A program made the position numbers and the translations under genes. DNA of 64,000 nucleotides, taken from NCBI GenBank assembly GCA_947311435.1, contig CAMZKT010000009.1, positions 1-64,000 of the forward strand, written 5' to 3'. Within the stretch, counting starts at the first letter, position 1. Every line of letters starts with the position of its first letter. The stretch comes from an uncultured Desulfocapsa sp. (GTDB lineage Bacteria; Desulfobacterota; Desulfobulbia; Desulfobulbales; Desulfocapsaceae). A model generated the notes under the pieces. It saw only the letters and a program-made list of their open reading frames with translations, was not told the DNA's origin and did not search any database. Positions 1-64,000 of the stretch are shown here, in pieces.

Positions 1-101
1 AACATAAGAGGGCTCTGGGGTGCAATGAAAAAATATGGTTTTATCTGTAAAATTAATTAGTTGACTGAAAATAACTTTTTACGAGACCATCAGGTTTTAC
101 C

Positions 102-677
102 ATGTCTGTTTTTAATGACATGGTGGTTCAATTACGTAAAAACCAAAACGAGCTCAAACTACTTGCAACAATGGATCCCCTGACAGGACTTTCAAATCGC
201 AAACACTTAATGGATACGCTGGCTTTACACTCAGAGCGTTACTCCAGGCATCAAACTCCTTTCTCAATCCTGATGGCAGACCTTGACCATTTTAAAGAAG
301 TAAATGATACCTACGGCCACCTCGCTGGAGATGCCGTGCTTAAACGAATAGGAACAATCTTACTTGAAATGCTACGTTCGATTGACACTGCAGGACGTTA
401 CGGGGGGGAAGAATTCTTAATCATTTTGGACAATACGGGGATGGAGGAGGCCAGGCAGACCGCAGAGCGTATCAGAACAGCAGTTGAAGAAAGCAAGATC
501 ACAGCAGCCACTCATACAATCCAAGTTACCGTCAGTATAGGTGTCGCGACAATAAATAGCAGTATGACTATGAACATCGACGGGCTAATCGACCTGGCAG
601 ACAAAGCTCTTTATACCGCAAAACAACAGGGCAGAAATTGCACCGCGTGGTCATCGTGTGAGGAAACAGCTGAGTAG
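102..677 (+). CDS. GGDEF-domain diguanylate cyclase, possibly missing an N-terminal sensor/HAMP region
   Basis: DPLTGLSNRK, DLDHFKEVND and GRYGGEEF (GGEEF) motifs. The N-terminus FNDMVVQLRKNQNEL resembles the end of a HAMP linker. In-frame stop at 72-74. Confidence 0.9.
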   Translation: MSVFNDMVVQLRKNQNELKLLATMDPLTGLSNRKHLMDTLALHSERYSRHQTPFSILMADLDHFKEVNDTYGHLAGDAVLKRIGTILLEMLRSIDTAGRYGGEEFLIILDNTGMEEARQTAERIRTAVEESKITAATHTIQVTVSIGVATINSSMTMNIDGLIDLADKALYTAKQQGRNCTAWSSCEETAE

Positions 678-678
678 C

Positions 679-742
679 TAAATCCTGCACTTCAGAAAAT
701 GGAGCATGAATTATTCTTTCATGTTTTGCAGTGCAGGATTTA
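679..742. repeat. 13-bp perfect inverted repeat (taaatcctgcact / agtgcaggattta), possible terminator or MITE-like element
   Basis: Left arm 679-691, right arm 730-742, just after the GGDEF stop. The left end (ctaaatcctgcacttcagaaaat) recurs at 52738-52760. Confidence 0.75.
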
Positions 743-762
743 AGTAGTATTGTGCTGAAACT

Positions 763-1518
763 CTACTGGATAATTTCAAGAAGCCGAGAATAAACCCATC
801 CCTTCCCTTTTTGCTCAGATTCAATTTGAACCCAGTTTTTAGAATAGGCCAAAGCCTGTATCTTGCGCCCGCTTTCCAGCATAAACTGAATATTACTTGT
901 CATGCCCGGTGCCGTTCGTACATTACAGGTCTTTAACACTTTCATTACCAATGGTGTTACAAACACAACATCTGAACTGCTGTTTAAAAAGGTTTGCACC
1001 TGTAATTCCCGGATCGGCTGAATCAACTGCTGGGCAGTGCTTGACAGATCAAAAGCTTTTTCAACATCCCCCCGATTCAGTGCTTCCACGCTCATTACGA
1101 TAACCTGCTCTGCCTCCAACACAACCTGCCTTTGCTGGTCATTCATCTGCCTATCACCAACTTCATTAAGCATTGATTTCACCTCAGCAATATTTGCAAC
1201 AGTCTCGGCCTTGCTGCTATGGCTCCGTAATTTGGCCTTAGTACGCACAACCTCACGGTTACTGTTCTGCTTGGAAAGAACAAGCATCTTGATTTCTTTC
1301 TGCTTTTCAGCAAGCTCCTGCTCCAAGCGTGCCACTTCCCTTATCAGATTTTTGTTGTGCTCCTCAAACAGTTGCTCCCGCTGGCTTGACAACTTAGCAG
1401 TTTCAGTTACATCCGGACACACACAACTACTGAGCACCAGGGAGAGCATCACAAGCAGTGCACCTGCGTATGCTCGTTTGTTTTTGACCAATTTAAGGAT
1501 AACTTGCATCATTTCCAT
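763..1518 (-). CDS. Lipoprotein with coiled coil and C-terminal bacterial SH3-like domain
   Basis: Signal peptide with lipobox LSSC; heptad-rich centre; C-terminal CNVRTAPGMTSNIQFMLESGRKI...NWVQIE...KGWVYSRLL is SH3-like. Confidence 0.8.
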   Translation of the reverse strand: MEMMQVILKLVKNKRAYAGALLVMLSLVLSSCVCPDVTETAKLSSQREQLFEEHNKNLIREVARLEQELAEKQKEIKMLVLSKQNSNREVVRTKAKLRSHSSKAETVANIAEVKSMLNEVGDRQMNDQQRQVVLEAEQVIVMSVEALNRGDVEKAFDLSSTAQQLIQPIRELQVQTFLNSSSDVVFVTPLVMKVLKTCNVRTAPGMTSNIQFMLESGRKIQALAYSKNWVQIESEQKGKGWVYSRLLEIIQ

Positions 1519-1592
1519 ATATTCTATTTAGGTAACTGCTCACAGGAATAAACAACTTATATTCGAGAACCCCGGAATTTGTAACTTCCTCC

Positions 1593-1683
1593 AGAGTGCT
1601 GTAGCTTTATGCAGACAGGCTGACACCGCATGTCAGTCATACGCAAGCCAGCGTGACCGCTGAAAGATGTAGTTCCCTGTGAG
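1593..1683. other. Copy 1 of a 91-nt conserved intergenic motif (candidate structured RNA or DNA element)
   Basis: Gap-free hand alignment to 25707-25797, about 62/91 identical, sharing AGAGT, AGCTTT, GCTG, CCAGCGTG-CCGC, AAGAT and CTGTGAG blocks. Confidence 0.6.
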
Positions 1684-1693
1684 GGAACTACAT
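1667..1693. other. Perfect 11-bp hairpin atgtagttccc-tgtga-gggaactacat
   Basis: Arms 1667-1677 and 1683-1693, loop 5 nt; no strong T tract follows. Confidence 0.8.
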
Positions 1694-1753
1694 GTTCAGA
1701 TAGTATTTAATAGGAAAATCCCTATATAAAACAATCACTATAAAAGCAGTATA

Positions 1754-4700
1754 TCAGGAAATAGAAAGAAACTGAAGCTCAGGTTGAAGAGTTTTGACCC
1801 TATTCTTCCAAAGAGGACAATTCGCATGAATACACTCTTTGTTTTTCCTATACTGTGAGCAGCGAAGCATCCCTTTCGCCTCCATGGGTACAGAAAGTAT
1901 TGTTTCCGACAGCCTTGCAGTCTCGGAAAGGGCAAGCCAGGTCTCCCGTTGACAACAGCGACCTCCACAGTACTGAGAAATATACGATAGTATCCTTGCT
2001 GTGAAATCCTGTGCTACCTGTCTCGGTATCGGTGTAAGAGGTGTTGCCGAAAGTATTGTTGAAACCGCAATACCGGTGCCAATTGCAGCTCCGCATGCTC
2101 CCCAGAATCCGCAGACACCACCTGGAATACCTGCACCACGACTAATACCTGCACGAATGGCCTCTTCCTTTAATTCGCCTCCGCTGTTACGAAAACACGC
2201 AAGAATAATGCCTGGAATCATCGCATGATGTTCCGGGCCATGCATTGGAATGGAAGGGTGGTTACGGATCAGTTCGAGCAAAGTGATGAGATCCCGCTCC
2301 TGTGTATCCCCGCAAATTCTTTGAATCACTTCCATCCCATTTTCTCGATGACAACCATCGCAAACAAAGTGACTCTGTTCACAACAAGCATTTGTAGAAA
2401 AGAAACCGCCGCAATAGTTGCAAGCCATTTCCTGAGCAGTCGTAAAATACTGTAAATCACCCCCACAAACCATGCAGCCTTCATTACTCCGCTCTGTAGA
2501 TTTATTATCCGAAGGGTCTTCGCAACAACCAGAGGAGCTTGGAACACAACAATTTTCGACAATATAAGATATTTCCGGCTGCGGAGAACAACAGGAGTTT
2601 TTCATTTCAATATTGGTCACCACCCCCTTTACGTCTACAACAAAAACAGAGTCATCCAACACGGATAATTCTTGACGTGGTATGGAAGTACGCCTTCCTT
2701 TAGCCAAAAAAATACCGGATTCTGTGTAAACTGCTCCATACGGCCCTCTGTATATCACATCAACAAATGCTTCTCCCATGGCAGGACGAAAAGCTTCATA
2801 AGTGAGAGAAAAAAAATCCACATTCTCAACCTGACGGTACGGAAAACGCTTAATAAAACGAATCAGACTAAAACCGGCAGCCTCCATCATGACCACCAAC
2901 TCTTCCTGCTGCATGGCACCGCCCAAACACTCGCCCCGATATCTAACATTATTCTTCAAAGATACAGGAATCGCTGTATCCGTAACAATATCAGAAACAA
3001 CCAGCCTACCCCCAGGTTTCAAAATACGAAATATCTCCTGGTACGTCATACGCTTGTCCGGACTGAGGTTAATAACGCAGTTGGAAATCACCACATCCGC
3101 GACATCGCTATCCAGTGGGATCTTCTCAAGAAACCCCTTTTTAAATACCACATTTTGGTAGCCCAGACGTTCACTCACCTGTTTTTGTGATTCCATGGCC
3201 AACTCCAGCATTTCATCCGTCATATCGATGCCGTAAACCTGACCGTCCCTGCCAACAGAAGAGGAAGCCATAAAACATTCGATGCCGGCCCCTGATCCTA
3301 GATCCACCAATGTTTCTCCCTTTTGCGGGTCAGCATCCGTGACCGGGCTTCCACACCCATAGGAATGTTTTTTAGTCTTTCCCGGAATAAAGTCAGCATC
3401 GGCCTGAGCAGGCGCCAAAGGATTAAGTATATCGTCGTTTGCATTCAATGCTGCTTCCCCATAAAACTCCCGAACGGAACTGTGCCCATGGTCAGATGCC
3501 AGGGAAATAAGACAGTTGCAATGGGTCAACGCAACACCAGTTGGCTCCTCGTCATCATCAGGACAATCATACCTGACATCTCCCATACGCAAAAGGATGC
3601 CCCTTTTTCCCTCACGTGTATATTTTCCAGCCTGATCTGCAATCAACTGTAGAGCAATTTGATTGTAAAGCTCCACATACGGGTCATACCCGACCCACTT
3701 CCCTCCACACATAAAACTGTGATCCACATCCCCTCCCCCCACCAGAAACTTAAGAGGGTTTTTCCGATACGCAGGAGAATCGACCAGGCTGGAGTTGCGC
3801 AACTTCTGCAAGACAGGACTTGTCTTCCACACTTCAGCCAGGCCCCGATCCAGATGTCCACAGGCTGTTTTCTCCATGCAAACAAGGGCAGGAGAAGGAT
3901 AAATCACTCCGTCAGGGCCAACAGCCACAGACTCCCAACCGGTATTTGACAAATCATAACGAGTGCCGGGAGTTGAAAACACCTGGCTTCGCACACTTTC
4001 AATGTTATCTACGCTGAGTCCTAGCTCCTCTGCACGCCTCCACGCCGCCAACAAAGCAGGAAAAATAGTCTCAGCAGGTATAAACTGCTCCCGGCTCCCT
4101 TTGCCACGGATAAAATGATAGAGAAAATGAATAGAGACAGCTCCCATTTCTGCAGCAACATCCACCACTTTTGATAAATCCTTTATATTTTCACTGCTAA
4201 TGGCCATTGAAAGGGTAAAGGGTATCTCCGCTTTTTTAATAGCCCTAAGATTTTTCATCAATTTTTTATAGCTTCCTTTGCCCCGCAGCCCATCATGAGA
4301 TTTCTCAAGACCATCAAGACTGACCTGTAGGTGAAGCCTTTCAAGTCCAGCTATTTCACTCAGAAACTGCTCAAGCAACATCCCGTTAGTTAATACCGCG
4401 GCATGCACCTCTTTATTAGCAGTAAGCAATCTTCCTAAAAATTTGAGAAAATCGGAATAAAGGAAAGGTTCCCCGCCGGTAAAAGAAAAAAGGCGACAGC
4501 CAAGCGCCAGAGCCTGTTCAACACCACTCTCAAGAAGTTTTGGGAGGAGACTCCGTGTTTTTGCTGGAGAGGAGCCAAAAAGGCAATGTCGGCAACTGAG
4601 ATTACAGGCATCGCTAATGTGAAACCAACACTCTTTCAGCTGGCTCAACTCAAGCATTGCAGCACGGCCAGTATACGGCTGCTTCACTTCCTTTGAAAAA

Positions 4701-4882
4701 GCATTTTCAAGGAGTGTGCGCTCATAAAAGCTGTCGTCATGTTTGTTTTCTGAGCGAAGTATCCTGTCGGCTTGAGAAGAAAGAACTATCCAGTCAGGAA
4801 TGTCCGCCTGAACATACAAAACCTGCTCCGCCAATTCGAAACGCTGCCAATCCTTCATAGGTCCGTACTTTTTATCCATCAT
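1754..4882 (-). CDS. Multidomain fusion: radical SAM + ArsM-like SAM methyltransferase + Cys-rich/DUF5714-like C-terminus
   Basis: Radical SAM motif DACNLSCRHC; methyltransferase LVDLGSGAGIECF...VYGIDMTDEMLELA with ArsM-type cysteines (YGCGSP, SNCVIN, GECLGGA); C-terminal CxxC clusters and MHGPEHHAMIPGI...GAGIPGGVCGFWGACGAAIGTGIAVS. Confidence 0.85.
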   Translation of the reverse strand: MMDKKYGPMKDWQRFELAEQVLYVQADIPDWIVLSSQADRILRSENKHDDSFYERTLLENAFSKEVKQPYTGRAAMLELSQLKECWFHISDACNLSCRHCLFGSSPAKTRSLLPKLLESGVEQALALGCRLFSFTGGEPFLYSDFLKFLGRLLTANKEVHAAVLTNGMLLEQFLSEIAGLERLHLQVSLDGLEKSHDGLRGKGSYKKLMKNLRAIKKAEIPFTLSMAISSENIKDLSKVVDVAAEMGAVSIHFLYHFIRGKGSREQFIPAETIFPALLAAWRRAEELGLSVDNIESVRSQVFSTPGTRYDLSNTGWESVAVGPDGVIYPSPALVCMEKTACGHLDRGLAEVWKTSPVLQKLRNSSLVDSPAYRKNPLKFLVGGGDVDHSFMCGGKWVGYDPYVELYNQIALQLIADQAGKYTREGKRGILLRMGDVRYDCPDDDEEPTGVALTHCNCLISLASDHGHSSVREFYGEAALNANDDILNPLAPAQADADFIPGKTKKHSYGCGSPVTDADPQKGETLVDLGSGAGIECFMASSSVGRDGQVYGIDMTDEMLELAMESQKQVSERLGYQNVVFKKGFLEKIPLDSDVADVVISNCVINLSPDKRMTYQEIFRILKPGGRLVVSDIVTDTAIPVSLKNNVRYRGECLGGAMQQEELVVMMEAAGFSLIRFIKRFPYRQVENVDFFSLTYEAFRPAMGEAFVDVIYRGPYGAVYTESGIFLAKGRRTSIPRQELSVLDDSVFVVDVKGVVTNIEMKNSCCSPQPEISYIVENCCVPSSSGCCEDPSDNKSTERSNEGCMVCGGDLQYFTTAQEMACNYCGGFFSTNACCEQSHFVCDGCHRENGMEVIQRICGDTQERDLITLLELIRNHPSIPMHGPEHHAMIPGIILACFRNSGGELKEEAIRAGISRGAGIPGGVCGFWGACGAAIGTGIAVSTILSATPLTPIPRQVAQDFTARILSYISQYCGGRCCQRETWLALSETARLSETILSVPMEAKGMLRCSQYRKNKECIHANCPLWKNRVKTLQPELQFLSIS

Positions 4883-4888
4883 ATTCAG

Positions 4889-5530
4889 TTATAATTCCTT
4901 TCCGATACGCAGCTGCTTGTCCTGCAAACGTTCTTCATATACAGACACGAGCAAAAAGGTGGCCAGAGGTTGAGCCAAAACCAGGGCAAAGGGAACAGAC
5001 CCGCCCAGAGACATAATTACCAGGTAAAACACCATAAGAACAATTTGATCGCGAAGAGGTTTTCTCACCGCCATACACCAGGACTCTTTAATGGCCTCAA
5101 AAAGCCCCATGTTTTTGTCTGTCATCAATGGCATCATATAGATTGTGGAAAAAGCCAGGAAACCAACAACAAATATACCCGGTAAAATCAGGAGTATAAA
5201 ACCAACAGCACTTGCCAGGGCAGCTAAAATCCCAAACGCCAGAAGGGGGAAAAAAAGACGCATCTCAGAAAACAGGTCACCAACTTTTGGCTCACGACCT
5301 TCGCGCATGGTTCTGAGCAAGGATTGTATATAACCGGCAGTGGTGACTGGTGCCAGGAGACCGAAACTCAAAGTGACGACTATTAGCTGTATCAGAGTCA
5401 GTATGATGACTGGTACAATATATTGCAGGGTATTTTCCCAGGAAATTTTCAAATGTTCTTTGAAGTCCATTCCATTCCTTCCTTGTATTTGTAGACAGCT
5501 CCTGAGAGAGTTGTCGTTTTTACTGTACAT
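4889..5530 (-). CDS. Integral membrane protein of unknown function
   Basis: Several hydrophobic helices. Start may be internal (MDFKEHLKISW, near 5470). Ends a few bp upstream of the fusion gene on the same strand. Confidence 0.7.
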   Translation of the reverse strand: MYSKNDNSLRSCLQIQGRNGMDFKEHLKISWENTLQYIVPVIILTLIQLIVVTLSFGLLAPVTTAGYIQSLLRTMREGREPKVGDLFSEMRLFFPLLAFGILAALASAVGFILLILPGIFVVGFLAFSTIYMMPLMTDKNMGLFEAIKESWCMAVRKPLRDQIVLMVFYLVIMSLGGSVPFALVLAQPLATFLLVSVYEERLQDKQLRIGKEL

Positions 5531-5629
5531 TTTGTCACATAAGTATTGGTTTAAAATACCCCCTCACGGGATGACCAACCATCGGTTTTTTCGACCACAA
5601 TGATGTAAGCACTATCCAGAACAAACAAT

Positions 5630-6994
5630 TTAATACAGTGCTTCAAGGGCTTCAACCAAACTTGCCACAGCAACAATTTCCAGGCCGTGCACAAGGTGTC
5701 GTGGCACATTGGCTCTTGGTATCACCGCTCTCTTAAAGCCGTGTTTTGCAGCCTCCTTCAACCTTGCTTCTCCATTGGCAACAGGTCGAATTTCACCACT
5801 CAGACCAATTTCACCAAAAAAGAGTGAATCATGGGGGATCACCCTGTCCTGCAAACTTGAAACAATACCAACCATGGCAGCAAGATCGGAACTTGTCTCA
5901 TACACCCGAATGCCTCCCACCACATTCACATACACCTCATCACTGGCCGTTGCCAACCCACCATGCTTGGCAAGAACCGCTAGAAGCATGGCAATTCTGT
6001 TCTGATCCATACCCACAGCCAGGCGTCTGGGATTCCCGGACTGACTCTCTGTAACCAGTGCCTGAATTTCAACAAGAAGGGGCCTGGTTCCCTCCCAAAC
6101 AACTGTGACAACACTACCGGACGATGGGCTTCCTGACCTTGAAAGAAACATGGCCGATGGATTTTTCACCTCCTTCAAACCACGATCTGTCATGGCAAAA
6201 AAGCCAAGCTCGCCCACACTGCCAAAACGGTTTTTGTCCGCCCGTAAAATACGATACCTGGCATCATCTGTTGACGAAAGAACAACCTGAGCATCAACAA
6301 TATGGCTCAGGGTCATGGGACCGGCAAGGGAGTGATCTTTGGTTACATGGCCAACCATAAAAATGGAAGTGTTGGTCTCCTTGGCATAGCGGGTGAGTAT
6401 TGCAGCGGATTCACGAACCTGAGAAATAGAGCCGGGAGCAGACTCGGATGACCTGGAATGTACTACCTGGATAGAATCAATAACAACCACCTGCGGCTGT
6501 ACCCTATCCATCACCTTACAAATTTCCTCAACTGAAGTTTCCGCAAGCATTTGGATATTATCAGCAGGCAGTTCGAGACGATCTGCACGTTCGGCGATCT
6601 GCTGCGGAGACTCTTCTCCCGAAACATACAACACAGGAATCCCGGAAGCAGCACTTTTGGCCAATGCCTGAAGAAGCAGGGTAGACTTACCCGCCCCTGG
6701 TGCGCCACCAATAAGCACGACAGATCCGCACACAATCCCCTGCCCCAACACCCTGTCAAATTCCGCAATCCCGGTGGAAAGTCTCTCAGCCCGACTACGA
6801 TCAACCTCAGAAAGAAGTTGTACAGTGGCTCGTTTACCACTGTACCCGACAGATCGTGCTCCAACGGCACTCTTACCCAAACGCACTTCTTTTACAGTAT
6901 TCCACTCTTTACAGGAACTGCATTGCCCCAGCCAACGACTATAATCTGCACCACAGTCAACACAGACAAAAGATGTTTCTTTTTTTTTAACCAT
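5630..6994 (-). CDS. radA: DNA repair protein RadA
   Basis: N-terminal zinc finger CVDCGADYSRWLGQCSSCKEWNT, Walker A GGAPGAGKST, KNRFG motif, Lon-like C-terminal domain. Confidence 0.97.
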   Translation of the reverse strand: MVKKKETSFVCVDCGADYSRWLGQCSSCKEWNTVKEVRLGKSAVGARSVGYSGKRATVQLLSEVDRSRAERLSTGIAEFDRVLGQGIVCGSVVLIGGAPGAGKSTLLLQALAKSAASGIPVLYVSGEESPQQIAERADRLELPADNIQMLAETSVEEICKVMDRVQPQVVVIDSIQVVHSRSSESAPGSISQVRESAAILTRYAKETNTSIFMVGHVTKDHSLAGPMTLSHIVDAQVVLSSTDDARYRILRADKNRFGSVGELGFFAMTDRGLKEVKNPSAMFLSRSGSPSSGSVVTVVWEGTRPLLVEIQALVTESQSGNPRRLAVGMDQNRIAMLLAVLAKHGGLATASDEVYVNVVGGIRVYETSSDLAAMVGIVSSLQDRVIPHDSLFFGEIGLSGEIRPVANGEARLKEAAKHGFKRAVIPRANVPRHLVHGLEIVAVASLVEALEALY

Positions 6995-7072
6995 TTCTCC
7001 TCTATACCATTTAACCTGTCCAGCCTGAAAAAAAAAGAACGCCCCCTTTACTCAATCCAGAAAAGTCCTATT

Positions 7073-7873
7073 ATGTCTCTCATGAAAACGCTCAAACGAT
7101 ACAATCCAGGCGATCACCAATGGATCCCCCTCTCTTATTCTCTTGCATTTCTTTTACGTTCCAAACGGTTACTGGGATGGAGTGCAGTTCTTACCCTTGC
7201 CACCATCGTCTTAACCTGGCTCGGTTTTCTACTCACCGTTGACATTGTGGATAAGCTTACCGGGAGTTTTTTTCTCACCCAACCTGAAGCCGCAGGAATC
7301 TGGGGCTGGACAAGGTATTTAGGTTGGGAGGTCATGCATTGGGGATTTCTGATTATAAGCCGCATTGTAGCTTTTTATCTGGCCTTCCTTCTTGCTTACA
7401 GTCTCTCGGCACCAGGATATGTCTTTTTAAGTACCGCCACGGAGAAAAAACATGCTGGAGAGAACTTCGAGCCAGACGCTGCTCTCAATATTAAGGGATT
7501 GTTTATTGATCTCTGGGAAGGATTAAAAATTGGACTTTTGGGAATACTGGTAACCATTGCAGCACTGATGGCTAATTTTATTCCTGGAGTGGGACAAGTT
7601 GTCGTTTTGTTTTTATACACATACTACTCGGCTCTTATGTTTGTGGATTATTCCAGCTCCCGCAGGCGTTGGAGTCTTGGGGAAAAAATTTCCTGGCTAC
7701 AAAAACATAACAGGCAAGCTCTTCGTCTGGGAATTTTACCGGCAATTCTCAGTCTTGTACCGATAGTGAATATTTTTCTAATCGCCATGATTTTTCCTCT
7801 CATGACAGTGCACAGCACGCTCAACTTTATAAGCATTGAAAAGAAAGAGCAGCAGAAAAATCAGAAACAATAG
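7073..7873 (+). CDS. EI24/CysZ-like integral membrane protein
   Basis: Start trimmed from the 6551 ORF, whose first part is antisense to radA. MSLMKTLKRYNPGDHQW followed by several TM helices. Confidence 0.75.
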   Translation: MSLMKTLKRYNPGDHQWIPLSYSLAFLLRSKRLLGWSAVLTLATIVLTWLGFLLTVDIVDKLTGSFFLTQPEAAGIWGWTRYLGWEVMHWGFLIISRIVAFYLAFLLAYSLSAPGYVFLSTATEKKHAGENFEPDAALNIKGLFIDLWEGLKIGLLGILVTIAALMANFIPGVGQVVVLFLYTYYSALMFVDYSSSRRRWSLGEKISWLQKHNRQALRLGILPAILSLVPIVNIFLIAMIFPLMTVHSTLNFISIEKKEQQKNQKQ

Positions 7874-7930
7874 AAAACATCCATTACGCAATAACCTATT
7901 GTCTACAAAAAACTCCACCGTACGAATCCA

Positions 7931-8149
7931 TCAAAAAATGGACTTTGGTTTATAAAGAGAAGCTCTGGATTGCTCTTTTCTCCCCTCCAGCACCTTACGA
8001 AGTAAGGCTAGCTCAGCTTTAGCCTTACGTAACAAAGCCTTTATTTCTTCCTGAGTTACCGGAGTGTTTTCTTTCTGCAACTCTAACTCAAGTTGCTCAA
8101 CCTCTTTTTGGCTTTTATACAGATCCTTTGCTAGAGCGGGAAGATACAT
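7931..8149 (-). CDS. Small coiled-coil protein
   Basis: 72 aa, strong heptad pattern (VEQLELELQKENTPVTQEEIKALLRKAKAELALLRK). Confidence 0.55.
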   Translation of the reverse strand: MYLPALAKDLYKSQKEVEQLELELQKENTPVTQEEIKALLRKAKAELALLRKVLEGRKEQSRASLYKPKSIF

Positions 8150-8277
8150 TGCTATTTAAATGTTCTTACAAAAAAGGAATTGTTCACAGAGCACAGTACT
8201 TTTCCACAGTTGCCCTGTAAGCAGTTACATGGAAATGTAAGAAAAGAATTTTTAGGTTTCAACTTCTAAAACAAACA

Positions 8278-8667
8278 CTATTTAGTAGTGGCTGGAACCA
8301 GTTCTGGTGTCCAAAAGATCACATCGCGTTCCTCAACCTCTTTCCAGAAACTGACACCATCCCATTCCTTTACCTGCTCAACATAGCCAGGGTGCATTAT
8401 CTTAAGCATTATTTTATCCGCTCCTTCTATTTTCCCTTCATCAAAAAGTCGTACAGCCTGTATCGGAGTATTACCAAGATAAATCCATTCTCCCTGACAG
8501 GGTATACCATCTCCCACAGCCCGGTATAAAACATAGGCTCCCTTGGGTACGGAATTTATCTTTATCCTGAGATTTTTTTCCCCTGAACAACCCGACAGAA
8601 AAAGAAACGTAATTAACAGAATGAAGGGGCACAACCATCCTGAGACCCGGATTTTTTTTTCTCGCAT
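8278..8667 (-). CDS. PEGA-like lipoprotein
   Basis: Lipobox LSGC; INSVPKGAYVLYRA...LGNTPIQAVRL resembles PEGA domains. Confidence 0.65.
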   Translation of the reverse strand: MREKKIRVSGWLCPFILLITFLFLSGCSGEKNLRIKINSVPKGAYVLYRAVGDGIPCQGEWIYLGNTPIQAVRLFDEGKIEGADKIMLKIMHPGYVEQVKEWDGVSFWKEVEERDVIFWTPELVPATTK

Positions 8668-8670
8668 CTC

Positions 8671-9027
8671 TTAATCCTTTTTTTTAAGCTCAATCGTTAC
8701 AGGCTGTGGCTCAAGAACAGCAGCCTCCTTCGTGTCGTGTCGTATATTCACCCAGAAAGTAGTTATTTTTTCCACATAACCAACCTTTCTCAACTCAACT
8801 GTTGCATTCCTGGCGACGTCTTCCTCATCTTCCCAAGTAACCAACAAAGGAGTTAGCCCAAGATGAGTATCATCTTTTAAATTGATAACTTCAGCACCAG
8901 CTGGAATCGATACAATTTTCACGACCCCATACTTTGTCTGAGCACAGGCAGTCATACTGCAAAGTACAAATAATATCAGTCCGTAGACACAGTTATATTT
9001 TATACATCTTGTTATAGCCATCGACAC
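8671..9027 (-). CDS. PEGA-like lipoprotein
   Basis: Lipobox MTAC; VKIVSIPAGAEVINLKDDTHLGLTPLLVTW; tandem with the preceding gene. Confidence 0.7.
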   Translation of the reverse strand: MSMAITRCIKYNCVYGLILFVLCSMTACAQTKYGVVKIVSIPAGAEVINLKDDTHLGLTPLLVTWEDEEDVARNATVELRKVGYVEKITTFWVNIRHDTKEAAVLEPQPVTIELKKKD

Positions 9028-9075
9028 CTTCTCTTTTTATTCTTTCAGATTGTCCATAAACAATCATGGCAGTAT

Positions 9076-9118
9076 TGATGGCGTCGTAAATACTCTTCAC
9101 CAGCTTCGTTGCTGTATG
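9076..9118. repeat. Dispersed repeat (tgatggcgtcgtaaatact...cttcgttgctgtatg)
   Basis: Same layout at 54511-54555; inverse of the ctttttacgag-tatcag core at 9213-9234. Confidence 0.65.
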
Positions 9119-9212
9119 TTTTTGTTTAATTACGATGCACCCTGGTACGCCGGAATAAAACACAAAATAAGCTCCTCAAATCTGATTTTTTTTACTTAGC
9201 CATCTCTCAATT

Positions 9213-9234
9213 GACCTTTTTACGAGTTTATCAG
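9213..9234. repeat. Dispersed repeat core gacctttttacgagtttatcag
   Basis: Matches taactttttacgagaccatcagg at 72-94 and the reverse complement of 9076-9094. Confidence 0.6.
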
Positions 9235-9424
9235 TATTGTGAATAGCACATCTGACAGACACCACAGAATCATTCCATAAGTCGCCTTAGATGGCTATTT
9301 ACACCCACCCAAATATGAGCGTAAAAACCCCGATACCCTATTCGCAGGTACATCAACCCCTTCTTTTTACCTTTTCTTATGCTCAGGGGCAAGGGAATAA
9401 AGCAATGTTTCCCTGCAAGGCTCT

Positions 9425-10426
9425 CTAACATAGAACTGTAATTCCTTGCTTTTCAAGTACAGACGTATACTCCCAATTTTCAACGGCCGTGCGAAATTTT
9501 TCCTCCAATTTGTGATCAAAGATTACTCTCCAGACACAACTAATAATACCGGATGCGACTTCCTTGCGGTTTACACTTGGCGAAAACTGGAACTCCCCAT
9601 CCCCACTCAGTTTAAAAAAATTGGCAAACGGATCAAGGTAGGGGTACTCATCAATGCTGTCAAGAAATTGCTGCTTCAGAACAACAATTGGGTCGTTTTT
9701 ACTTTTCTGCCCAAAAATCATAGCATAAAGGATCAAGATTTCTTTTAGAGCTGTGTCAAGATTCGACCAAAATTGTTGTTCATTAGGTTCATCAGAAGTT
9801 TTATTCAAGGATACCTCTTGAAGAAGTGGCGCTTCATCAGCGGCAAAGCGGCCTATGTCAAATGTTGCCATATCAGCCTCCTCAATACTCGTAAGTAAAC
9901 GCATGTAATCGTCCCCTGAAAAACTGATTTCACCTTTTCCCCAGGAACATGAACCGCCACAGCGCTGTCCCTTATTAAAAAAGAGAAGGACGCTATCCTC
10001 ATGATTTTCAAGTGTGATATCAACAAATCCTGAGAATTTCATTTTCTGAAACCGTATGCAGAGATCCAGCAAACTGATTTCTTTTGAAGTAACATGGTTT
10101 TTATTGCGAGAAAAATGCGGTAACTCAGCCCAGTAGAAAATTGAGGCAGAGTCAAGGTAGTAGATCCTAATCTGGAAATTCCTGGTGAGAAGCTCCTGAA
10201 CAACACCCCCCACGCCCTTTGAAATCAGAGCACGTTTCCCCTTCCGTTGAATCACACCACGGATGGCCTCCCGTTCATCAAAATAGACAAGTATTTCCTG
10301 GTTTTCAGCCTGGCAATACACGCACCCTGATCCAATGTCACCCTGCAGATGCTCAATAAATTTTTCAAAATTGAGGTAGAAACTGTTTAATCCTTCCAAA
10401 TAGGGGGGGTCTTTAGGTAAGAGCAT
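9425..10426 (-). CDS. Hypothetical protein
   Basis: Long ORF after the PhnD-like pair on the same strand; no family recognised. Confidence 0.6.
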   Translation of the reverse strand: MLLPKDPPYLEGLNSFYLNFEKFIEHLQGDIGSGCVYCQAENQEILVYFDEREAIRGVIQRKGKRALISKGVGGVVQELLTRNFQIRIYYLDSASIFYWAELPHFSRNKNHVTSKEISLLDLCIRFQKMKFSGFVDITLENHEDSVLLFFNKGQRCGGSCSWGKGEISFSGDDYMRLLTSIEEADMATFDIGRFAADEAPLLQEVSLNKTSDEPNEQQFWSNLDTALKEILILYAMIFGQKSKNDPIVVLKQQFLDSIDEYPYLDPFANFFKLSGDGEFQFSPSVNRKEVASGIISCVWRVIFDHKLEEKFRTAVENWEYTSVLEKQGITVLC

Positions 10427-10464
10427 CTACACGCCACACGGTAGCTCCAGCCAAACAAGAACGA

Positions 10465-11283
10465 TCAAATATCTTCTATCAGGCTGCGAATAACATCATA
10501 ATCTGAATCGGAAGCCGCAATGAAGGATTTTAAATTCATCGCTTTCAGTACTGTGCTGTCACTTTCAAGTTTCAACAATGCTCCCTGAATAGCATCTTTT
10601 TGCTGCTGCGGCATACTTTTGTTCACAGAGAGAGCCCAGTTCGGCAACCAGGCAGTTTCCTCAACCACTTTTACAGAACCAGGCATGATATAGTCATCAG
10701 CTTTATGAAGGGCCGATTCACGAATAAAACCGGCATCAACATCCCCGATACTTACCGAAATTATGACATTTTCCTGTCGATTATCCGCGGCAACACTTAC
10801 AATGCAATCACGCTCCACATCCAACCCATTCTCCTTAAGGGCAAGCTTCTGGGATAAAAACCCACCAGCTGAGGTCTTACTCACGATCATCACTTTTTTC
10901 CCTTTTAAGGCCATGAGCCTACTAATACCAGAATCTGGTCTGGTGATGACTACCCCTCTGAACCTATCTCCGCCTGCTCCCTTCACAGCAGTGGCAAGAA
11001 CTTCATGACGACCGGAAACATTCACATACACAAGTGGATTCTGATAGCCAATGGCAATGTCCCCTTTCATAATTTTCGTTTCGTAGGCTGCAAAATTTTC
11101 GGTCAATATCGGTGTAACAGGCACGCCGACTTCTTTACTCAGATAAGCTGCCAGAGGAGTAATCATGGCTGTCAATTTGTCTGGAAAATAACGGGGCAGC
11201 ATGGACAATTTCAGGTCTTTCGCTTGACATAGGCCACAGTTGACACAAATCAGAATCAATGTCAGAAAAGTTATTTTCTTCAT
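10465..11283 (-). CDS. PhnD-like periplasmic binding protein (phosphate/phosphonate type)
   Basis: Signal peptide; SMLPRYFPDKL...LSKEVGVPVTPIL...GFIRESALHKAD; paralog of the next gene. Confidence 0.85.
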   Translation of the reverse strand: MKKITFLTLILICVNCGLCQAKDLKLSMLPRYFPDKLTAMITPLAAYLSKEVGVPVTPILTENFAAYETKIMKGDIAIGYQNPLVYVNVSGRHEVLATAVKGAGGDRFRGVVITRPDSGISRLMALKGKKVMIVSKTSAGGFLSQKLALKENGLDVERDCIVSVAADNRQENVIISVSIGDVDAGFIRESALHKADDYIMPGSVKVVEETAWLPNWALSVNKSMPQQQKDAIQGALLKLESDSTVLKAMNLKSFIAASDSDYDVIRSLIEDI

Positions 11284-11361
11284 GGTTATTTCATTTTATA
11301 ATGTAGGTGTGGTATAAACAGTCTCTTACAGCAGTGCGAAATACCTTTCACCACTGCCTTC

Positions 11362-12192
11362 TTATTTTTCGATACCCGCGGCTCTACGAACAACATCATA
11401 CTCTGTGTCTTCAGCCTTTCTGAAAGAATTTATCTTCAAAGCTGTGAGGACAGAACCACCTGGCTCCAACGCCATTAAGGCCCTGGTGATTTTATTTTTA
11501 TCCTCTTCAGGCATATTTGCGGATACCGACACAGCCCAATTGGGGAGCCAAGCCGTCCCCTCAATGACTTTCAGTGCACTTTTCGGTACATAGGCACCCG
11601 CTTTATTAAGCGCAGACTCACGTATAAACCCGGCATCCACATCGCCTGCAAAGACAGAGAATATAACATTTTCCTGCTTATTTTCCGGTGCTTCAAGAAG
11701 AACACAATCCTTTTCAACATCAATCCCATTCTCCAGAAGAGTTAATTTTTGTGAAAGAAATCCTCCAGCACTTGTATAGCTGACAATTGAAATTGACTTT
11801 CCCTTAATATCTTTCAAACTGCGCAGGGGACTATTGGCACCAGTTATCACAATCCCACGGAACTTATCTTTGTCAGTCCCCTTAAGCGCCATGGCAATCA
11901 CGTCCTGTCTTTCGGACGTAAGCACATAAATATAAGGGTTTTGAAAACCTATATCTATTCCCCCACTGATAAGCTGCTTTGTGTACTGATCAAATGTTGA
12001 TGTAAATATTGGCACTATCTCAAGGCCGGTTTTATTACTCAAATATTCTGCAAGAGGGACGATTCTTGAGCTAATTTCCTCAATGGAATACCGGGGGAGC
12101 ATGGATATCTTATAACTGGCAGAAAGAGCAAGAGACGCTGTGGCAGAGACAGATAGAACTATCACAAATAAACAAGTCGATAAACGTAGCAT
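11362..12192 (-). CDS. PhnD-like periplasmic binding protein
   Basis: SMLPRYSIEEISSRIVPLAEYLSNKTGLEIVPIF...SAGGFLSQKL...GDVDAGFIRESALNKAG. Confidence 0.85.
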   Translation of the reverse strand: MLRLSTCLFVIVLSVSATASLALSASYKISMLPRYSIEEISSRIVPLAEYLSNKTGLEIVPIFTSTFDQYTKQLISGGIDIGFQNPYIYVLTSERQDVIAMALKGTDKDKFRGIVITGANSPLRSLKDIKGKSISIVSYTSAGGFLSQKLTLLENGIDVEKDCVLLEAPENKQENVIFSVFAGDVDAGFIRESALNKAGAYVPKSALKVIEGTAWLPNWAVSVSANMPEEDKNKITRALMALEPGGSVLTALKINSFRKAEDTEYDVVRRAAGIEK

Positions 12193-12344
12193 GGCAACTT
12201 TTCCCGTTTGTAAATAAAATGTGCACCCGCATATAATTTTACCTGACTTCTCATGGGGGCAACTTCCTCTTGCAAAACACCAAATTTGTAACTGAATATA
12301 AAGTGGCGCAGCTTTTCGCAGGCACTCTGGAAGCAGAGTTTTTT

Positions 12345-13373
12345 TTATCTGGCCAGCCTGTCAACCGCAGCTTTTATAGAGTTGCGCATCCGCTCAAAAG
12401 CTGTTGCAAGCTCACGCATTTCACGCGGTCCACTTGGCGTTACAGTAAGATCCAGTTCACCGAGACTGATGCGATTTGCAATATCGGTCAACTGATGGAG
12501 TGGTTTTGTTATCGTTCTGGTGAGAAAGAATATTATAAAAAAGCCAATGAGAAAGATCGCACAAACAACGGATATGGCCTCCGGGGAAAGAAGTGTATTC
12601 CTAATAGCCTCATCAACTTCAGACACATAAATTCCCACATGTACTTTTCCGCCGGTTTCAGGTATGGCTAGTACTGTATCTAAAATTACCTGCCCCCCCA
12701 CTGTAATCCTCTTGTAGCCCCCTCCTGTCTCCAGTTCGTTCTGCGTAAGAACCGAAACAGGAAAGCCCTTCTCCTTTACCTGTGCTTCAAAGCTTCTGTC
12801 AAATCGTGACATATCACTGAAAAATCCGGCGACAACAATACCTTTTTTGTTCACAACAGAGGCATAGGCCACGCCGGGAAGCTTACTGGTTCGTTGAGCC
12901 TCTTTGTTTACCTGTAGATAATTACGAAGCAGAAGAGGTTTTTTGATGACACCACCGAAAGACTCGGTAATGACAGAAGCTCGAAGCTCGATTTGATGAT
13001 TAATTATTTGCGGGATATAAGTAAGATAAAGATAGGCAGCAGCACCAGCGACAAGTGCAAATCCCAAAATCATGGTCAATAAAAAATGGAACCGGATAGG
13101 CATCCCTTTCCCTGTTGCCACAGGAGAATGTCCCGAAGCAGCATTTGACACCTTGCTTTGCTGCTTCGTCTGTATGCTGTCATCAGCCGACTCTGGCTCC
13201 CTGCCCCCCCCATTGAAGACAGGCGTTCCCTTTGCTGGAGGAACTCGCACCGGTGGCTTTTCAACAATAATAACATACCCGCATCCATTACAGCTAAACT
13301 TAGCCTTGTTTCCTTTTATACGGTGTTCATCAATTGTATATTTTTTGCCACAATCTTCACAAATAACCAACAT
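12345..13373 (-). CDS. Membrane receptor with N-terminal MJ0042-type zinc ribbon, extracytoplasmic sensor and C-terminal HAMP; no output domain
   Basis: MLVICEDCGKKYTIDEHRIKGNKAKFSCNGCGYVI; two TM helices; HAMP TRTITKPLHQLTDIANRISLGELDLTV...FERMRNSIKAAVDRLAR then stop. Start trimmed from 13412. Confidence 0.8.
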   Translation of the reverse strand: MLVICEDCGKKYTIDEHRIKGNKAKFSCNGCGYVIIVEKPPVRVPPAKGTPVFNGGGREPESADDSIQTKQQSKVSNAASGHSPVATGKGMPIRFHFLLTMILGFALVAGAAAYLYLTYIPQIINHQIELRASVITESFGGVIKKPLLLRNYLQVNKEAQRTSKLPGVAYASVVNKKGIVVAGFFSDMSRFDRSFEAQVKEKGFPVSVLTQNELETGGGYKRITVGGQVILDTVLAIPETGGKVHVGIYVSEVDEAIRNTLLSPEAISVVCAIFLIGFFIIFFLTRTITKPLHQLTDIANRISLGELDLTVTPSGPREMRELATAFERMRNSIKAAVDRLAR

Positions 13374-13801
13374 TGTCTCGGCCCCATCATCGTACACCCT
13401 GAGAATCCTCACTCAGACTATAGCATATTGTCTTGTTTACTTAGAAAGAGCTATGAAGAGATCATTTTCCAAGTATTGTTAACCAGTGTTCAGTTGCCTT
13501 CACCCTCTACCAAATAATGCAGGAAACAAGCTGACAGAATCATTATCGGTTATTGAATATTTTTTATCAAGATTTTTTAATACACCTCATTGGAGATATT
13601 TTTTCTGACGCTCAAAGAAATTATATGTTCACATAACGGTAGTGCCAAGATATGAAGCTCCAATAGTTCAAGGAAGTTACTTGCACATAAATTGTTTTAT
13701 GAGTATTGATTAAGTACATTCTTTTATTTGCTTGTTGGCAAACTGATGAAAAGGTTGCATCCCAGATGGTCAGGCAAAATAATTCCGACTTTTCCAACTA
13801 T

Positions 13802-14524
13802 ATGACTAACAACTCCATAGTGAAGCTCTTAATCGTCGAAGACGATCCGGGAATTGCAGCTATGTTGAGTGCTTTTTTCACATCATATAACGTTGAAACC
13901 CTCGTTGCCCCAGACGGAAGACAGGCTCTGGAAAGTATTGTCTCCTTTGGCCCTGATATTGTAATTCTGGACATAGTCCTCCCTCACATGGATGGCCTCT
14001 CTGTACTCTCCAAACTCCGTGCAGACAGCATACAAACACCTGTCATTTTGCTCACGGACAAAAAAAGTGTGGACGATAAGCTTACAGGATTTGAGCATGG
14101 CGCAGACGACTATCTAACCAAGCCATTCAGTCCAAAAGAATTATGGATGCGTATTCAGGCCATACTCCGCCGTAGTATATATAAAGAGCCACAAAGGAAG
14201 CACAGAGCTGTTGCAGTCGGTAAGCTCTCCATCAATCCGCTGACAAGAGAAGTTACCACCCAGAACGCCCCACCCATAGCGCTGACCAAAACAGAATTTG
14301 ATCTACTTTTGTTTCTTGCGGAGAGAAAAGGTCAGGCAGTGCCCCATGCAGAAATTCTTGAGACAGTCATGGGTTATTCCCCGTCGAGCCAGACCAAGGC
14401 ACTTGTTATCCACATTGCAAATATTCGTAAAAAGCTTCAGGCACAGGGAGTACACGAAATTCAAATTCAGACTGTTCCCGGAATAGGCTATAAAGTTCAG
14501 ACACAACCAGCAACGAAGCAATAG
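13802..14524 (+). CDS. OmpR-family response regulator
   Basis: LLIVEDDPGIAAML, DIVILDIVLP, GADDYLTKPFSPKEL and winged-helix C-terminus; start trimmed from 13706. Confidence 0.92.
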   Translation: MTNNSIVKLLIVEDDPGIAAMLSAFFTSYNVETLVAPDGRQALESIVSFGPDIVILDIVLPHMDGLSVLSKLRADSIQTPVILLTDKKSVDDKLTGFEHGADDYLTKPFSPKELWMRIQAILRRSIYKEPQRKHRAVAVGKLSINPLTREVTTQNAPPIALTKTEFDLLLFLAERKGQAVPHAEILETVMGYSPSSQTKALVIHIANIRKKLQAQGVHEIQIQTVPGIGYKVQTQPATKQ

Positions 14525-14549
14525 GAAGTTGGGAAAATTGCTGCTTCTC

Positions 14550-15131
14550 TTAGGAGTCGCCCCTTAAGCTTTCAAGTAAATCAACAAAAGAAGCCACACT
14601 CGTATCAATCGACGATGAATTATCAAAACGAACAAGATTACGGGCTTTAACTGGCAGATCAGAACGGGCAAGTCGTTTTTTTATCTCCTCACTCCCTTCT
14701 CTCCGTCTCCCTTCCAGGCGACTACGAAGAATCTCCGGGGCAACACTTACCAATATTGTCGTTACCATTTGACCTGGCTTTTCAAAGTCGGTTATTGCAG
14801 TACGGGAAATAGAAATGACCGCCACTCCTCCTGGCTGTAAATTCTCCAAATGACGCCTGCCTATTCCATAGTAATTCCCATGTGCCTGCCAGTGACTGAC
14901 AAAAAAGGCACGATCACGGAGAAAAACAAAGGCTGGTTGATCGATATAATAATTTTTTTCGCTCTCATCCGGCTGGCGCGTGATATACCGTGGAACAAAG
15001 CAAAAACTGCCATCCCCCTGCAAATGACTTGATGCCGCCCGTAACAAGGTATCCTTACCTGAACCACTCGCCCCCACAAGCAACACTATATGTGTTTTTT
15101 TATTCATTCCTGTCAGCCTGTTCTTAACCAT
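14550..15131 (-). CDS. phnN: Ribose 1,5-bisphosphate phosphokinase PhnN
   Basis: P-loop VGASGSGKDTLL, RYITRQPDESE, position after phnM. Confidence 0.93.
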   Translation of the reverse strand: MVKNRLTGMNKKTHIVLLVGASGSGKDTLLRAASSHLQGDGSFCFVPRYITRQPDESEKNYYIDQPAFVFLRDRAFFVSHWQAHGNYYGIGRRHLENLQPGGVAVISISRTAITDFEKPGQMVTTILVSVAPEILRSRLEGRRREGSEEIKKRLARSDLPVKARNLVRFDNSSSIDTSVASFVDLLESLRGDS

Positions 15132-16289
15132 TTAGCCGCACAAACACCCTAGAGAACTGTAAATAATATCTCCTTCTTTCATTGTTGTTACCACCTTGGG
15201 GACATCCCGGTCATCAATAACAAGTAGATCTGCAATCAGCCCCGAGGTTATCTCTCCCCTGTCTCCAAGGCCGCTGATCGTTGCAGGAACAGTACTGACC
15301 ATACCGATTGCCTGTGCCAAATCCATTCCCATCTCTCTATTCATTATCCAGGCGGCTTGAAGCATGGATGACGGATGGTAATCCGAACAAAGGTAATCGC
15401 AGCAACCGTATTTAATCAATTCTCTAGCCGAAATGTTACCGCTCTGGCTTTTCCCCCTAACCACGTTGGGGGCACCCATACCAGCATGGATACCAGATTG
15501 AATAGCATATTGTGCAGTCTCAATATTGAGTGGGAACTCAGTGACACTGACTCCAAGCTCTTTTAACAGATCAATTTTTTCCGGTCGGTCATCGTCATGC
15601 GACAGAGCCACCAAATCATGCTCGGCGGCAAAGGCCAGCAGCTCCCGCATCAATTTATAAGCCTTGTTCATATCGATCCCTTCTTTCTTCTCAATAATAG
15701 TCTCAGCTTCTTCATCACTGAGATCAAAAACCGGCTTGTGATAATTTTTCCACGCTTCAATTGTCTTGAATTGCCCCTGCCCAGGATTATGATCCATGAT
15801 GGAAACCATCTTTACACAGCGTTCCTCTATCAGTTTTTTGATCGCCTCGGCAGACTTGAATGATGATATTTCATATCGGGCATGAATGTAATTATCGACG
15901 GCAAGTGCACTGCGATTGACAGAATCCATTTCCCTGATAATCTGAACCGCAGCCTCCGTTGCCCGATTTCCACTCAAGGCCTCATCATTGAAGGAAACTG
16001 CATGAAACATGGTGGTTATCCCGGCCATGGCCAACTTTCTATCCAATTCAATAAGACTTGGTCGAATGGGAAACATGGCTCCTGGCCGTGGTTCTATCTC
16101 TTTTTCCACCGCATCGGAATGCAGGTCCACAAAGCCCGGTGTGATCAGGAAATCATCAAGTTCAAGGGCGTCCACTTCACTGCCATATGAAGCTATGTCT
16201 GCTATCAAACCACCGATAATCACCAAATCTGCCGGACGGATAGTATCTTTTACCAGCACTCGCTGTGATCGAAGTATGGTTGCTTTCAT
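15132..16289 (-). CDS. phnM: Alpha-D-ribose 1-methylphosphonate 5-triphosphate diphosphatase PhnM
   Basis: Amidohydrolase fold, VDLHSDAVEKEIEPRPGA, MDHNPGQGQF, SHDDDRPEK. Confidence 0.96.
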   Translation of the reverse strand: MKATILRSQRVLVKDTIRPADLVIIGGLIADIASYGSEVDALELDDFLITPGFVDLHSDAVEKEIEPRPGAMFPIRPSLIELDRKLAMAGITTMFHAVSFNDEALSGNRATEAAVQIIREMDSVNRSALAVDNYIHARYEISSFKSAEAIKKLIEERCVKMVSIMDHNPGQGQFKTIEAWKNYHKPVFDLSDEEAETIIEKKEGIDMNKAYKLMRELLAFAAEHDLVALSHDDDRPEKIDLLKELGVSVTEFPLNIETAQYAIQSGIHAGMGAPNVVRGKSQSGNISARELIKYGCCDYLCSDYHPSSMLQAAWIMNREMGMDLAQAIGMVSTVPATISGLGDRGEITSGLIADLLVIDDRDVPKVVTTMKEGDIIYSSLGCLCG

Positions 16290-17002
16290 GAGTTATATTC
16301 CATTATATTAAATTCATTATCGGCTATCTGTTCCATGCGTTGTCGATCATGAAAAATCGCCAGAATACAAATCCCCTGTTGCTTCAGATTGTTCAATATT
16401 TCCAGAACCATGGCAGCGGATTTGTCATCAAGAGAAGCTGTGGGCTCATCAAGAAGAAGGAGTTTTTTCGGTGCAATAACACCTCTTGCAATATTCACTC
16501 TCTGCTGTTCCCCACCTGAAAAAGTTAGAGGTGAAAGAGAAAACAAATCCTCCCTGATATATAAACGTCTGAGCAAATCGACCGCCTCTGCTCTAGCATT
16601 TTCAAGTCCCCTGCCAAGTGCAACCAGGGGAGCTGCCACCACATCCACGGCTGATACTCTTGGGAGAATTTTTAGAAACTGAGTGACAAAACCGATATCA
16701 GCACGTCTATACTCCAGCATTTCGCTGTCGCTACAAGCGGCAAGATCAACCAGTTGCCCGCCTCTCTGCAGTAAGACCTGCCCGCTCCCTGGTTTGTAGG
16801 TTCGATAAATTGTTTTCAGTACCGAAGACTTACCAGCACCACTTGGTCCCGTAAGTGCCAGAAGTTCTCCCGGATCTATGCAAAAGGAGACATCTGAAAA
16901 AGCTTCAATTTCTATTGCTCCCCGATTATGGAGAGTGAAGGATTTACTAAGTTTGCTAACGCGAAGCCTGTATGATGAAGAAGGAGAAGTCTGCATAATC
17001 AT
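16286..17002 (-). CDS. phnL: C-P lyase ABC protein PhnL
   Basis: Walker A GPSGAGKSS, FSGGEQQRVNIARG, LLLLDEPTASLD; order in operon. Confidence 0.94.
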   Translation of the reverse strand: MIMQTSPSSSYRLRVSKLSKSFTLHNRGAIEIEAFSDVSFCIDPGELLALTGPSGAGKSSVLKTIYRTYKPGSGQVLLQRGGQLVDLAACSDSEMLEYRRADIGFVTQFLKILPRVSAVDVVAAPLVALGRGLENARAEAVDLLRRLYIREDLFSLSPLTFSGGEQQRVNIARGVIAPKKLLLLDEPTASLDDKSAAMVLEILNNLKQQGICILAIFHDRQRMEQIADNEFNIMEYNS

Positions 17003-17835
17003 AAAACCGAGGAAACCAAGAGTTGAGTGTAAACATGCTGGGGGTCTTCCAGTACCTGATCGGTCAGCCCCTGCTCGACGATTGAACCATTACGCATGAC
17101 CACAGTGATATCTGTTAAGTGACGAATAACCCCTAAATCATGGGAAACGACAATCATGGAAAAAGATAGTTCTTTCTGCAAAACACGAATCATATCAAGA
17201 ATCTGAGCCTGAACAGATACATCGAGCCCGGTTGTCGGCTCATCGAGAAGCAATAGCCTCGGAGATGCAGCAAGAGCCTTGGCAATCTGAATCCTCTGCT
17301 GTTGACCGCCGGAAAAAGTTTCTGGAGACTGGTCGATACGGCTGACTGGAAGATCCGTCTTTTCAAAAAAATAACAGGCACTCTTTCGTATATCTTCATA
17401 ATTTCTTTGACCTGCGGCAATGACCTTCTCGGCAATATTCCCCCCTCCTGAAAAAAGAAAATTCAAGCCCAGGCGTGGATTTTGATATATCATCGCCATC
17501 ATGGTGTTCCGCATCAGTACGGTTTCCATCATATTCAAACCTGCGATATCAACCGGCTCACCATCTTCACCTTGCATTTCCCTGAAAAACATCTTTCCTT
17601 CGGTGGTTTTGGTATCACGGTAAATGAGCTGGAGCAGTGTGGACTTGCCGGAACCCGACTCCCCGACAATACCAAGAACCTCGTTATCCTCCACCCGCAG
17701 GTTAATACGATTTACTGCAACCACCGCACCGCAAACAGGACAAATGGCAGTTCCCATGTCATCACCGGTGAGAGCGATACATTGACCACAGGATTTCCCA
17801 TAAACTTTACTCAGATTTTCAATTTCAAGAAGCAT
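16999..17835 (-). CDS. phnK: C-P lyase ABC protein PhnK with a four-Cys insertion
   Basis: MLLEIENLSKVYG start (trimmed), Walker A GESGSGKST, FSGGQQQRIQIAKAL; CGQC...CPVC before Walker A. Confidence 0.93.
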   Translation of the reverse strand: MLLEIENLSKVYGKSCGQCIALTGDDMGTAICPVCGAVVAVNRINLRVEDNEVLGIVGESGSGKSTLLQLIYRDTKTTEGKMFFREMQGEDGEPVDIAGLNMMETVLMRNTMMAMIYQNPRLGLNFLFSGGGNIAEKVIAAGQRNYEDIRKSACYFFEKTDLPVSRIDQSPETFSGGQQQRIQIAKALAASPRLLLLDEPTTGLDVSVQAQILDMIRVLQKELSFSMIVVSHDLGVIRHLTDITVVMRNGSIVEQGLTDQVLEDPQHVYTQLLVSSVL

Positions 17836-18694
17836 GGCTTTTCCGACTCTCCAGGGTCTGATCACAAAAATCACTGTCACTACAATAATATTGAACTTCC
17901 CCGTCCTTCTTTAAGGTATCAAAAAAGACATTTTCTGCTCCACAGCGCATACATGATTTCCCTGTGAAATCCTCCATCTGAAAGGAGCGGTCATCAAATA
18001 CAATCGGTTTGACCTTTGTATAAGGGGGAATGGCATAAATTCTCTTTTCTCGCCCGGCACCAAAGAGCATCAGTGCCGGATTATCATTCAGCCGGGGGAT
18101 GTCATAGCGGGGTATGGGAGATGGATCCATGATAAAATGATCATTTACCTCCACCGGATACCTGCTCGCTATCCTTGAGTCACCAAAGCTTGCAGTGTCT
18201 TCATAAAGAAGAACCCATAATTTTGAATATTCCAGATGGGCATGCATCTTTTTCTGCTTGTCCGTATCGGGTTCAACCACCGTCAGCACGTCTGGAGTGG
18301 GTACCTGGAAAACCAGAACCTGTTCTTCTGTCAAGGCTGTCTCCGGTACACGATGTCGTGTCTGGATGATGGATGCCTCCCCTGTAGTGGAAGTCGCTCT
18401 CACATCGGTGGTTGCCACAATAAATTCTCGTATATTCACTGCATTGACAGAAGCATCGCAGCCCTGGTCAATAACTTTTATGGTATCTGCCTCTGTAATG
18501 ATACTCAGACTTATCTGTAAACCTCCGGTTCCCCAGCCTCTGGCCAACGGCATTTCACGGGAGGCAAAGGGGACAATATATCCGGGGAGAGCAATTCCCT
18601 TTAAAATTGCTCTACGAATCTCTTTCTTGGCATCTTCATCAAAGAAGGCAAAGGAAATCTCAACCATTTTCGTCATGCTCCATGGCCCGTTCAA
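17825..18694 (-). CDS. phnJ: Alpha-D-ribose 1-methylphosphonate 5-phosphate C-P lyase PhnJ
   Basis: Canonical PhnJ; C-terminal CMRCGAENVFFDTLKKDGEVQYYCSDSDFC supplies the conserved cysteines. Confidence 0.97.
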   Translation of the reverse strand: MNGPWSMTKMVEISFAFFDEDAKKEIRRAILKGIALPGYIVPFASREMPLARGWGTGGLQISLSIITEADTIKVIDQGCDASVNAVNIREFIVATTDVRATSTTGEASIIQTRHRVPETALTEEQVLVFQVPTPDVLTVVEPDTDKQKKMHAHLEYSKLWVLLYEDTASFGDSRIASRYPVEVNDHFIMDPSPIPRYDIPRLNDNPALMLFGAGREKRIYAIPPYTKVKPIVFDDRSFQMEDFTGKSCMRCGAENVFFDTLKKDGEVQYYCSDSDFCDQTLESRKSHAS

Positions 18695-19727
18695 GGGTTT
18701 TAATGTCTGCCTGGAATGTTACATAATGTGGCATTTTGAAATGATCGGTGAAGCCCATGGATTCTATACCATCAATATGATGGAAAATTATTTCAGGATC
18801 TGTGGCAATACTCTTCTCACCGACGGAATAGTGCGGGTAACTCATGGCAAGATCAAGGATGGACATGGATATGGCCTTGGTTTCATTGAACCCAAAACAA
18901 AAACCAAATCCCGAGGTCAGGCGCAGGTTATTATCCTTTGAATCCCTTTGAAAACTTCCCACCGACTCCACCGCAGTGACACGTATTTCTCCAACGACTA
19001 CAGCCTTGCCAGTGAGGGGATGAATCATTTTCACCGCTGCCATACCAAGACGAAGATCACCAATTGTGGGATGGATGTCGCCATAACCACGAAGCGAAGT
19101 ATAGGCAAAGCCCAGCATGGACCCAGTTTCACCACGAGCCATGACCTGCATCATGCTTGAACGGGGATATGGAGGAAGAGGCGATGACCTGGTAATATCA
19201 ACAGGTTTTCTTTCATTCTCTTTTACTGCAACTGTCATGATTAGCCCTCGGCTTCGCAGATCGGAAAGACCACTGGGAAGAGGGTGCTGTATTTTCCTGC
19301 TACCATCCCCACCATCAATAGCTTCCAACAGATCCGAGCCATGGCCGGCAAGTAGTTTTAAAATAAAATCACTGGAAGGCCCGAGGATCTGCCCGCCTTC
19401 AATCTCCTTGAATGCCGATGAAATCCGACGAATCACACGGATTTCTCCGCCATTTATGGCCAGGGATTTTCCGGCACGACGACAGGTGGAGCGATGAGCC
19501 CTGAGATAAAATGCAGCTTCCAGCAGATTACACCCTGATACATGAATGGCTCTTACCGCCAGTTTTTCTGAATAAAGAGCACCCTCTCCCATGATCCGGT
19601 CAATTCCAAAAATCAGCTTCGAAGTGTTACTGTCTTCGAGTAAAAATTCTCCATCCAACATTTTTTTAAACAGATTTTTAGATCGTCCAATGGCCTCGCT
19701 GCCTCCTTTGATAGCGACATAACTCAT
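18660..19727 (-). CDS. phnI: C-P lyase subunit PhnI
   Basis: MSYVAIKGGSEAI start, length and position. Confidence 0.96.
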   Translation of the reverse strand: MSYVAIKGGSEAIGRSKNLFKKMLDGEFLLEDSNTSKLIFGIDRIMGEGALYSEKLAVRAIHVSGCNLLEAAFYLRAHRSTCRRAGKSLAINGGEIRVIRRISSAFKEIEGGQILGPSSDFILKLLAGHGSDLLEAIDGGDGSRKIQHPLPSGLSDLRSRGLIMTVAVKENERKPVDITRSSPLPPYPRSSMMQVMARGETGSMLGFAYTSLRGYGDIHPTIGDLRLGMAAVKMIHPLTGKAVVVGEIRVTAVESVGSFQRDSKDNNLRLTSGFGFCFGFNETKAISMSILDLAMSYPHYSVGEKSIATDPEIIFHHIDGIESMGFTDHFKMPHYVTFQADIKTLERAMEHDENG

Positions 19728-20278
19728 CCCGACACCTCTATTCTTGTTGTCCTTGGCATTCCGAGAATGTCTCCATTTTCATTCAGAAAAAAGCAATCTA
19801 CACCAAGAGGAAACATTGTGTTCGATTCAATAAGTGCCTCAACAAATGACACATCAACCGGGAGAGTGGCCGCCCGAGTCGTCTTGATCCCCGGCCCTGA
19901 AAGGATTAACTGAGTGGTGTTACTCCTTTGAGCGGTGGGGATCATAAAAAACAAGGTTGCAGAAAGCTCGGGCGAAACAAATGTTCCCTTGCTGGCCTCC
20001 TTGACGACCACCGGGTCAGGAGTTTTGCAAAAAAGATATTCCGCCTCTTCAACAGCAGCTGCAGGCGAACCAGTAAGAGCTCTGATTTGCTGTTCCTCTT
20101 CAGTATCCTCAAAAAAGCTTGAGACTTCCGGATACAAAAGACAACATGCCAAAGCATTCAATGGAGAACCGAACAAAGGCTCAATTTTCCCTGTCGTACC
20201 TGGTCGGGACAACACATCCATACAGACACGAAAATTAAATCTGTTACTCTTTTCCAGGTCGAGTTGTGAAATAGCCAT
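19724..20278 (-). CDS. phnH: C-P lyase subunit PhnH
   Basis: FRVCMDVLSRPG, GPGI, FPLGVDCFFLNENG, PRTTRIEV; position. Confidence 0.94.
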   Translation of the reverse strand: MAISQLDLEKSNRFNFRVCMDVLSRPGTTGKIEPLFGSPLNALACCLLYPEVSSFFEDTEEEQQIRALTGSPAAAVEEAEYLFCKTPDPVVVKEASKGTFVSPELSATLFFMIPTAQRSNTTQLILSGPGIKTTRAATLPVDVSFVEALIESNTMFPLGVDCFFLNENGDILGMPRTTRIEVSG

Positions 20279-20330
20279 AAGATTAATTTAATACTTCAAA
20301 TAGTGAATTTGTGAGACGAATCGAGATCTG

Positions 20331-20750
20331 TTACAAAAGGTCAAAGGAAACTCTTGTTTCGGCAACCATTTCCTGTTCACAATCCTGACTCAACATAAGA
20401 TTTCTTTTCCCGTCTTTCGCTAATTCTCTTATCTCTGAGAGATAGAGCTGTGCTGCCCAGGCACCATCAAGAATGGCAAGCTGTAAAGCAAGCTCACTAT
20501 TGTCGTCCATGGCCATCCCCCATCCGTTCTCTTTTTCTACCGTTACAAGAGCCGCCGTAACCAGTACTTCCCCTGCATAAAATTCTGTATTACTTACAGG
20601 ATCATGCACAGGGACAAGAAGTGTCTGAGGGGAAGGTTTCTGAATGAGTTCAATCTGATGCTTACAAATTACCTTATCAACAAGTTCCTTCAAATCAGTA
20701 CTGTCCGTATGCTGAAGAAAATGATTCAACTCCTCACGATTTATTTCCAT
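20331..20750 (-). CDS. phnG: C-P lyase subunit PhnG
   Basis: FYAGEVLVTAALV, GWGMAMDDNSELALQLAILDGA; position. Confidence 0.93.
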   Translation of the reverse strand: MEINREELNHFLQHTDSTDLKELVDKVICKHQIELIQKPSPQTLLVPVHDPVSNTEFYAGEVLVTAALVTVEKENGWGMAMDDNSELALQLAILDGAWAAQLYLSEIRELAKDGKRNLMLSQDCEQEMVAETRVSFDLL

Positions 20751-20800
20751 TACGTTTATCCTCTATACAAAAATTTACAATTCACCGACCCTGTAACTGC

Positions 20801-21631
20801 CTATAGAAGCATGTTTCTTAAACGGGAAGAGAGCATATCAATCAAACTGACCGTCAGAACCATAACAATGATTATTGCCGATGCCTTATCATATTGGAAC
20901 GACCTGAATGACTCATAAAAAATAAATCCTATCCCGCCTGCCCCAACAATTCCAAGCACTGTAGCGGAGCGTACATTGGTTTCAAAGCGATACAGAGCAA
21001 GGCTTGCCCAAAGTGGGATAACCTGAGGAATGACACCATAAATAATTTCATGAAGATATCCTGCACCCGTGGATCGAATGCCTTCAACCGGTCGGTTATC
21101 AATGGCTTCCACCGCTTCTGAAAAAAGCTTGGAGATAATTCCCATATTGTGAATAAACAAGGCCATAACTCCTGCAAGCGGGCCGAGCCCCACGGCCGCA
21201 ACAAAAAAAATGGCGAAGACAAGCTCATTGATGGCTCTTGAGGCATCCATTAATCGTCGGGCAGGAAAAACTACCCAGGCCGGTGCAATATTTTGTGAGG
21301 AAAGCAGCGCAAACCCTATTCCAAAAAGCACAGACAGGAACGTACCCCATACTGCCATATGGACGGTTTCAAGCATTTTCTGAATAAAAACCGGAAGATC
21401 TGTGAAATCAGGACTGAGAAAATCTTTAAAATAAATAAACATATTACCGGAATCAGAAAAGAGCATTGTCCAGTTGTTTATTTCCGCAGGATAATAAGCA
21501 ATCCCCAGAATAACAGCCAGGAACAAGGCTGCTGCGACTCTCCCGGACATTTGCCGCCAACGAGGTTTCAACTGCCTGGCCACTGCAAGAGATATGTCCT
21601 GCGTATATTTTTGTGTTTGTACCGTATTCAT
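20801..21631 (-). CDS. phnE: Phosphonate ABC transporter permease PhnE
   Basis: TM permease with SRAINELVFAIFFVAAVGLGPLAGVMAL and ATVLGIVGAGGIGF. Confidence 0.95.
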   Translation of the reverse strand: MNTVQTQKYTQDISLAVARQLKPRWRQMSGRVAAALFLAVILGIAYYPAEINNWTMLFSDSGNMFIYFKDFLSPDFTDLPVFIQKMLETVHMAVWGTFLSVLFGIGFALLSSQNIAPAWVVFPARRLMDASRAINELVFAIFFVAAVGLGPLAGVMALFIHNMGIISKLFSEAVEAIDNRPVEGIRSTGAGYLHEIIYGVIPQVIPLWASLALYRFETNVRSATVLGIVGAGGIGFIFYESFRSFQYDKASAIIIVMVLTVSLIDMLSSRLRNMLL

Positions 21632-21758
21632 AGTTTATCAGCGGTTTGTGTGGAAAACTCCTGCGTATTCACCCGAAGCGTTTAAGAAAGAAATACCCGG
21701 CACCGTAAACAAACAGTGCCGGGATGTTCAAGCAACTCCTTCTCTTTCAGCAATGTGG

Positions 21759-22808
21759 CTAATACCCTGCATCACCAATGACTTTCTGCATCTTCTCCAA
21801 CTGGGCAAGAATGGCTTCTGCTTCTTTAACTCCTGCTGTATCATCTTTCTTTTGTGCCTTCAGTTTCTTTTTGAAAGCCTCAATTCTACGCACATCCATA
21901 AGCTGTGCATTGGAGGAGGCCAGAAAAGGTCCCCAACCATCGGAAAGATTTTTCAGAACCGTACGTTCTCTTGCCACTTTTTCCATATCGCCAAAGCGAC
22001 CATATTGAATGAAAAAGAACAGAATCTTTTCCTTCAATTCCTGGGGCAAATCCTTCCTCCAGACCATTGGATCTGATGGAATAAGGGGTGAACGCCAGAT
22101 TTCTTTGATCTCAGCAAACATTTTAGGGTTCGTTTTAGCTAACCGGGCATAAATGGACTCGGTGTTGTTGGTTGCCACATCAACTTTTTTGGTGGCAACG
22201 GCCATGGCATTCCCTTCATGATTGGAACTTACCACCCTTTTGAAGCACTCTTCCGGAGTTTTACCATTCAGTGCCCACACATAATACCCGGGAATTGCAA
22301 AACCAGAGGTGGAATTGGGATCTCCATTACCGAATGTTTTGGTTTTATCGCACTTAAGGACATCTTCGAGCGAATTGAGTTCTGAATCTTTATGGGCAAT
22401 TAAGAGGGAATAGTAGCCCTTGGTTCCATCAAAACCGATGGTTTGGGCAAATACCTCGCCACCCGCCCGATCAACAGCTTCAATGGCAGACTTATTACCA
22501 AACCATGCCAGATCAACTTTTTTAAAACGCATTCCTTCGATAACACCCGCATAGTCGGAGGCAAAATATGCCTTGACTGGAATCCCGACAAATTTCTCCA
22601 TATCATTCAAAAACGGCTTGAAATTTTTCTCGAGCATTGACGATGATTCTGTTGAAATAATACCAAAATTCAATTTCTTGGGTGTTTCTGCCAAAGCTGC
22701 ATTGCCGCTGGTCAATAGAGCAAGTGCAACAACCGCACAAACGCTTGTCACTGTCTTCTTTACAAACATGCTTCTCTCCTGTTTACATTGTTGTGTTTTT
22801 CTTTTCAT
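21759..22808 (-). CDS. phnD: Phosphonate ABC transporter substrate-binding protein PhnD
   Basis: LNFGIISTESSSMLEKNFKPF, SDYAGVIEGMRFKKVDLAWFG. Likely start at the internal MFVKKTVTSV. Confidence 0.95.
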   Translation of the reverse strand: MKRKTQQCKQERSMFVKKTVTSVCAVVALALLTSGNAALAETPKKLNFGIISTESSSMLEKNFKPFLNDMEKFVGIPVKAYFASDYAGVIEGMRFKKVDLAWFGNKSAIEAVDRAGGEVFAQTIGFDGTKGYYSLLIAHKDSELNSLEDVLKCDKTKTFGNGDPNSTSGFAIPGYYVWALNGKTPEECFKRVVSSNHEGNAMAVATKKVDVATNNTESIYARLAKTNPKMFAEIKEIWRSPLIPSDPMVWRKDLPQELKEKILFFFIQYGRFGDMEKVARERTVLKNLSDGWGPFLASSNAQLMDVRRIEAFKKKLKAQKKDDTAGVKEAEAILAQLEKMQKVIGDAGY

Positions 22809-22858
22809 TTTCTTCCAACCTATTCATTCATTTAAACAACTTCGCTAACTCTTCTATA

Positions 22859-23674
22859 TCAAGCCGCCATTTGAAGCCTATCCTTCTCTTTTTCGTGACC
22901 CGGGACAACACCATATAATTTCACAAGCTCTTCCTCTCCAAGTGCTGCAGCTGGTCCGTCATAAACAATCCTACCGTCTTTCAGTGCCACAATCCGTGAA
23001 CAACGCTCGGCAGCAACCTCAAACTGATGTAAGGAAACAACGACTGTGTTATTGTCCCGCATATTTATTTCAGCAAGAAGATCCATAACCCGTTCCGATG
23101 ATGCCGGATCAAGAGAGGCAATGGGTTCGTCTGCAAGAATTAATTTGGCCTCCTGAGCCAGTGCTCTGGCAATGGCTCCACGCTGCTGTTGGCCTCCGGA
23201 AAGAGTTGATGCTCGCTGATGGGCATACTCGATCATGTTCACTCGTTCCAATGCTTCAAGTGCTTTTATTTTCTCAGCCTTTGGAAAACAGTTCAACCAG
23301 CCGCGCCATGAAGGATTGTGGGCGAGACGACCTATCAAAACATTGGTGAGCAGGGAAAGCCTCCCAACCAGGTTAAATTGTTGGAAGATCATTCCGACAT
23401 CTCGTCTTACCCGACGTTGATGGCTGGTCTGAGCATTCGTTCTCTGCGTCTCCTTACCAAGAATTGAAATGTACTCGCTGGATTTATCCATAACTTCCAG
23501 ACCACCTATCAAACGTAGTAAGGTGGACTTTCCCGAGCCGGACGCTCCGATAAGACCAACCATTTCCCCTGCCCGAACCTTGAAATTGATATCCTTTAAC
23601 ACTTTGTTACTGCCAAATGTTTTATGAAGTCCCTGCACATCAATAACCACTTCTCCAGCCTCAATTATGCTCAC
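22859..23674 (-). CDS. phnC: Phosphonate ABC transporter ATP-binding protein PhnC
   Basis: Walker A GASGSGKST, LSGGQQQRGAIARAL, DEPIASLDPASSERVMDLL. Confidence 0.96.
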   Translation of the reverse strand: MSIIEAGEVVIDVQGLHKTFGSNKVLKDINFKVRAGEMVGLIGASGSGKSTLLRLIGGLEVMDKSSEYISILGKETQRTNAQTSHQRRVRRDVGMIFQQFNLVGRLSLLTNVLIGRLAHNPSWRGWLNCFPKAEKIKALEALERVNMIEYAHQRASTLSGGQQQRGAIARALAQEAKLILADEPIASLDPASSERVMDLLAEINMRDNNTVVVSLHQFEVAAERCSRIVALKDGRIVYDGPAAALGEEELVKLYGVVPGHEKEKDRLQMAA

Positions 23675-24051
23675 CGTTTTTCTCCTGGAATCTTAGGAAT
23701 GCGACAGAGCGAAAGAGTGTCCTCATTTGGTCTCTATGCCGCTAAAAGTGAGAAGACAATACAGAGCCTGTATTAGCCTGGCGTTAAGGAAGTGTGATTT
23801 TTGTGTTAGATACAGAGAGAAAGATGTGGGGAAATCACAGGAAAACACGAGGCCTCAATGAGCTTATTTAGTCATTTCTTAGCTTAGATATTGGTAAGAT
23901 AAAGTACTACCTGACATCGCCATCAGCAAATTCTCCTTGCTTTTGTAAAACGCAGTAGTATTTTGTTTGTAAAGTTGGATTTATTATTAAAAGTCCAATA
24001 GATACCTAAACGAAACGACAGTATGTCAAAAATCAAACGAGGAGTGGAAAG

Positions 24052-24516
24052 ATGTTAAAAAAATTATTACTAATAAGTATGATGGGGTTTGTTATCAGCA
24101 TTACTAACGGTTGCAGCAGTGACGACACGACTAAAGAAACAGAGGGAACAGAACAGAGCCTTAGCGACAAAATGACCAACATCGTCGATGCCACAAAAGA
24201 AAAGGTTGACTCCATCGTTTCAGCTGCACAGGAAAAAACTGAAGCCGTTATGGATGCAGGGAAAGAAAAAGTGAATGAATCCCTCTCAACTGCTACCGAG
24301 AAAACTGCGCAGTTGCCAGAAACCATGACCGAGAAAGCCAACGAACTTGTCGACACAACAAAAGCCAAAGTAGATAAAACCGCAGCCATGGCCAAAGAAA
24401 AGACCGAGGAAATGAGCGAAATAGCGAAAGAGAAAACAACAGAAATAGTTGATAAAGCAAAGGTTCATGTCAAAAAGGCCCACGAGTCTCTTAGCAACCA
24501 GCTTGAAGGGTGTTAA
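24052..24516 (+). CDS. Small lipoprotein with LEA-like amphipathic repeats
   Basis: Lipobox TNGCSS, then recurring (A/K)KEK(V/T)xx segments such as DATKEKVDSIVSAAQEKTEAVMDAGKEKV. Confidence 0.75.
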   Translation: MLKKLLLISMMGFVISITNGCSSDDTTKETEGTEQSLSDKMTNIVDATKEKVDSIVSAAQEKTEAVMDAGKEKVNESLSTATEKTAQLPETMTEKANELVDTTKAKVDKTAAMAKEKTEEMSEIAKEKTTEIVDKAKVHVKKAHESLSNQLEGC

Positions 24517-24571
24517 GCAGCCCTTTCAGTAACCACTCACAGATCATCCCCCCCTAAACCATCGATCTCGC

Positions 24572-24602
24572 CTCTGGTGTACTCTTTTACAGTACACCAG
24601 AG
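24572..24602 (+). terminator. Intrinsic terminator-like hairpin (12-bp perfect stem ctctggtgtact/agtacaccagag)
   Basis: Arms 24572-24583 and 24591-24602, downstream of the LEA-like gene. Confidence 0.7.
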
Positions 24603-24720
24603 CTTTTACCTGCCTTGTTGATGTTTGTTTTCCCGAACTGCTGAAATCTCCCCGGGACAAACATTTTGATTGCTGAAATCCAGGCAGTAGTATGACACAA
24701 TGCAACCCCCTGCAAACACA

Positions 24721-25002
24721 TCAGGCCTCAGGAACCTCCTTAAGCTGCTTTTTCTTTTTTTTGGCAAAGCCACCTTTCTTGGTCTTTTTTTTCAGATCAA
24801 GTTCACAGATCACTGTCTTGAAATCAATATTGTTCTTTTCCATCGCCACAAAACAGGTGACAATGGCAGCGATGGTATTAGGCACTTCTCCCTTTTTCTT
24901 ATATGACTGAATGTTCTTGTCGCTGACCTTTATCAGGTCACAGAACCGGGGAAGAGTCATGTCGATGTCGAGAAGACGTTTTTTAAATTCGATAAAAGTC
25001 AT
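24721..25002 (-). CDS. Small HTH/XRE-like protein with Lys-rich C-terminus
   Basis: LPRFCDLIKVSDKNIQSYKKKGEVPNTIA is HTH-like; tail KKKTKKGGFAKKKKKQLKE. Confidence 0.55.
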   Translation of the reverse strand: MTFIEFKKRLLDIDMTLPRFCDLIKVSDKNIQSYKKKGEVPNTIAAIVTCFVAMEKNNIDFKTVICELDLKKKTKKGGFAKKKKKQLKEVPEA

Positions 25003-25283
25003 TGGTGATAAGCTCTTTAAAAGGTTGTAAATATGATAATTGAATACCTAAGTGTACCGGAATAATTCCATTTTACATTGCAATCCTTCTGGAAACAAAA
25101 CAAACGCTTGCAGAAGTGAGTGATTCCGAAATAGTCACCCCAAGGCTATTAGTTCCATATTTTATAACTAAACACTACATATTTCTCTTGACCTAACTCC
25201 TCTTTTTGTGTAACTATACCATATAATATGTCCTTTAGTAAGAAAAGACACACTAAAAGGACTCCTACAACCATTTTCGGAGG

Positions 25284-25400
25284 ATGGACATGTCAAAGAA
25301 AAAAGAAGAAAAAAAGAAATGCTGCAAGAAAAAAGAATGTAAAGCTAAAGAATTGAAAAAGAAAGACAAGAAAAAAGATAAAAAGAAAAAGAAAAAATAG
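25284..25400 (+). CDS. Lys/Cys-rich small protein (38 aa, or 36 aa from the second ATG at 25290)
   Basis: ggagg at 25279-25283; translates to MDMSKKKEEKKKCCKKKECKAKELKKKDKKKDKKKKKKK-stop (Lys count read by hand); terminator directly downstream. Confidence 0.6.
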   Translation: MDMSKKKEEKKKCCKKKECKAKELKKKDKKKDKKKKKK

Positions 25401-25410
25401 TTCTTTACTG

Positions 25411-25447
25411 CCATACCGCAGCTGAAAATCGCTGCGGCATGGTTTTT
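25411..25447 (+). terminator. Rho-independent terminator
   Basis: ccataccgcagc-tgaaaatc-gctgcggcatgg followed by ttttt; 12-bp stem with one mismatch. Confidence 0.85.
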
Positions 25448-25706
25448 CCTTTTTCCCTTTATTATACTCCCGCCACAAACCCAGCTTATTTTTGATCTGA
25501 TTTTTCTCCCTTGCCCTACTCCAGCAAGTCCTAATCTGCAATATTTCCCCAAAATGTAACACTTAAGAGATTGTTTTGCTTTTCTTGGCACAGAGAGTTA
25601 TTGTCCAGTGTCGAATCCGACCAATCGGGTTAGGTCAAAATTCATCAATAACTACTCACGGGACATGCGACTTATTTTTGAAAGCCACGGTATTTAAATT
25701 AGTTAG

Positions 25707-25797
25707 AGAGTACAGCAGCTTTTAACAGGTAAGCTGGCCCTGCGTATTAGTGATAACTAAACCAGCGTGTCCGCAGGAAGATACAGCATTCTGTGAG
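25707..25797. other. Copy 2 of the 91-nt conserved intergenic motif, upstream of the FecR-domain gene
   Basis: Gap-free hand alignment to 1593-1683. Confidence 0.6.
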
Positions 25798-25846
25798 CAA
25801 TGACCATTCACTGAACCTATGATTTTGCAATGAGGTAAAACAGACA

Positions 25847-27505
25847 ATGCAATCACATAAATCTGTTTCTTTTTTTCTCTTTCTTCTCTCCTGCCTTCTT
25901 TGCGGCATAGTTCCTTCATTTGCACAGGCGGAAACGCTTGTCCCTCTTTACATAGAAAAAGGAACGAACCTTACTCATATTGCACGAACGTTTTGCAACA
26001 CTCCCTCAGACTGGAAAACAATCGCAAAAGTCAACAAACTCACAAGCCCCTTTCTGATTCTTGCAAACAGTACACTCCAGATTCCCCTCTCCATATTGCG
26101 TACTAAAAACGTTTCTGCGTTCGTTGCATCTACGGGCGGTTCTCCTCAGTTGATAACAGCGGATTCCAGGATACTTGACCTTCACAAGGGCGATCATATC
26201 TTACCCGGCCAGACAGTTGTCACACGCAAGGGTGAATACGTCCACCTTATCTACCCCGATCATAAACATACCCGGATCGGCCCTCAATCAGAACTGACTC
26301 TCATCTACCTTATGCGGCTTGCTGATGGGAGTCTCAAAGCTCATTTTTCTCTGGAAAAGGGGCGTATCACCCATAGCATTCAACAAAAACTCAAAGCAAA
26401 TGAAACATTTAACACGCAGACTGCCATTGCAATCACCGGGATAAGAGGTACGGAATTTCGTCTCAAGGTTCAAAATACTGAAAGTAATATAATCGAAACA
26501 CTCAGGGGGAAAGTCTCACTCGCTGCAGCCGGTAAACAACTGGTTCTAAACAAAGGTATGGGCTCAATGGTTAAAAAAGGACAGCCACCTGAGCCACCCC
26601 GAAAGTTACCTGTAACACCTGAAACTCCAGACATCAAAAATGTTTATCGACTTCTTCCTGTTGTTATTACTGCACCAGAACATAAAAATGCACACCTTAT
26701 ACGCTTACGGGTCACCACCGATGCTGAAGGACAAATAACTCTACTCGAACAAGTGGCCAGGCCCGGTGAAGAGTTCTCTCTACCTAATCTCAAGGATGGT
26801 AGCTACCATATCTTTTTTACAGCGATAGATGACAAGGGTTTTGAAAGCACCCCGAGTCATCCTGCCTTTCTTTGTATTCGAACCTCTCCTTCGGCACCGC
26901 TCCTCATTTCACCCAAAAACGGTTCGCAGGTTTTTGAAAGTAAAACAATACTCAGGTGGATGGATTCAGATCTTGCCAGACTATATAAATTTCAACTGGC
27001 CACTGATTCTGATTTTTCCACCATCATAGACGAGCAGGAAACAAAAGAGAACTCGTACACCACCACACACCTCAATCCAGGACTATTCTTTTTCAGAGTG
27101 AAACTCATTGCGGAAGATGGTTTTGAAACACTTTTTTCACTCCCCGTCAATTGGGAAGTGATGGCACAACCCACACTGGGCAAGACAGGTTCCATAATCA
27201 AAGGAGAGAATGGCATACTCCTGCAGTGGCGGGCAGTTCCCCGCATGGCCGGATACATGATTCAAATTGCAGAGGATAGTAGCTTTGACAACCTGATTAT
27301 TTCAAAAGCACACTTGAAAGAGCCCTCTTTCACCATACAAAAACATCTTGCCCCCGGGACCTATTATATCCGGGTGGCTTCCGTTACCGAAAAAGGGAGC
27401 AGCAGTCCCTGGAGCCATCCCCGAACCCTGGCCATTGACTCAACCTCTCCAGGAATCATGCACTATCTCATTGCATTAGGCATTGCAGCACTTATTCTCC
27501 TCTAA
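25847..27505 (+). CDS. LysM + FecR-domain protein with repeated Ig/Fn3-like segments and C-terminal TM helix
   Basis: VPLYIEKGTNLTHIARTFCNTPSDWKTIAKVNKL (LysM-like); ITGIRGTEFRLKV (FecR); C-terminal MHYLIALGIAALILL. Confidence 0.8.
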   Translation: MQSHKSVSFFLFLLSCLLCGIVPSFAQAETLVPLYIEKGTNLTHIARTFCNTPSDWKTIAKVNKLTSPFLILANSTLQIPLSILRTKNVSAFVASTGGSPQLITADSRILDLHKGDHILPGQTVVTRKGEYVHLIYPDHKHTRIGPQSELTLIYLMRLADGSLKAHFSLEKGRITHSIQQKLKANETFNTQTAIAITGIRGTEFRLKVQNTESNIIETLRGKVSLAAAGKQLVLNKGMGSMVKKGQPPEPPRKLPVTPETPDIKNVYRLLPVVITAPEHKNAHLIRLRVTTDAEGQITLLEQVARPGEEFSLPNLKDGSYHIFFTAIDDKGFESTPSHPAFLCIRTSPSAPLLISPKNGSQVFESKTILRWMDSDLARLYKFQLATDSDFSTIIDEQETKENSYTTTHLNPGLFFFRVKLIAEDGFETLFSLPVNWEVMAQPTLGKTGSIIKGENGILLQWRAVPRMAGYMIQIAEDSSFDNLIISKAHLKEPSFTIQKHLAPGTYYIRVASVTEKGSSSPWSHPRTLAIDSTSPGIMHYLIALGIAALILL

Positions 27506-27524
27506 TAAAAAAGAGGAGAATAAG
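27491..27524 (+). promoter_or_regulatory. Perfect 13-bp inverted repeat spanning the fecR-like stop codon and downstream RBS
   Basis: cttattctcctct (27491-27503) / agaggagaataag (27512-27524), 8-nt loop; stop codon 27503-27505; GAGGAG at 27513-27518; ATG at 27527. Confidence 0.8.
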
Positions 27525-27526
27525 CG

Positions 27527-29785
27527 ATGAACCGGATACTCATCCTTATTCTTTCAACACTACTCTTTTGTCTTTTGCAGTTTGGGGGAGCCATTTCCGC
27601 CCTTTCCGACAAAGCACTTGATGTTCTTTTTCTGTTACGCGGCCCCGTGAGTCCCAGCCAGGATATTGTGATAATTGGTATTGACGAAGAAAGTTTAGAT
27701 GCACTTGGCTCATGGCCATTTGCTCGAAAGCATCATGCAAATCTCCTGAAAAAACTCAGTAAAGCCCGTGTTATCGGATTTGATATACTCTTTGTTGAGA
27801 CAGGCGAATATGACGAATTGCTCTCTGCTACCATCAAAAAATCCCCCCCGGTGATCCTTGCCACAGCTCACGATTACCAGGGCCATATCCTGAATCCGGT
27901 TCCCTCTCTCAGTGGATACTCAGGTATTGGCCATATTGAAGTTATTCTGAGTCGGGATGGAATTGTCCGTAAAGCAAAATCCATTCAAAAGGAAAGACAA
28001 AGCTCATTGCTTCCTTTTTCGGCCGCTATCCTTAAAGTGGCTGGCGACAACAAGACATCCAGTACCTTGCACACTCCCATTCTGATAAACCATTATGGCC
28101 CGGAGCTCACTTTTCTCTACCTTTCTTATATCGATGTGCTTCAAGGGCTAATCTCGGAAGATTTTTTTCAGGATCGCTTTGTTTTAATTGGCGTTCAAGC
28201 CCTCGGAATCGGCGATTCTCATATCACACCGTTCAGCCGGCAATTCCCCACTCCCGGGGTGGAAATTCAGGCAAGCATTCTCAACAATTTAATCGACACC
28301 AGTATGATGAAAACACTTCAGCCTCTTTCCTGGTTATTGGTGTCCCTCATCGGCCTCCTACCTTTGTTTGTGTGGCCAGGCCTTGGGCTGCGATGGAATA
28401 TGATTGTTAATTCCTCCTTCACAGTTTTACTGTTCCTCAGCTCTTTTATTCTTTTTCATTTCTCGTTTTTTCTCACACCTGTCCCTGCCATGCTTTTTTT
28501 AGGCCTGAATTTTGGGGTTTACCTTTTTATGGAACGTTTCCTGACAGCTAAGGAAATACTTAATGAGATCAAACGACTTGACAGGCATCTGGAAACAAGG
28601 CTGAAGCGACTCTACACAAATGTTCCCTCACATTTTTCCAATCAATCCTCAACACCTGCAACCGCCGATAATTTAGAAAAACACTTGGCACACCTTCGAG
28701 CTGGAGTGAAAGTCCTCAGCCTACAACACCATTTTATTGAGAGAATCCTTCGGGAAGAACTGCTTCCACTCATTTTATGGGACAAACAGAGTGGGATCGT
28801 AACTATTGCAAACACCTCTTTCAATCGTTTTTGCGACACACATATCTCCTGCAATGGCTCCTTACCAAACTTCAGATTATTCACTGACATTATAGAAAGA
28901 AACAGGACCAGAAATCACAATTCTGCACAAAACATCAGCACACTCCTCAAAAATAAAACCTGTGTTGATCCCATTGATATTTGTCTCACGAAACAGGGCC
29001 TGAAAAAATATTATCGCATAAACATTCAAGCATTTGACATACCTGATATTCCCTTCAGTGGAGTTATGGCCATACTAACAGATGTCACTGAAATCAAAGA
29101 ACTCGAGATTTTAAAAGGCAAAATTGTCGCCATCGCCTCCCATGAACTCAAGCTTCCACTTACTGTTATTCGCGGGTACGGAGAAATGTTGTCAACAATG
29201 TTGAAAGATACGGAAAAACAGTACATTGAGGAGATATGTTCCCAGACCGAGAGACTGAATCGACTTATTGAGAACTTTTTAGATACGGCTCGACTTGAAC
29301 AAAAACATCAAGGTCTCAGAAAGCTCCCACTTAACTTCCTTGAACTCATCAAAGAAGCCAAAGGAGTTGTATCCATTCTGGCAGAAAACAAATCCATAGA
29401 ACTTCTGTCACAACTCCCTTTTCGGGCAAGCCCGTTGATTGGAGATTATTCCCTTCTCCTGCAGGCAGTGATAAACCTGCTTGATAACGCAATCAAGTAC
29501 AGCCCTGCCAATACTCAGATTAGCATCAAACTCATTGAGGACATTGATACACTCACTCTATGCATTTCCGATCAGGGACCTGGAGTTCCTACAGAATCAC
29601 AGAAAAAAATCTTCGATACATTCAACCGCGGACAGCAGACCGGCACCATAGAAGGTTTTGGGCTTGGCTTAAGTTTTGTGCAACAAGCCATATGGGCTCA
29701 TGGAGGAAAAGTATGGCTGGATACAAGCACAGACAGAGGCGCGCGTTTTTGTTTTACCTTGAACAAAACGGCAGATACTGCTTAA
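27527..29785 (+). CDS. CHASE2-domain sensor histidine kinase
   Basis: CHASE2 (DIVIIGIDEESLDALGSWPFARKHHANLLKKL), three TM helices, PAS-like region, H-box IASHELKLPLTVIRGY, N-box NLLDNAIKYSP, GFGLGLSFV. Confidence 0.93.
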   Translation: MNRILILILSTLLFCLLQFGGAISALSDKALDVLFLLRGPVSPSQDIVIIGIDEESLDALGSWPFARKHHANLLKKLSKARVIGFDILFVETGEYDELLSATIKKSPPVILATAHDYQGHILNPVPSLSGYSGIGHIEVILSRDGIVRKAKSIQKERQSSLLPFSAAILKVAGDNKTSSTLHTPILINHYGPELTFLYLSYIDVLQGLISEDFFQDRFVLIGVQALGIGDSHITPFSRQFPTPGVEIQASILNNLIDTSMMKTLQPLSWLLVSLIGLLPLFVWPGLGLRWNMIVNSSFTVLLFLSSFILFHFSFFLTPVPAMLFLGLNFGVYLFMERFLTAKEILNEIKRLDRHLETRLKRLYTNVPSHFSNQSSTPATADNLEKHLAHLRAGVKVLSLQHHFIERILREELLPLILWDKQSGIVTIANTSFNRFCDTHISCNGSLPNFRLFTDIIERNRTRNHNSAQNISTLLKNKTCVDPIDICLTKQGLKKYYRINIQAFDIPDIPFSGVMAILTDVTEIKELEILKGKIVAIASHELKLPLTVIRGYGEMLSTMLKDTEKQYIEEICSQTERLNRLIENFLDTARLEQKHQGLRKLPLNFLELIKEAKGVVSILAENKSIELLSQLPFRASPLIGDYSLLLQAVINLLDNAIKYSPANTQISIKLIEDIDTLTLCISDQGPGVPTESQKKIFDTFNRGQQTGTIEGFGLGLSFVQQAIWAHGGKVWLDTSTDRGARFCFTLNKTADTA

Positions 29786-30684
29786 CCGTCATGGGCAACC
29801 AGATATTTCAGGAAAACCGAAGCAACGGGCGAAAGCTCCCTGTTTTTTCGCTGGATGAGATAAAATGGACGTTCCATTTTATTTTCAACAATTCCAACTG
29901 TTGCCAGCCGTCCACACTCCACGGAATCTCTCACTGCCCGTTTTGATAATATGGACACTCCGATTCCTGCCTTAACGGCTTCTTTAATTGCAGCAGACGA
30001 ACCAATCTCAGCGACTTCTTGAAGACTGCTTTCCTTAAGACCATTCTCTTCCAATATTTTTGAAAAAACCTTTCGTGTTCCTGACTCCGGTTCCCTTAAA
30101 ATAAATGGCTCTAAAATCACCTCATCAAGAGACACACTGCCTCTGGAGGCCCATGAATGTGCAGGATGAACAACAAGAGTTAATTCATCTGAAAATATTT
30201 CATGCCAGCTGAGACCATTATTATGCCAACGAGCACCAACCACACCAAACTCAAGCCCTCCCTCCAGAACCTTTTGTGAAATATTCCTGGAGCTATTGAT
30301 GAGTACAGTTGCTTTAATTTCAGGATACTGCATACGGAAATCATTTATAAGTTCTGGAAGAATATAGGTACCGGGAATTGTGCCGCAACCAAGAAGTATG
30401 CGACCCACCATCTTCCCACTGTATTGCTCCATTGCCTGCAAAGCCTCACTTCTGGTCTGTATTATTTTACGTGCATAGCCGTAGAGTACCTCCCCCGCAG
30501 GAGTAACTTCCACCTCACGCCCCAGACGATCCACAAGCTTCTGTCCAAGCTCATCCTCAAGACTGCGGATATGTTCACTTATTGTGGGCTGAGACAAAAG
30601 CATGGCCTCGGCAGCACGAGTAAAACTTTTAAATTCCACTACCTTACAAAAAGCATCGAGGTTTCTTAATTCCATGGAGATCAC
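29782..30684 (-). CDS. LysR-family transcriptional regulator
   Basis: MELRNLDAFCKVVEFKSFTRAAEAMLLSQPTISEHIRSLEDELGQKLVDRLGREV. Confidence 0.95.
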   Translation of the reverse strand: MISMELRNLDAFCKVVEFKSFTRAAEAMLLSQPTISEHIRSLEDELGQKLVDRLGREVEVTPAGEVLYGYARKIIQTRSEALQAMEQYSGKMVGRILLGCGTIPGTYILPELINDFRMQYPEIKATVLINSSRNISQKVLEGGLEFGVVGARWHNNGLSWHEIFSDELTLVVHPAHSWASRGSVSLDEVILEPFILREPESGTRKVFSKILEENGLKESSLQEVAEIGSSAAIKEAVKAGIGVSILSKRAVRDSVECGRLATVGIVENKMERPFYLIQRKNRELSPVASVFLKYLVAHDG

Positions 30685-30857
30685 TTATAATGACTTAAGG
30701 TTACAATCTTATAGCCGATGACTAAGCAAATAATACGTTGCCAGAGAACCGATACATAGACCCAAAACTATCGGAACTTCCGATTTGATTTATCACATAA
30801 AACAATATATAAATCCTCTCAATCTTGCAAGACAAATCATAAAAATCAGGAGTTATT

Positions 30858-31874
30858 ATGAAAAAAACACCCTTATTTGCTTTTATTCTTTCCCTCTTTT
30901 TTCTGGCACCGATGTGGAGCCTGGCAGCTAAGGAAAGCAGCGGCACCATCACCATGAAGTTTGATCTATCCAGGCATGACAGCAATGAAGAAGCACAATT
31001 ATGGGTTCCCTATCCATTCTCTGACAGGGATCAAATAATCACGGATATTCGGGTCAGCGGTGATTACGCGGAGTCGGCTATTTACAGCGACCAGGTGTAT
31101 TCCACTCCCATGCTTTATGCACGCTGGGATAAAGGAGCCAAAAATCGTACACTCACCCTTTCCTTCCATGTTATCCGCCAAGAGGTAACACGAAGAGACT
31201 TTCCGGATAAAGAAGCTGCATTGGATACTGCTGATTACGCAGCCTACCTCGCCCCGACCAGTCTTGGCCCCATCGACGGTGAAGTAAAGCTTCTCGCTGA
31301 CCGGATCACCAAGGGAGAAACAACCATTCTTGGAAAGGCCAAAGCTATTTACGACTGGATTTGCAGTAACATGTATCGTGATCCCGGTACCAAGGGCTGC
31401 GGTTCCGGTGATGTATGTTTACTTCTCGCACAACCTGGAGGAAAATGCACAGACATCCATTCTGTTTTTGTCTCACTGTGCCGTGCAGCAGGCGTTCCTG
31501 CAAGAGAAGTCTTTGGTATTCGTCAGGGCAAAAAGTCAGTACAGGACATCACCAAATGGCAGCATTGCTGGGCGGAATTCTACCTACCCGGATACGATTG
31601 GGTCCCAGTTGACCCTGCCGATGTACGAAAAATGATGCTCAAAGAAAAACTTGCATCAAACGATCCCAAAACACAATACTATCGTGACTATTTCTGGGGC
31701 GGCTGGGATCAGTACCGGGTAAAACTTGCCATGGGACGTGACCTGAAGCTGAACCCGCCACAGCATGGTAAAGCCTTAAATACCTTTGGCTATCCATATG
31801 CTGAAATCGGAAACAAAAGTCTTGACTTTCTTGACCCAGAGAATTTCCAGTACGAATTCAGCTTTCGAAGGTAA
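30858..31874 (+). CDS. Exported transglutaminase-like domain protein
   Basis: Signal peptide; CTDIHSVFVSLCRAAGVPAREVFGIR...HCWAEFYLPGYDWVPVDPAD (Cys-His-Asp triad). Confidence 0.9.
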   Translation: MKKTPLFAFILSLFFLAPMWSLAAKESSGTITMKFDLSRHDSNEEAQLWVPYPFSDRDQIITDIRVSGDYAESAIYSDQVYSTPMLYARWDKGAKNRTLTLSFHVIRQEVTRRDFPDKEAALDTADYAAYLAPTSLGPIDGEVKLLADRITKGETTILGKAKAIYDWICSNMYRDPGTKGCGSGDVCLLLAQPGGKCTDIHSVFVSLCRAAGVPAREVFGIRQGKKSVQDITKWQHCWAEFYLPGYDWVPVDPADVRKMMLKEKLASNDPKTQYYRDYFWGGWDQYRVKLAMGRDLKLNPPQHGKALNTFGYPYAEIGNKSLDFLDPENFQYEFSFRR

Positions 31875-31904
31875 TACTCCCAAACGCAACGCTTGCCCAC
31901 TCTC

Positions 31905-31947
31905 TGCTCACTGCTCACCCCCTGGAAAGGAAAATGAGTAGTGAGCA
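31905..31947. repeat. Inverted repeat tgctcactgctc / gagtagtgagca, possible terminator
   Basis: 12-bp stem with one possible G-U pair, 19-nt loop, after the transglutaminase gene. Confidence 0.5.
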
Positions 31948-32054
31948 TAAAAAGAAACAATTTTTCACAATTCATTTGTTTTTCATAACCAGGAAGTGAT
32001 AACATAGGATAGTGTATCGTATCTATCTTACTCCACTTAATCCCAAAACTGGTT

Positions 32055-33704
32055 ATGGCCACTCAAAAAGCACCCTCTCTAGGTAAACTCCTGAAAGAGA
32101 AAGGTCTTGTCACAGAAGAACAGATAGTATTTTCCCTCCAGGAACAAAAAGCCACAGGTGAGTTACTTGGCGGCTGCCTCATGCGCCTGGGAATCCTCAC
32201 CGATTCTGATCTTGCCCGTGCACTTGCCGAGCAGAGTGGTCATCCTTTTGTTGACCTGCACAGCTTTACCCCCGATCCTGGGCTTCTAGCCAGAATTCCA
32301 TTCCGAATCGCTAAACAATTTCAATTTTTGGTGCTCGCTGAAAAAGATGGTTTGCTCCACATTGCCATCTCCGACCCCTTTTCAACCAGTGCCCAGGAAC
32401 AGGCTTTTAGAATAACAGGTGTACAGGTCAAGCTGCATATAGGCGGCGAGATGGAACTTCTGAAACTCATCGAACGCTTCTATTATCTGCTTGAAAATCC
32501 CATCGAAAAAGAAATTGAAAACGTGGTCGGCAGGCTTCGCCGCAATCCGGATGGGGAGATAAATGTCGAGAAACTTGTGGAGAATCTTCTGGGGGTTGCT
32601 GTCACCTACCGGGTAACAGACATGCACATCAGCCCAAGCGATATCTCGACCAGGATCATGTTTCGAGTTGACGGCGTTATGCGCCCTGCCCATGTCTTCC
32701 CCCATGCGCTTCACAATCGTTTGATTACCAATATAAAGGTTCGCGCGGGAATGGATATTTCTGAGCAACGAAAACCCCAGGATGGCCGGATGTCCTTTGA
32801 GTTTTTGGGAGAATACTTTGACATCAGACTCTCAACAGTGCGAAGTAACTTTGGTGAAAACATGGTCCTACGCCTGCTAGCCTCAAGAGGTAGCTCTGTT
32901 TTAGGCATTAAGGATCTCGGTTTTGAACCCGACAAAATCCGATCTCTTGACCGTCTTTTCAGCTCTCCATACGGAATGGTTCTGGTCACAGGCCCCACCG
33001 GCAGCGGCAAATCGACCACCCTTTACGCAGCCCTGCGTGAGCAGGATTCAATCAGTAAAAACATTCTTACCATTGAAGACCCCATCGAGTATCAACTGTT
33101 GATGATCCGCCAAACCCAGGTAAATGAAAAAGCCGGCTATACATTTTCCTCAGCCATCAGATCCTTTCTCCGCCAGGATCCCGATGTCATGCTAATTGGT
33201 GAGATCAGGGATGAGGAAACTGCTCTACTCGGTGTCCGGGCTGCCCTGACCGGGCATCTTGTCCTTTCAACACTCCACACCAATACTGCTCTTGGTACCC
33301 TGGCCCGTTTAAAAGATCTCGGGATAAGTTCCTACCTTCTCTCAACCGGCCTTGCAGGGGTTCTGGCTCAACGTCTGATCAGGAAACTCTGCCCTCACTG
33401 TAAAGAACAGACGGAGCATTCTCCCGAAGAACTCAAGGCCTATGACCTTCCTCTTCAAGCTGCGTATTTTAAAGCAGTGGGTTGCAGTCAATGTCGAGAC
33501 GTCGGGTTCAATGGTCGGGAATGTATTTCTGAACTTCTCGTCTGCTCAGAGGCAATTCTTCGCCTGGTGGCACGAGATGCCCCCTTGGGTGAAATCCTTG
33601 ACCAGGCAAGAGATGAAGGGTTCTCAGACCTGAAAACATCGGGAAGAGGAAAGGTTATTTCCGGAGTCACCAGTCTCATGGAATTAAAAAGGGTTCTTGG
33701 ATAA
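32055..33704 (+). CDS. GspE/PilB/MshE-type secretion ATPase
   Basis: N-terminal tandem MshEN-like motifs, Walker A GPTGSGKSTTLYAAL, Asp box, LCPHCKE zinc motif. Confidence 0.93.
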   Translation: MATQKAPSLGKLLKEKGLVTEEQIVFSLQEQKATGELLGGCLMRLGILTDSDLARALAEQSGHPFVDLHSFTPDPGLLARIPFRIAKQFQFLVLAEKDGLLHIAISDPFSTSAQEQAFRITGVQVKLHIGGEMELLKLIERFYYLLENPIEKEIENVVGRLRRNPDGEINVEKLVENLLGVAVTYRVTDMHISPSDISTRIMFRVDGVMRPAHVFPHALHNRLITNIKVRAGMDISEQRKPQDGRMSFEFLGEYFDIRLSTVRSNFGENMVLRLLASRGSSVLGIKDLGFEPDKIRSLDRLFSSPYGMVLVTGPTGSGKSTTLYAALREQDSISKNILTIEDPIEYQLLMIRQTQVNEKAGYTFSSAIRSFLRQDPDVMLIGEIRDEETALLGVRAALTGHLVLSTLHTNTALGTLARLKDLGISSYLLSTGLAGVLAQRLIRKLCPHCKEQTEHSPEELKAYDLPLQAAYFKAVGCSQCRDVGFNGRECISELLVCSEAILRLVARDAPLGEILDQARDEGFSDLKTSGRGKVISGVTSLMELKRVLG

Positions 33705-34909
33705 TGGCACTCTACGTCTATACGGTCACGGATTCCAGCGGACAAGTTCATAAAGATGAAGGTGAGTTTGCTTCACTCCCTGAAATGTTCACGGCTCTGG
33801 AGAATAAAGGACTGACCCTTGTTTCATACCGTAAACAACTCTTTGCCGGCAATGGATTTTCCGCCGGTCGTTCCATCTCCAGAACTGAGCTTGCAGAATT
33901 TTTCCGCAACCTTGCTCTTCTGATACATGGCGGTGTCCCCCTCTGCGATGCATTGGCAGACCTGATAGAGGGCAGTGGCAAATCCCAAATAGCGCAGGTC
34001 TTTGGCCGGATACAGAAAAGGCTGGAAGAAGGCTCACTCTTCTCGGAAGGCCTGGAAGAAGAGTCTAAATACATACCACGAATCATCCTGCCTCTGGTAG
34101 CCATCGGAGAAGAGACAGGACAGCTTGATCGAACACTGAAAGATGCGGCAACTCACCTGGAAAAAATTCAGGAGATACTCTCAGCCACCCGCCGGGCTCT
34201 TATCTATCCTTGCTTTATCCTTACAGCCATGTCAGGCGCCTTTATCTTCTGGATGGTCTATGTGCTTCCACAGCTTCTCGAACTATTCAGCTCCATGGGT
34301 ATGACGGAACTCCCGCTGGCAACACGAATCCTCATTGCTTCGGTACACTATTTTGATATTTTCTGGCCGGTGATTCCTCTCTTTCTCGGGTCCTTTCTCT
34401 TCCTCTATGCCTTCTCACGTAAAAACGAACGACTCCGTTATTTCTGGGACAGCGGTATGAACCATATCCCCGTGATGGGCGGCATCATACGCTCCTCCCA
34501 GCTGGCATTCTTTTTTGAATACACATCATTGTTGACAGGCGGTGGCATACACATCGTGCGAAGCCTTGAACTCATGCAGGAATCCGTTGGCAATCGAGTC
34601 CTGAAGAGAAGCATCGGCCAGATAAAAGAAGATATCATTACAGGAGAATCCATGTCCACAGCCATCGCTCAACTCAAATACTTTGAGCCATTCGTCTTAC
34701 GTATGGTACGGGTGGGAGAACAGACGGGGAATATGGCAGAACAATTTAAGATTCTGGCAGACTACTACATGAACCGGGTAAACAAAATGGTGGAAGCAAT
34801 GTCTAAAACGCTTGAACCCTTTATTATCGGCATTGCCGGGCTTGTCTTCATGGTCATCGCCATGGGACTTTTGGGCCCGGTATACAATCTCGTCTCCACC
34901 ATACAGTGA
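33704..34909 (+). CDS. GspF/PilC/MshG-type inner-membrane platform protein
   Basis: GspF layout: FFRNLALLIHGGVPLCDALADL and FFFEYTSLLTGGGIHIVRSLELM repeats, TM helices. Confidence 0.92.
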   Translation: MALYVYTVTDSSGQVHKDEGEFASLPEMFTALENKGLTLVSYRKQLFAGNGFSAGRSISRTELAEFFRNLALLIHGGVPLCDALADLIEGSGKSQIAQVFGRIQKRLEEGSLFSEGLEEESKYIPRIILPLVAIGEETGQLDRTLKDAATHLEKIQEILSATRRALIYPCFILTAMSGAFIFWMVYVLPQLLELFSSMGMTELPLATRILIASVHYFDIFWPVIPLFLGSFLFLYAFSRKNERLRYFWDSGMNHIPVMGGIIRSSQLAFFFEYTSLLTGGGIHIVRSLELMQESVGNRVLKRSIGQIKEDIITGESMSTAIAQLKYFEPFVLRMVRVGEQTGNMAEQFKILADYYMNRVNKMVEAMSKTLEPFIIGIAGLVFMVIAMGLLGPVYNLVSTIQ

Positions 34910-34913
34910 AAGT

Positions 34914-35780
34914 ATGAAACAGCCGAACAGGGTATCCAACTATCTGCAAAGCTATGGTCTCACCACTGCGCCTTTCAGACTTTCTCCTGATCCGGAGTTT
35001 TTCTTCCCATCCAACACCCACATAGCAGCACGGGAGGTTCTAAAACACTCCATCCAGAACAATGAAGGTTTTATGGTTCTCTCTGGACAGGCTGGAACCG
35101 GTAAAACTCTGCTGCTCCGACTTTTACTCAAAGAGGTGGAGAAAGAAAAACATTCTGTTCTCATTATCAATCCTGTGCTGACACCGGCTGCTCTCCTCCA
35201 CCAGATCCTCGCCGAACTTGGGTTCAACCTTGATCCTGCCACTGGTGAAGCTGGTCTTATGACAGCCTTTCAGAAGATCCTTTTCAAGCTGGCGGCGAAA
35301 AATAAAGATCTTCTTATCATCATTGACGAAGCCCAGAATATGCCGCTGGCGACCATGGAATATCTGCGCATGCTTTCAAATATTGAAACCAGCCGAAAAA
35401 AACTCCTGCAAATCCTCTTAACCGGCCAACCCGAACTGGACATACTTCTTGAAGATGTAAGCCTGGCACAGCTCAACCAGCGGATTGTCGTTCATGAGAA
35501 ACTTCGTCCCCTATCTGCAAAAGAAACCGTTGAATATGTAAACTACCGCCTGGCCAAAGCGGGTCGCGGAGACATCGGGCTCACCTGGTTTGCCAAAAGA
35601 GCATTGTATCGCTTAACAGATGGTATCCCCCGCCTAATAAATCGGCTCATGGACAGAACACTGTTAATGGCCTGTACTGATTATGATACAAAACTGTCTC
35701 GAAAACATATCTGTGCCGCAGATTCCACTCTCCCAAAAGGATACAGAAAAAAAGGGCTTTTTCTGTTTTTCTGTAGATGA
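34914..35780 (+). CDS. ExeA/MshM-like AAA ATPase
   Basis: YGLTTAPFRLSPDPEFFFPS, Walker A GQAGTGKTLL, IIDEAQNMP; start trimmed from 34812. Confidence 0.9.
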   Translation: MKQPNRVSNYLQSYGLTTAPFRLSPDPEFFFPSNTHIAAREVLKHSIQNNEGFMVLSGQAGTGKTLLLRLLLKEVEKEKHSVLIINPVLTPAALLHQILAELGFNLDPATGEAGLMTAFQKILFKLAAKNKDLLIIIDEAQNMPLATMEYLRMLSNIETSRKKLLQILLTGQPELDILLEDVSLAQLNQRIVVHEKLRPLSAKETVEYVNYRLAKAGRGDIGLTWFAKRALYRLTDGIPRLINRLMDRTLLMACTDYDTKLSRKHICAADSTLPKGYRKKGLFLFFCR

Positions 35781-35798
35781 AAACTTCACAGGCCAAAC

Positions 35799-37253
35799 AT
35801 GAATAATCCACAGTGGATACTCCAAAGAACTCCCAATGGGCGCTTGTTGGGCACTTCAATCAAACGCAGGGGAAAGGTGTTTCATTGCGCAGCAGTTCAA
35901 GAGATATCTGATTCCAGCAGGCTTAAGGGGAAAGCCTGTATCTGCATGGATTCCTACAAAACAGTTGTGGAAGTTGCTGAGTTCCCACTGGTAAAAAAGA
36001 ATATCCTTCAACTGCAAGTCAAAAACAGAATCGAACTTCTTGCAATTTTTGATGTCAATGAAGCTTTTACCATTTCCCACAAGCTTATCAGCCAACAGGC
36101 ACAGGTCCAGTTGTTGAGTATTATCGCAATCCCCGAGGAACTCATTGTTTCTGGTATTCACAAGCTCACCGAATCATACAATATCGATCTTATAAACTGC
36201 GTTTCCATGGCTGCATCTGTAGCGAGTCTTTTGCAACAACTAAGCCACGAAGCCTTTATTGTACTCCTGATAAGCAGGCATAAAGCATATGTCCTTGGTG
36301 TTCAGGATGGAAATGCGTTGTTTATCCAAGGTGTTCCAATAGGCTACGGTGGAGAAGTAGAGCCTGATGCAACCATGCATGCCATAACTATTGGGAGACA
36401 AACTCTTGCCAGTAAATTTGAAATCGAATCAAGTCGTTTCCTCTGCATGGGAGAAGAAAGAGGAAAAGTAAACTGTGAAGATCTGGGGGAAGAAAACTGG
36501 ACACCCGACTGGAGTCACTGTCTCAAAGCGAATGGCCAGGATGTTCTCCACTACCCCGCTCTCTTCGGCACTCTTTTTACCCATGGCAACTACTCGTACC
36601 TTCCGGACGAATATGTTCTGGCACTCCGCTTAAAGCAACTCAGTCGCTCCCTGGTTTTTGCTGCCTCCTTTGGTACTGTTCTTCTTTCGGGATTGTATTA
36701 CATGAACCTGCAAAAAATTATCCCTCTTCGTGCTCAGCTTCAAAAAGAACGTATGAATGTATCGCAGGATATTGACAGGTTAAGACAAAAACTTCCCTCC
36801 CCCGACACTGTCTCGAGAATAAATTCCTATATACACATTGAAGAAGGTGCTGCACAACAAGCATCTGTCTCCCAATTCCTGCAGCGAATAGCTTCTGTTT
36901 TACCTGATAATGTACTACTGCTGGGCATGGAAATAACACGAAAGAGTGGCAGCAAAGAACAGGAAAATTTGGCTGTAGTCCCGGCTCCTGGTCAATTCCC
37001 CGCCATGGAGCCAGAGCTCTCCGGTCAGACGACCAGCAAAGCAAAGGCGGAATCACTTCTTGAGCAGCAACTCAGTGTTCAATTCAGTTGCATAAGTGAA
37101 GGGGATTACAGCCGGGTAAAGGCCAGATTTGAAAAAGCAGTCAAAGGCTTCTCTTCACTCTTTGCCCTCCGTTCAATTAGCTGGGGATACGATGAAAACA
37201 ATTCACAAGGCCATCTGGACTGCGAATTGCTGCTTAACGGAGAAAAAAAATGA
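35799..37253 (+). CDS. PilM/PilN (MshI)-like pilus biogenesis protein
   Basis: Position after the MshM-like gene; actin-like N-terminal region, then TM helix and coiled coil. Confidence 0.6.
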   Translation: MNNPQWILQRTPNGRLLGTSIKRRGKVFHCAAVQEISDSSRLKGKACICMDSYKTVVEVAEFPLVKKNILQLQVKNRIELLAIFDVNEAFTISHKLISQQAQVQLLSIIAIPEELIVSGIHKLTESYNIDLINCVSMAASVASLLQQLSHEAFIVLLISRHKAYVLGVQDGNALFIQGVPIGYGGEVEPDATMHAITIGRQTLASKFEIESSRFLCMGEERGKVNCEDLGEENWTPDWSHCLKANGQDVLHYPALFGTLFTHGNYSYLPDEYVLALRLKQLSRSLVFAASFGTVLLSGLYYMNLQKIIPLRAQLQKERMNVSQDIDRLRQKLPSPDTVSRINSYIHIEEGAAQQASVSQFLQRIASVLPDNVLLLGMEITRKSGSKEQENLAVVPAPGQFPAMEPELSGQTTSKAKAESLLEQQLSVQFSCISEGDYSRVKARFEKAVKGFSSLFALRSISWGYDENNSQGHLDCELLLNGEKK

Positions 37254-37732
37254 TTTTTTTAACTCCCCGTATAAATAAATTAACGCTCCTCTTCCAACTG
37301 ATGATTATTGTCCTTTTTGCTTTCTCCCTCTATTTATACCTGGCCAGCAGGGTGGAAGAACGCTCCATCAGGCATGAACTTGAGCGACTCCCCTCTCAAC
37401 GTGTTCAACTTAAACAGACCCTGAAAACTCTTGCTGCCTATCATTCATTGCTGGAGTCCAATACTGCACTCACGACTCTCCCTTCGAGCCTCAACTGGGA
37501 GGAGGTTGAATTCAACTGGACATCGGTGTCCTTTGCGGAGCTTTTACAAAGAATTGACGAACTTTCTCGTCAACAGAAAATTTTTGTGCTGGAATCCTTT
37601 TCAGCACGCATTCAAAGCGGTGGGAAAACATCCCCCCGACAAACAAAAACTCCCGCAAAAACCACTGGCTTCCCGAATTTCAGTGACAGAATATTTCATA
37701 TGCGAGGATATTTTTTATGTCCAGCTCCATAA
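37250..37732 (+). CDS. PilO/MshJ-like pilus assembly protein
   Basis: N-terminal TM then coiled coil; position between PilN-like and secretin genes. Confidence 0.6.
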   Translation: MIFLTPRINKLTLLFQLMIIVLFAFSLYLYLASRVEERSIRHELERLPSQRVQLKQTLKTLAAYHSLLESNTALTTLPSSLNWEEVEFNWTSVSFAELLQRIDELSRQQKIFVLESFSARIQSGGKTSPRQTKTPAKTTGFPNFSDRIFHMRGYFLCPAP

Positions 37733-38229
37733 ATGACATCGGCAAAAGATTCACTTATTCTGCAATTCCACTCGCCCTTATCCTGACAAGTGGTGCCGCC
37801 ATATGGCTCGGGGCGATACACAGTGAATCCCAATTTCGAAATCCTCCTCTGCACCTTCCTGAATTTCACTTTCAATCCAGTGAGCATACAGTCATGGCAG
37901 AACCTCAAACCACTCCGGCTATGGAACAACGCTCTTTCCATGTTAGGCAGGAAGCCCACAACAATATTTTCGGCTCAGAAGTGGTGGCCAAACAGGAAGA
38001 CAGGAATCTGGAAACCATGGAACTGTCCCTTGGGCTCATCGTTATTAAAGGGAAAAACAGGTTTTGTCTCACCAATGGAGTTATGCTTGCTGAAGGTGCC
38101 AGTGTCAACGGTTTCCAGGTTCAACGTATTGAAGAGAACAGGGTGTGGTACAAAATTGCCGACTCTTTTTGCTCTCTTCAGCCAGGTGAAAGAAAAAATA
38201 TCGATATGGAAGGAAAGGTCATAGAATGA
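37717..38229 (+). CDS. PilP/MshK-like pilus assembly protein
   Basis: N-terminal TM, small C-terminal domain (GLIVIKGKNRFCLTNGVMLAEGASVNGFQVQRIEENRVWYKI). Confidence 0.6.
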   Translation: MSSSINDIGKRFTYSAIPLALILTSGAAIWLGAIHSESQFRNPPLHLPEFHFQSSEHTVMAEPQTTPAMEQRSFHVRQEAHNNIFGSEVVAKQEDRNLETMELSLGLIVIKGKNRFCLTNGVMLAEGASVNGFQVQRIEENRVWYKIADSFCSLQPGERKNIDMEGKVIE

Positions 38230-39839
38230 ATATACTATCTGGAAAGATACCTACCTGCTTCTTGCAGAGTACCTTATGTATAGCAGTATTGGTATTTGGA
38301 GGATGCAGCGCGAAAACAATGGACTCCCGCCAGGCCGAGCCACCACCTGTAGCCCCCCCCCGGCAGATGGACAGAGACTTGGCATGGAAAGATTCTGTTA
38401 ATGATGTGTTCCATAACGAATCTGACCGGCCACCGGAACTCCCGGCACCACGATTCAAATCTTTAAGCCCTCTCGATAATGAAACGATCAGTATCAGTGT
38501 AGTGGATGAAAGCTATGGTCAGGTTTTACAGGCACTGGCTCATGCAGCAGCCTTGAATCTTACCATTTCATCGGCCACAACTTCAGTGCTTGGCGGTAAC
38601 ACCCGGCTCACAGCAGAATATCAGGATATGTCTGTTCGTGCCGTGCTTGATGCTGTCTGTAGAATGCTCAATATTGCCTGGCACGAAGATAGCGGTGTAT
38701 TGTTTATTGAACCCTATGTCAGAAAAATCATCGACCTCGACTTTCTCAGTTCCGTTCGCCAATCCTCCTTTGAAGTGGGCGGGGACGTTTTAGGTTCTGC
38801 CAACGGCGGTGGCGGTGATGAAGCAAATGCCTCCCCCCTGCAGGGGAGCTTTACTCTTAAAGGAGAAACCTCTGCTACGGCCACCGACATTTACAGCAAT
38901 ATTGAGGCATCCATGGAACAATTGCTGGGCGGGGAAGGTTCCTATGTCTTAAACCGTCAAACAGGAAGTCTCCTTATCCACTCACGACCTGCCACTGTCA
39001 AACTGACAGAAGATTACATAGCAGACCTGCGAGAGAAATATCAACGTCAAGTGCTCATAGAAGCAAAAATTATTGAGGTTGGTCTTTCCAAAAAACATGA
39101 GCTTGGTATCGACTGGAAAACCGTGGGAGCCGTCATAAGTAACTTACCACTGCCTACTGCCGAAGAAACATTACCACTGCGTACTGCCGAAGAAACATTA
39201 GTAAATATTGTTCCCGGAGTTGGTCAGGCAAACTCTTTTTACTCCATGACCATTAACTCAAAATATTCTGACATTAACGGTATTTTTCATGCTTTAGAGG
39301 AATTTGGCACACTCAAGATTTTATCAAATCCACGACTTAAAGCAATGAATGGTCAGTCTGCCCTGATAAGTGTCGGCCAGTCCGTTTCCTACCTGCGTAA
39401 CTTTGAGAAAACAACGCAAGGAACGGGGAATGATCGTACTGAGGAAATCACAACTGAAATTGGATCCGTGTTTGATGGCGTACTTTTAGGGGTAACACCG
39501 GTGATTGAGAGTGATGGCTGGGTTTCACTGCATATTGTTCCCATTAAAAGTGATCTTGTCGAGCTTGAAACCGTGGAATTTGGAAGCATACTCTCTCCCT
39601 ATCAAGTCACCCTGCCCAGGGTGAACCTGCGTGAGATATCAACCGTTGCTCGTGTCAAATCAGGGGATGTTGTCCTCCTCGGCGGTTTGATCATGGATTT
39701 TGATGATGTGGATGAAAACGGGCTTCCTTTCCTCTCTGACCTGCCAGGCTTGGGGCGGCTGTTTAGTTATGAGGCCACAGAAAAAAAACATGTGGAACTT
39801 GTTATTGCATTGCAAATCAAGGTGCTGGGAAAAAGGTGA
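38226..39839 (+). CDS. Secretin (MshL/PilQ/GspD family) lipoprotein
   Basis: Lipobox FGGCSA; secretin C-terminus VLIEAKIIEVGLSKKHELGIDW, LPRVNLREISTVARVKSGDVVLLGGLI. Confidence 0.94.
   Translation: MNILSGKIPTCFLQSTLCIAVLVFGGCSAKTMDSRQAEPPPVAPPRQMDRDLAWKDSVNDVFHNESDRPPELPAPRFKSLSPLDNETISISVVDESYGQVLQALAHAAALNLTISSATTSVLGGNTRLTAEYQDMSVRAVLDAVCRMLNIAWHEDSGVLFIEPYVRKIIDLDFLSSVRQSSFEVGGDVLGSANGGGGDEANASPLQGSFTLKGETSATATDIYSNIEASMEQLLGGEGSYVLNRQTGSLLIHSRPATVKLTEDYIADLREKYQRQVLIEAKIIEVGLSKKHELGIDWKTVGAVISNLPLPTAEETLPLRTAEETLVNIVPGVGQANSFYSMTINSKYSDINGIFHALEEFGTLKILSNPRLKAMNGQSALISVGQSVSYLRNFEKTTQGTGNDRTEEITTEIGSVFDGVLLGVTPVIESDGWVSLHIVPIKSDLVELETVEFGSILSPYQVTLPRVNLREISTVARVKSGDVVLLGGLIMDFDDVDENGLPFLSDLPGLGRLFSYEATEKKHVELVIALQIKVLGKR
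39144..39197 (+). repeat. 27-bp in-frame tandem duplication inside the secretin gene
   Basis: ttaccactgcctactgccgaagaaaca then ttaccactgcgtactgccgaagaaaca, one substitution. Confidence 0.9.
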
Positions 39840-39867
39840 TTTCTTTCATCAACAGGGAAGAATATTT

Positions 39868-40698
39868 ATGAGTGAGTTATTTAAAGCACTGCAAAAACTT
39901 GAAGAACAAAATGGTTCTGAAGTCTCACAGCCATTTTCCGCTTCCAGTGGCAGGCAGGCAGAAAAAAGTCCCCGGCCATACCTTAAATCAATCCTGCTCT
40001 GTGGTTTATTGTTGCTGCTAACTCTTTCCTGTCTGGGGTTTCTCTGGTTTGGCAGAGACTACTTCACACCTTCGTCGCCCATGGCAACAAAAAGTTCTGT
40101 AGCAGTCAAGGAGGATCAACTCCTGCCCAAGGCTAAACCTGTTTCCATACCACAGACCAAGCAGATTTCAGCCGAAGCCGAAGAGACTCTTTTACCGGAA
40201 CCTGTAAATATTGTGGAAGTAGACCCTATTCTTCCTGATGAGACAACATCACCTCAGAAACCAGTAAGCACAACGCAGCACAACATAATGGAGGGGAGTA
40301 TCCTTTCTGTAGCACCTCTAACAATCAGACAAGAAGTTCAGCTCCAAACAGTGAGCCTTGAACAGTTTATAGCAAGCTCCACTGATGAAATGGAAAAAGA
40401 GCAAAACAGAAACAGACAGAGAAAACGAATAGTATATCAGGCTGAGAAAATGCGGGAGGAGAATAATTTAGCACAAGCTCTTACTCTCTATAAAAAGGCC
40501 TGGTTATTTGGCCCGAATCCCGGTCTTGCAAATAATCTTGCCGCTATCCTTATCCAGTCCAGGCAGTATGAAGAAGCAGAAGAGTACCTGAAACAGGCTA
40601 TTTCACTGGCACCCGATGATGAGGATCTACGATATAACCTTAACATCGCACAAGAAGGCAGGAAGCGAAAAAAAATGCCACTAGCCAAACAGCAATGA
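39868..40698 (+). CDS. TPR-containing MshN-like protein
   Basis: MSELFKALQKLEEQNG start (trimmed from 39700), one TM helix, C-terminal TPR-like NNLAAILIQSRQYEEAEEYLKQAISLAPDD. Confidence 0.75.
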   Translation: MSELFKALQKLEEQNGSEVSQPFSASSGRQAEKSPRPYLKSILLCGLLLLLTLSCLGFLWFGRDYFTPSSPMATKSSVAVKEDQLLPKAKPVSIPQTKQISAEAEETLLPEPVNIVEVDPILPDETTSPQKPVSTTQHNIMEGSILSVAPLTIRQEVQLQTVSLEQFIASSTDEMEKEQNRNRQRKRIVYQAEKMREENNLAQALTLYKKAWLFGPNPGLANNLAAILIQSRQYEEAEEYLKQAISLAPDDEDLRYNLNIAQEGRKRKKMPLAKQQ

Positions 40699-40882
40699 AC
40701 CGCCCGGCTCTTTTCTGCTAAATCTTCGATATAAAAATGATTCTTCCCCGATATTCTGTAGTCACAGGTCCCCTATCCCCTAGATAAAATCAAGTTCATA
40801 AAAGAAAAATAATTTGATTAAAAAATCTTCAGCCCATAACATTAATTATGCTATTTTTAATTAACCAATCCATGGAGAAAAA

Positions 40883-41548
40883 ATGAACACATCTCGGAAC
40901 CATAAAAAAAACAAACAGACTATTCTCAGGAACGACAAGGGATTTACCCTTATCGAGTTAGCTATTGTTTTAGTTATCATCGGCCTTATACTTGGTTCGG
41001 TTCTAAAAGGAAAAGACCTAATCAATAGTGCCAAGCAAAAGAATTTTTACAACAGCTTTCTCAAAAACTGGCAGTTAAGTGTTGCATCATATTATGACAG
41101 AACCGGATATGTCCTTGGTGATTCCACAATAAACGGGGGGACAGCAGCCATCGTAAACGGGGTGTTTGACGACATTTCAGGCGCTAATTTTGGAGCTACC
41201 GGTGGAATTGATGAAACATTGAAAAAGGTTGGTCTTGAAGTACCCGTCAGCAATACAGCCAAGAGCGGTCAATATACGTTTAAAGGTGCTTATAGTGGCA
41301 GCCAACTCATCACCTTGAGCCTCTGGAAAGTATACAGCCACACAGATCTTCGTTATGCTAATCGCTTGTATTTACAGTATGTCCCCACTGACTTAGCTAT
41401 TGCCCTGGATAAAATCATTGATGGTCAGATGGATTCCAGAGCTGGATCCTTCAGGCAATACCAAGACAACGCGGACGCAACCAATGGTACATGGCCGGAT
41501 GCCAGCACAACTCCTACAGTAACCGCCTCTCTTCTCATTGATTTCTGA
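40883..41548 (+). CDS. Type IV prepilin-like protein
   Basis: Prepilin cleavage motif KGFTLIELAIVLVIIGLILGSVLKGKDLI. Confidence 0.9.
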   Translation: MNTSRNHKKNKQTILRNDKGFTLIELAIVLVIIGLILGSVLKGKDLINSAKQKNFYNSFLKNWQLSVASYYDRTGYVLGDSTINGGTAAIVNGVFDDISGANFGATGGIDETLKKVGLEVPVSNTAKSGQYTFKGAYSGSQLITLSLWKVYSHTDLRYANRLYLQYVPTDLAIALDKIIDGQMDSRAGSFRQYQDNADATNGTWPDASTTPTVTASLLIDF

Positions 41549-41603
41549 TTCTACGAAAGCTGACATCTAATCCGGAATTATTTTCGGATTAGAAGAAAAA
41601 TAT

Positions 41604-41699
41604 GGGACAGACCACGTTTGTTCGTTGGCTTTTTTACGATTCCAATTAAATTTGCAGCGTGGTCTCACCCTGGAATCAATTGGCTTCTGTCCCCTATTT
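41604..41699. repeat. REP-like palindromic segment (gggacagaccacg ... cgtggtct ... ctgtcccctattt)
   Basis: agaccacg 41609-41616 / cgtggtct 41658-41665; gggacag 41604-41610 / ctgtccc 41687-41693; tctgtcccctattt recurs at 42017-42030. Confidence 0.6.
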
Positions 41700-41756
41700 G
41701 TCCTTGTCTTGCTTGCCAATTATACTACCCTGCTGTATATTGAACATATGGCTACA

Positions 41757-41987
41757 ATGAACTCAGACATATATGATGCTTTTCGTGCTGCAGGTTGCGA
41801 TGAAGAAAAAGCTCGAAAAGCTGCGGAAGCAGTCTTTGAATCTCAGGCTGCCACCAAAGGCGATATTCACGAGCTACGAAAAGACTTTCATAAGATAGAC
41901 AAACAACTAGTTGTCATTAAGTGGATGATCGCTCTTGTTCTTACCACCACTGCAATTCCTTTTTTGAAGGGACTTATTATTCCGTAG
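41757..41987 (+). CDS. Small DUF1640/CCDC90-like coiled-coil protein with C-terminal TM
   Basis: MNSDIYDAFRAAGCDEEKARKAAEAVFES...KGDIHELRKDFHKIDKQLVVIKWMIALVLTTTAIPFL. Confidence 0.65.
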   Translation: MNSDIYDAFRAAGCDEEKARKAAEAVFESQAATKGDIHELRKDFHKIDKQLVVIKWMIALVLTTTAIPFLKGLIIP

Positions 41988-42061
41988 GTTCCTAGAGTAA
42001 CAAAAATCAATCGGGGTCTGTCCCCTATTTCCCACTATTCGATTAACCTTCAGGCAAGGTT

Positions 42062-43018
42062 TCAAGGTATCACAATATCCACCTGACCGTCAAAAGTAGT
42101 TCCTGAAGCACAATTGCTGACACCTAAGCCCGCATCACATTTGGCAAGATCCACAAAACTTATCTGATAGTCACAGCTATTACTCATTCCGTTATTATAA
42201 TAAACCTTCTTTCCTAAACTCGCTGTTGCCGTATCAAGACCTCCAGAAAGACAGCCATCACTGTCACTATACCAAACCTTCCCACCCCCCAATATAGTTA
42301 CTTCAATTTTTGTGTTTTGGGCATTACAAATATTCGCAGACAATTCTCCAAAACTTAACTCAATGACCAAATCATCACGGCCAACCGTGCTATCATAAGG
42401 ATTGGAAGACATTTCATACTCTCGATCTCCGTTGCTGTTTTTAGCTCCAAATACTTTATCCTCTCCCCTGCTCACAATATACGCCGCAAGATAATAGCCC
42501 TGTCCTGCGGTACCGATATTACCATTGTCCACATCTGTGGTGTTGGTAACACAAACCAGATCACTCCCGCCGCACCCCGCATTGGCTGGACTTCCCAGCC
42601 AAGTATAATAATTATCGAGTTCAAAAAGAATGGAACATAAAATCCCAGAATTTGTTTGAGTTAAGCGGTCAGTTACATCATAACCATAGGGCAATCCATT
42701 GGTATCTTTGCTGACAGAACTGAGATTCAATTCTACATAGGGCAATTCACAGGGAGGAGTAGCACAATTTTTACTGGGAAGTTTACCCCGACTGAGAGCA
42801 TAAGAAACAAGCGAATTCTTAATCATAGCAAGATTACTCTTCTCTTTACTGATTCTGCTCATCTCACGCATGTTTTTCATCATGCCTACACCTGCCGACA
42901 TCAGCAGCCCGACAATAACCAGAACAATACTCAACTCAATAAGGCTAAATCCTTTTTCACATGACTTTTTGGGCTTCCGGTACATTGATAGTTCCATTAT
43001 GTGTCGATTAAAGGGCAA
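42062..43018 (-). CDS. Prepilin-like protein with large C-terminal region
   Basis: KGFSLIELSIVLVIVGLLMSAGVGMM; Cys-containing C-terminal domain. Start may be an internal Met. Confidence 0.88.
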   Translation of the reverse strand: MPFNRHIMELSMYRKPKKSCEKGFSLIELSIVLVIVGLLMSAGVGMMKNMREMSRISKEKSNLAMIKNSLVSYALSRGKLPSKNCATPPCELPYVELNLSSVSKDTNGLPYGYDVTDRLTQTNSGILCSILFELDNYYTWLGSPANAGCGGSDLVCVTNTTDVDNGNIGTAGQGYYLAAYIVSRGEDKVFGAKNSNGDREYEMSSNPYDSTVGRDDLVIELSFGELSANICNAQNTKIEVTILGGGKVWYSDSDGCLSGGLDTATASLGKKVYYNNGMSNSCDYQISFVDLAKCDAGLGVSNCASGTTFDGQVDIVIP

Positions 43019-43112
43019 AGGATAACATTCAATACTTTAACTTTCATGATACAGTATTTGCCGATAATAAATCAAATACGCATCAACAATTCCCCCCCCA
43101 AAAAACCTTTTT

Positions 43113-44525
43113 TTATCGAATAACCAACATCCCCTCCCATTTCCCGCCACGATAACGCAAAGAGATTAACAGGCACAGGACAGCAATAAAGAAAACGATA
43201 CAGATCCAGGCCATATAGACGGTCATTCCCAGAAAATTAATCCCAACATACAAAGGGATCACCATACAAAAAAGCGTTGACCAGAATATCACATTCAACA
43301 AAAAACGGGTATCCCCAGCCCCTTTTAAAACAGCGGCAAAAAGCATATAAAAGACATCGAGAAAAATATAGAATGCAACCAGTTCCAGAATCACCGAAGT
43401 CATCTGTAAAATTTCTTCATAATTGCCACCCATGTCATCACCATTTATAAAGTTCGCTATTATGATTTCCGGGGCAAAGAAAAAGAGCAGACCAAGGGGC
43501 AGGGTATACAATAACAGAAGATGAATACCGCTCCATACTGCACTCCTGGCTTCTTCCGGTCTCCCTCTCCCAAGAGCCTGGCCAGTCATACTGCTGATGC
43601 CAAAAGAAAAGCCAAGAGCAGGCATAAAGGCAAGCGAACTTATGGAAATTGCAATATTGGAAGCAGCAAGGGAAACGGCTCCCATACGGCCGACAATAAG
43701 AATAAAAAAGGCAAACGCAAAAATATCGAGACTGAACTGCAGGGCACCAGGGACTCCAAAGCGAAACAGCCTGAAAAGAATGTTCCAGTCAGGCCTCATG
43801 ATCGCAAACAAACTGTATTCTCTTCTGCACGATTTACAAAAAACAGCCGGGACGAGAAAGAGCAAAATCACAGCCCACGCAATAACCGTGGCAATGGCGG
43901 CACCACGTATACCAAGTTCCGGCATTCCCCACACGCCATTAATCAGTGCATAGTTCAAAGGAACATTAACTAGCATCCCGGCTACATTTGCCAGCATTAC
44001 AGGCCTGGTCATCCCCCTGCCGGTAAAGAAGGCGGAGAAAGCCTGGATGGCAACATGAAGAACACCGCCCTGGCAGAGAATCCTGAAGTACTGTTCTTCA
44101 AGAACACGGATGGCAGGCTCATGACCCACCAATTGAAAAAGAGGGCTGCTTATGAAGAAAGCAATAAAAAGAAGAACTGCACCTGAAAACACTGTAAAGA
44201 AGAGCCCCTGCCACAACGACGATCCGACCTTATCTTGCTGCCCGGCACCATAATACTGGGCAATAAACACAGATATGTAACCGGCGATACCACCCAAAAA
44301 GCAGAGAACCAGAAAAGCGGTTACTCCTGCCGGGACAACTGCAGAGAGGGCATCCACATGATAACGAGACAGAAAAATCCTGTCGGTAAATTCCATGACA
44401 GTGGTGGCTGCCATGCCGGTAACCAAAGGAATGCAGACCCTTGAAACCTCACGATATCGACTTTTCCTACGCCAACTGTTCCATTGTCTGGGGATAAAGG
44501 AACGCATGGGGTTCACGTAAAACAT
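43113..44525 (-). CDS. MATE-family efflux transporter
   Basis: Twelve-TM MATE layout, TVMEFTDRIFLSRYHVDALSAVVPAG. Confidence 0.92.
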   Translation of the reverse strand: MFYVNPMRSFIPRQWNSWRRKSRYREVSRVCIPLVTGMAATTVMEFTDRIFLSRYHVDALSAVVPAGVTAFLVLCFLGGIAGYISVFIAQYYGAGQQDKVGSSLWQGLFFTVFSGAVLLFIAFFISSPLFQLVGHEPAIRVLEEQYFRILCQGGVLHVAIQAFSAFFTGRGMTRPVMLANVAGMLVNVPLNYALINGVWGMPELGIRGAAIATVIAWAVILLFLVPAVFCKSCRREYSLFAIMRPDWNILFRLFRFGVPGALQFSLDIFAFAFFILIVGRMGAVSLAASNIAISISSLAFMPALGFSFGISSMTGQALGRGRPEEARSAVWSGIHLLLLYTLPLGLLFFFAPEIIIANFINGDDMGGNYEEILQMTSVILELVAFYIFLDVFYMLFAAVLKGAGDTRFLLNVIFWSTLFCMVIPLYVGINFLGMTVYMAWICIVFFIAVLCLLISLRYRGGKWEGMLVIR

Positions 44526-44642
44526 CGAAACCCTTTTACCTGCTTCCTGAAGGTACTTTGCTCAAGTAAACCGTTCCGTCCGAGAATAATCAACACCTGA
44601 ATCCTGCCCCCCAAAAGGGAGCACGCCCAACCGATTCACCAA

Positions 44643-47027
44643 TCATGGATGGTCGGACAATGGGCTTGTAACAGCTTTATAATAATAGCGATTCAAATCC
44701 AGGAGACCCGACTGCACGGGCTGATCTGTATTGAACCGTTCCTGAAACCAGTCATAGTGTTCCCAGAAGTCTTTATTGGCCCGATTAATGCCATACTTAT
44801 TAAATCTTCTGGAGGATTCTTCCTGAGAAAGCTCTCCCAGGTTAGCCAGCAGATCGAAAAATTCCGGTAAATCATCCTGCTCAATGTCCACGAAATAATT
44901 AGGATAAGAACCATAAAATCCTTCAAGGAAATCTGCGTTATCCCGTGACGGATTAAGGCTTGATTTTTCATCAAACATAAAACGTACGTTATCATGCCAA
45001 CGATTGATAATCATTGAGACCACAGCATCAGTACCATCGTTTTTACGAATACGGATATAGACAACATTGGCATTAAAATCATTCACCAGGGAGAAAAATT
45101 CCGTCCCGGGTTGAGAAACAGACTGAAAGGCCTGGAGATAATCAGCCATCGTTTCATACGTATCCGGGAGGGGAGGATACTCATGCCCTTCCGGTAAATA
45201 GTTGACTTTATCAAAGCTGAGACCCGCCTCTGGAAGGATGCGATTATGCACCAGCTCTTCAATAAATTCCCGTTTGGGATTGTCTGTCCTGAACTCTATT
45301 TTACAGGGGAGTCCAGCATCATAATAACTGATACTTTCGGCTTTTATCCCCTTATACCAGGACTCCATCATCGGTCTTCGTTGTTCCCTGGGCATAAAAT
45401 TGAGAAAATAGCTTTCTCCCTCTTCCCGCAATCCATCCATATACAGGCGTACCGCCAATTGATGCCCAAGAGTTCCATACACATCAAACCCGGCTACAAG
45501 AGCATAGTAAATGCGCTCAAAGAGCGGATAATCTATGACCCACATTGTTCGCGGTAAATCGCCAAGTACCCCCCTATGTACCGATGCACTGTCAAAGTGC
45601 CGATAGACGGTCAATATCGGGCTATCCGTTGCCCTGTTCCCCTTCCAGACGGCATCATAGCCCTGTCCATCATAATTCAGACTCGTATAATATTGCTGCC
45701 GTGCATCATAATATCTCCATAAGGCTTTATCGTACTTGTTGCCAATGAGATCCAGCACAGGAAATTTGCTGCCTTTTTCGATGGGCATAATCAAATTGTC
45801 TTTTTGCAGTTTCAGAAACCCAGGATATTGGACACTTACATCATGATCCGGATCCAGAAAAAGAACCCAGAATTGATCCTGGATAACATTTAAAGCGATC
45901 TGTCCACGACAAACAGGCCCCCGAATAAAAGTCTTTATAATATAATGAGAGTTATCAAGAAGAAACTGGTAGCGGGAGCGCGGCGGGATTTGCTCAAAAG
46001 TTTGAAAGGGGTTGGCGCTTTGTATTGGATCGTAGCCAACACGGTGCGGTTTCTGCAACCAGTCCGGTTCGATGAACAGTTCCTTGATACGAGCCAACAT
46101 GGCATCGTCAAAGGGAAAAACCATATGGGTTTTATGAACTATGGTGGAATGGACTTTACGGAAACGATAATAAAAATTTTCCGTGCCGGGATCATCGTAG
46201 GGTCGTACCGTATCAATTAATTCAACGGGAGTCCCAGCAGGAGTTGTGGAACGAAGTAATTCATAATACTCCCTGGTATCTGTTCCAAACTTGATATGAG
46301 CGAGAAACAGGTGCTCGTAGAGATAGCGAGCCGTCATTACATACTTGGGATCCTGATTATTAAAAAAACGCTCCCATTTTACAATTTCCGCATCATCAGC
46401 CACCTTTGGTGTTGTCAATTCCTTCTGTTCGGCAAGCGACGGCCCTTTTTTTCCCTGCGCGAGCCAGCCGGCAATCAACTCAAACTCGCCCTTTTTCAAT
46501 GGAGGAAAACCAAAGGGCATCCCACGATTGGGATGTTTGGACAGGTAGCCGTCCAGTTCAATGGCTGTTTCAGAACAGGTGAGGTCACTTGCTTCCGAAT
46601 GGTACTCTCCTGTGGACTCGGGATTTTTCATCTTGTGAGCCAAAATCTGAAGCATAAGTGAATTATTCAATCCTTCAGAGGCTGTGTTGTCAACCACCGA
46701 ATGAAACCCTTTTTGCCGCCACTCTTCCGTGCTGTGCGCATCAATAAACAAACGAGTGGGGTCCATGGTGCTCAACCTGGTGGGGTTATACACTGGCTTT
46801 TTGCTTCCCCCCCGATCAAGCCCCTCATAGGAGTTTAACTTCAACTGGCAGGGAGAATTATAACAGGAATGGCACACCGCACAGCGTTTATCCAAAATGG
46901 GTTTAATTTCCTGAAGATAGTTCACCTGGTATGTGGGCAGTTGCACAGGAATCGGTGCCGGGGATTTTGGAACGCAACCGGTAAGGATAACCATCAAAAC
47001 AAAGAGTTGGATATGCAGATTTTTCAT
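44643..47027 (-). CDS. cti: Fatty acid cis/trans isomerase
   Basis: Lipobox LTGC; cytochrome-like heme motif CAVCHSC; overall Cti-like length and sequence. Confidence 0.92.
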   Translation of the reverse strand: MKNLHIQLFVLMVILTGCVPKSPAPIPVQLPTYQVNYLQEIKPILDKRCAVCHSCYNSPCQLKLNSYEGLDRGGSKKPVYNPTRLSTMDPTRLFIDAHSTEEWRQKGFHSVVDNTASEGLNNSLMLQILAHKMKNPESTGEYHSEASDLTCSETAIELDGYLSKHPNRGMPFGFPPLKKGEFELIAGWLAQGKKGPSLAEQKELTTPKVADDAEIVKWERFFNNQDPKYVMTARYLYEHLFLAHIKFGTDTREYYELLRSTTPAGTPVELIDTVRPYDDPGTENFYYRFRKVHSTIVHKTHMVFPFDDAMLARIKELFIEPDWLQKPHRVGYDPIQSANPFQTFEQIPPRSRYQFLLDNSHYIIKTFIRGPVCRGQIALNVIQDQFWVLFLDPDHDVSVQYPGFLKLQKDNLIMPIEKGSKFPVLDLIGNKYDKALWRYYDARQQYYTSLNYDGQGYDAVWKGNRATDSPILTVYRHFDSASVHRGVLGDLPRTMWVIDYPLFERIYYALVAGFDVYGTLGHQLAVRLYMDGLREEGESYFLNFMPREQRRPMMESWYKGIKAESISYYDAGLPCKIEFRTDNPKREFIEELVHNRILPEAGLSFDKVNYLPEGHEYPPLPDTYETMADYLQAFQSVSQPGTEFFSLVNDFNANVVYIRIRKNDGTDAVVSMIINRWHDNVRFMFDEKSSLNPSRDNADFLEGFYGSYPNYFVDIEQDDLPEFFDLLANLGELSQEESSRRFNKYGINRANKDFWEHYDWFQERFNTDQPVQSGLLDLNRYYYKAVTSPLSDHP

Positions 47028-47075
47028 TTTTCTCTCACCAGTTACGACTTATAATGCTTCCAGCACGGCAAAGAC

Positions 47076-48518
47076 TTACTTCCGCTCAATCGGCTTCAAT
47101 AATTCTTCCTCCGGCGGAACACAGGGGAGAGGTTCACCTATATATTCTTCAATATCCATGAGGTAGAAAGAGCTCTCCTCATCGGCAAAACTGATGGAAA
47201 TACCATCCATACCTGCGCGACCAGTACGACCGATACGGTGAACATAATCTTCGGGCTCGTAGGGAAGAGTGAAATTCACCACATGACTGACACCATCAAT
47301 ATGGATACCCCGCCCGGCAACATCGGTTGCAACCATCACAGGAATTTTTCCATGACGGAAACTCTCAAGGCGTGCCGTTCGCTTCTGTTGTGGAACATCC
47401 CCGGTAAGCAGGGTACTGTTTATTCCATCCCGGCGCAGCCTGTCGTTAAGACTTTTGGCATCCCTTTTCATATTGGTAAAAACAATAACCCTTTCACAGG
47501 CATCACTCTTTATAATGTTGTATAAAACCAAATACTTTTCATCTTTTGTGAGCATATACACCACCTGTCTCACAGTTTTAACGGCAACCTGTTCAATCTC
47601 GGTTTCCACCGACACCGGATCAACACACCATTGCGATGCCAGCCGGGAAACATCCTCGGTGATTGTTGCGGAAAACATCATGGTCTGCCGTTTATCTCTA
47701 TTGGGGATCTGATGGATGATGGAGCGAACATCGGGAATAAATCCCATATCAAGCATCCTGTCCGCTTCGTCAATGACCATGATAGAAGCCTCATGAAGAC
47801 GTACAACCCGCTTACGTGAAAAGTCAAGCAGCCGTCCTGGCGTGGCCACCAGAATATCCACTGATCGGGTCTTCAAATTCTGCAACTGTCGTTCGTAACC
47901 TGTCCCCCCATATGCTTCGGCCACCCGCATGGGTACATATTTAGCAATTGCCCTGGCATCTTTGGCAATCTGAATAACAAGCTCTCTTGTTGGTGCAATA
48001 ATCAAGGCTCTGGGGGTGCCATTTTCCCGTTTTATCCGTCGCTCCTTAAGGAGACGTGCAATAATTCCAATGAGAAACACGGCACTTTTCCCGGTTCCAG
48101 TGGAAGCCTTACCAATCAGGTCTTTTCCGGCAATGACATCGGGTAATGCTTTTTTCTGAATGGGCGTGCAGTACTTAAAATTAAGATCCGCTATACCGTG
48201 CATAAGGCCAGGCGAGAGCTTGAAATCATGGAACCGTGCCACCCCTTCCTCAGGTTCCACGGGAAATTGAGAGACAGTCCATTTTGTACGTCTTGTTTTT
48301 TTCTTCTCCAAGGACTCGTCTTTTGCAGAGAGCACAACGGTTTCTTGATTTTTCTCCGCCATTTCTTCTGTGACAACTGTCCTGAGCCTCACAGGATGGC
48401 TTGTCACTGCTGATACAAGCTCGTATCGTCTTACAAGTTTAAGTCTTTTGGCTCTCGTTCTGCTTTGTTGCAGTTGAATACGTCTTTTATTCATATGCTT
48501 CCAATGCCCTGCCGTCAA
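47076..48518 (-). CDS. DEAD-box ATP-dependent RNA helicase
   Basis: ASTGTGKSAVF, APTRELVIQI, DEAD, SAT, HRIGRTGRAG. Confidence 0.96.
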   Translation of the reverse strand: MTAGHWKHMNKRRIQLQQSRTRAKRLKLVRRYELVSAVTSHPVRLRTVVTEEMAEKNQETVVLSAKDESLEKKKTRRTKWTVSQFPVEPEEGVARFHDFKLSPGLMHGIADLNFKYCTPIQKKALPDVIAGKDLIGKASTGTGKSAVFLIGIIARLLKERRIKRENGTPRALIIAPTRELVIQIAKDARAIAKYVPMRVAEAYGGTGYERQLQNLKTRSVDILVATPGRLLDFSRKRVVRLHEASIMVIDEADRMLDMGFIPDVRSIIHQIPNRDKRQTMMFSATITEDVSRLASQWCVDPVSVETEIEQVAVKTVRQVVYMLTKDEKYLVLYNIIKSDACERVIVFTNMKRDAKSLNDRLRRDGINSTLLTGDVPQQKRTARLESFRHGKIPVMVATDVAGRGIHIDGVSHVVNFTLPYEPEDYVHRIGRTGRAGMDGISISFADEESSFYLMDIEEYIGEPLPCVPPEEELLKPIERK

Positions 48519-48532
48519 TAAACAACCGGGTG

Positions 48533-49042
48533 TTAAATTTCTTGTTGCCTTGCAACCTTTCTCAGTATATCAATTCCATCCGGAGTGAACTCCTCTTTTG
48601 TCGAGAGTTCAAATATATCCGCAACGGACATAAAACATCCATGGGCGACCTCCTCTTTCTGCAACTGGAACGGGCCATTGTGAACGCAGGAAAAAATTCG
48701 CCCCCACACCCGGTTATTCTCTTCTTCAAAATATTGATCAAAAAGGGGAGTAAAGAGAACAGCCGCCACCCCAAGTTCTTCAGTGAACTCCCGGGCAGCA
48801 GACTCCTCATAGGATTCCCCGGCAAGTACCACCCCTCCGGCTGCTACATCCCAGCAGGATGGATAAAGATCTTTGGTGGCTGTGCGTTTTTGGAGGTAGA
48901 GTTCTTCTCGGTCATTGAAAACCAGGATGTAGGAGGCTCGATGAATGAGCCCTTCCCGACGCATAACACGTCTTGGTAAGGCGTCTTTTTCCCGATTGTC
49001 CCTGTCAACAATTTGTACGATTTCTTCTTCCGGATTATACAT
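48533..49042 (-). CDS. NUDIX hydrolase
   Basis: Nudix box GGVVLAGESYEESAAREFTEELGV; start trimmed to MYNPEEE. Confidence 0.92.
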   Translation of the reverse strand: MYNPEEEIVQIVDRDNREKDALPRRVMRREGLIHRASYILVFNDREELYLQKRTATKDLYPSCWDVAAGGVVLAGESYEESAAREFTEELGVAAVLFTPLFDQYFEEENNRVWGRIFSCVHNGPFQLQKEEVAHGCFMSVADIFELSTKEEFTPDGIDILRKVARQQEI

Positions 49043-49685
49043 GAGACGTGCCTCCTGAACGTTCACAGTGAGGAGTGGGGAGAGTCGGGGGGCCATTCAC
49101 CAGCATCTGGGCAATGGTGAGTTTTACCCGTGGATAGAGATGCGGCTTCCCTCCCAGAAGCTCTCTCTCAACCGCCACCAGACGTTGCAGAAGTGGTGTT
49201 CGTTCCACATGAGGTGCCTGGGAATCATGCACATATTTCTTTTTCACAATATCCTGACAACGAAAACAACCGGGAAAACTCAAAGTCTGCCCGTCCGGCC
49301 TCCGCATAAGCGCAGGCACCCCGTGAGTCCTGCAAACCATAAGGCGATAGGCATACAAAGAACAACGTCCCTCATCCAATATGGGGCATATCACCTGTGG
49401 ACGCTCCCCCAGGGCTTCCACCCTGGTGCACTCAAGGATATACTGTCTGGCACGTTTCAACAGCTCCTGCTGCCTGCTCTCTTCAAGCTCACGAACCCCC
49501 TGCCAGAGATAGGCCCACTCGGTGTAGGTGTGGTGGAGAAAATAGGAATCACAGCAGTTATCAGGACAGCCGTCACAACTAAAATTTAAAGCGCTGGCCA
49601 CGGCATCATAGTCGCTTGCCATTTCTTCATAAATCCTGGAAACTTCTTCGCTCAAGACCTTGGTGAGCACCACTTCTTTCATCAA
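49035..49685 (-). CDS. YkgJ-family cysteine cluster protein
   Basis: CDGCPDNCCDSYF...CPILDEGRCSLYAYRLMVCRTHGVP...CFRCQ. Confidence 0.85.
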   Translation of the reverse strand: MMKEVVLTKVLSEEVSRIYEEMASDYDAVASALNFSCDGCPDNCCDSYFLHHTYTEWAYLWQGVRELEESRQQELLKRARQYILECTRVEALGERPQVICPILDEGRCSLYAYRLMVCRTHGVPALMRRPDGQTLSFPGCFRCQDIVKKKYVHDSQAPHVERTPLLQRLVAVERELLGGKPHLYPRVKLTIAQMLVNGPPTLPTPHCERSGGTSHV

Positions 49686-50284
49686 TCATCCTCGCTAAAA
49701 CATTGTACCTGATAGATCTCAATATCCGGGTGGGATTCTTTCCAGGCCGATTCTGCAAGCCCGGCTTTCCGACATAAATGACCAAGAAACTGTTCAGGGT
49801 CGGGTAACTGTTCCCACACCTGCGGAAGAAAAGTAGCCCCGGCTCCATCAAGCCTGAGTATTACCCCATCGATTCCAGGACGAAGCTTCGCAATAAGATC
49901 ATCACCATTTTCATATTCCAGTGCTTGCGGTTGACTGAGTATTGAGATATCGATTCTGACATCCTTTAACTCCGTGGCAGTGAGTGGAGAAAAACGGCTG
50001 TCATGAAAGGCTGCACTTATAGCATTCCGTTGCACACCTGCCGCCACGGTTTCACTGGCCGAGAGATTACCAATACAACCGCGCAATGTCTCATTTTTCT
50101 TCAGTGTAACAAAGGTTCCACATTCAATATTAAAGGCCGGATCTGCCACATCGACACCTTCGCACACCACCCCTAAACGCTCAGCAATTGTCTGCCGTGC
50201 AAGTTGCAGTAGCATCCTGCCCTGATCATCCGTGAATACTGATTCCATTCCTCTATCCATAATTTCACAGCTTCTTCCACTCAA
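49682..50284 (-). CDS. AMMECR1-domain protein (AmmeMemoRadiSam system protein A type)
   Basis: GTFVTLKKNETLRGCIGNL, AAFHDSRFSPLTATELKDVRIDISILS. Likely start at an internal Met. Confidence 0.9.
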   Translation of the reverse strand: MSGRSCEIMDRGMESVFTDDQGRMLLQLARQTIAERLGVVCEGVDVADPAFNIECGTFVTLKKNETLRGCIGNLSASETVAAGVQRNAISAAFHDSRFSPLTATELKDVRIDISILSQPQALEYENGDDLIAKLRPGIDGVILRLDGAGATFLPQVWEQLPDPEQFLGHLCRKAGLAESAWKESHPDIEIYQVQCFSEDD

Positions 50285-51308
50285 TACCCAGCATCATACA
50301 GTTTATTCCACTGCCGATACCCAGTATGGCGGCCTTTTCACCGGGACGAAAACACTCCTGTTCCATGGCCATGGCCATAGTTATTGGTGCAGATACCGAG
50401 CCAACATTACCGAGACTTTGCAAGGTCTCAAAATTCTTTTTCTGCTCAAGCCCCAGAGTCTCAAAAAGAAGCCGTGCATGGGCTGTTCCCACCTGGTGAC
50501 AGAAGAACCTGTCGATATCATGTGCTCTCCATCCTGCAAGGGATGAAAATTTCTTCCAGGTTGAATGAGCCGTCTCAACACCCCGTATCAACAACTCTTC
50601 GGAGTTGGTATTCATAAGGGTGATTTCATCTCCACTTTGAGCCCCCTGGCAAAGATCGGAGTGCCTGGTGTTTGCCTTCCATGCCGTTTTGATGAGACGG
50701 GGTTTATTCATTTCCGGTAGAAATCTGCACATATACAGTGCCACCGATCCAGAACCAATGGTCAGGGACGCAAAGGCGGGTTTAATTTTTTTTCTGGTCA
50801 ATGTTTCATCGTCAAGCAGTGCCTGAATGGTCGATTCCACCAGTTCTTCCGCTGTTTCACCAGCTACCACCAAGCCGTTTTGTACCTGACCAAGCTCTAT
50901 CATATTAGCCAGCATCACCATGCCATCAAGAAAGCCCAGGCAGGCATTGGAAAGATCGAAAAGTAGACAGTCTTCCGATAAACCAAGCCTGTCATGAACA
51001 AAGGAAGCAGTGGCAGGTTCCATCATGTCTCGCGACACGGAACTGAAAATCAGACATTCTATTGAGGCGGGATCAAAACCACCTTTTTCAAGCACTGCCT
51101 GGCCGGCAAGTGCTGCACCCTGGCTTGGCCTGGTTCCGGCCTCCCACAAACGTCTTTCCCGAATACCACTCATCAACTCCAATCTTCCAGCGGGAAGCTT
51201 CAATCGATCATAGAGAGGAGCAAGCCGTTCCTCAATCCTGCGAGAACTCAACACACGGGGTGGCAATGAATAGGCAAATGTGTGAAGACACACCTTGGAA
51301 TAATACAT
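50265..51308 (-). CDS. 3-oxoacyl-ACP synthase III (FabH-like)
   Basis: Cys in LSNACLGFLDGM, His in FFCHQVGTAHA, Asn in LGNVGSVSAPI; start trimmed from 51362. Confidence 0.9.
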   Translation of the reverse strand: MYYSKVCLHTFAYSLPPRVLSSRRIEERLAPLYDRLKLPAGRLELMSGIRERRLWEAGTRPSQGAALAGQAVLEKGGFDPASIECLIFSSVSRDMMEPATASFVHDRLGLSEDCLLFDLSNACLGFLDGMVMLANMIELGQVQNGLVVAGETAEELVESTIQALLDDETLTRKKIKPAFASLTIGSGSVALYMCRFLPEMNKPRLIKTAWKANTRHSDLCQGAQSGDEITLMNTNSEELLIRGVETAHSTWKKFSSLAGWRAHDIDRFFCHQVGTAHARLLFETLGLEQKKNFETLQSLGNVGSVSAPITMAMAMEQECFRPGEKAAILGIGSGINCMMLGIEWKKL

Positions 51309-51496
51309 AATTGTAACCGTAAGCGTTTTTTCCTGTCTTTCCTCAATATTTTCCAATCTCAATGACGGCCAATGTAGCAGGTATATCCAAGGAATACAAC
51401 ATAAGGAAGGATTTGCTTACCGCACCAAACGGAAGGTATGAGGCACTCCCTCAAACATTTACAGCTCAGTGGTATCGTAATTTTTTCTTACGAGGC

Positions 51497-51523
51497 GAAT
51501 AGTTCCAATTTTCGTAACTATTC
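51497..51523. repeat. 8-bp hairpin gaatagtt/aactattc at the 3' end of the HAD gene
   Basis: Arms 51497-51504 and 51516-51523; taactattcaggcag (51515-51529) recurs inverted at 54575-54589. Confidence 0.65.
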
Positions 51524-52718
51524 AGGCAGCGTTACTCAGGGGAATCCCTGATTCAGGTTTATGATCCTTCTTTTGCTGTTTCCTCTCGAGGGTATCTCTA
51601 TGGGGACGGAAACACCCTGTTTCCTTGTCCAACCCTTGGAGAAGAAACCGTGGATCATTATATAAGGTGGAAATCAAACCAGATTTGTTGTGATTTATGA
51701 TAAGGCGGGCGGTGGCCATGGGGATGGTTAGCAGTTCAAAATCCGTAACGGCATCTCCTGCAACCAGAATGGGTAAGGCCTCAATATGGCTGTTTACAAC
51801 CTGTACCTTTCCTTCCCGGTACGTCACCGGATATTCCTCCACAGGGTCTGTCGTGAAGATATTTTCTTCTGAGAGTTTAAGACGAATCCCATAAATATCA
51901 TCCCATTGCACTGGTAACTCAAAAAACAGTGCCGTAGTCTTAACAATCCATTCATGGCTTGCAGAAACAATGCAGCACCGAACACCAACGCTTCTCAGTT
52001 GCTTCATCAAGTCAAAGATTTCATCATGCACTCTCAAGCCTCCTGCATGGCAAACTTCAATCTTCCCCAGAGACTCACAACACTGCACAGTTCTTTTTGT
52101 TGTAACAATAGGTTCATAGAGAACCGACATTAGGGCTTTGCAGGTGATATTTTCAACTTCCTCAGTACTGTAACCAGCAAGGAGTTTTGCCAAAAAAGAA
52201 AGCGAATGGCGTGGGTTTGCGCCCTGATTTTTCGATATTTCAGTACAATACCAGAAAAACAGAGCTTCAAACTCGAGGTGTGCAGCCTCCTGCAAGACAA
52301 GAGTGTGATGATTCGATTGCAGATACGGCCATAGATTTTGATACAGTGAAACAATACGGTTTTTGACCTGCAAAAATGACTTGCCACCTATACAGTCAAT
52401 ATTCTCCGGAAAAAGTTTTTCTAACTGCACAGGAGAAAGACGAAAACGCAACTTTGAAAGTTGGTATCGAAAAACGGCTTTACCGACATCACGGTAAATA
52501 CAGGTATTATCAAAATCAAAAACAGCAACCATGGAATCAGTCTCAGGAACACTTTTCAGGTGCATGAGCCAACTATGTAAAAATTTGTGGATCGTTGGAG
52601 ACCACTTCCCATGAGCAAGGGAGAGTGGATGCGATTCCGGATCAGTAGCGACCGAAACTTTCCTTTTATCGACGTGATTATCAGCAACAGAGGAATTAGA
52701 TTTTAACATGTCACCCAT
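51522..52718 (-). CDS. HAD-superfamily hydrolase
   Basis: Motif I FDFDNTCIYRD, IVSASHEWIV, LVAGDAVTDFELL. Confidence 0.85.
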   Translation of the reverse strand: MGDMLKSNSSVADNHVDKRKVSVATDPESHPLSLAHGKWSPTIHKFLHSWLMHLKSVPETDSMVAVFDFDNTCIYRDVGKAVFRYQLSKLRFRLSPVQLEKLFPENIDCIGGKSFLQVKNRIVSLYQNLWPYLQSNHHTLVLQEAAHLEFEALFFWYCTEISKNQGANPRHSLSFLAKLLAGYSTEEVENITCKALMSVLYEPIVTTKRTVQCCESLGKIEVCHAGGLRVHDEIFDLMKQLRSVGVRCCIVSASHEWIVKTTALFFELPVQWDDIYGIRLKLSEENIFTTDPVEEYPVTYREGKVQVVNSHIEALPILVAGDAVTDFELLTIPMATARLIINHNKSGLISTLYNDPRFLLQGLDKETGCFRPHRDTLERKQQKKDHKPESGIPLSNAA

Positions 52719-52737
52719 AAGTTGAAAGAGATTATAC

Positions 52738-52760
52738 CTAAATCCTGCACTTCAGAAAAT
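52738..52760. repeat. Second copy of ctaaatcctgcacttcagaaaat
   Basis: 23-nt exact match to 678-700. Confidence 0.8.
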
Positions 52761-52828
52761 AAATAAACAGCTCCTCACTCTGAACAGCCATTAATGAAGA
52801 AATTTGATCTGCAAATCTGCCCCAATTT

Positions 52829-52990
52829 TCATTTGCGCTGTATTTTCTTTTTTGCTTTGGTAACACCATTCCAGGCATCAACAAGAAGCTGCGCATTAGG
52901 TGGAATTCGAGATCCGCTAATAGAACGCAGAAAGTAAATTGCCAGGACAAGGAGAAATATCAAAGCAGGTACCAGATATAAATATATCAC
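52829..52990 (-). CDS. 53-aa single-TM small protein, GTG start
   Basis: Minus strand GGAGG-CTTATC-GTG; (V/M)IYLYLVPALIFLLVLAIYFLRSISGSRIPPNAQLLVDAWNGVTKAKKKIQRK-stop. Overlaps ORF-track 52738..52950 in another frame. Confidence 0.6.
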   Translation of the reverse strand: MIYLYLVPALIFLLVLAIYFLRSISGSRIPPNAQLLVDAWNGVTKAKKKIQRK

Positions 52991-53059
52991 GATAAGCCTC
53001 CTATTTTATACGAGTGACTACAGCCTACACATACCAATAACATGCTATTTTCCACGTAA

Positions 53060-53488
53060 TCACGCGGCCGTCAGAGAACTCTCCGGCTGTTCATCCCAAA
53101 GAAAATCCAGATCTCCTAAAATAGACACCCCGTGACAATCGGTATGATGAAAAATTGAATCGACGGTGGGCTCAAAATTCTCACTTTCCAGTCCCACTTG
53201 ACGCTGTTTGCTTTTGCTATGACAAATTGCAGATGCTGACTTTCCGCTGAAATATATTTTATTTTCCGGAAGGTCAAGAGCTCGAATCAATCTTCCCACA
53301 GCTTCTTTTGACTTGGGCTCAACACTTGTAATCCCAGATGTATTCACAAATATTTTCCCGTACCCCTGATACATTCTTTCCATAACAAGAACCAATTGGG
53401 CGCACACATCGGGAGATATCTTTCCACGAAGATTTATATGCAGGCTATCATTCACCTGTTTTACCTGAATCTTTTGTTTTCGTTTCAT
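53060..53488 (-). CDS. STAS-like / hypothetical protein
   Basis: VNDSLHINLRGKISPDVCAQLVLVMERMYQGYGKIFVNTSGITSVEPKSKEAVGRLIRAL resembles a STAS fold. Confidence 0.5.
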   Translation of the reverse strand: MKRKQKIQVKQVNDSLHINLRGKISPDVCAQLVLVMERMYQGYGKIFVNTSGITSVEPKSKEAVGRLIRALDLPENKIYFSGKSASAICHSKSKQRQVGLESENFEPTVDSIFHHTDCHGVSILGDLDFLWDEQPESSLTAA

Positions 53489-53669
53489 TTCGTACTCCTG
53501 CTAAATTATTTTATCGAATAAACCAGTATTATCAATGCCAGTATCCCGACCATGCTTAGCGATGCATTCACTGAAAATTGCCAATAAACCAGGGATATAT
53601 TTAAAATAGATTAGATTTTGATTATGAAAGTATTTAAAATGATATGCCTGCTCAAACGTATACACCCAA

Positions 53670-54422
53670 TCAGGCAGGAACTGTTGGTCTCACCATAAGA
53701 TGGGTACCTGTTATCTCCGTGGGCATTTGCATGGATTTACGCAGAGGAAAACGGTTCGCACAAAAGAAGGGGTGTCCAGGGAACGGTTCCACAAAAATAC
53801 TTATCGCATCGAACATTACCGGTTTTCCAAGAACAGTTGAAAAATTCCTTGCAAGTATACTGCGGATGACTCTTTTTTCAGGGCCGTTATTCATTCTCCC
53901 TGTAAGGCTCATATGAAAATGAAACCTGTCCAGAACGTAAGGATATCCCCATTTATCCAGGTTCTCTTTTTCACCAACATCAAGAATTTCAGCTCTTTTA
54001 CGGGCAAGCTCCAACTTGGTCAATGGGGCTCTAAATTTGTCAAAAGTTCTGACACAATATTCTTCCAGATCCAATAATTCCTGAGTGTTCTTTTCCGGAC
54101 ATAAACAGAAACAGTTTTTTATTTCACACAGAGTAAGCGGGGACAATACAAAAGAAGAACTTTGTTCACAAAATTTTTCAACAGCTGCCTGAAGGTCCGT
54201 TTCATCATACCCCCTGGCAATCCTGAACGGTGCTTTTAATGTTCCATGAAAGCCATATCGTCTTGGAAGGCGAGTAAGTTCGTAAAGCCTGGAAGGAATG
54301 ATTCCAGCAAAATGCTCCTGCGGTATTTTTTCTTGAGCAAGAGCATCAGACCCAAGCCAACTGCATCCAACCTTCCACAATTCCGATGAGGGATCTGGTG
54401 AATAATACAAAGCGTATCGCAT
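53670..54422 (-). CDS. DUF1045-family (2H phosphoesterase-like) phosphonate metabolism protein
   Basis: RYALYYSPDPSSELW, YGFHGTLKAPFRI and FHFHMSLTGRM. Confidence 0.85.
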   Translation of the reverse strand: MRYALYYSPDPSSELWKVGCSWLGSDALAQEKIPQEHFAGIIPSRLYELTRLPRRYGFHGTLKAPFRIARGYDETDLQAAVEKFCEQSSSFVLSPLTLCEIKNCFCLCPEKNTQELLDLEEYCVRTFDKFRAPLTKLELARKRAEILDVGEKENLDKWGYPYVLDRFHFHMSLTGRMNNGPEKRVIRSILARNFSTVLGKPVMFDAISIFVEPFPGHPFFCANRFPLRKSMQMPTEITGTHLMVRPTVPA

Positions 54423-54510
54423 AATTATATCCTTAAAGAAGATCAGTATTTCCGTTCGAGAAGTACTCCTTCTACATTAACTGACAATACACCTTCACGT
54501 TACAACACTC

Positions 54511-54555
54511 GATGGCATCGCTAAAAACTAATCCATCCCACTTCGTTGTTGTTTG
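54511..54555. repeat. Dispersed repeat gatggcatcgctaaaaact...cttcgttgttgtttg
   Basis: Matches 9077-9118 by eye. Confidence 0.6.
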
Positions 54556-54662
54556 GTAACTGAAGAAGACGGCTCTGCCTGAATAGTTAAGCTATGTAAA
54601 ATCGTACAAAGGGAATATTAGGATAATGTTAGAGAAAGATTACACTTTTGTTCCGTGATGGC

Positions 54663-55556
54663 TTACAAACTTGTATTCGCAGAAAATACCTCTAACCGAC
54701 GAGCGAAAAGTGAAACTGCAAAGCAAAGAAGAAAATACATAAAGGATATGGTTAGCCACACTTCATTGGTACGTTGAGTGGATGACATAACCTGCATCCC
54801 CTGAAAGGTGAGTTCCTGAATGGAAATAATAGAGACTATGGATGAATACTTTATAGTATTAATAAATTCATTGGCAAGAGGAGGTAACACGCGCCTGACG
54901 GCAAGTGGCAGCACGATAAAACGCATTTGTTGGAACCATGTCAGACCGAGCGCAGCAGAGGCTTCCCATTGCTCCTTGTCAACAGACTGAATACCCGCTC
55001 GAACAATCTCCGTAATGTACGCGCCCTGAAAAAGAGCCACCGTGAAGACCCCTGAGAGAAAAGAAGAGAAAAGATCCGGGGGAGCAATCACAAAAAACAG
55101 CCACTGTCCGGCCTGTCCTGTTCTGCTGCGGATAAACTCATCCACACCAAGCAGAAGCATAAGCTGATCAGAGACAAAAAAATAAAAGATAAAAACAAGA
55201 ACCAAGGGGGGGATATTACGAATAAGCTCCACATAACTGCGTGATACCAAACGAAACAAAAGACGTTTCCGGGTTCGTAAAATCCCCACAACCACCCCTA
55301 TCAATGTGGCAAAAAGGACGGCCCATAAGCTCAGGCGGATGGTGGTGAGAAAACCATCAAGTAAGATATTACTTACCCACCTCCCCTTATCAACATCCCA
55401 GCGAAGCAGGTAATTGGGGATAACTCCCCAGTCCCAATGGTAATTCAAGCCTACACTTACCCGATATACAACATAGCCCATGAAAAGCACGAGGGACACT
55501 ATCACGACAGTATCGAGTGCAACACTGCTCTTTTTTATAGTGTACACACCGGTCAT
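54663..55556 (-). CDS. Polar amino-acid ABC transporter permease
   Basis: HisM-type TM domain: LLDGFLTTIRLSLWAVLFATLIGVVVGILR, GAYITEIVRAGIQSVDKEQWEAS. Confidence 0.93.
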   Translation of the reverse strand: MTGVYTIKKSSVALDTVVIVSLVLFMGYVVYRVSVGLNYHWDWGVIPNYLLRWDVDKGRWVSNILLDGFLTTIRLSLWAVLFATLIGVVVGILRTRKRLLFRLVSRSYVELIRNIPPLVLVFIFYFFVSDQLMLLLGVDEFIRSRTGQAGQWLFFVIAPPDLFSSFLSGVFTVALFQGAYITEIVRAGIQSVDKEQWEASAALGLTWFQQMRFIVLPLAVRRVLPPLANEFINTIKYSSIVSIISIQELTFQGMQVMSSTQRTNEVWLTISFMYFLLCFAVSLFARRLEVFSANTSL

Positions 55557-55676
55557 TTATCTATCGCACTCCACATCACAAACTCATGCACCACAACAAA
55601 AACTTACAGCCTATCACTGTAACTATTCCGGTGGAATTGCAAAATCAGCAAAAACATCGAACTATAACTGTTCAGA

Positions 55677-56510
55677 TCACTCAACTAAATAAGACCATTC
55701 TTTAGTACCAAACCAGTAATGGTGGCGCTCTTCAAGCCAGCCTTCGTGGCTGACAATGGTTATCCAATTATTAAAAAAGGTGAGCGTATCAACATCCCCT
55801 TTGCGTACCGCAAACCCTATGGGTTCTTTGGTAAAAGTGGATTTCATCGGTAAAAACATGGTTTCCGAATATTTAATAGCTTCATAGGCTGGACGTGGTG
55901 CAGACCCAACCACTGCATGAACATTTCCGTTACGCAACTCCTGGTAGGCTTGAGCCTCATCATCAAAGAGGCGCAGTCTGGCTTTGGGCATATATTTTTT
56001 TACTGCGGCAACCGCGGTGGTTCCCAGCTTACAGGCTATCTCGACCCTAGATTTGTTAAAATCGTCCAAACGGGTAAAACCTGCTGCTTTTTCCTTATGA
56101 GCAACAATCGACATCCCGGAATAATCGTAGGGAATGGAAAAATTAACCTTGAGAGCCCGTTTTGTCTGAATCCCCATGCCACCAATAACCACGTCAAACT
56201 TTCCAGTGAGCAATGCCGGGATAATGCCGGCCCATTTAGTGGGGACAAATTCCACCTTTACTCCCATATCAGCGGCCAGCCTTCTTGCCACATCAATCTC
56301 AAACCCCACCAGTTGACCCTTCTTATCTTTCATCGCCCAGGGGAGAAAAGTATCCATTCCCACTCGTAAAACCCCACGGCGTATTACTTGGTCTATTGTT
56401 GATTCAGCTATCAGCTGTTTTTGCAAATCCCCGGCGGAAACCGGCTGAGCAGCAACAAGCACCAGCGTTACAAGGGAAAAAACAAGCAAAGATTTTCTTA
56501 ATAATTTCAT
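55677..56510 (-). CDS. Amino-acid ABC transporter substrate-binding protein
   Basis: Signal peptide; RRGVLRVGMDTFLPWAMKDKKGQLVGFEIDVARRLA. Confidence 0.93.
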   Translation of the reverse strand: MKLLRKSLLVFSLVTLVLVAAQPVSAGDLQKQLIAESTIDQVIRRGVLRVGMDTFLPWAMKDKKGQLVGFEIDVARRLAADMGVKVEFVPTKWAGIIPALLTGKFDVVIGGMGIQTKRALKVNFSIPYDYSGMSIVAHKEKAAGFTRLDDFNKSRVEIACKLGTTAVAAVKKYMPKARLRLFDDEAQAYQELRNGNVHAVVGSAPRPAYEAIKYSETMFLPMKSTFTKEPIGFAVRKGDVDTLTFFNNWITIVSHEGWLEERHHYWFGTKEWSYLVE

Positions 56511-56572
56511 TATTCCTCCTGAGTTCAGGTTTAATTAGAGAGTTTGTATAGCCGCATCCTATTCCATGCGTC

Positions 56573-57412
56573 TCAAAAAGACAAATCCGTCCTGTATGGT
56601 GATGCCATCTTCTTCTCCAGAAACGACACCAGACACGACAAAAACACCGTAATAACAAGATACATGAGAGCCACCGTAAACCAAAGCTCAAAGGTCAGAA
56701 ATGTCTCGGAGATCAAAACCTGCGCCTCCATGGTGAGATCATACACAGCAATGGTGCTGACAAGCGCAGAATCTTTTATCAGGGAAATGGCCTGATTTGC
56801 CAGCGGCGGCAAAATACGGCGCATTGCCTGGGGAAGAATAATAAAACGATAGGCGTGTTTATAACTCAGCCCCAGACTGTGGGAGGCCTCCCACTGTCCC
56901 TTTTCTACAGATACGATCCCCGAACGAAAAATCTCAGAAGCATACGCTCCCTCGAAAAGACTCAGAGCAAGGACAGCCGCCCAAAACCTGTCTATACCAA
57001 GGATTGGCCCCATAACAAAATAGAGAAAAAAAAGCTGGATTAAAAGAGGAGTATTTCGACTGACTTCCAAATACACCCGAGAGAGAACTTTCCCCGGCAC
57101 GGAATTGGAAAGACGTAGAAGTGCGGTAATCAGACCGATAAAAAATGCAAGCCCCAGGCTGATTGCTGAAATTTTTAGCGTTACACCGAGACCGAACAAT
57201 AACGGGCCGGCCACAACGCTATTTTCATCCCAGACATAGATGTATTGCGGAATTTGATACCATTGCCAATGATAGCCCATCCCCTGCACAGATTGGTTAA
57301 AAAACCAGAAAACAAGAGCAATCAGTAATAAAAACTGGCCGATATCAAAATATGGTGAACGGTTGATCGTTTGCCAGAGTGTTCTCCGGCTTTTTGATGG
57401 GAAATCATTCAT
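56573..57412 (-). CDS. Polar amino-acid ABC transporter permease
   Basis: LLFGLGVTLKISAISLGLAFFIGLITALLRLS, GAYASEIFRSGIVSVEKGQWEASHSLGL. Confidence 0.93.
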   Translation of the reverse strand: MNDFPSKSRRTLWQTINRSPYFDIGQFLLLIALVFWFFNQSVQGMGYHWQWYQIPQYIYVWDENSVVAGPLLFGLGVTLKISAISLGLAFFIGLITALLRLSNSVPGKVLSRVYLEVSRNTPLLIQLFFLYFVMGPILGIDRFWAAVLALSLFEGAYASEIFRSGIVSVEKGQWEASHSLGLSYKHAYRFIILPQAMRRILPPLANQAISLIKDSALVSTIAVYDLTMEAQVLISETFLTFELWFTVALMYLVITVFLSCLVSFLEKKMASPYRTDLSF

Positions 57413-57590
57413 TAAAAGAAGAGCGTCAGAAAATTAAAAAACATTTTTATGGAAATCTCCTCAGACCTCCAGTATATCTTCTACTTGAACAAACATGGCG
57501 CTTCTGAGTACTCATATTCAAAGCTGCGGCACCCCGTAAGCATTTACATCGGGAGCGCGGTTCAATACATGAAAATTTCATAGAGATTGT

Positions 57591-57965
57591 ATGACAGACA
57601 TTCCAAGCATCTCCAAAAGACAATGTGACTCCTGTGGTATTGCCCTCCCGGATGGAGAACTGTTTTATCATTGCCGTACAGAGATAGTTGCCGCCAAGGA
57701 TGAGACCATCCCGGAACTCAAACACCCGGACAAACTCATTGCCATGGTTCTTTCCGAGATAGCAGGAAAGGACGAAAACGAATTGCTGGATGATATTTAC
57801 CAGGAGATCATCCTTCAACTCTGCCCGGAGTGTCGCTCAACTCTCCTGAGACATATCAACGGTATGCTGAGTAAAGGTTGTAAAAACTGTCCCAAGTGCA
57901 AGCCCAACCCGGTAAAGAAGAAGGGAAAACTTCTTCGCTTTCCTCCAAAGAACGAAAAAAAATAA
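57591..57965 (+). CDS. Small Cys-rich (probable zinc-binding) hypothetical protein
   Basis: CDSCG...YHC...CPEC...CKNCPKC, basic C-terminus. Confidence 0.6.
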   Translation: MTDIPSISKRQCDSCGIALPDGELFYHCRTEIVAAKDETIPELKHPDKLIAMVLSEIAGKDENELLDDIYQEIILQLCPECRSTLLRHINGMLSKGCKNCPKCKPNPVKKKGKLLRFPPKNEKK

Positions 57966-58021
57966 AGCCAACTGCTTCCCACAGCTAAGCCCTCACGGGA
58001 ATTGTACTTTTCTGCCCAGCC

Positions 58022-60205
58022 CTACCTTCTCCGTATCTCCCAACAATGGTGAATCCTGTTATTTCTTGTAAAATCAACAGGAATGGAGCTTCTGCTGATA
58101 TTGCGTACCGCATAGTACTTTTCAATGGACGCATCCATTTGAAACCGCCTGAAGTTTGTTGAAAAAAGAAGCAGACCACCCTCTGCCAGACGGGCAACAG
58201 CCTTTTCTATCAACAACCTGTGATCCCGTTGGACGTCAAAAACGCGCCTTTCTTTTTTGGTATTGGAGAACGTGGGGGGATCAACAAAGATAAGATCATA
58301 TTCGCTCCTGTCCTCGGCCAGCCACTTCATGCAATCCGCCTGAACAGTTGCATGGGCCAATCCTCCAAAACCATTCAAAGCCAGATTCATCCGCGCCCAA
58401 TTAAGATAATTACCACTTAAGTCCACCGTGGTGGTAGATTCTGCCCCCCCAACCGCTGCATGAACCGTGGCCGTACCTGTGTAAGCAAACAAATTCAGAA
58501 ACCGCTTACCCTTTGCTTCTCTGGCAATCTTCAAGCGAATATTTCGATGGTCAAGGAATATCCCTGTATCCAGATAATCGGTGAAGTTCACCAAAAAATA
58601 ACATCCCCCTTCACGTACAGTATGCATTTTCTGACGACTGCCCTGCTTCTGATATTGAGTCTTCCCTTTTTGTTTTCGACGAATTTTTAAAAAGACCCGA
58701 TCTCGTCGCACTCCAAAAAGATGGCGGATCTGATGGAGGCACTGCTGGAAGCGTCTCCGAGCTACGCTTTCGTCAACACTATCAGGTGCGGCATACTCCT
58801 GAACCTGAATCCATTTTTCATACAGATCCACGGAAACATTGTATTCCGGAAGATCCTTATCATACACCCTAAAACACTGTATTCCTTCGCGCCTTGCCCA
58901 TTTGAGCATTTTTTTACAATTTTTCCGCAAACGGTTGGCAAAAGCAATTCCCTCATCCGGCCCCTTTTCTTCGGTGAGTCGCCACTGAAAACCCTGTTGT
59001 TCTGAATGCTCCACTGTACCACAAAAAAGACGGCAATTAATGGAACCATTATACATACGGTGAGTTTTGGACCACTTGATCCCCATGCGATCCCCAAAAT
59101 CCGGGTTTGAGGTAAAAACTCCCACCCGCCACTCACTCAACTCTTCTCTGCAAATACGGCCAAGTGCCCGGTGAAGCTGTTCTGCCTGATCATGCTCCGA
59201 CAAACGCTCACCATAGGGAGGGTTCACCACCATCAAACCTTGAGCTGCCGGCCTGCGCAACCGGGCAAGCTGCCCCTGTTTGATGACTATCCTGTCCTCG
59301 TAACAGGCATTTTCAATATTACTCCTTGCCACAGCAACAGCACGGGGATCGGCATCATAGCCAAGCATGAGAGGCCACTCTCGCTCCAGCCCCGCCTCCT
59401 CTCTCTCAATTGCCTCGTCCACAAGCGTGTCCCAGAGAGATTTATCATGTCCCTTCCAGCCCGTGAAACCAAAATAACTGCGGGAAAGCCCCGGGGCAGC
59501 ATCGCCAAACATCATGGCCGCTTCAATAAGGATGGTTCCCGATCCGCACATGGGGTCAAGAAAAACAGTATCCTGTGGAGCTTCCGGTGTCCAGCCGGCA
59601 AGTGCGACTATACCCGCCGCCAGACTTTCCTTTAACGGCGCAAGACTCCCCCCTTCCTTGCGATATCCTCGCCTGTGAAGACTCTCACCACTTAAATCCA
59701 GAGCAAGTGTTGCGTGATCCTTATAGACAGATGCACGAATCCTGATACCGGGGCGCACCACCGACACACTGGGGCGCTCTTTACAGCTTTTGCGAAACTG
59801 ATCCACCACAGCATCCTTCACCCGTAGCGCAGCAAAACCACTATGTTGGATGGCTGACTGATGCAGACTACAATCCACCGCAAAGGTCGTATCAACATCC
59901 ATATGCAGGCTCCAGGAAATCTGCAGAGCACCTTCATACAAGGCATCTTCATTGGCAGCTGGAAAGTCAGACAGCACAAGAAAAACTCGTGAAGCATAAC
60001 GCGACCAGAGACACGCTCGATAGACTGCCTCAAGATCACCTTTCCAGGTTACCAGCCCCCTGACATGCTCAACATCACTACCTCCAAAGGACTTAACTTC
60101 CTGCCCGACCAACTCTTCCAAGCCCGCCGCACAGCTTGCCATTAAACTATATACTGTTTTATTTTCCATCATGGGATAAAGGTAATGCTGTTTGCGTAAA
60201 TTCAC
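58022..60205 (-). CDS. rlmL: Bifunctional 23S rRNA methyltransferase RlmK/RlmL
   Basis: THUMP domain, FLDPMCGSGTILIEAAM, VVNPPYGERL, and a second methyltransferase FLNLFAYTGTATVHAA...FVDPPTFSN. Confidence 0.95.
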   Translation of the reverse strand: MNLRKQHYLYPMMENKTVYSLMASCAAGLEELVGQEVKSFGGSDVEHVRGLVTWKGDLEAVYRACLWSRYASRVFLVLSDFPAANEDALYEGALQISWSLHMDVDTTFAVDCSLHQSAIQHSGFAALRVKDAVVDQFRKSCKERPSVSVVRPGIRIRASVYKDHATLALDLSGESLHRRGYRKEGGSLAPLKESLAAGIVALAGWTPEAPQDTVFLDPMCGSGTILIEAAMMFGDAAPGLSRSYFGFTGWKGHDKSLWDTLVDEAIEREEAGLEREWPLMLGYDADPRAVAVARSNIENACYEDRIVIKQGQLARLRRPAAQGLMVVNPPYGERLSEHDQAEQLHRALGRICREELSEWRVGVFTSNPDFGDRMGIKWSKTHRMYNGSINCRLFCGTVEHSEQQGFQWRLTEEKGPDEGIAFANRLRKNCKKMLKWARREGIQCFRVYDKDLPEYNVSVDLYEKWIQVQEYAAPDSVDESVARRRFQQCLHQIRHLFGVRRDRVFLKIRRKQKGKTQYQKQGSRQKMHTVREGGCYFLVNFTDYLDTGIFLDHRNIRLKIAREAKGKRFLNLFAYTGTATVHAAVGGAESTTTVDLSGNYLNWARMNLALNGFGGLAHATVQADCMKWLAEDRSEYDLIFVDPPTFSNTKKERRVFDVQRDHRLLIEKAVARLAEGGLLLFSTNFRRFQMDASIEKYYAVRNISRSSIPVDFTRNNRIHHCWEIRRR

Positions 60206-60391
60206 AATCTTTGATTGTTCCTATTTTCAAATGACCATGAAAAAATGCTCCACCATGGACAAGCGAATTTGCTTCTGTTCGCTATTGCTATTCCTAAAAT
60301 TATACAGTTAAATAATGAAGACGCTGAACTCATGTGATTCCCTCCTTATGTTTTCATGTAAATACTGCCTTAAGCCGATCAGGAGAAAAAG

Positions 60392-61927
60392 ATGACGGAG
60401 CAGAAAAACAATAGCTGGTACCTGCCCCAATCGATAACGCTGGAATCAGTCACGGGTACTGCTGGCTCACCCTTTACTTTTGCTATCGGGCAGTCACAAA
60501 AGGAGCAGTTTACCTATTTTGACACCTTCGACTGGAAGCTCTATCAGCGCGGCTATTCCCTTCACTATTCATCCGGAACCTGGGTTCTCACGCAAAATGA
60601 CGGATTAAACACGGTCGCCCGGGCCTCTGGCCCTCTTCCGGATAAGCGTGTATTTCCCCACGAATTCCCACGCGGAAGTCTGAGTCGTATTCTTGAGTCT
60701 GTGTGCACAATCAGAGCGCTGCTCCCCCTGGAAACGGTGGATTCCATCAGTACTCCGGTTCGTGCTTTGAACAAAGACGGCGATGCCTTGGGCCTGCTGC
60801 TCTTCACAAGCCAGCAGGCCCATGAAAATAATCACAGCCTGAAAAGTGTACGTTTGTTTAGTGTCCCCGGTTATGGAAAACAGACAAAATCAATACGCAA
60901 TCTTTTATCTTCACACGGAATTGTTGAAAAGGTATCGCTTCAACGCAACCTGGAAATAATACTCCAGCAAAGTGACCGTGTTCCTGGGGATTACACCTCA
61001 AAGTTTTCCATTCAACTCAACACAAACAGTACAGCAAGACAGGCCGCAGTAACAATCTACAAGCAACTGCTTGAAACCATGCTCCGGAACGAGGCCGGGA
61101 TACTGGAGGATATTGACTCGGAATTTCTCCACGACTTCCGAGTCGCCCTGCGCAGGACGCGTTCCGCTCTCAGCCAGATGAAAAATGTCCTCCCACTCGA
61201 AGTTGCATCATATTTTAAGAGAGAGTTTTCTTATCTCGGCAAAATCACTGGTCCCACTCGTGACCTTGATGTCTATCTTCTCTACGAGGACAGGTATAAA
61301 TCCAGGCTTCCCGCTCCCCTACGTGAAGGTTTACATCTTTTTTTTACAGACCTTGCCAGGAAAAGGGAAGAGGAACAGGAAAAACTTGTCAAAGCACTCA
61401 ACGGCAGCAGGTACAAAGGAATCATCATAGAATGGCAGCATTATCTTGAAGAAAGCACACAAGATACAGATACCACTCCTCCCGTCATGAGTCTTGCCCG
61501 TAAAACACTCTCCCGACAATACAAAAAAATCATACAAAACGGAGCCGCAATCACTCCTGAAACCCCCGACGAAAAGCTACATGATCTCCGTATTCAGTGT
61601 AAAAAACTGCGCTACAGCCTGGAATTCTTCTCTTCCCTTTTTCCAGAAGACACTATTAGCCGCCTGATCAAACAACTCAAACGCCTGCAAAACAACCTCG
61701 GCCACTTTAATGACCTATCCGTGGAACAGGGAATGCTCCATCACTACCTGGATGACCTCCAGCCTGAAGTTCGAAAAGACATGGATATCGCCACTGCCAT
61801 AGGTGGCCTGCTCACAACACTCCATCACGATCAACAAAGGGTTCGAGATGAATATTACTCCACCTTTAAGAAGTTCAACAGCGAAAGAAATAGTCACCTT
61901 CTCAATACACTCTGTGAGTGCAACTGA
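60392..61927 (+). CDS. CHAD-domain protein (CYTH/CHAD type)
   Basis: FLHDFRVALRRTRSAL and KLHDLRIQCKKLRYSLEFF. Confidence 0.9.
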   Translation: MTEQKNNSWYLPQSITLESVTGTAGSPFTFAIGQSQKEQFTYFDTFDWKLYQRGYSLHYSSGTWVLTQNDGLNTVARASGPLPDKRVFPHEFPRGSLSRILESVCTIRALLPLETVDSISTPVRALNKDGDALGLLLFTSQQAHENNHSLKSVRLFSVPGYGKQTKSIRNLLSSHGIVEKVSLQRNLEIILQQSDRVPGDYTSKFSIQLNTNSTARQAAVTIYKQLLETMLRNEAGILEDIDSEFLHDFRVALRRTRSALSQMKNVLPLEVASYFKREFSYLGKITGPTRDLDVYLLYEDRYKSRLPAPLREGLHLFFTDLARKREEEQEKLVKALNGSRYKGIIIEWQHYLEESTQDTDTTPPVMSLARKTLSRQYKKIIQNGAAITPETPDEKLHDLRIQCKKLRYSLEFFSSLFPEDTISRLIKQLKRLQNNLGHFNDLSVEQGMLHHYLDDLQPEVRKDMDIATAIGGLLTTLHHDQQRVRDEYYSTFKKFNSERNSHLLNTLCECN

Positions 61928-62033
61928 CTACAGGACTGGCAACAAATATAAACCATAGAGAAAAACCGTAAGGGTTCACAGGTCTCCCCCTGTCTCCTCT
62001 TACCCGTAAACAATGACACACGCGAGAAATGGT

Positions 62034-62549
62034 ATGAAACAACTGTTGATTTGCCGCCATGCGAAATCAAGCTGGAAAGATTTGAGCCTTGCAGATTTTG
62101 ACCGCCCCTTAAACAAACGCGGAAAGCGGGACGCCCCGCTAATGGGAAAAAAACTGGCCAGCCTCCACATTCACCCTGATCTCATTATTTCCAGCCCGGC
62201 AAAAAGAGCCAGGAAAACTGCTAAAAAAATAGCAAAAGAGCTTCACTATCCCAGGAATCAGATTGTCTATAAAGATGGAATATACAATGCCTTGGCCGAG
62301 GAATTAATAGACTGTATCCACTCCCTTGACGACCAATCATCCGACCAGGTGATCATGATCGGCCACAATACCGGTTTCACAGATCTGGTAAATCTTCTTG
62401 GAAACCTTCAGATAGCCAATGTCCCAACCTGCGGAATCGCCGCTCTGAATTTTGCTGTGGGCAGTTGGAAAGATGTGAAAAAAGGAGAGGGCGAGCTGGC
62501 CTTTTTTTTCTACCCCAAAATGTTTACGCAAACAGCAGGACTCTGCTGA
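62034..62549 (+). CDS. sixA: Phosphohistidine phosphatase SixA-like
   Basis: LLICRHAKSSWKDLSLADFDRPLNKRGKRDAPLMG, VIMIGHNTGFTDLVNLL; start trimmed from 62013. Confidence 0.88.
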   Translation: MKQLLICRHAKSSWKDLSLADFDRPLNKRGKRDAPLMGKKLASLHIHPDLIISSPAKRARKTAKKIAKELHYPRNQIVYKDGIYNALAEELIDCIHSLDDQSSDQVIMIGHNTGFTDLVNLLGNLQIANVPTCGIAALNFAVGSWKDVKKGEGELAFFFYPKMFTQTAGLC

Positions 62550-62588
62550 TTATTCCCTCAATCGAGTATTCGAAGGAAAAACTGAACA

Positions 62589-63236
62589 ATGACCCTGCCA
62601 TCTGATCTCCTGTTTTACGCGAAAGCTTTGGTAGGTATCATCGCAATAGTGAATCCCCTTGGGGCACTACCAGTTTTCCTTTCATTAACCACCGAAAAAA
62701 CACGCTGCGAAAAAGAACATATAGCCCGCACAAGTGCTCTTGCTGTAGGAATTATCCTCTTGGTATCACTGTGGGCAGGTGATCTTATTTTGTCATTTTT
62801 CGGTATTAGTATTTCAGCTTTTCGTGCTGCCGGTGGCCTGCTCATTCTATTGATGGCAATATCCATGCTCCATGCACGGCAGAGCTCCATCCGGCAAAAT
62901 AAAACAGAATCTGATGAAACTTCCGACAAAGAAAATATTGCCGTTGTACCACTGGCCATTCCTTTGATGGCCGGCCCTGGTGCTATTAGTTTGCTTATTG
63001 TTGAGTCACACAAAACCACACATATTTTGCACAAGCTGATTCTCAGTATTGATGTTTTGATCCTCGCAGCATTTGTCTGGGTGGTACTCAAACTGTCAAC
63101 ACCGATAGGCGACAAACTTGGAACCACAGGCTTGAACATAGCAACACGTATCATGGGGCTCTTGCTTGCTGCAATCGCTTTTGAAATGCTCGCAGCGGGT
63201 TTATGCCGGGCCTGGCCTGATGCCGAACAGGGATAA
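62589..63236 (+). CDS. MarC-family integral membrane protein
   Basis: GIIAIVNPLGALPVFLSLT, FRAAGGLLILLMAISML, PLAIPLMAGPGAIS. Confidence 0.93.
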   Translation: MTLPSDLLFYAKALVGIIAIVNPLGALPVFLSLTTEKTRCEKEHIARTSALAVGIILLVSLWAGDLILSFFGISISAFRAAGGLLILLMAISMLHARQSSIRQNKTESDETSDKENIAVVPLAIPLMAGPGAISLLIVESHKTTHILHKLILSIDVLILAAFVWVVLKLSTPIGDKLGTTGLNIATRIMGLLLAAIAFEMLAAGLCRAWPDAEQG

Positions 63237-63293
63237 ATCTCACAAACCACTTAACTTTGTATGGTTACAACCAGATAACAGAGGTAAATATCG

Positions 63294-64000
63294 ATGTTCA
63301 CAGTTGATGAAGTGTTAGAAAAACATTATCCAGCTCTGAAGGAAAATCCTTTCTTGAGTATTCCGATAAGACCCTTGCTTCGAAGGGTCTTGAGAGAAGA
63401 GGCATTTATCCGGTTTTCTCAGACCTATCCTCACCTACAGGGGATAGATTTCATAGAGCAGGTTTTTGAATATTTTAATTTTTCCTATTCGGTTTCCAAT
63501 CGCTCCCTTGAAAATGTTCCCGTATCAGGTCGTGTTGTGATAATAGCCAATCATCCCATAGGGAGCCTCGACGGCCTGGCTTTGTTAAAACTTGTACATG
63601 ACATCCGTTCCAACGTCAGAATTGTCGCAAATAATATGCTGATGTGCGTAAAACCATTGCGCCCCTGTCTGCTTCCGGTAAACAACATGGGAGGTGCCAG
63701 TGGCAGGGAACAACTAAAAGAGATTGGACGCAGCCTCGAAGATGAAGAAGCTGTTATTGTTTTTCCGGCAGGTGAAGTTTCTCGCCTTGGCCCGCGAGGT
63801 ATCGTGGACGGTCAATGGCACAAGGGTTTTCTGTCCATGGCAGGCAGAGCGAAGGCACCGATACTTCCAGTACATATAAGTGGTCGGAACTCATCCTGCT
63901 TCTACACCGCTTCCATCCTGTGTAAGCCATTGTCCACAGCCATGCTCATTGGGGAGATGTTCAAACAGCAGGAAAATCAAATTAGTTTTACCGTTGGCAA
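63294..64000 (+). CDS. Acyltransferase (PlsC/OlsB-like), truncated by window end
   Basis: ATG 63294; translation MFTVDEVLEKHYPALKENP...VVIIANHPIGSLDGLALLKL...VIVFPAGEVSR, open to the window end. Confidence 0.8.
   Translation, partial: MFTVDEVLEKHYPALKENPFLSIPIRPLLRRVLREEAFIRFSQTYPHLQGIDFIEQVFEYFNFSYSVSNRSLENVPVSGRVVIIANHPIGSLDGLALLKLVHDIRSNVRIVANNMLMCVKPLRPCLLPVNNMGGASGREQLKEIGRSLEDEEAVIVFPAGEVSRLGPRGIVDGQWHKGFLSMAGRAKAPILPVHISGRNSSCFYTASILCKPLSTAMLIGEMFKQQENQISFTVG

Follow-up and report, generated by a model that had tools for sequence, protein, structure and literature searches.

The question raised by this locus is what would be made by a single protein in which a radical SAM module is followed by an ArsM-type methyltransferase and a Cys-rich tail, and whether it could be an arsenic synthase that takes the place of the separate ArsM and ArsS enzymes of the arsenosugar pathway. 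The window (the whole stretch of DNA analysed, 64,000 nucleotides from an uncultured Desulfocapsa sp.) encodes the following features.

1754..4882, minus strand: triple-fusion ORF of 1042 aa, with relatives in 118 of the 258 genomes of its class
3449..4882, minus strand: radical SAM module, residues 1-478 (Pfam, alignments, Foldseek)
2585..3448, minus strand: ArsM-type methyltransferase, residues 479-766, with C510, C536, C602, C652 and the terminal CC pair C764-C765 (NCBIfam, PDB, Foldseek)
1754..2497, minus strand: Cys-rich tail, residues 796-1042, with CxxC at 803/806, 821/824 and 841/844 and DUF5714 at 853-1025
4889..5530, minus strand: membrane protein, 6 nt upstream of the fusion, with only weak family matches, below cut-off

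The 1042-aa frame contains no internal stops, and all the motifs quoted in the first-pass annotation (DACNLSCRHC, YGCGSP, SNCVIN, ECLGGA, NSCCSP, CMVCGG, CNYCGG, CDGCH and MHGPEHHAMIPGI) were found in it; together with the Pfam matches given below, this bears out the description of one ORF with three modules. The AlphaFold model of the full fusion protein had a mean pLDDT of 84.5. In a 57-row alignment, C93/C97/C100, C440, C457, C510, C602 and C652 were invariant except in one truncated row. The Cys pairs listed by the annotation fared unevenly: the CC pair at 764-765 is conserved, as is each CxxC pair from 803 onwards, but conservation does not extend to the two CC pairs between them (778-779 and 786-787). 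Selenocysteine at the CC motif was considered and rejected, since the ORF has no in-frame UGA and none was reported inside any fusion match.

The fusion was found in 118/258 genomes of its class and in 34/395 genomes sampled across Desulfobacterota, so that it is neither chance nor an assembly artefact, the latter having been a concern of the annotation. Inter-module distances were strongly correlated (rho 0.85-0.89), as expected if the three modules travelled together. The radical SAM module had 435 relatives in a scan of species genomes, and nearly all of the 80 loci kept carry the fusion; they come from Desulfocapsa, Desulfurivibrio, Desulfobacterales, Desulfoluna, Malonomonas, Atribacterota, Thermoanaerobaculia and Chitinivibrionales. 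Acidobacteriota and Atribacterota MAGs are thus among the carriers of relatives of the fusion. In a Planctomycetota MAG, a shorter form of 782 aa showed the first two modules only. At three loci (L056, L057 and L058) the fusion is present as two overlapping ORFs that meet near the Cys linker, possibly by frameshift or sequencing error.

The central module is of the ArsM type. Pfam Methyltransf_31 matched residues 520-670 (1e-29), and the best NCBIfam match was the arsenite methyltransferase PRK11873 (1.4e-64, 218 bits; below its cut-off of 263), followed by the arsinothricin ArsM (174 bits, cut-off 500), ArsM selenoproteins and then MbdU; the NF040538 match extends to the last position of that model. 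The closest PDB sequences were CrArsM, human AS3MT and CmArsM, with PDB 5evj matched at E 6e-35, and the first 13 PDB matches of a Foldseek search with the fusion model were all ArsM/AS3MT. The three cysteines that the annotation had placed in ArsM-like contexts, C510, C602 and C652, align with the As-binding C72, C174 and C224 of CmArsM and are invariant in 57/57 rows. Alignment to solved ArsM structures supports the prediction that these three cysteines are co-located. A counterpart of the first As-binding cysteine of CmArsM (C44, in the N-terminal loop) is missing from its usual place, residues 458-509 being devoid of Cys (the conserved C440 and C457 lie nearby), and this counts against an arsenic synthase.

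Pfam Radical_SAM matched residues 89-241 of the first module (9e-22, 78 bits vs a cut-off of 29.5), which is preceded by a small beta/alpha domain at about residues 10-65. The cluster motif CX3CX2C (C93/C97/C100) is present in 56/57 rows, the exception being the truncated row, and C440 and HxNC457 (here HCNC457) are invariant. A signature, GGGD(I/P)DHSY, in the C-terminal part of the module is conserved over widely different lineages. Foldseek assigned the module a SPASM-like fold, with matches to CteB, SkfB and anSME. Membership of the SPASM subclass was rejected in spite of this fold, since the auxiliary-cluster cysteines are absent; in the alignment, residues 300-435 keep only C341, and this only partly. 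Identity with ArsS was rejected as well, the TIGR04167 profile giving 41.5 bits against a cut-off of 300.

The tail matched Pfam DUF5714 (PF18978) at residues 853-1025, with 198 bits against a cut-off of 26.2, and most of its cysteines are invariant in the alignments wherever a DUF5714 tail exists. Modelled alone (AF2), the tail reached a pLDDT of 90.2 and found no fold match in the PDB (best E 2.2); a confident model with no such match suggests that the fold may be new. We found no mention of DUF5714 in the open-licence literature, and passages of a selenoproteome review from the same literature do not include a fusion of radical SAM and arsenite methyltransferase. The idea that DUF5714 is essential was unsupported, as four genomes carry a 787-aa form without the tail, no DUF5714 being found in those genomes, and in one genome (G408) DUF5714 is a separate ORF with a 4-nt overlap. 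A natural fission is seen at locus L092, where radical SAM-ArsM and DUF5714 are divided between two ORFs (1681-2685 and 2682-4967) that share 4 nt. The tail is best read as an accessory thiol/metal domain whose fold has no known counterpart.

The neighbourhood of the fusion differs between lineages. Within its own order, the fusion sits among housekeeping genes with no ars operon, which counts against an arsenic synthase. The membrane gene at 4889-5530 is probably co-transcribed with the fusion; it adjoins the fusion only in its own genus and at three other loci, and the proposal that it encodes a conserved transport partner was therefore abandoned. Outside the order, the fusion often adjoins the "arsenosugar biosynthesis" glycosyltransferases TIGR04282 (225 bits, cut-off 134) and TIGR04283 (258 bits, cut-off 182), along with a VTT-domain (TVP38-like) membrane protein, a MerA-like oxidoreductase and DUF3047. 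Among 19 loci from beyond the order, 8 had TIGR04282 near the fusion, mostly adjacent, within flanks that reached about 8 kb at most, and one Atribacterota MAG locus has both glycosyltransferases with the fusion. In the fusion's own genome the two lie side by side on another contig, and no ArsS was found. To our knowledge, the arsenosugar names of TIGR04282 and TIGR04283 rest on association, not assay.

Other features were recognized elsewhere in the window. Phosphonate breakdown is represented by a C-P lyase (phn) operon at 14550-23674 on the minus strand, with PhnJ, PhnI, PhnH and the phosphonate-binding PhnD identified by Pfam and PhnM, L, K, E, C and N assigned by order and appearance. An MSHA-like pilus biogenesis cluster (ATPase, PilC-like protein, secretin and pilins) was recognized by eye at 32055-43018, and a fatty acid cis/trans isomerase (CTI; Pfam, 871 bits) lies at 44643-47027 on the minus strand.

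We then compared genomes with and without the fusion among the 395 from Desulfobacterota. TIGR04282 was present in 34/34 fusion genomes (33 of these matches being above cut-off and one, in G614, weak) and in 154/361 others (Fisher, 2e-12). ArsS was found in one of the 34 fusion genomes, as compared with 113 of the 154 other TIGR04282-positive genomes (p 4e-15). These genome-level statistics are inflated by the shared descent of the genomes; at the level of families, their number being inferred, the association with TIGR04282 was 18/18 vs 59/88 (p 0.003). TIGR04169, the AhpD-like partner of ArsS, occurred in 0/20 fusion genomes and 8/10 others, and the fusion was the sole ArsM match in 15 of 20 fusion genomes. 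Among 12 genomes examined by way of their loci, some of them outside Desulfobacterota, ten have TIGR04282. The mutual exclusion suggests that the fusion and ArsS fill the same pathway slot and, from the co-occurrence and exclusion pattern as a whole, the fusion appears to stand in the slot of ArsS, ArsM and TIGR04169. Against such a replacement count 41 TIGR04282-positive genomes that have neither ArsS nor the fusion. Among 20 such loci examined, four (L207, L209, L217 and L224) carry a third, standalone radical SAM protein, as does genome G278. This protein, found in TIGR04282-positive genomes lacking both ArsS and the fusion, is about 520 aa long and scores 92-106 bits to the radical SAM module of the fusion; at locus L105 (2011-3567) it lies amid TIGR04282, TIGR04169-like and TIGR04283 genes. 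It is possibly a third arsenosugar type of radical SAM enzyme.

Taken together, the neighbours and the distribution indicate that the fusion probably replaces the separate enzymes used by other bacteria to build arsenosugars, and we think it reasonably probable that it is a bifunctional organoarsenical synthase performing the work of both ArsM and ArsS in one chain. The annotation had proposed a one-protein route to a methylated or alkylated thiophilic element, leaving element and product open. That route, taken as one to an alkylated arsenical, now has good support: the central module resembles ArsM in sequence and predicted fold, the cysteines of its As site are invariant, and the fusion is co-located with the glycosyltransferases and excludes ArsS. 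The genomic evidence points to arsenic and an arsenosugar-type product. Neither the transport partner nor SPASM membership is supported.

ArsS and ArsL are radical SAM enzymes that form C-As bonds and work with ArsM; the former adenosylates arsenic on the route to oxo-arsenosugars, and the latter is the aminocarboxypropyl-transferring enzyme of the arsinothricin pathway (PMC8552651, PMC12159101). We infer that the in-vivo substrate of the fusion is likewise arsenic. The ArsM module would bind As(III) via C510/C602/C652 and use SAM to methylate it. A single [4Fe-4S] cluster is predicted on C93/C97/C100 of the radical SAM module, which would reductively cleave a further SAM and add a carbon fragment to the methylated trivalent arsenic. 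By analogy with ArsS, this fragment may be the 5'-deoxyadenosyl group, the gene context favouring an ArsS-type product. Further conversion of the product would fall to the TIGR04282/TIGR04283 glycosyltransferases, whose genes lie on another contig here and adjoin the fusion in other genomes, and the DUF5714 tail may hold, relay or reduce the trivalent arsenical.

One alternative is ArsL-type chemistry, that is, aminocarboxypropyl transfer to an arsinothricin-like product. ArsL likewise partners ArsM and contains one CX3CX2C cluster (PMC8552651), and the arsinothricin enzyme ranks second among the NCBIfam matches of the ArsM module; however, the neighbours and co-occurring genes of the fusion are those of ArsS genomes, no arsQ-type gene came to notice in passing, and we regard this chemistry as unlikely. 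A little less likely still is that a peptide or protein is the substrate of the radical SAM module, as with a RiPP maturase, and that the ArsM module is a mere detoxifying partner. The nearest folds are indeed those of SPASM peptide maturases, which counts against a replacement of ArsM and ArsS, and the short N-terminal domain resembles the peptide-binding domain of such enzymes, whereas the auxiliary-cluster cysteines of these maturases are missing, a conserved small precursor gene did not come to notice beside the fusion in passing, and the distribution of the fusion tracks arsenosugar genes and excludes ArsS.

It seems quite improbable that another thiophilic element (Se, Hg or Sb) is methylated or alkylated, with the Cys-rich tail as metal binder. 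The tail does match positions 2-271 of MbdU (NF045648), named as a metal-binding double selenoprotein, with 125 bits against a cut-off of 600, and MbdU comes from a protein group linked to Hg/As handling (PMC13188914). However, sequence, fold and cysteines all mark the methyltransferase specifically as ArsM-like, and the linked genes carry arsenosugar names. Methylation of arsenic purely for detoxification, with a regulatory or scaffolding radical SAM part, would suit a complete ArsM module that is usually the only one in its genome, but is no less improbable, as the cluster cysteines and GGGD(I/P)DHS are kept over widely different lineages, as expected of a working catalyst, and the exclusion of ArsS would be left unexplained.

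A broader form of the bifunctional-synthase reading, which we put forward tentatively and would not yet rank above its negation, is that the fusion belongs to a third, independently recruited class of radical SAM enzymes making As-C bonds, fused to ArsM and converting As(III) to an adenosylated or related arsenical, that anaerobic sulfur bacteria keep it in their stable core genome, and that its metal domain of new fold acts as the arsenic carrier. If the fusion is indeed an organoarsenical synthase, the making of complex organoarsenicals would be common and vertically kept in anaerobic sediment bacteria, and algae and cyanobacteria would not be its main performers; this would bear on arsenic cycling. 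The fusion would also offer a single-protein model for the coupling of arsenic methylation to radical C-As bond formation, and a testable role, with a possible new fold, for DUF5714; it would further suggest that radical SAM chemistry on arsenic was recruited more than once.

Among known systems, the closest is the ArsM and ArsS pair of the arsenosugar pathway (Synechocystis and others), which likewise combines an As(III) methyltransferase with a radical SAM enzyme and co-occurs with TIGR04282/TIGR04283, the fusion and ArsS being mutually exclusive. That pair consists of separate proteins with no DUF5714 tail, and ArsS, often a selenoprotein and accompanied by the AhpD-like TIGR04169, represents a different radical SAM family (TIGR04167). 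The ArsM and ArsL pair of Burkholderia gladioli also joins a radical SAM enzyme with one cluster motif to ArsM, yielding a complex organoarsenical (arsinothricin), but by separate proteins, in another gene context and with another transferred group. The SPASM RiPP maturases CteB, SkfB and anSME share the predicted overall fold of the radical SAM module; unlike them, the fusion is without auxiliary-cluster cysteines and is joined to ArsM. With MbdU and the DUF5714 proteins the fusion has in common a tail that matches both families; it differs from MbdU in that this tail contains Cys only and no Sec, is fused to ArsM and a radical SAM module, and scores far below the MbdU cut-off.
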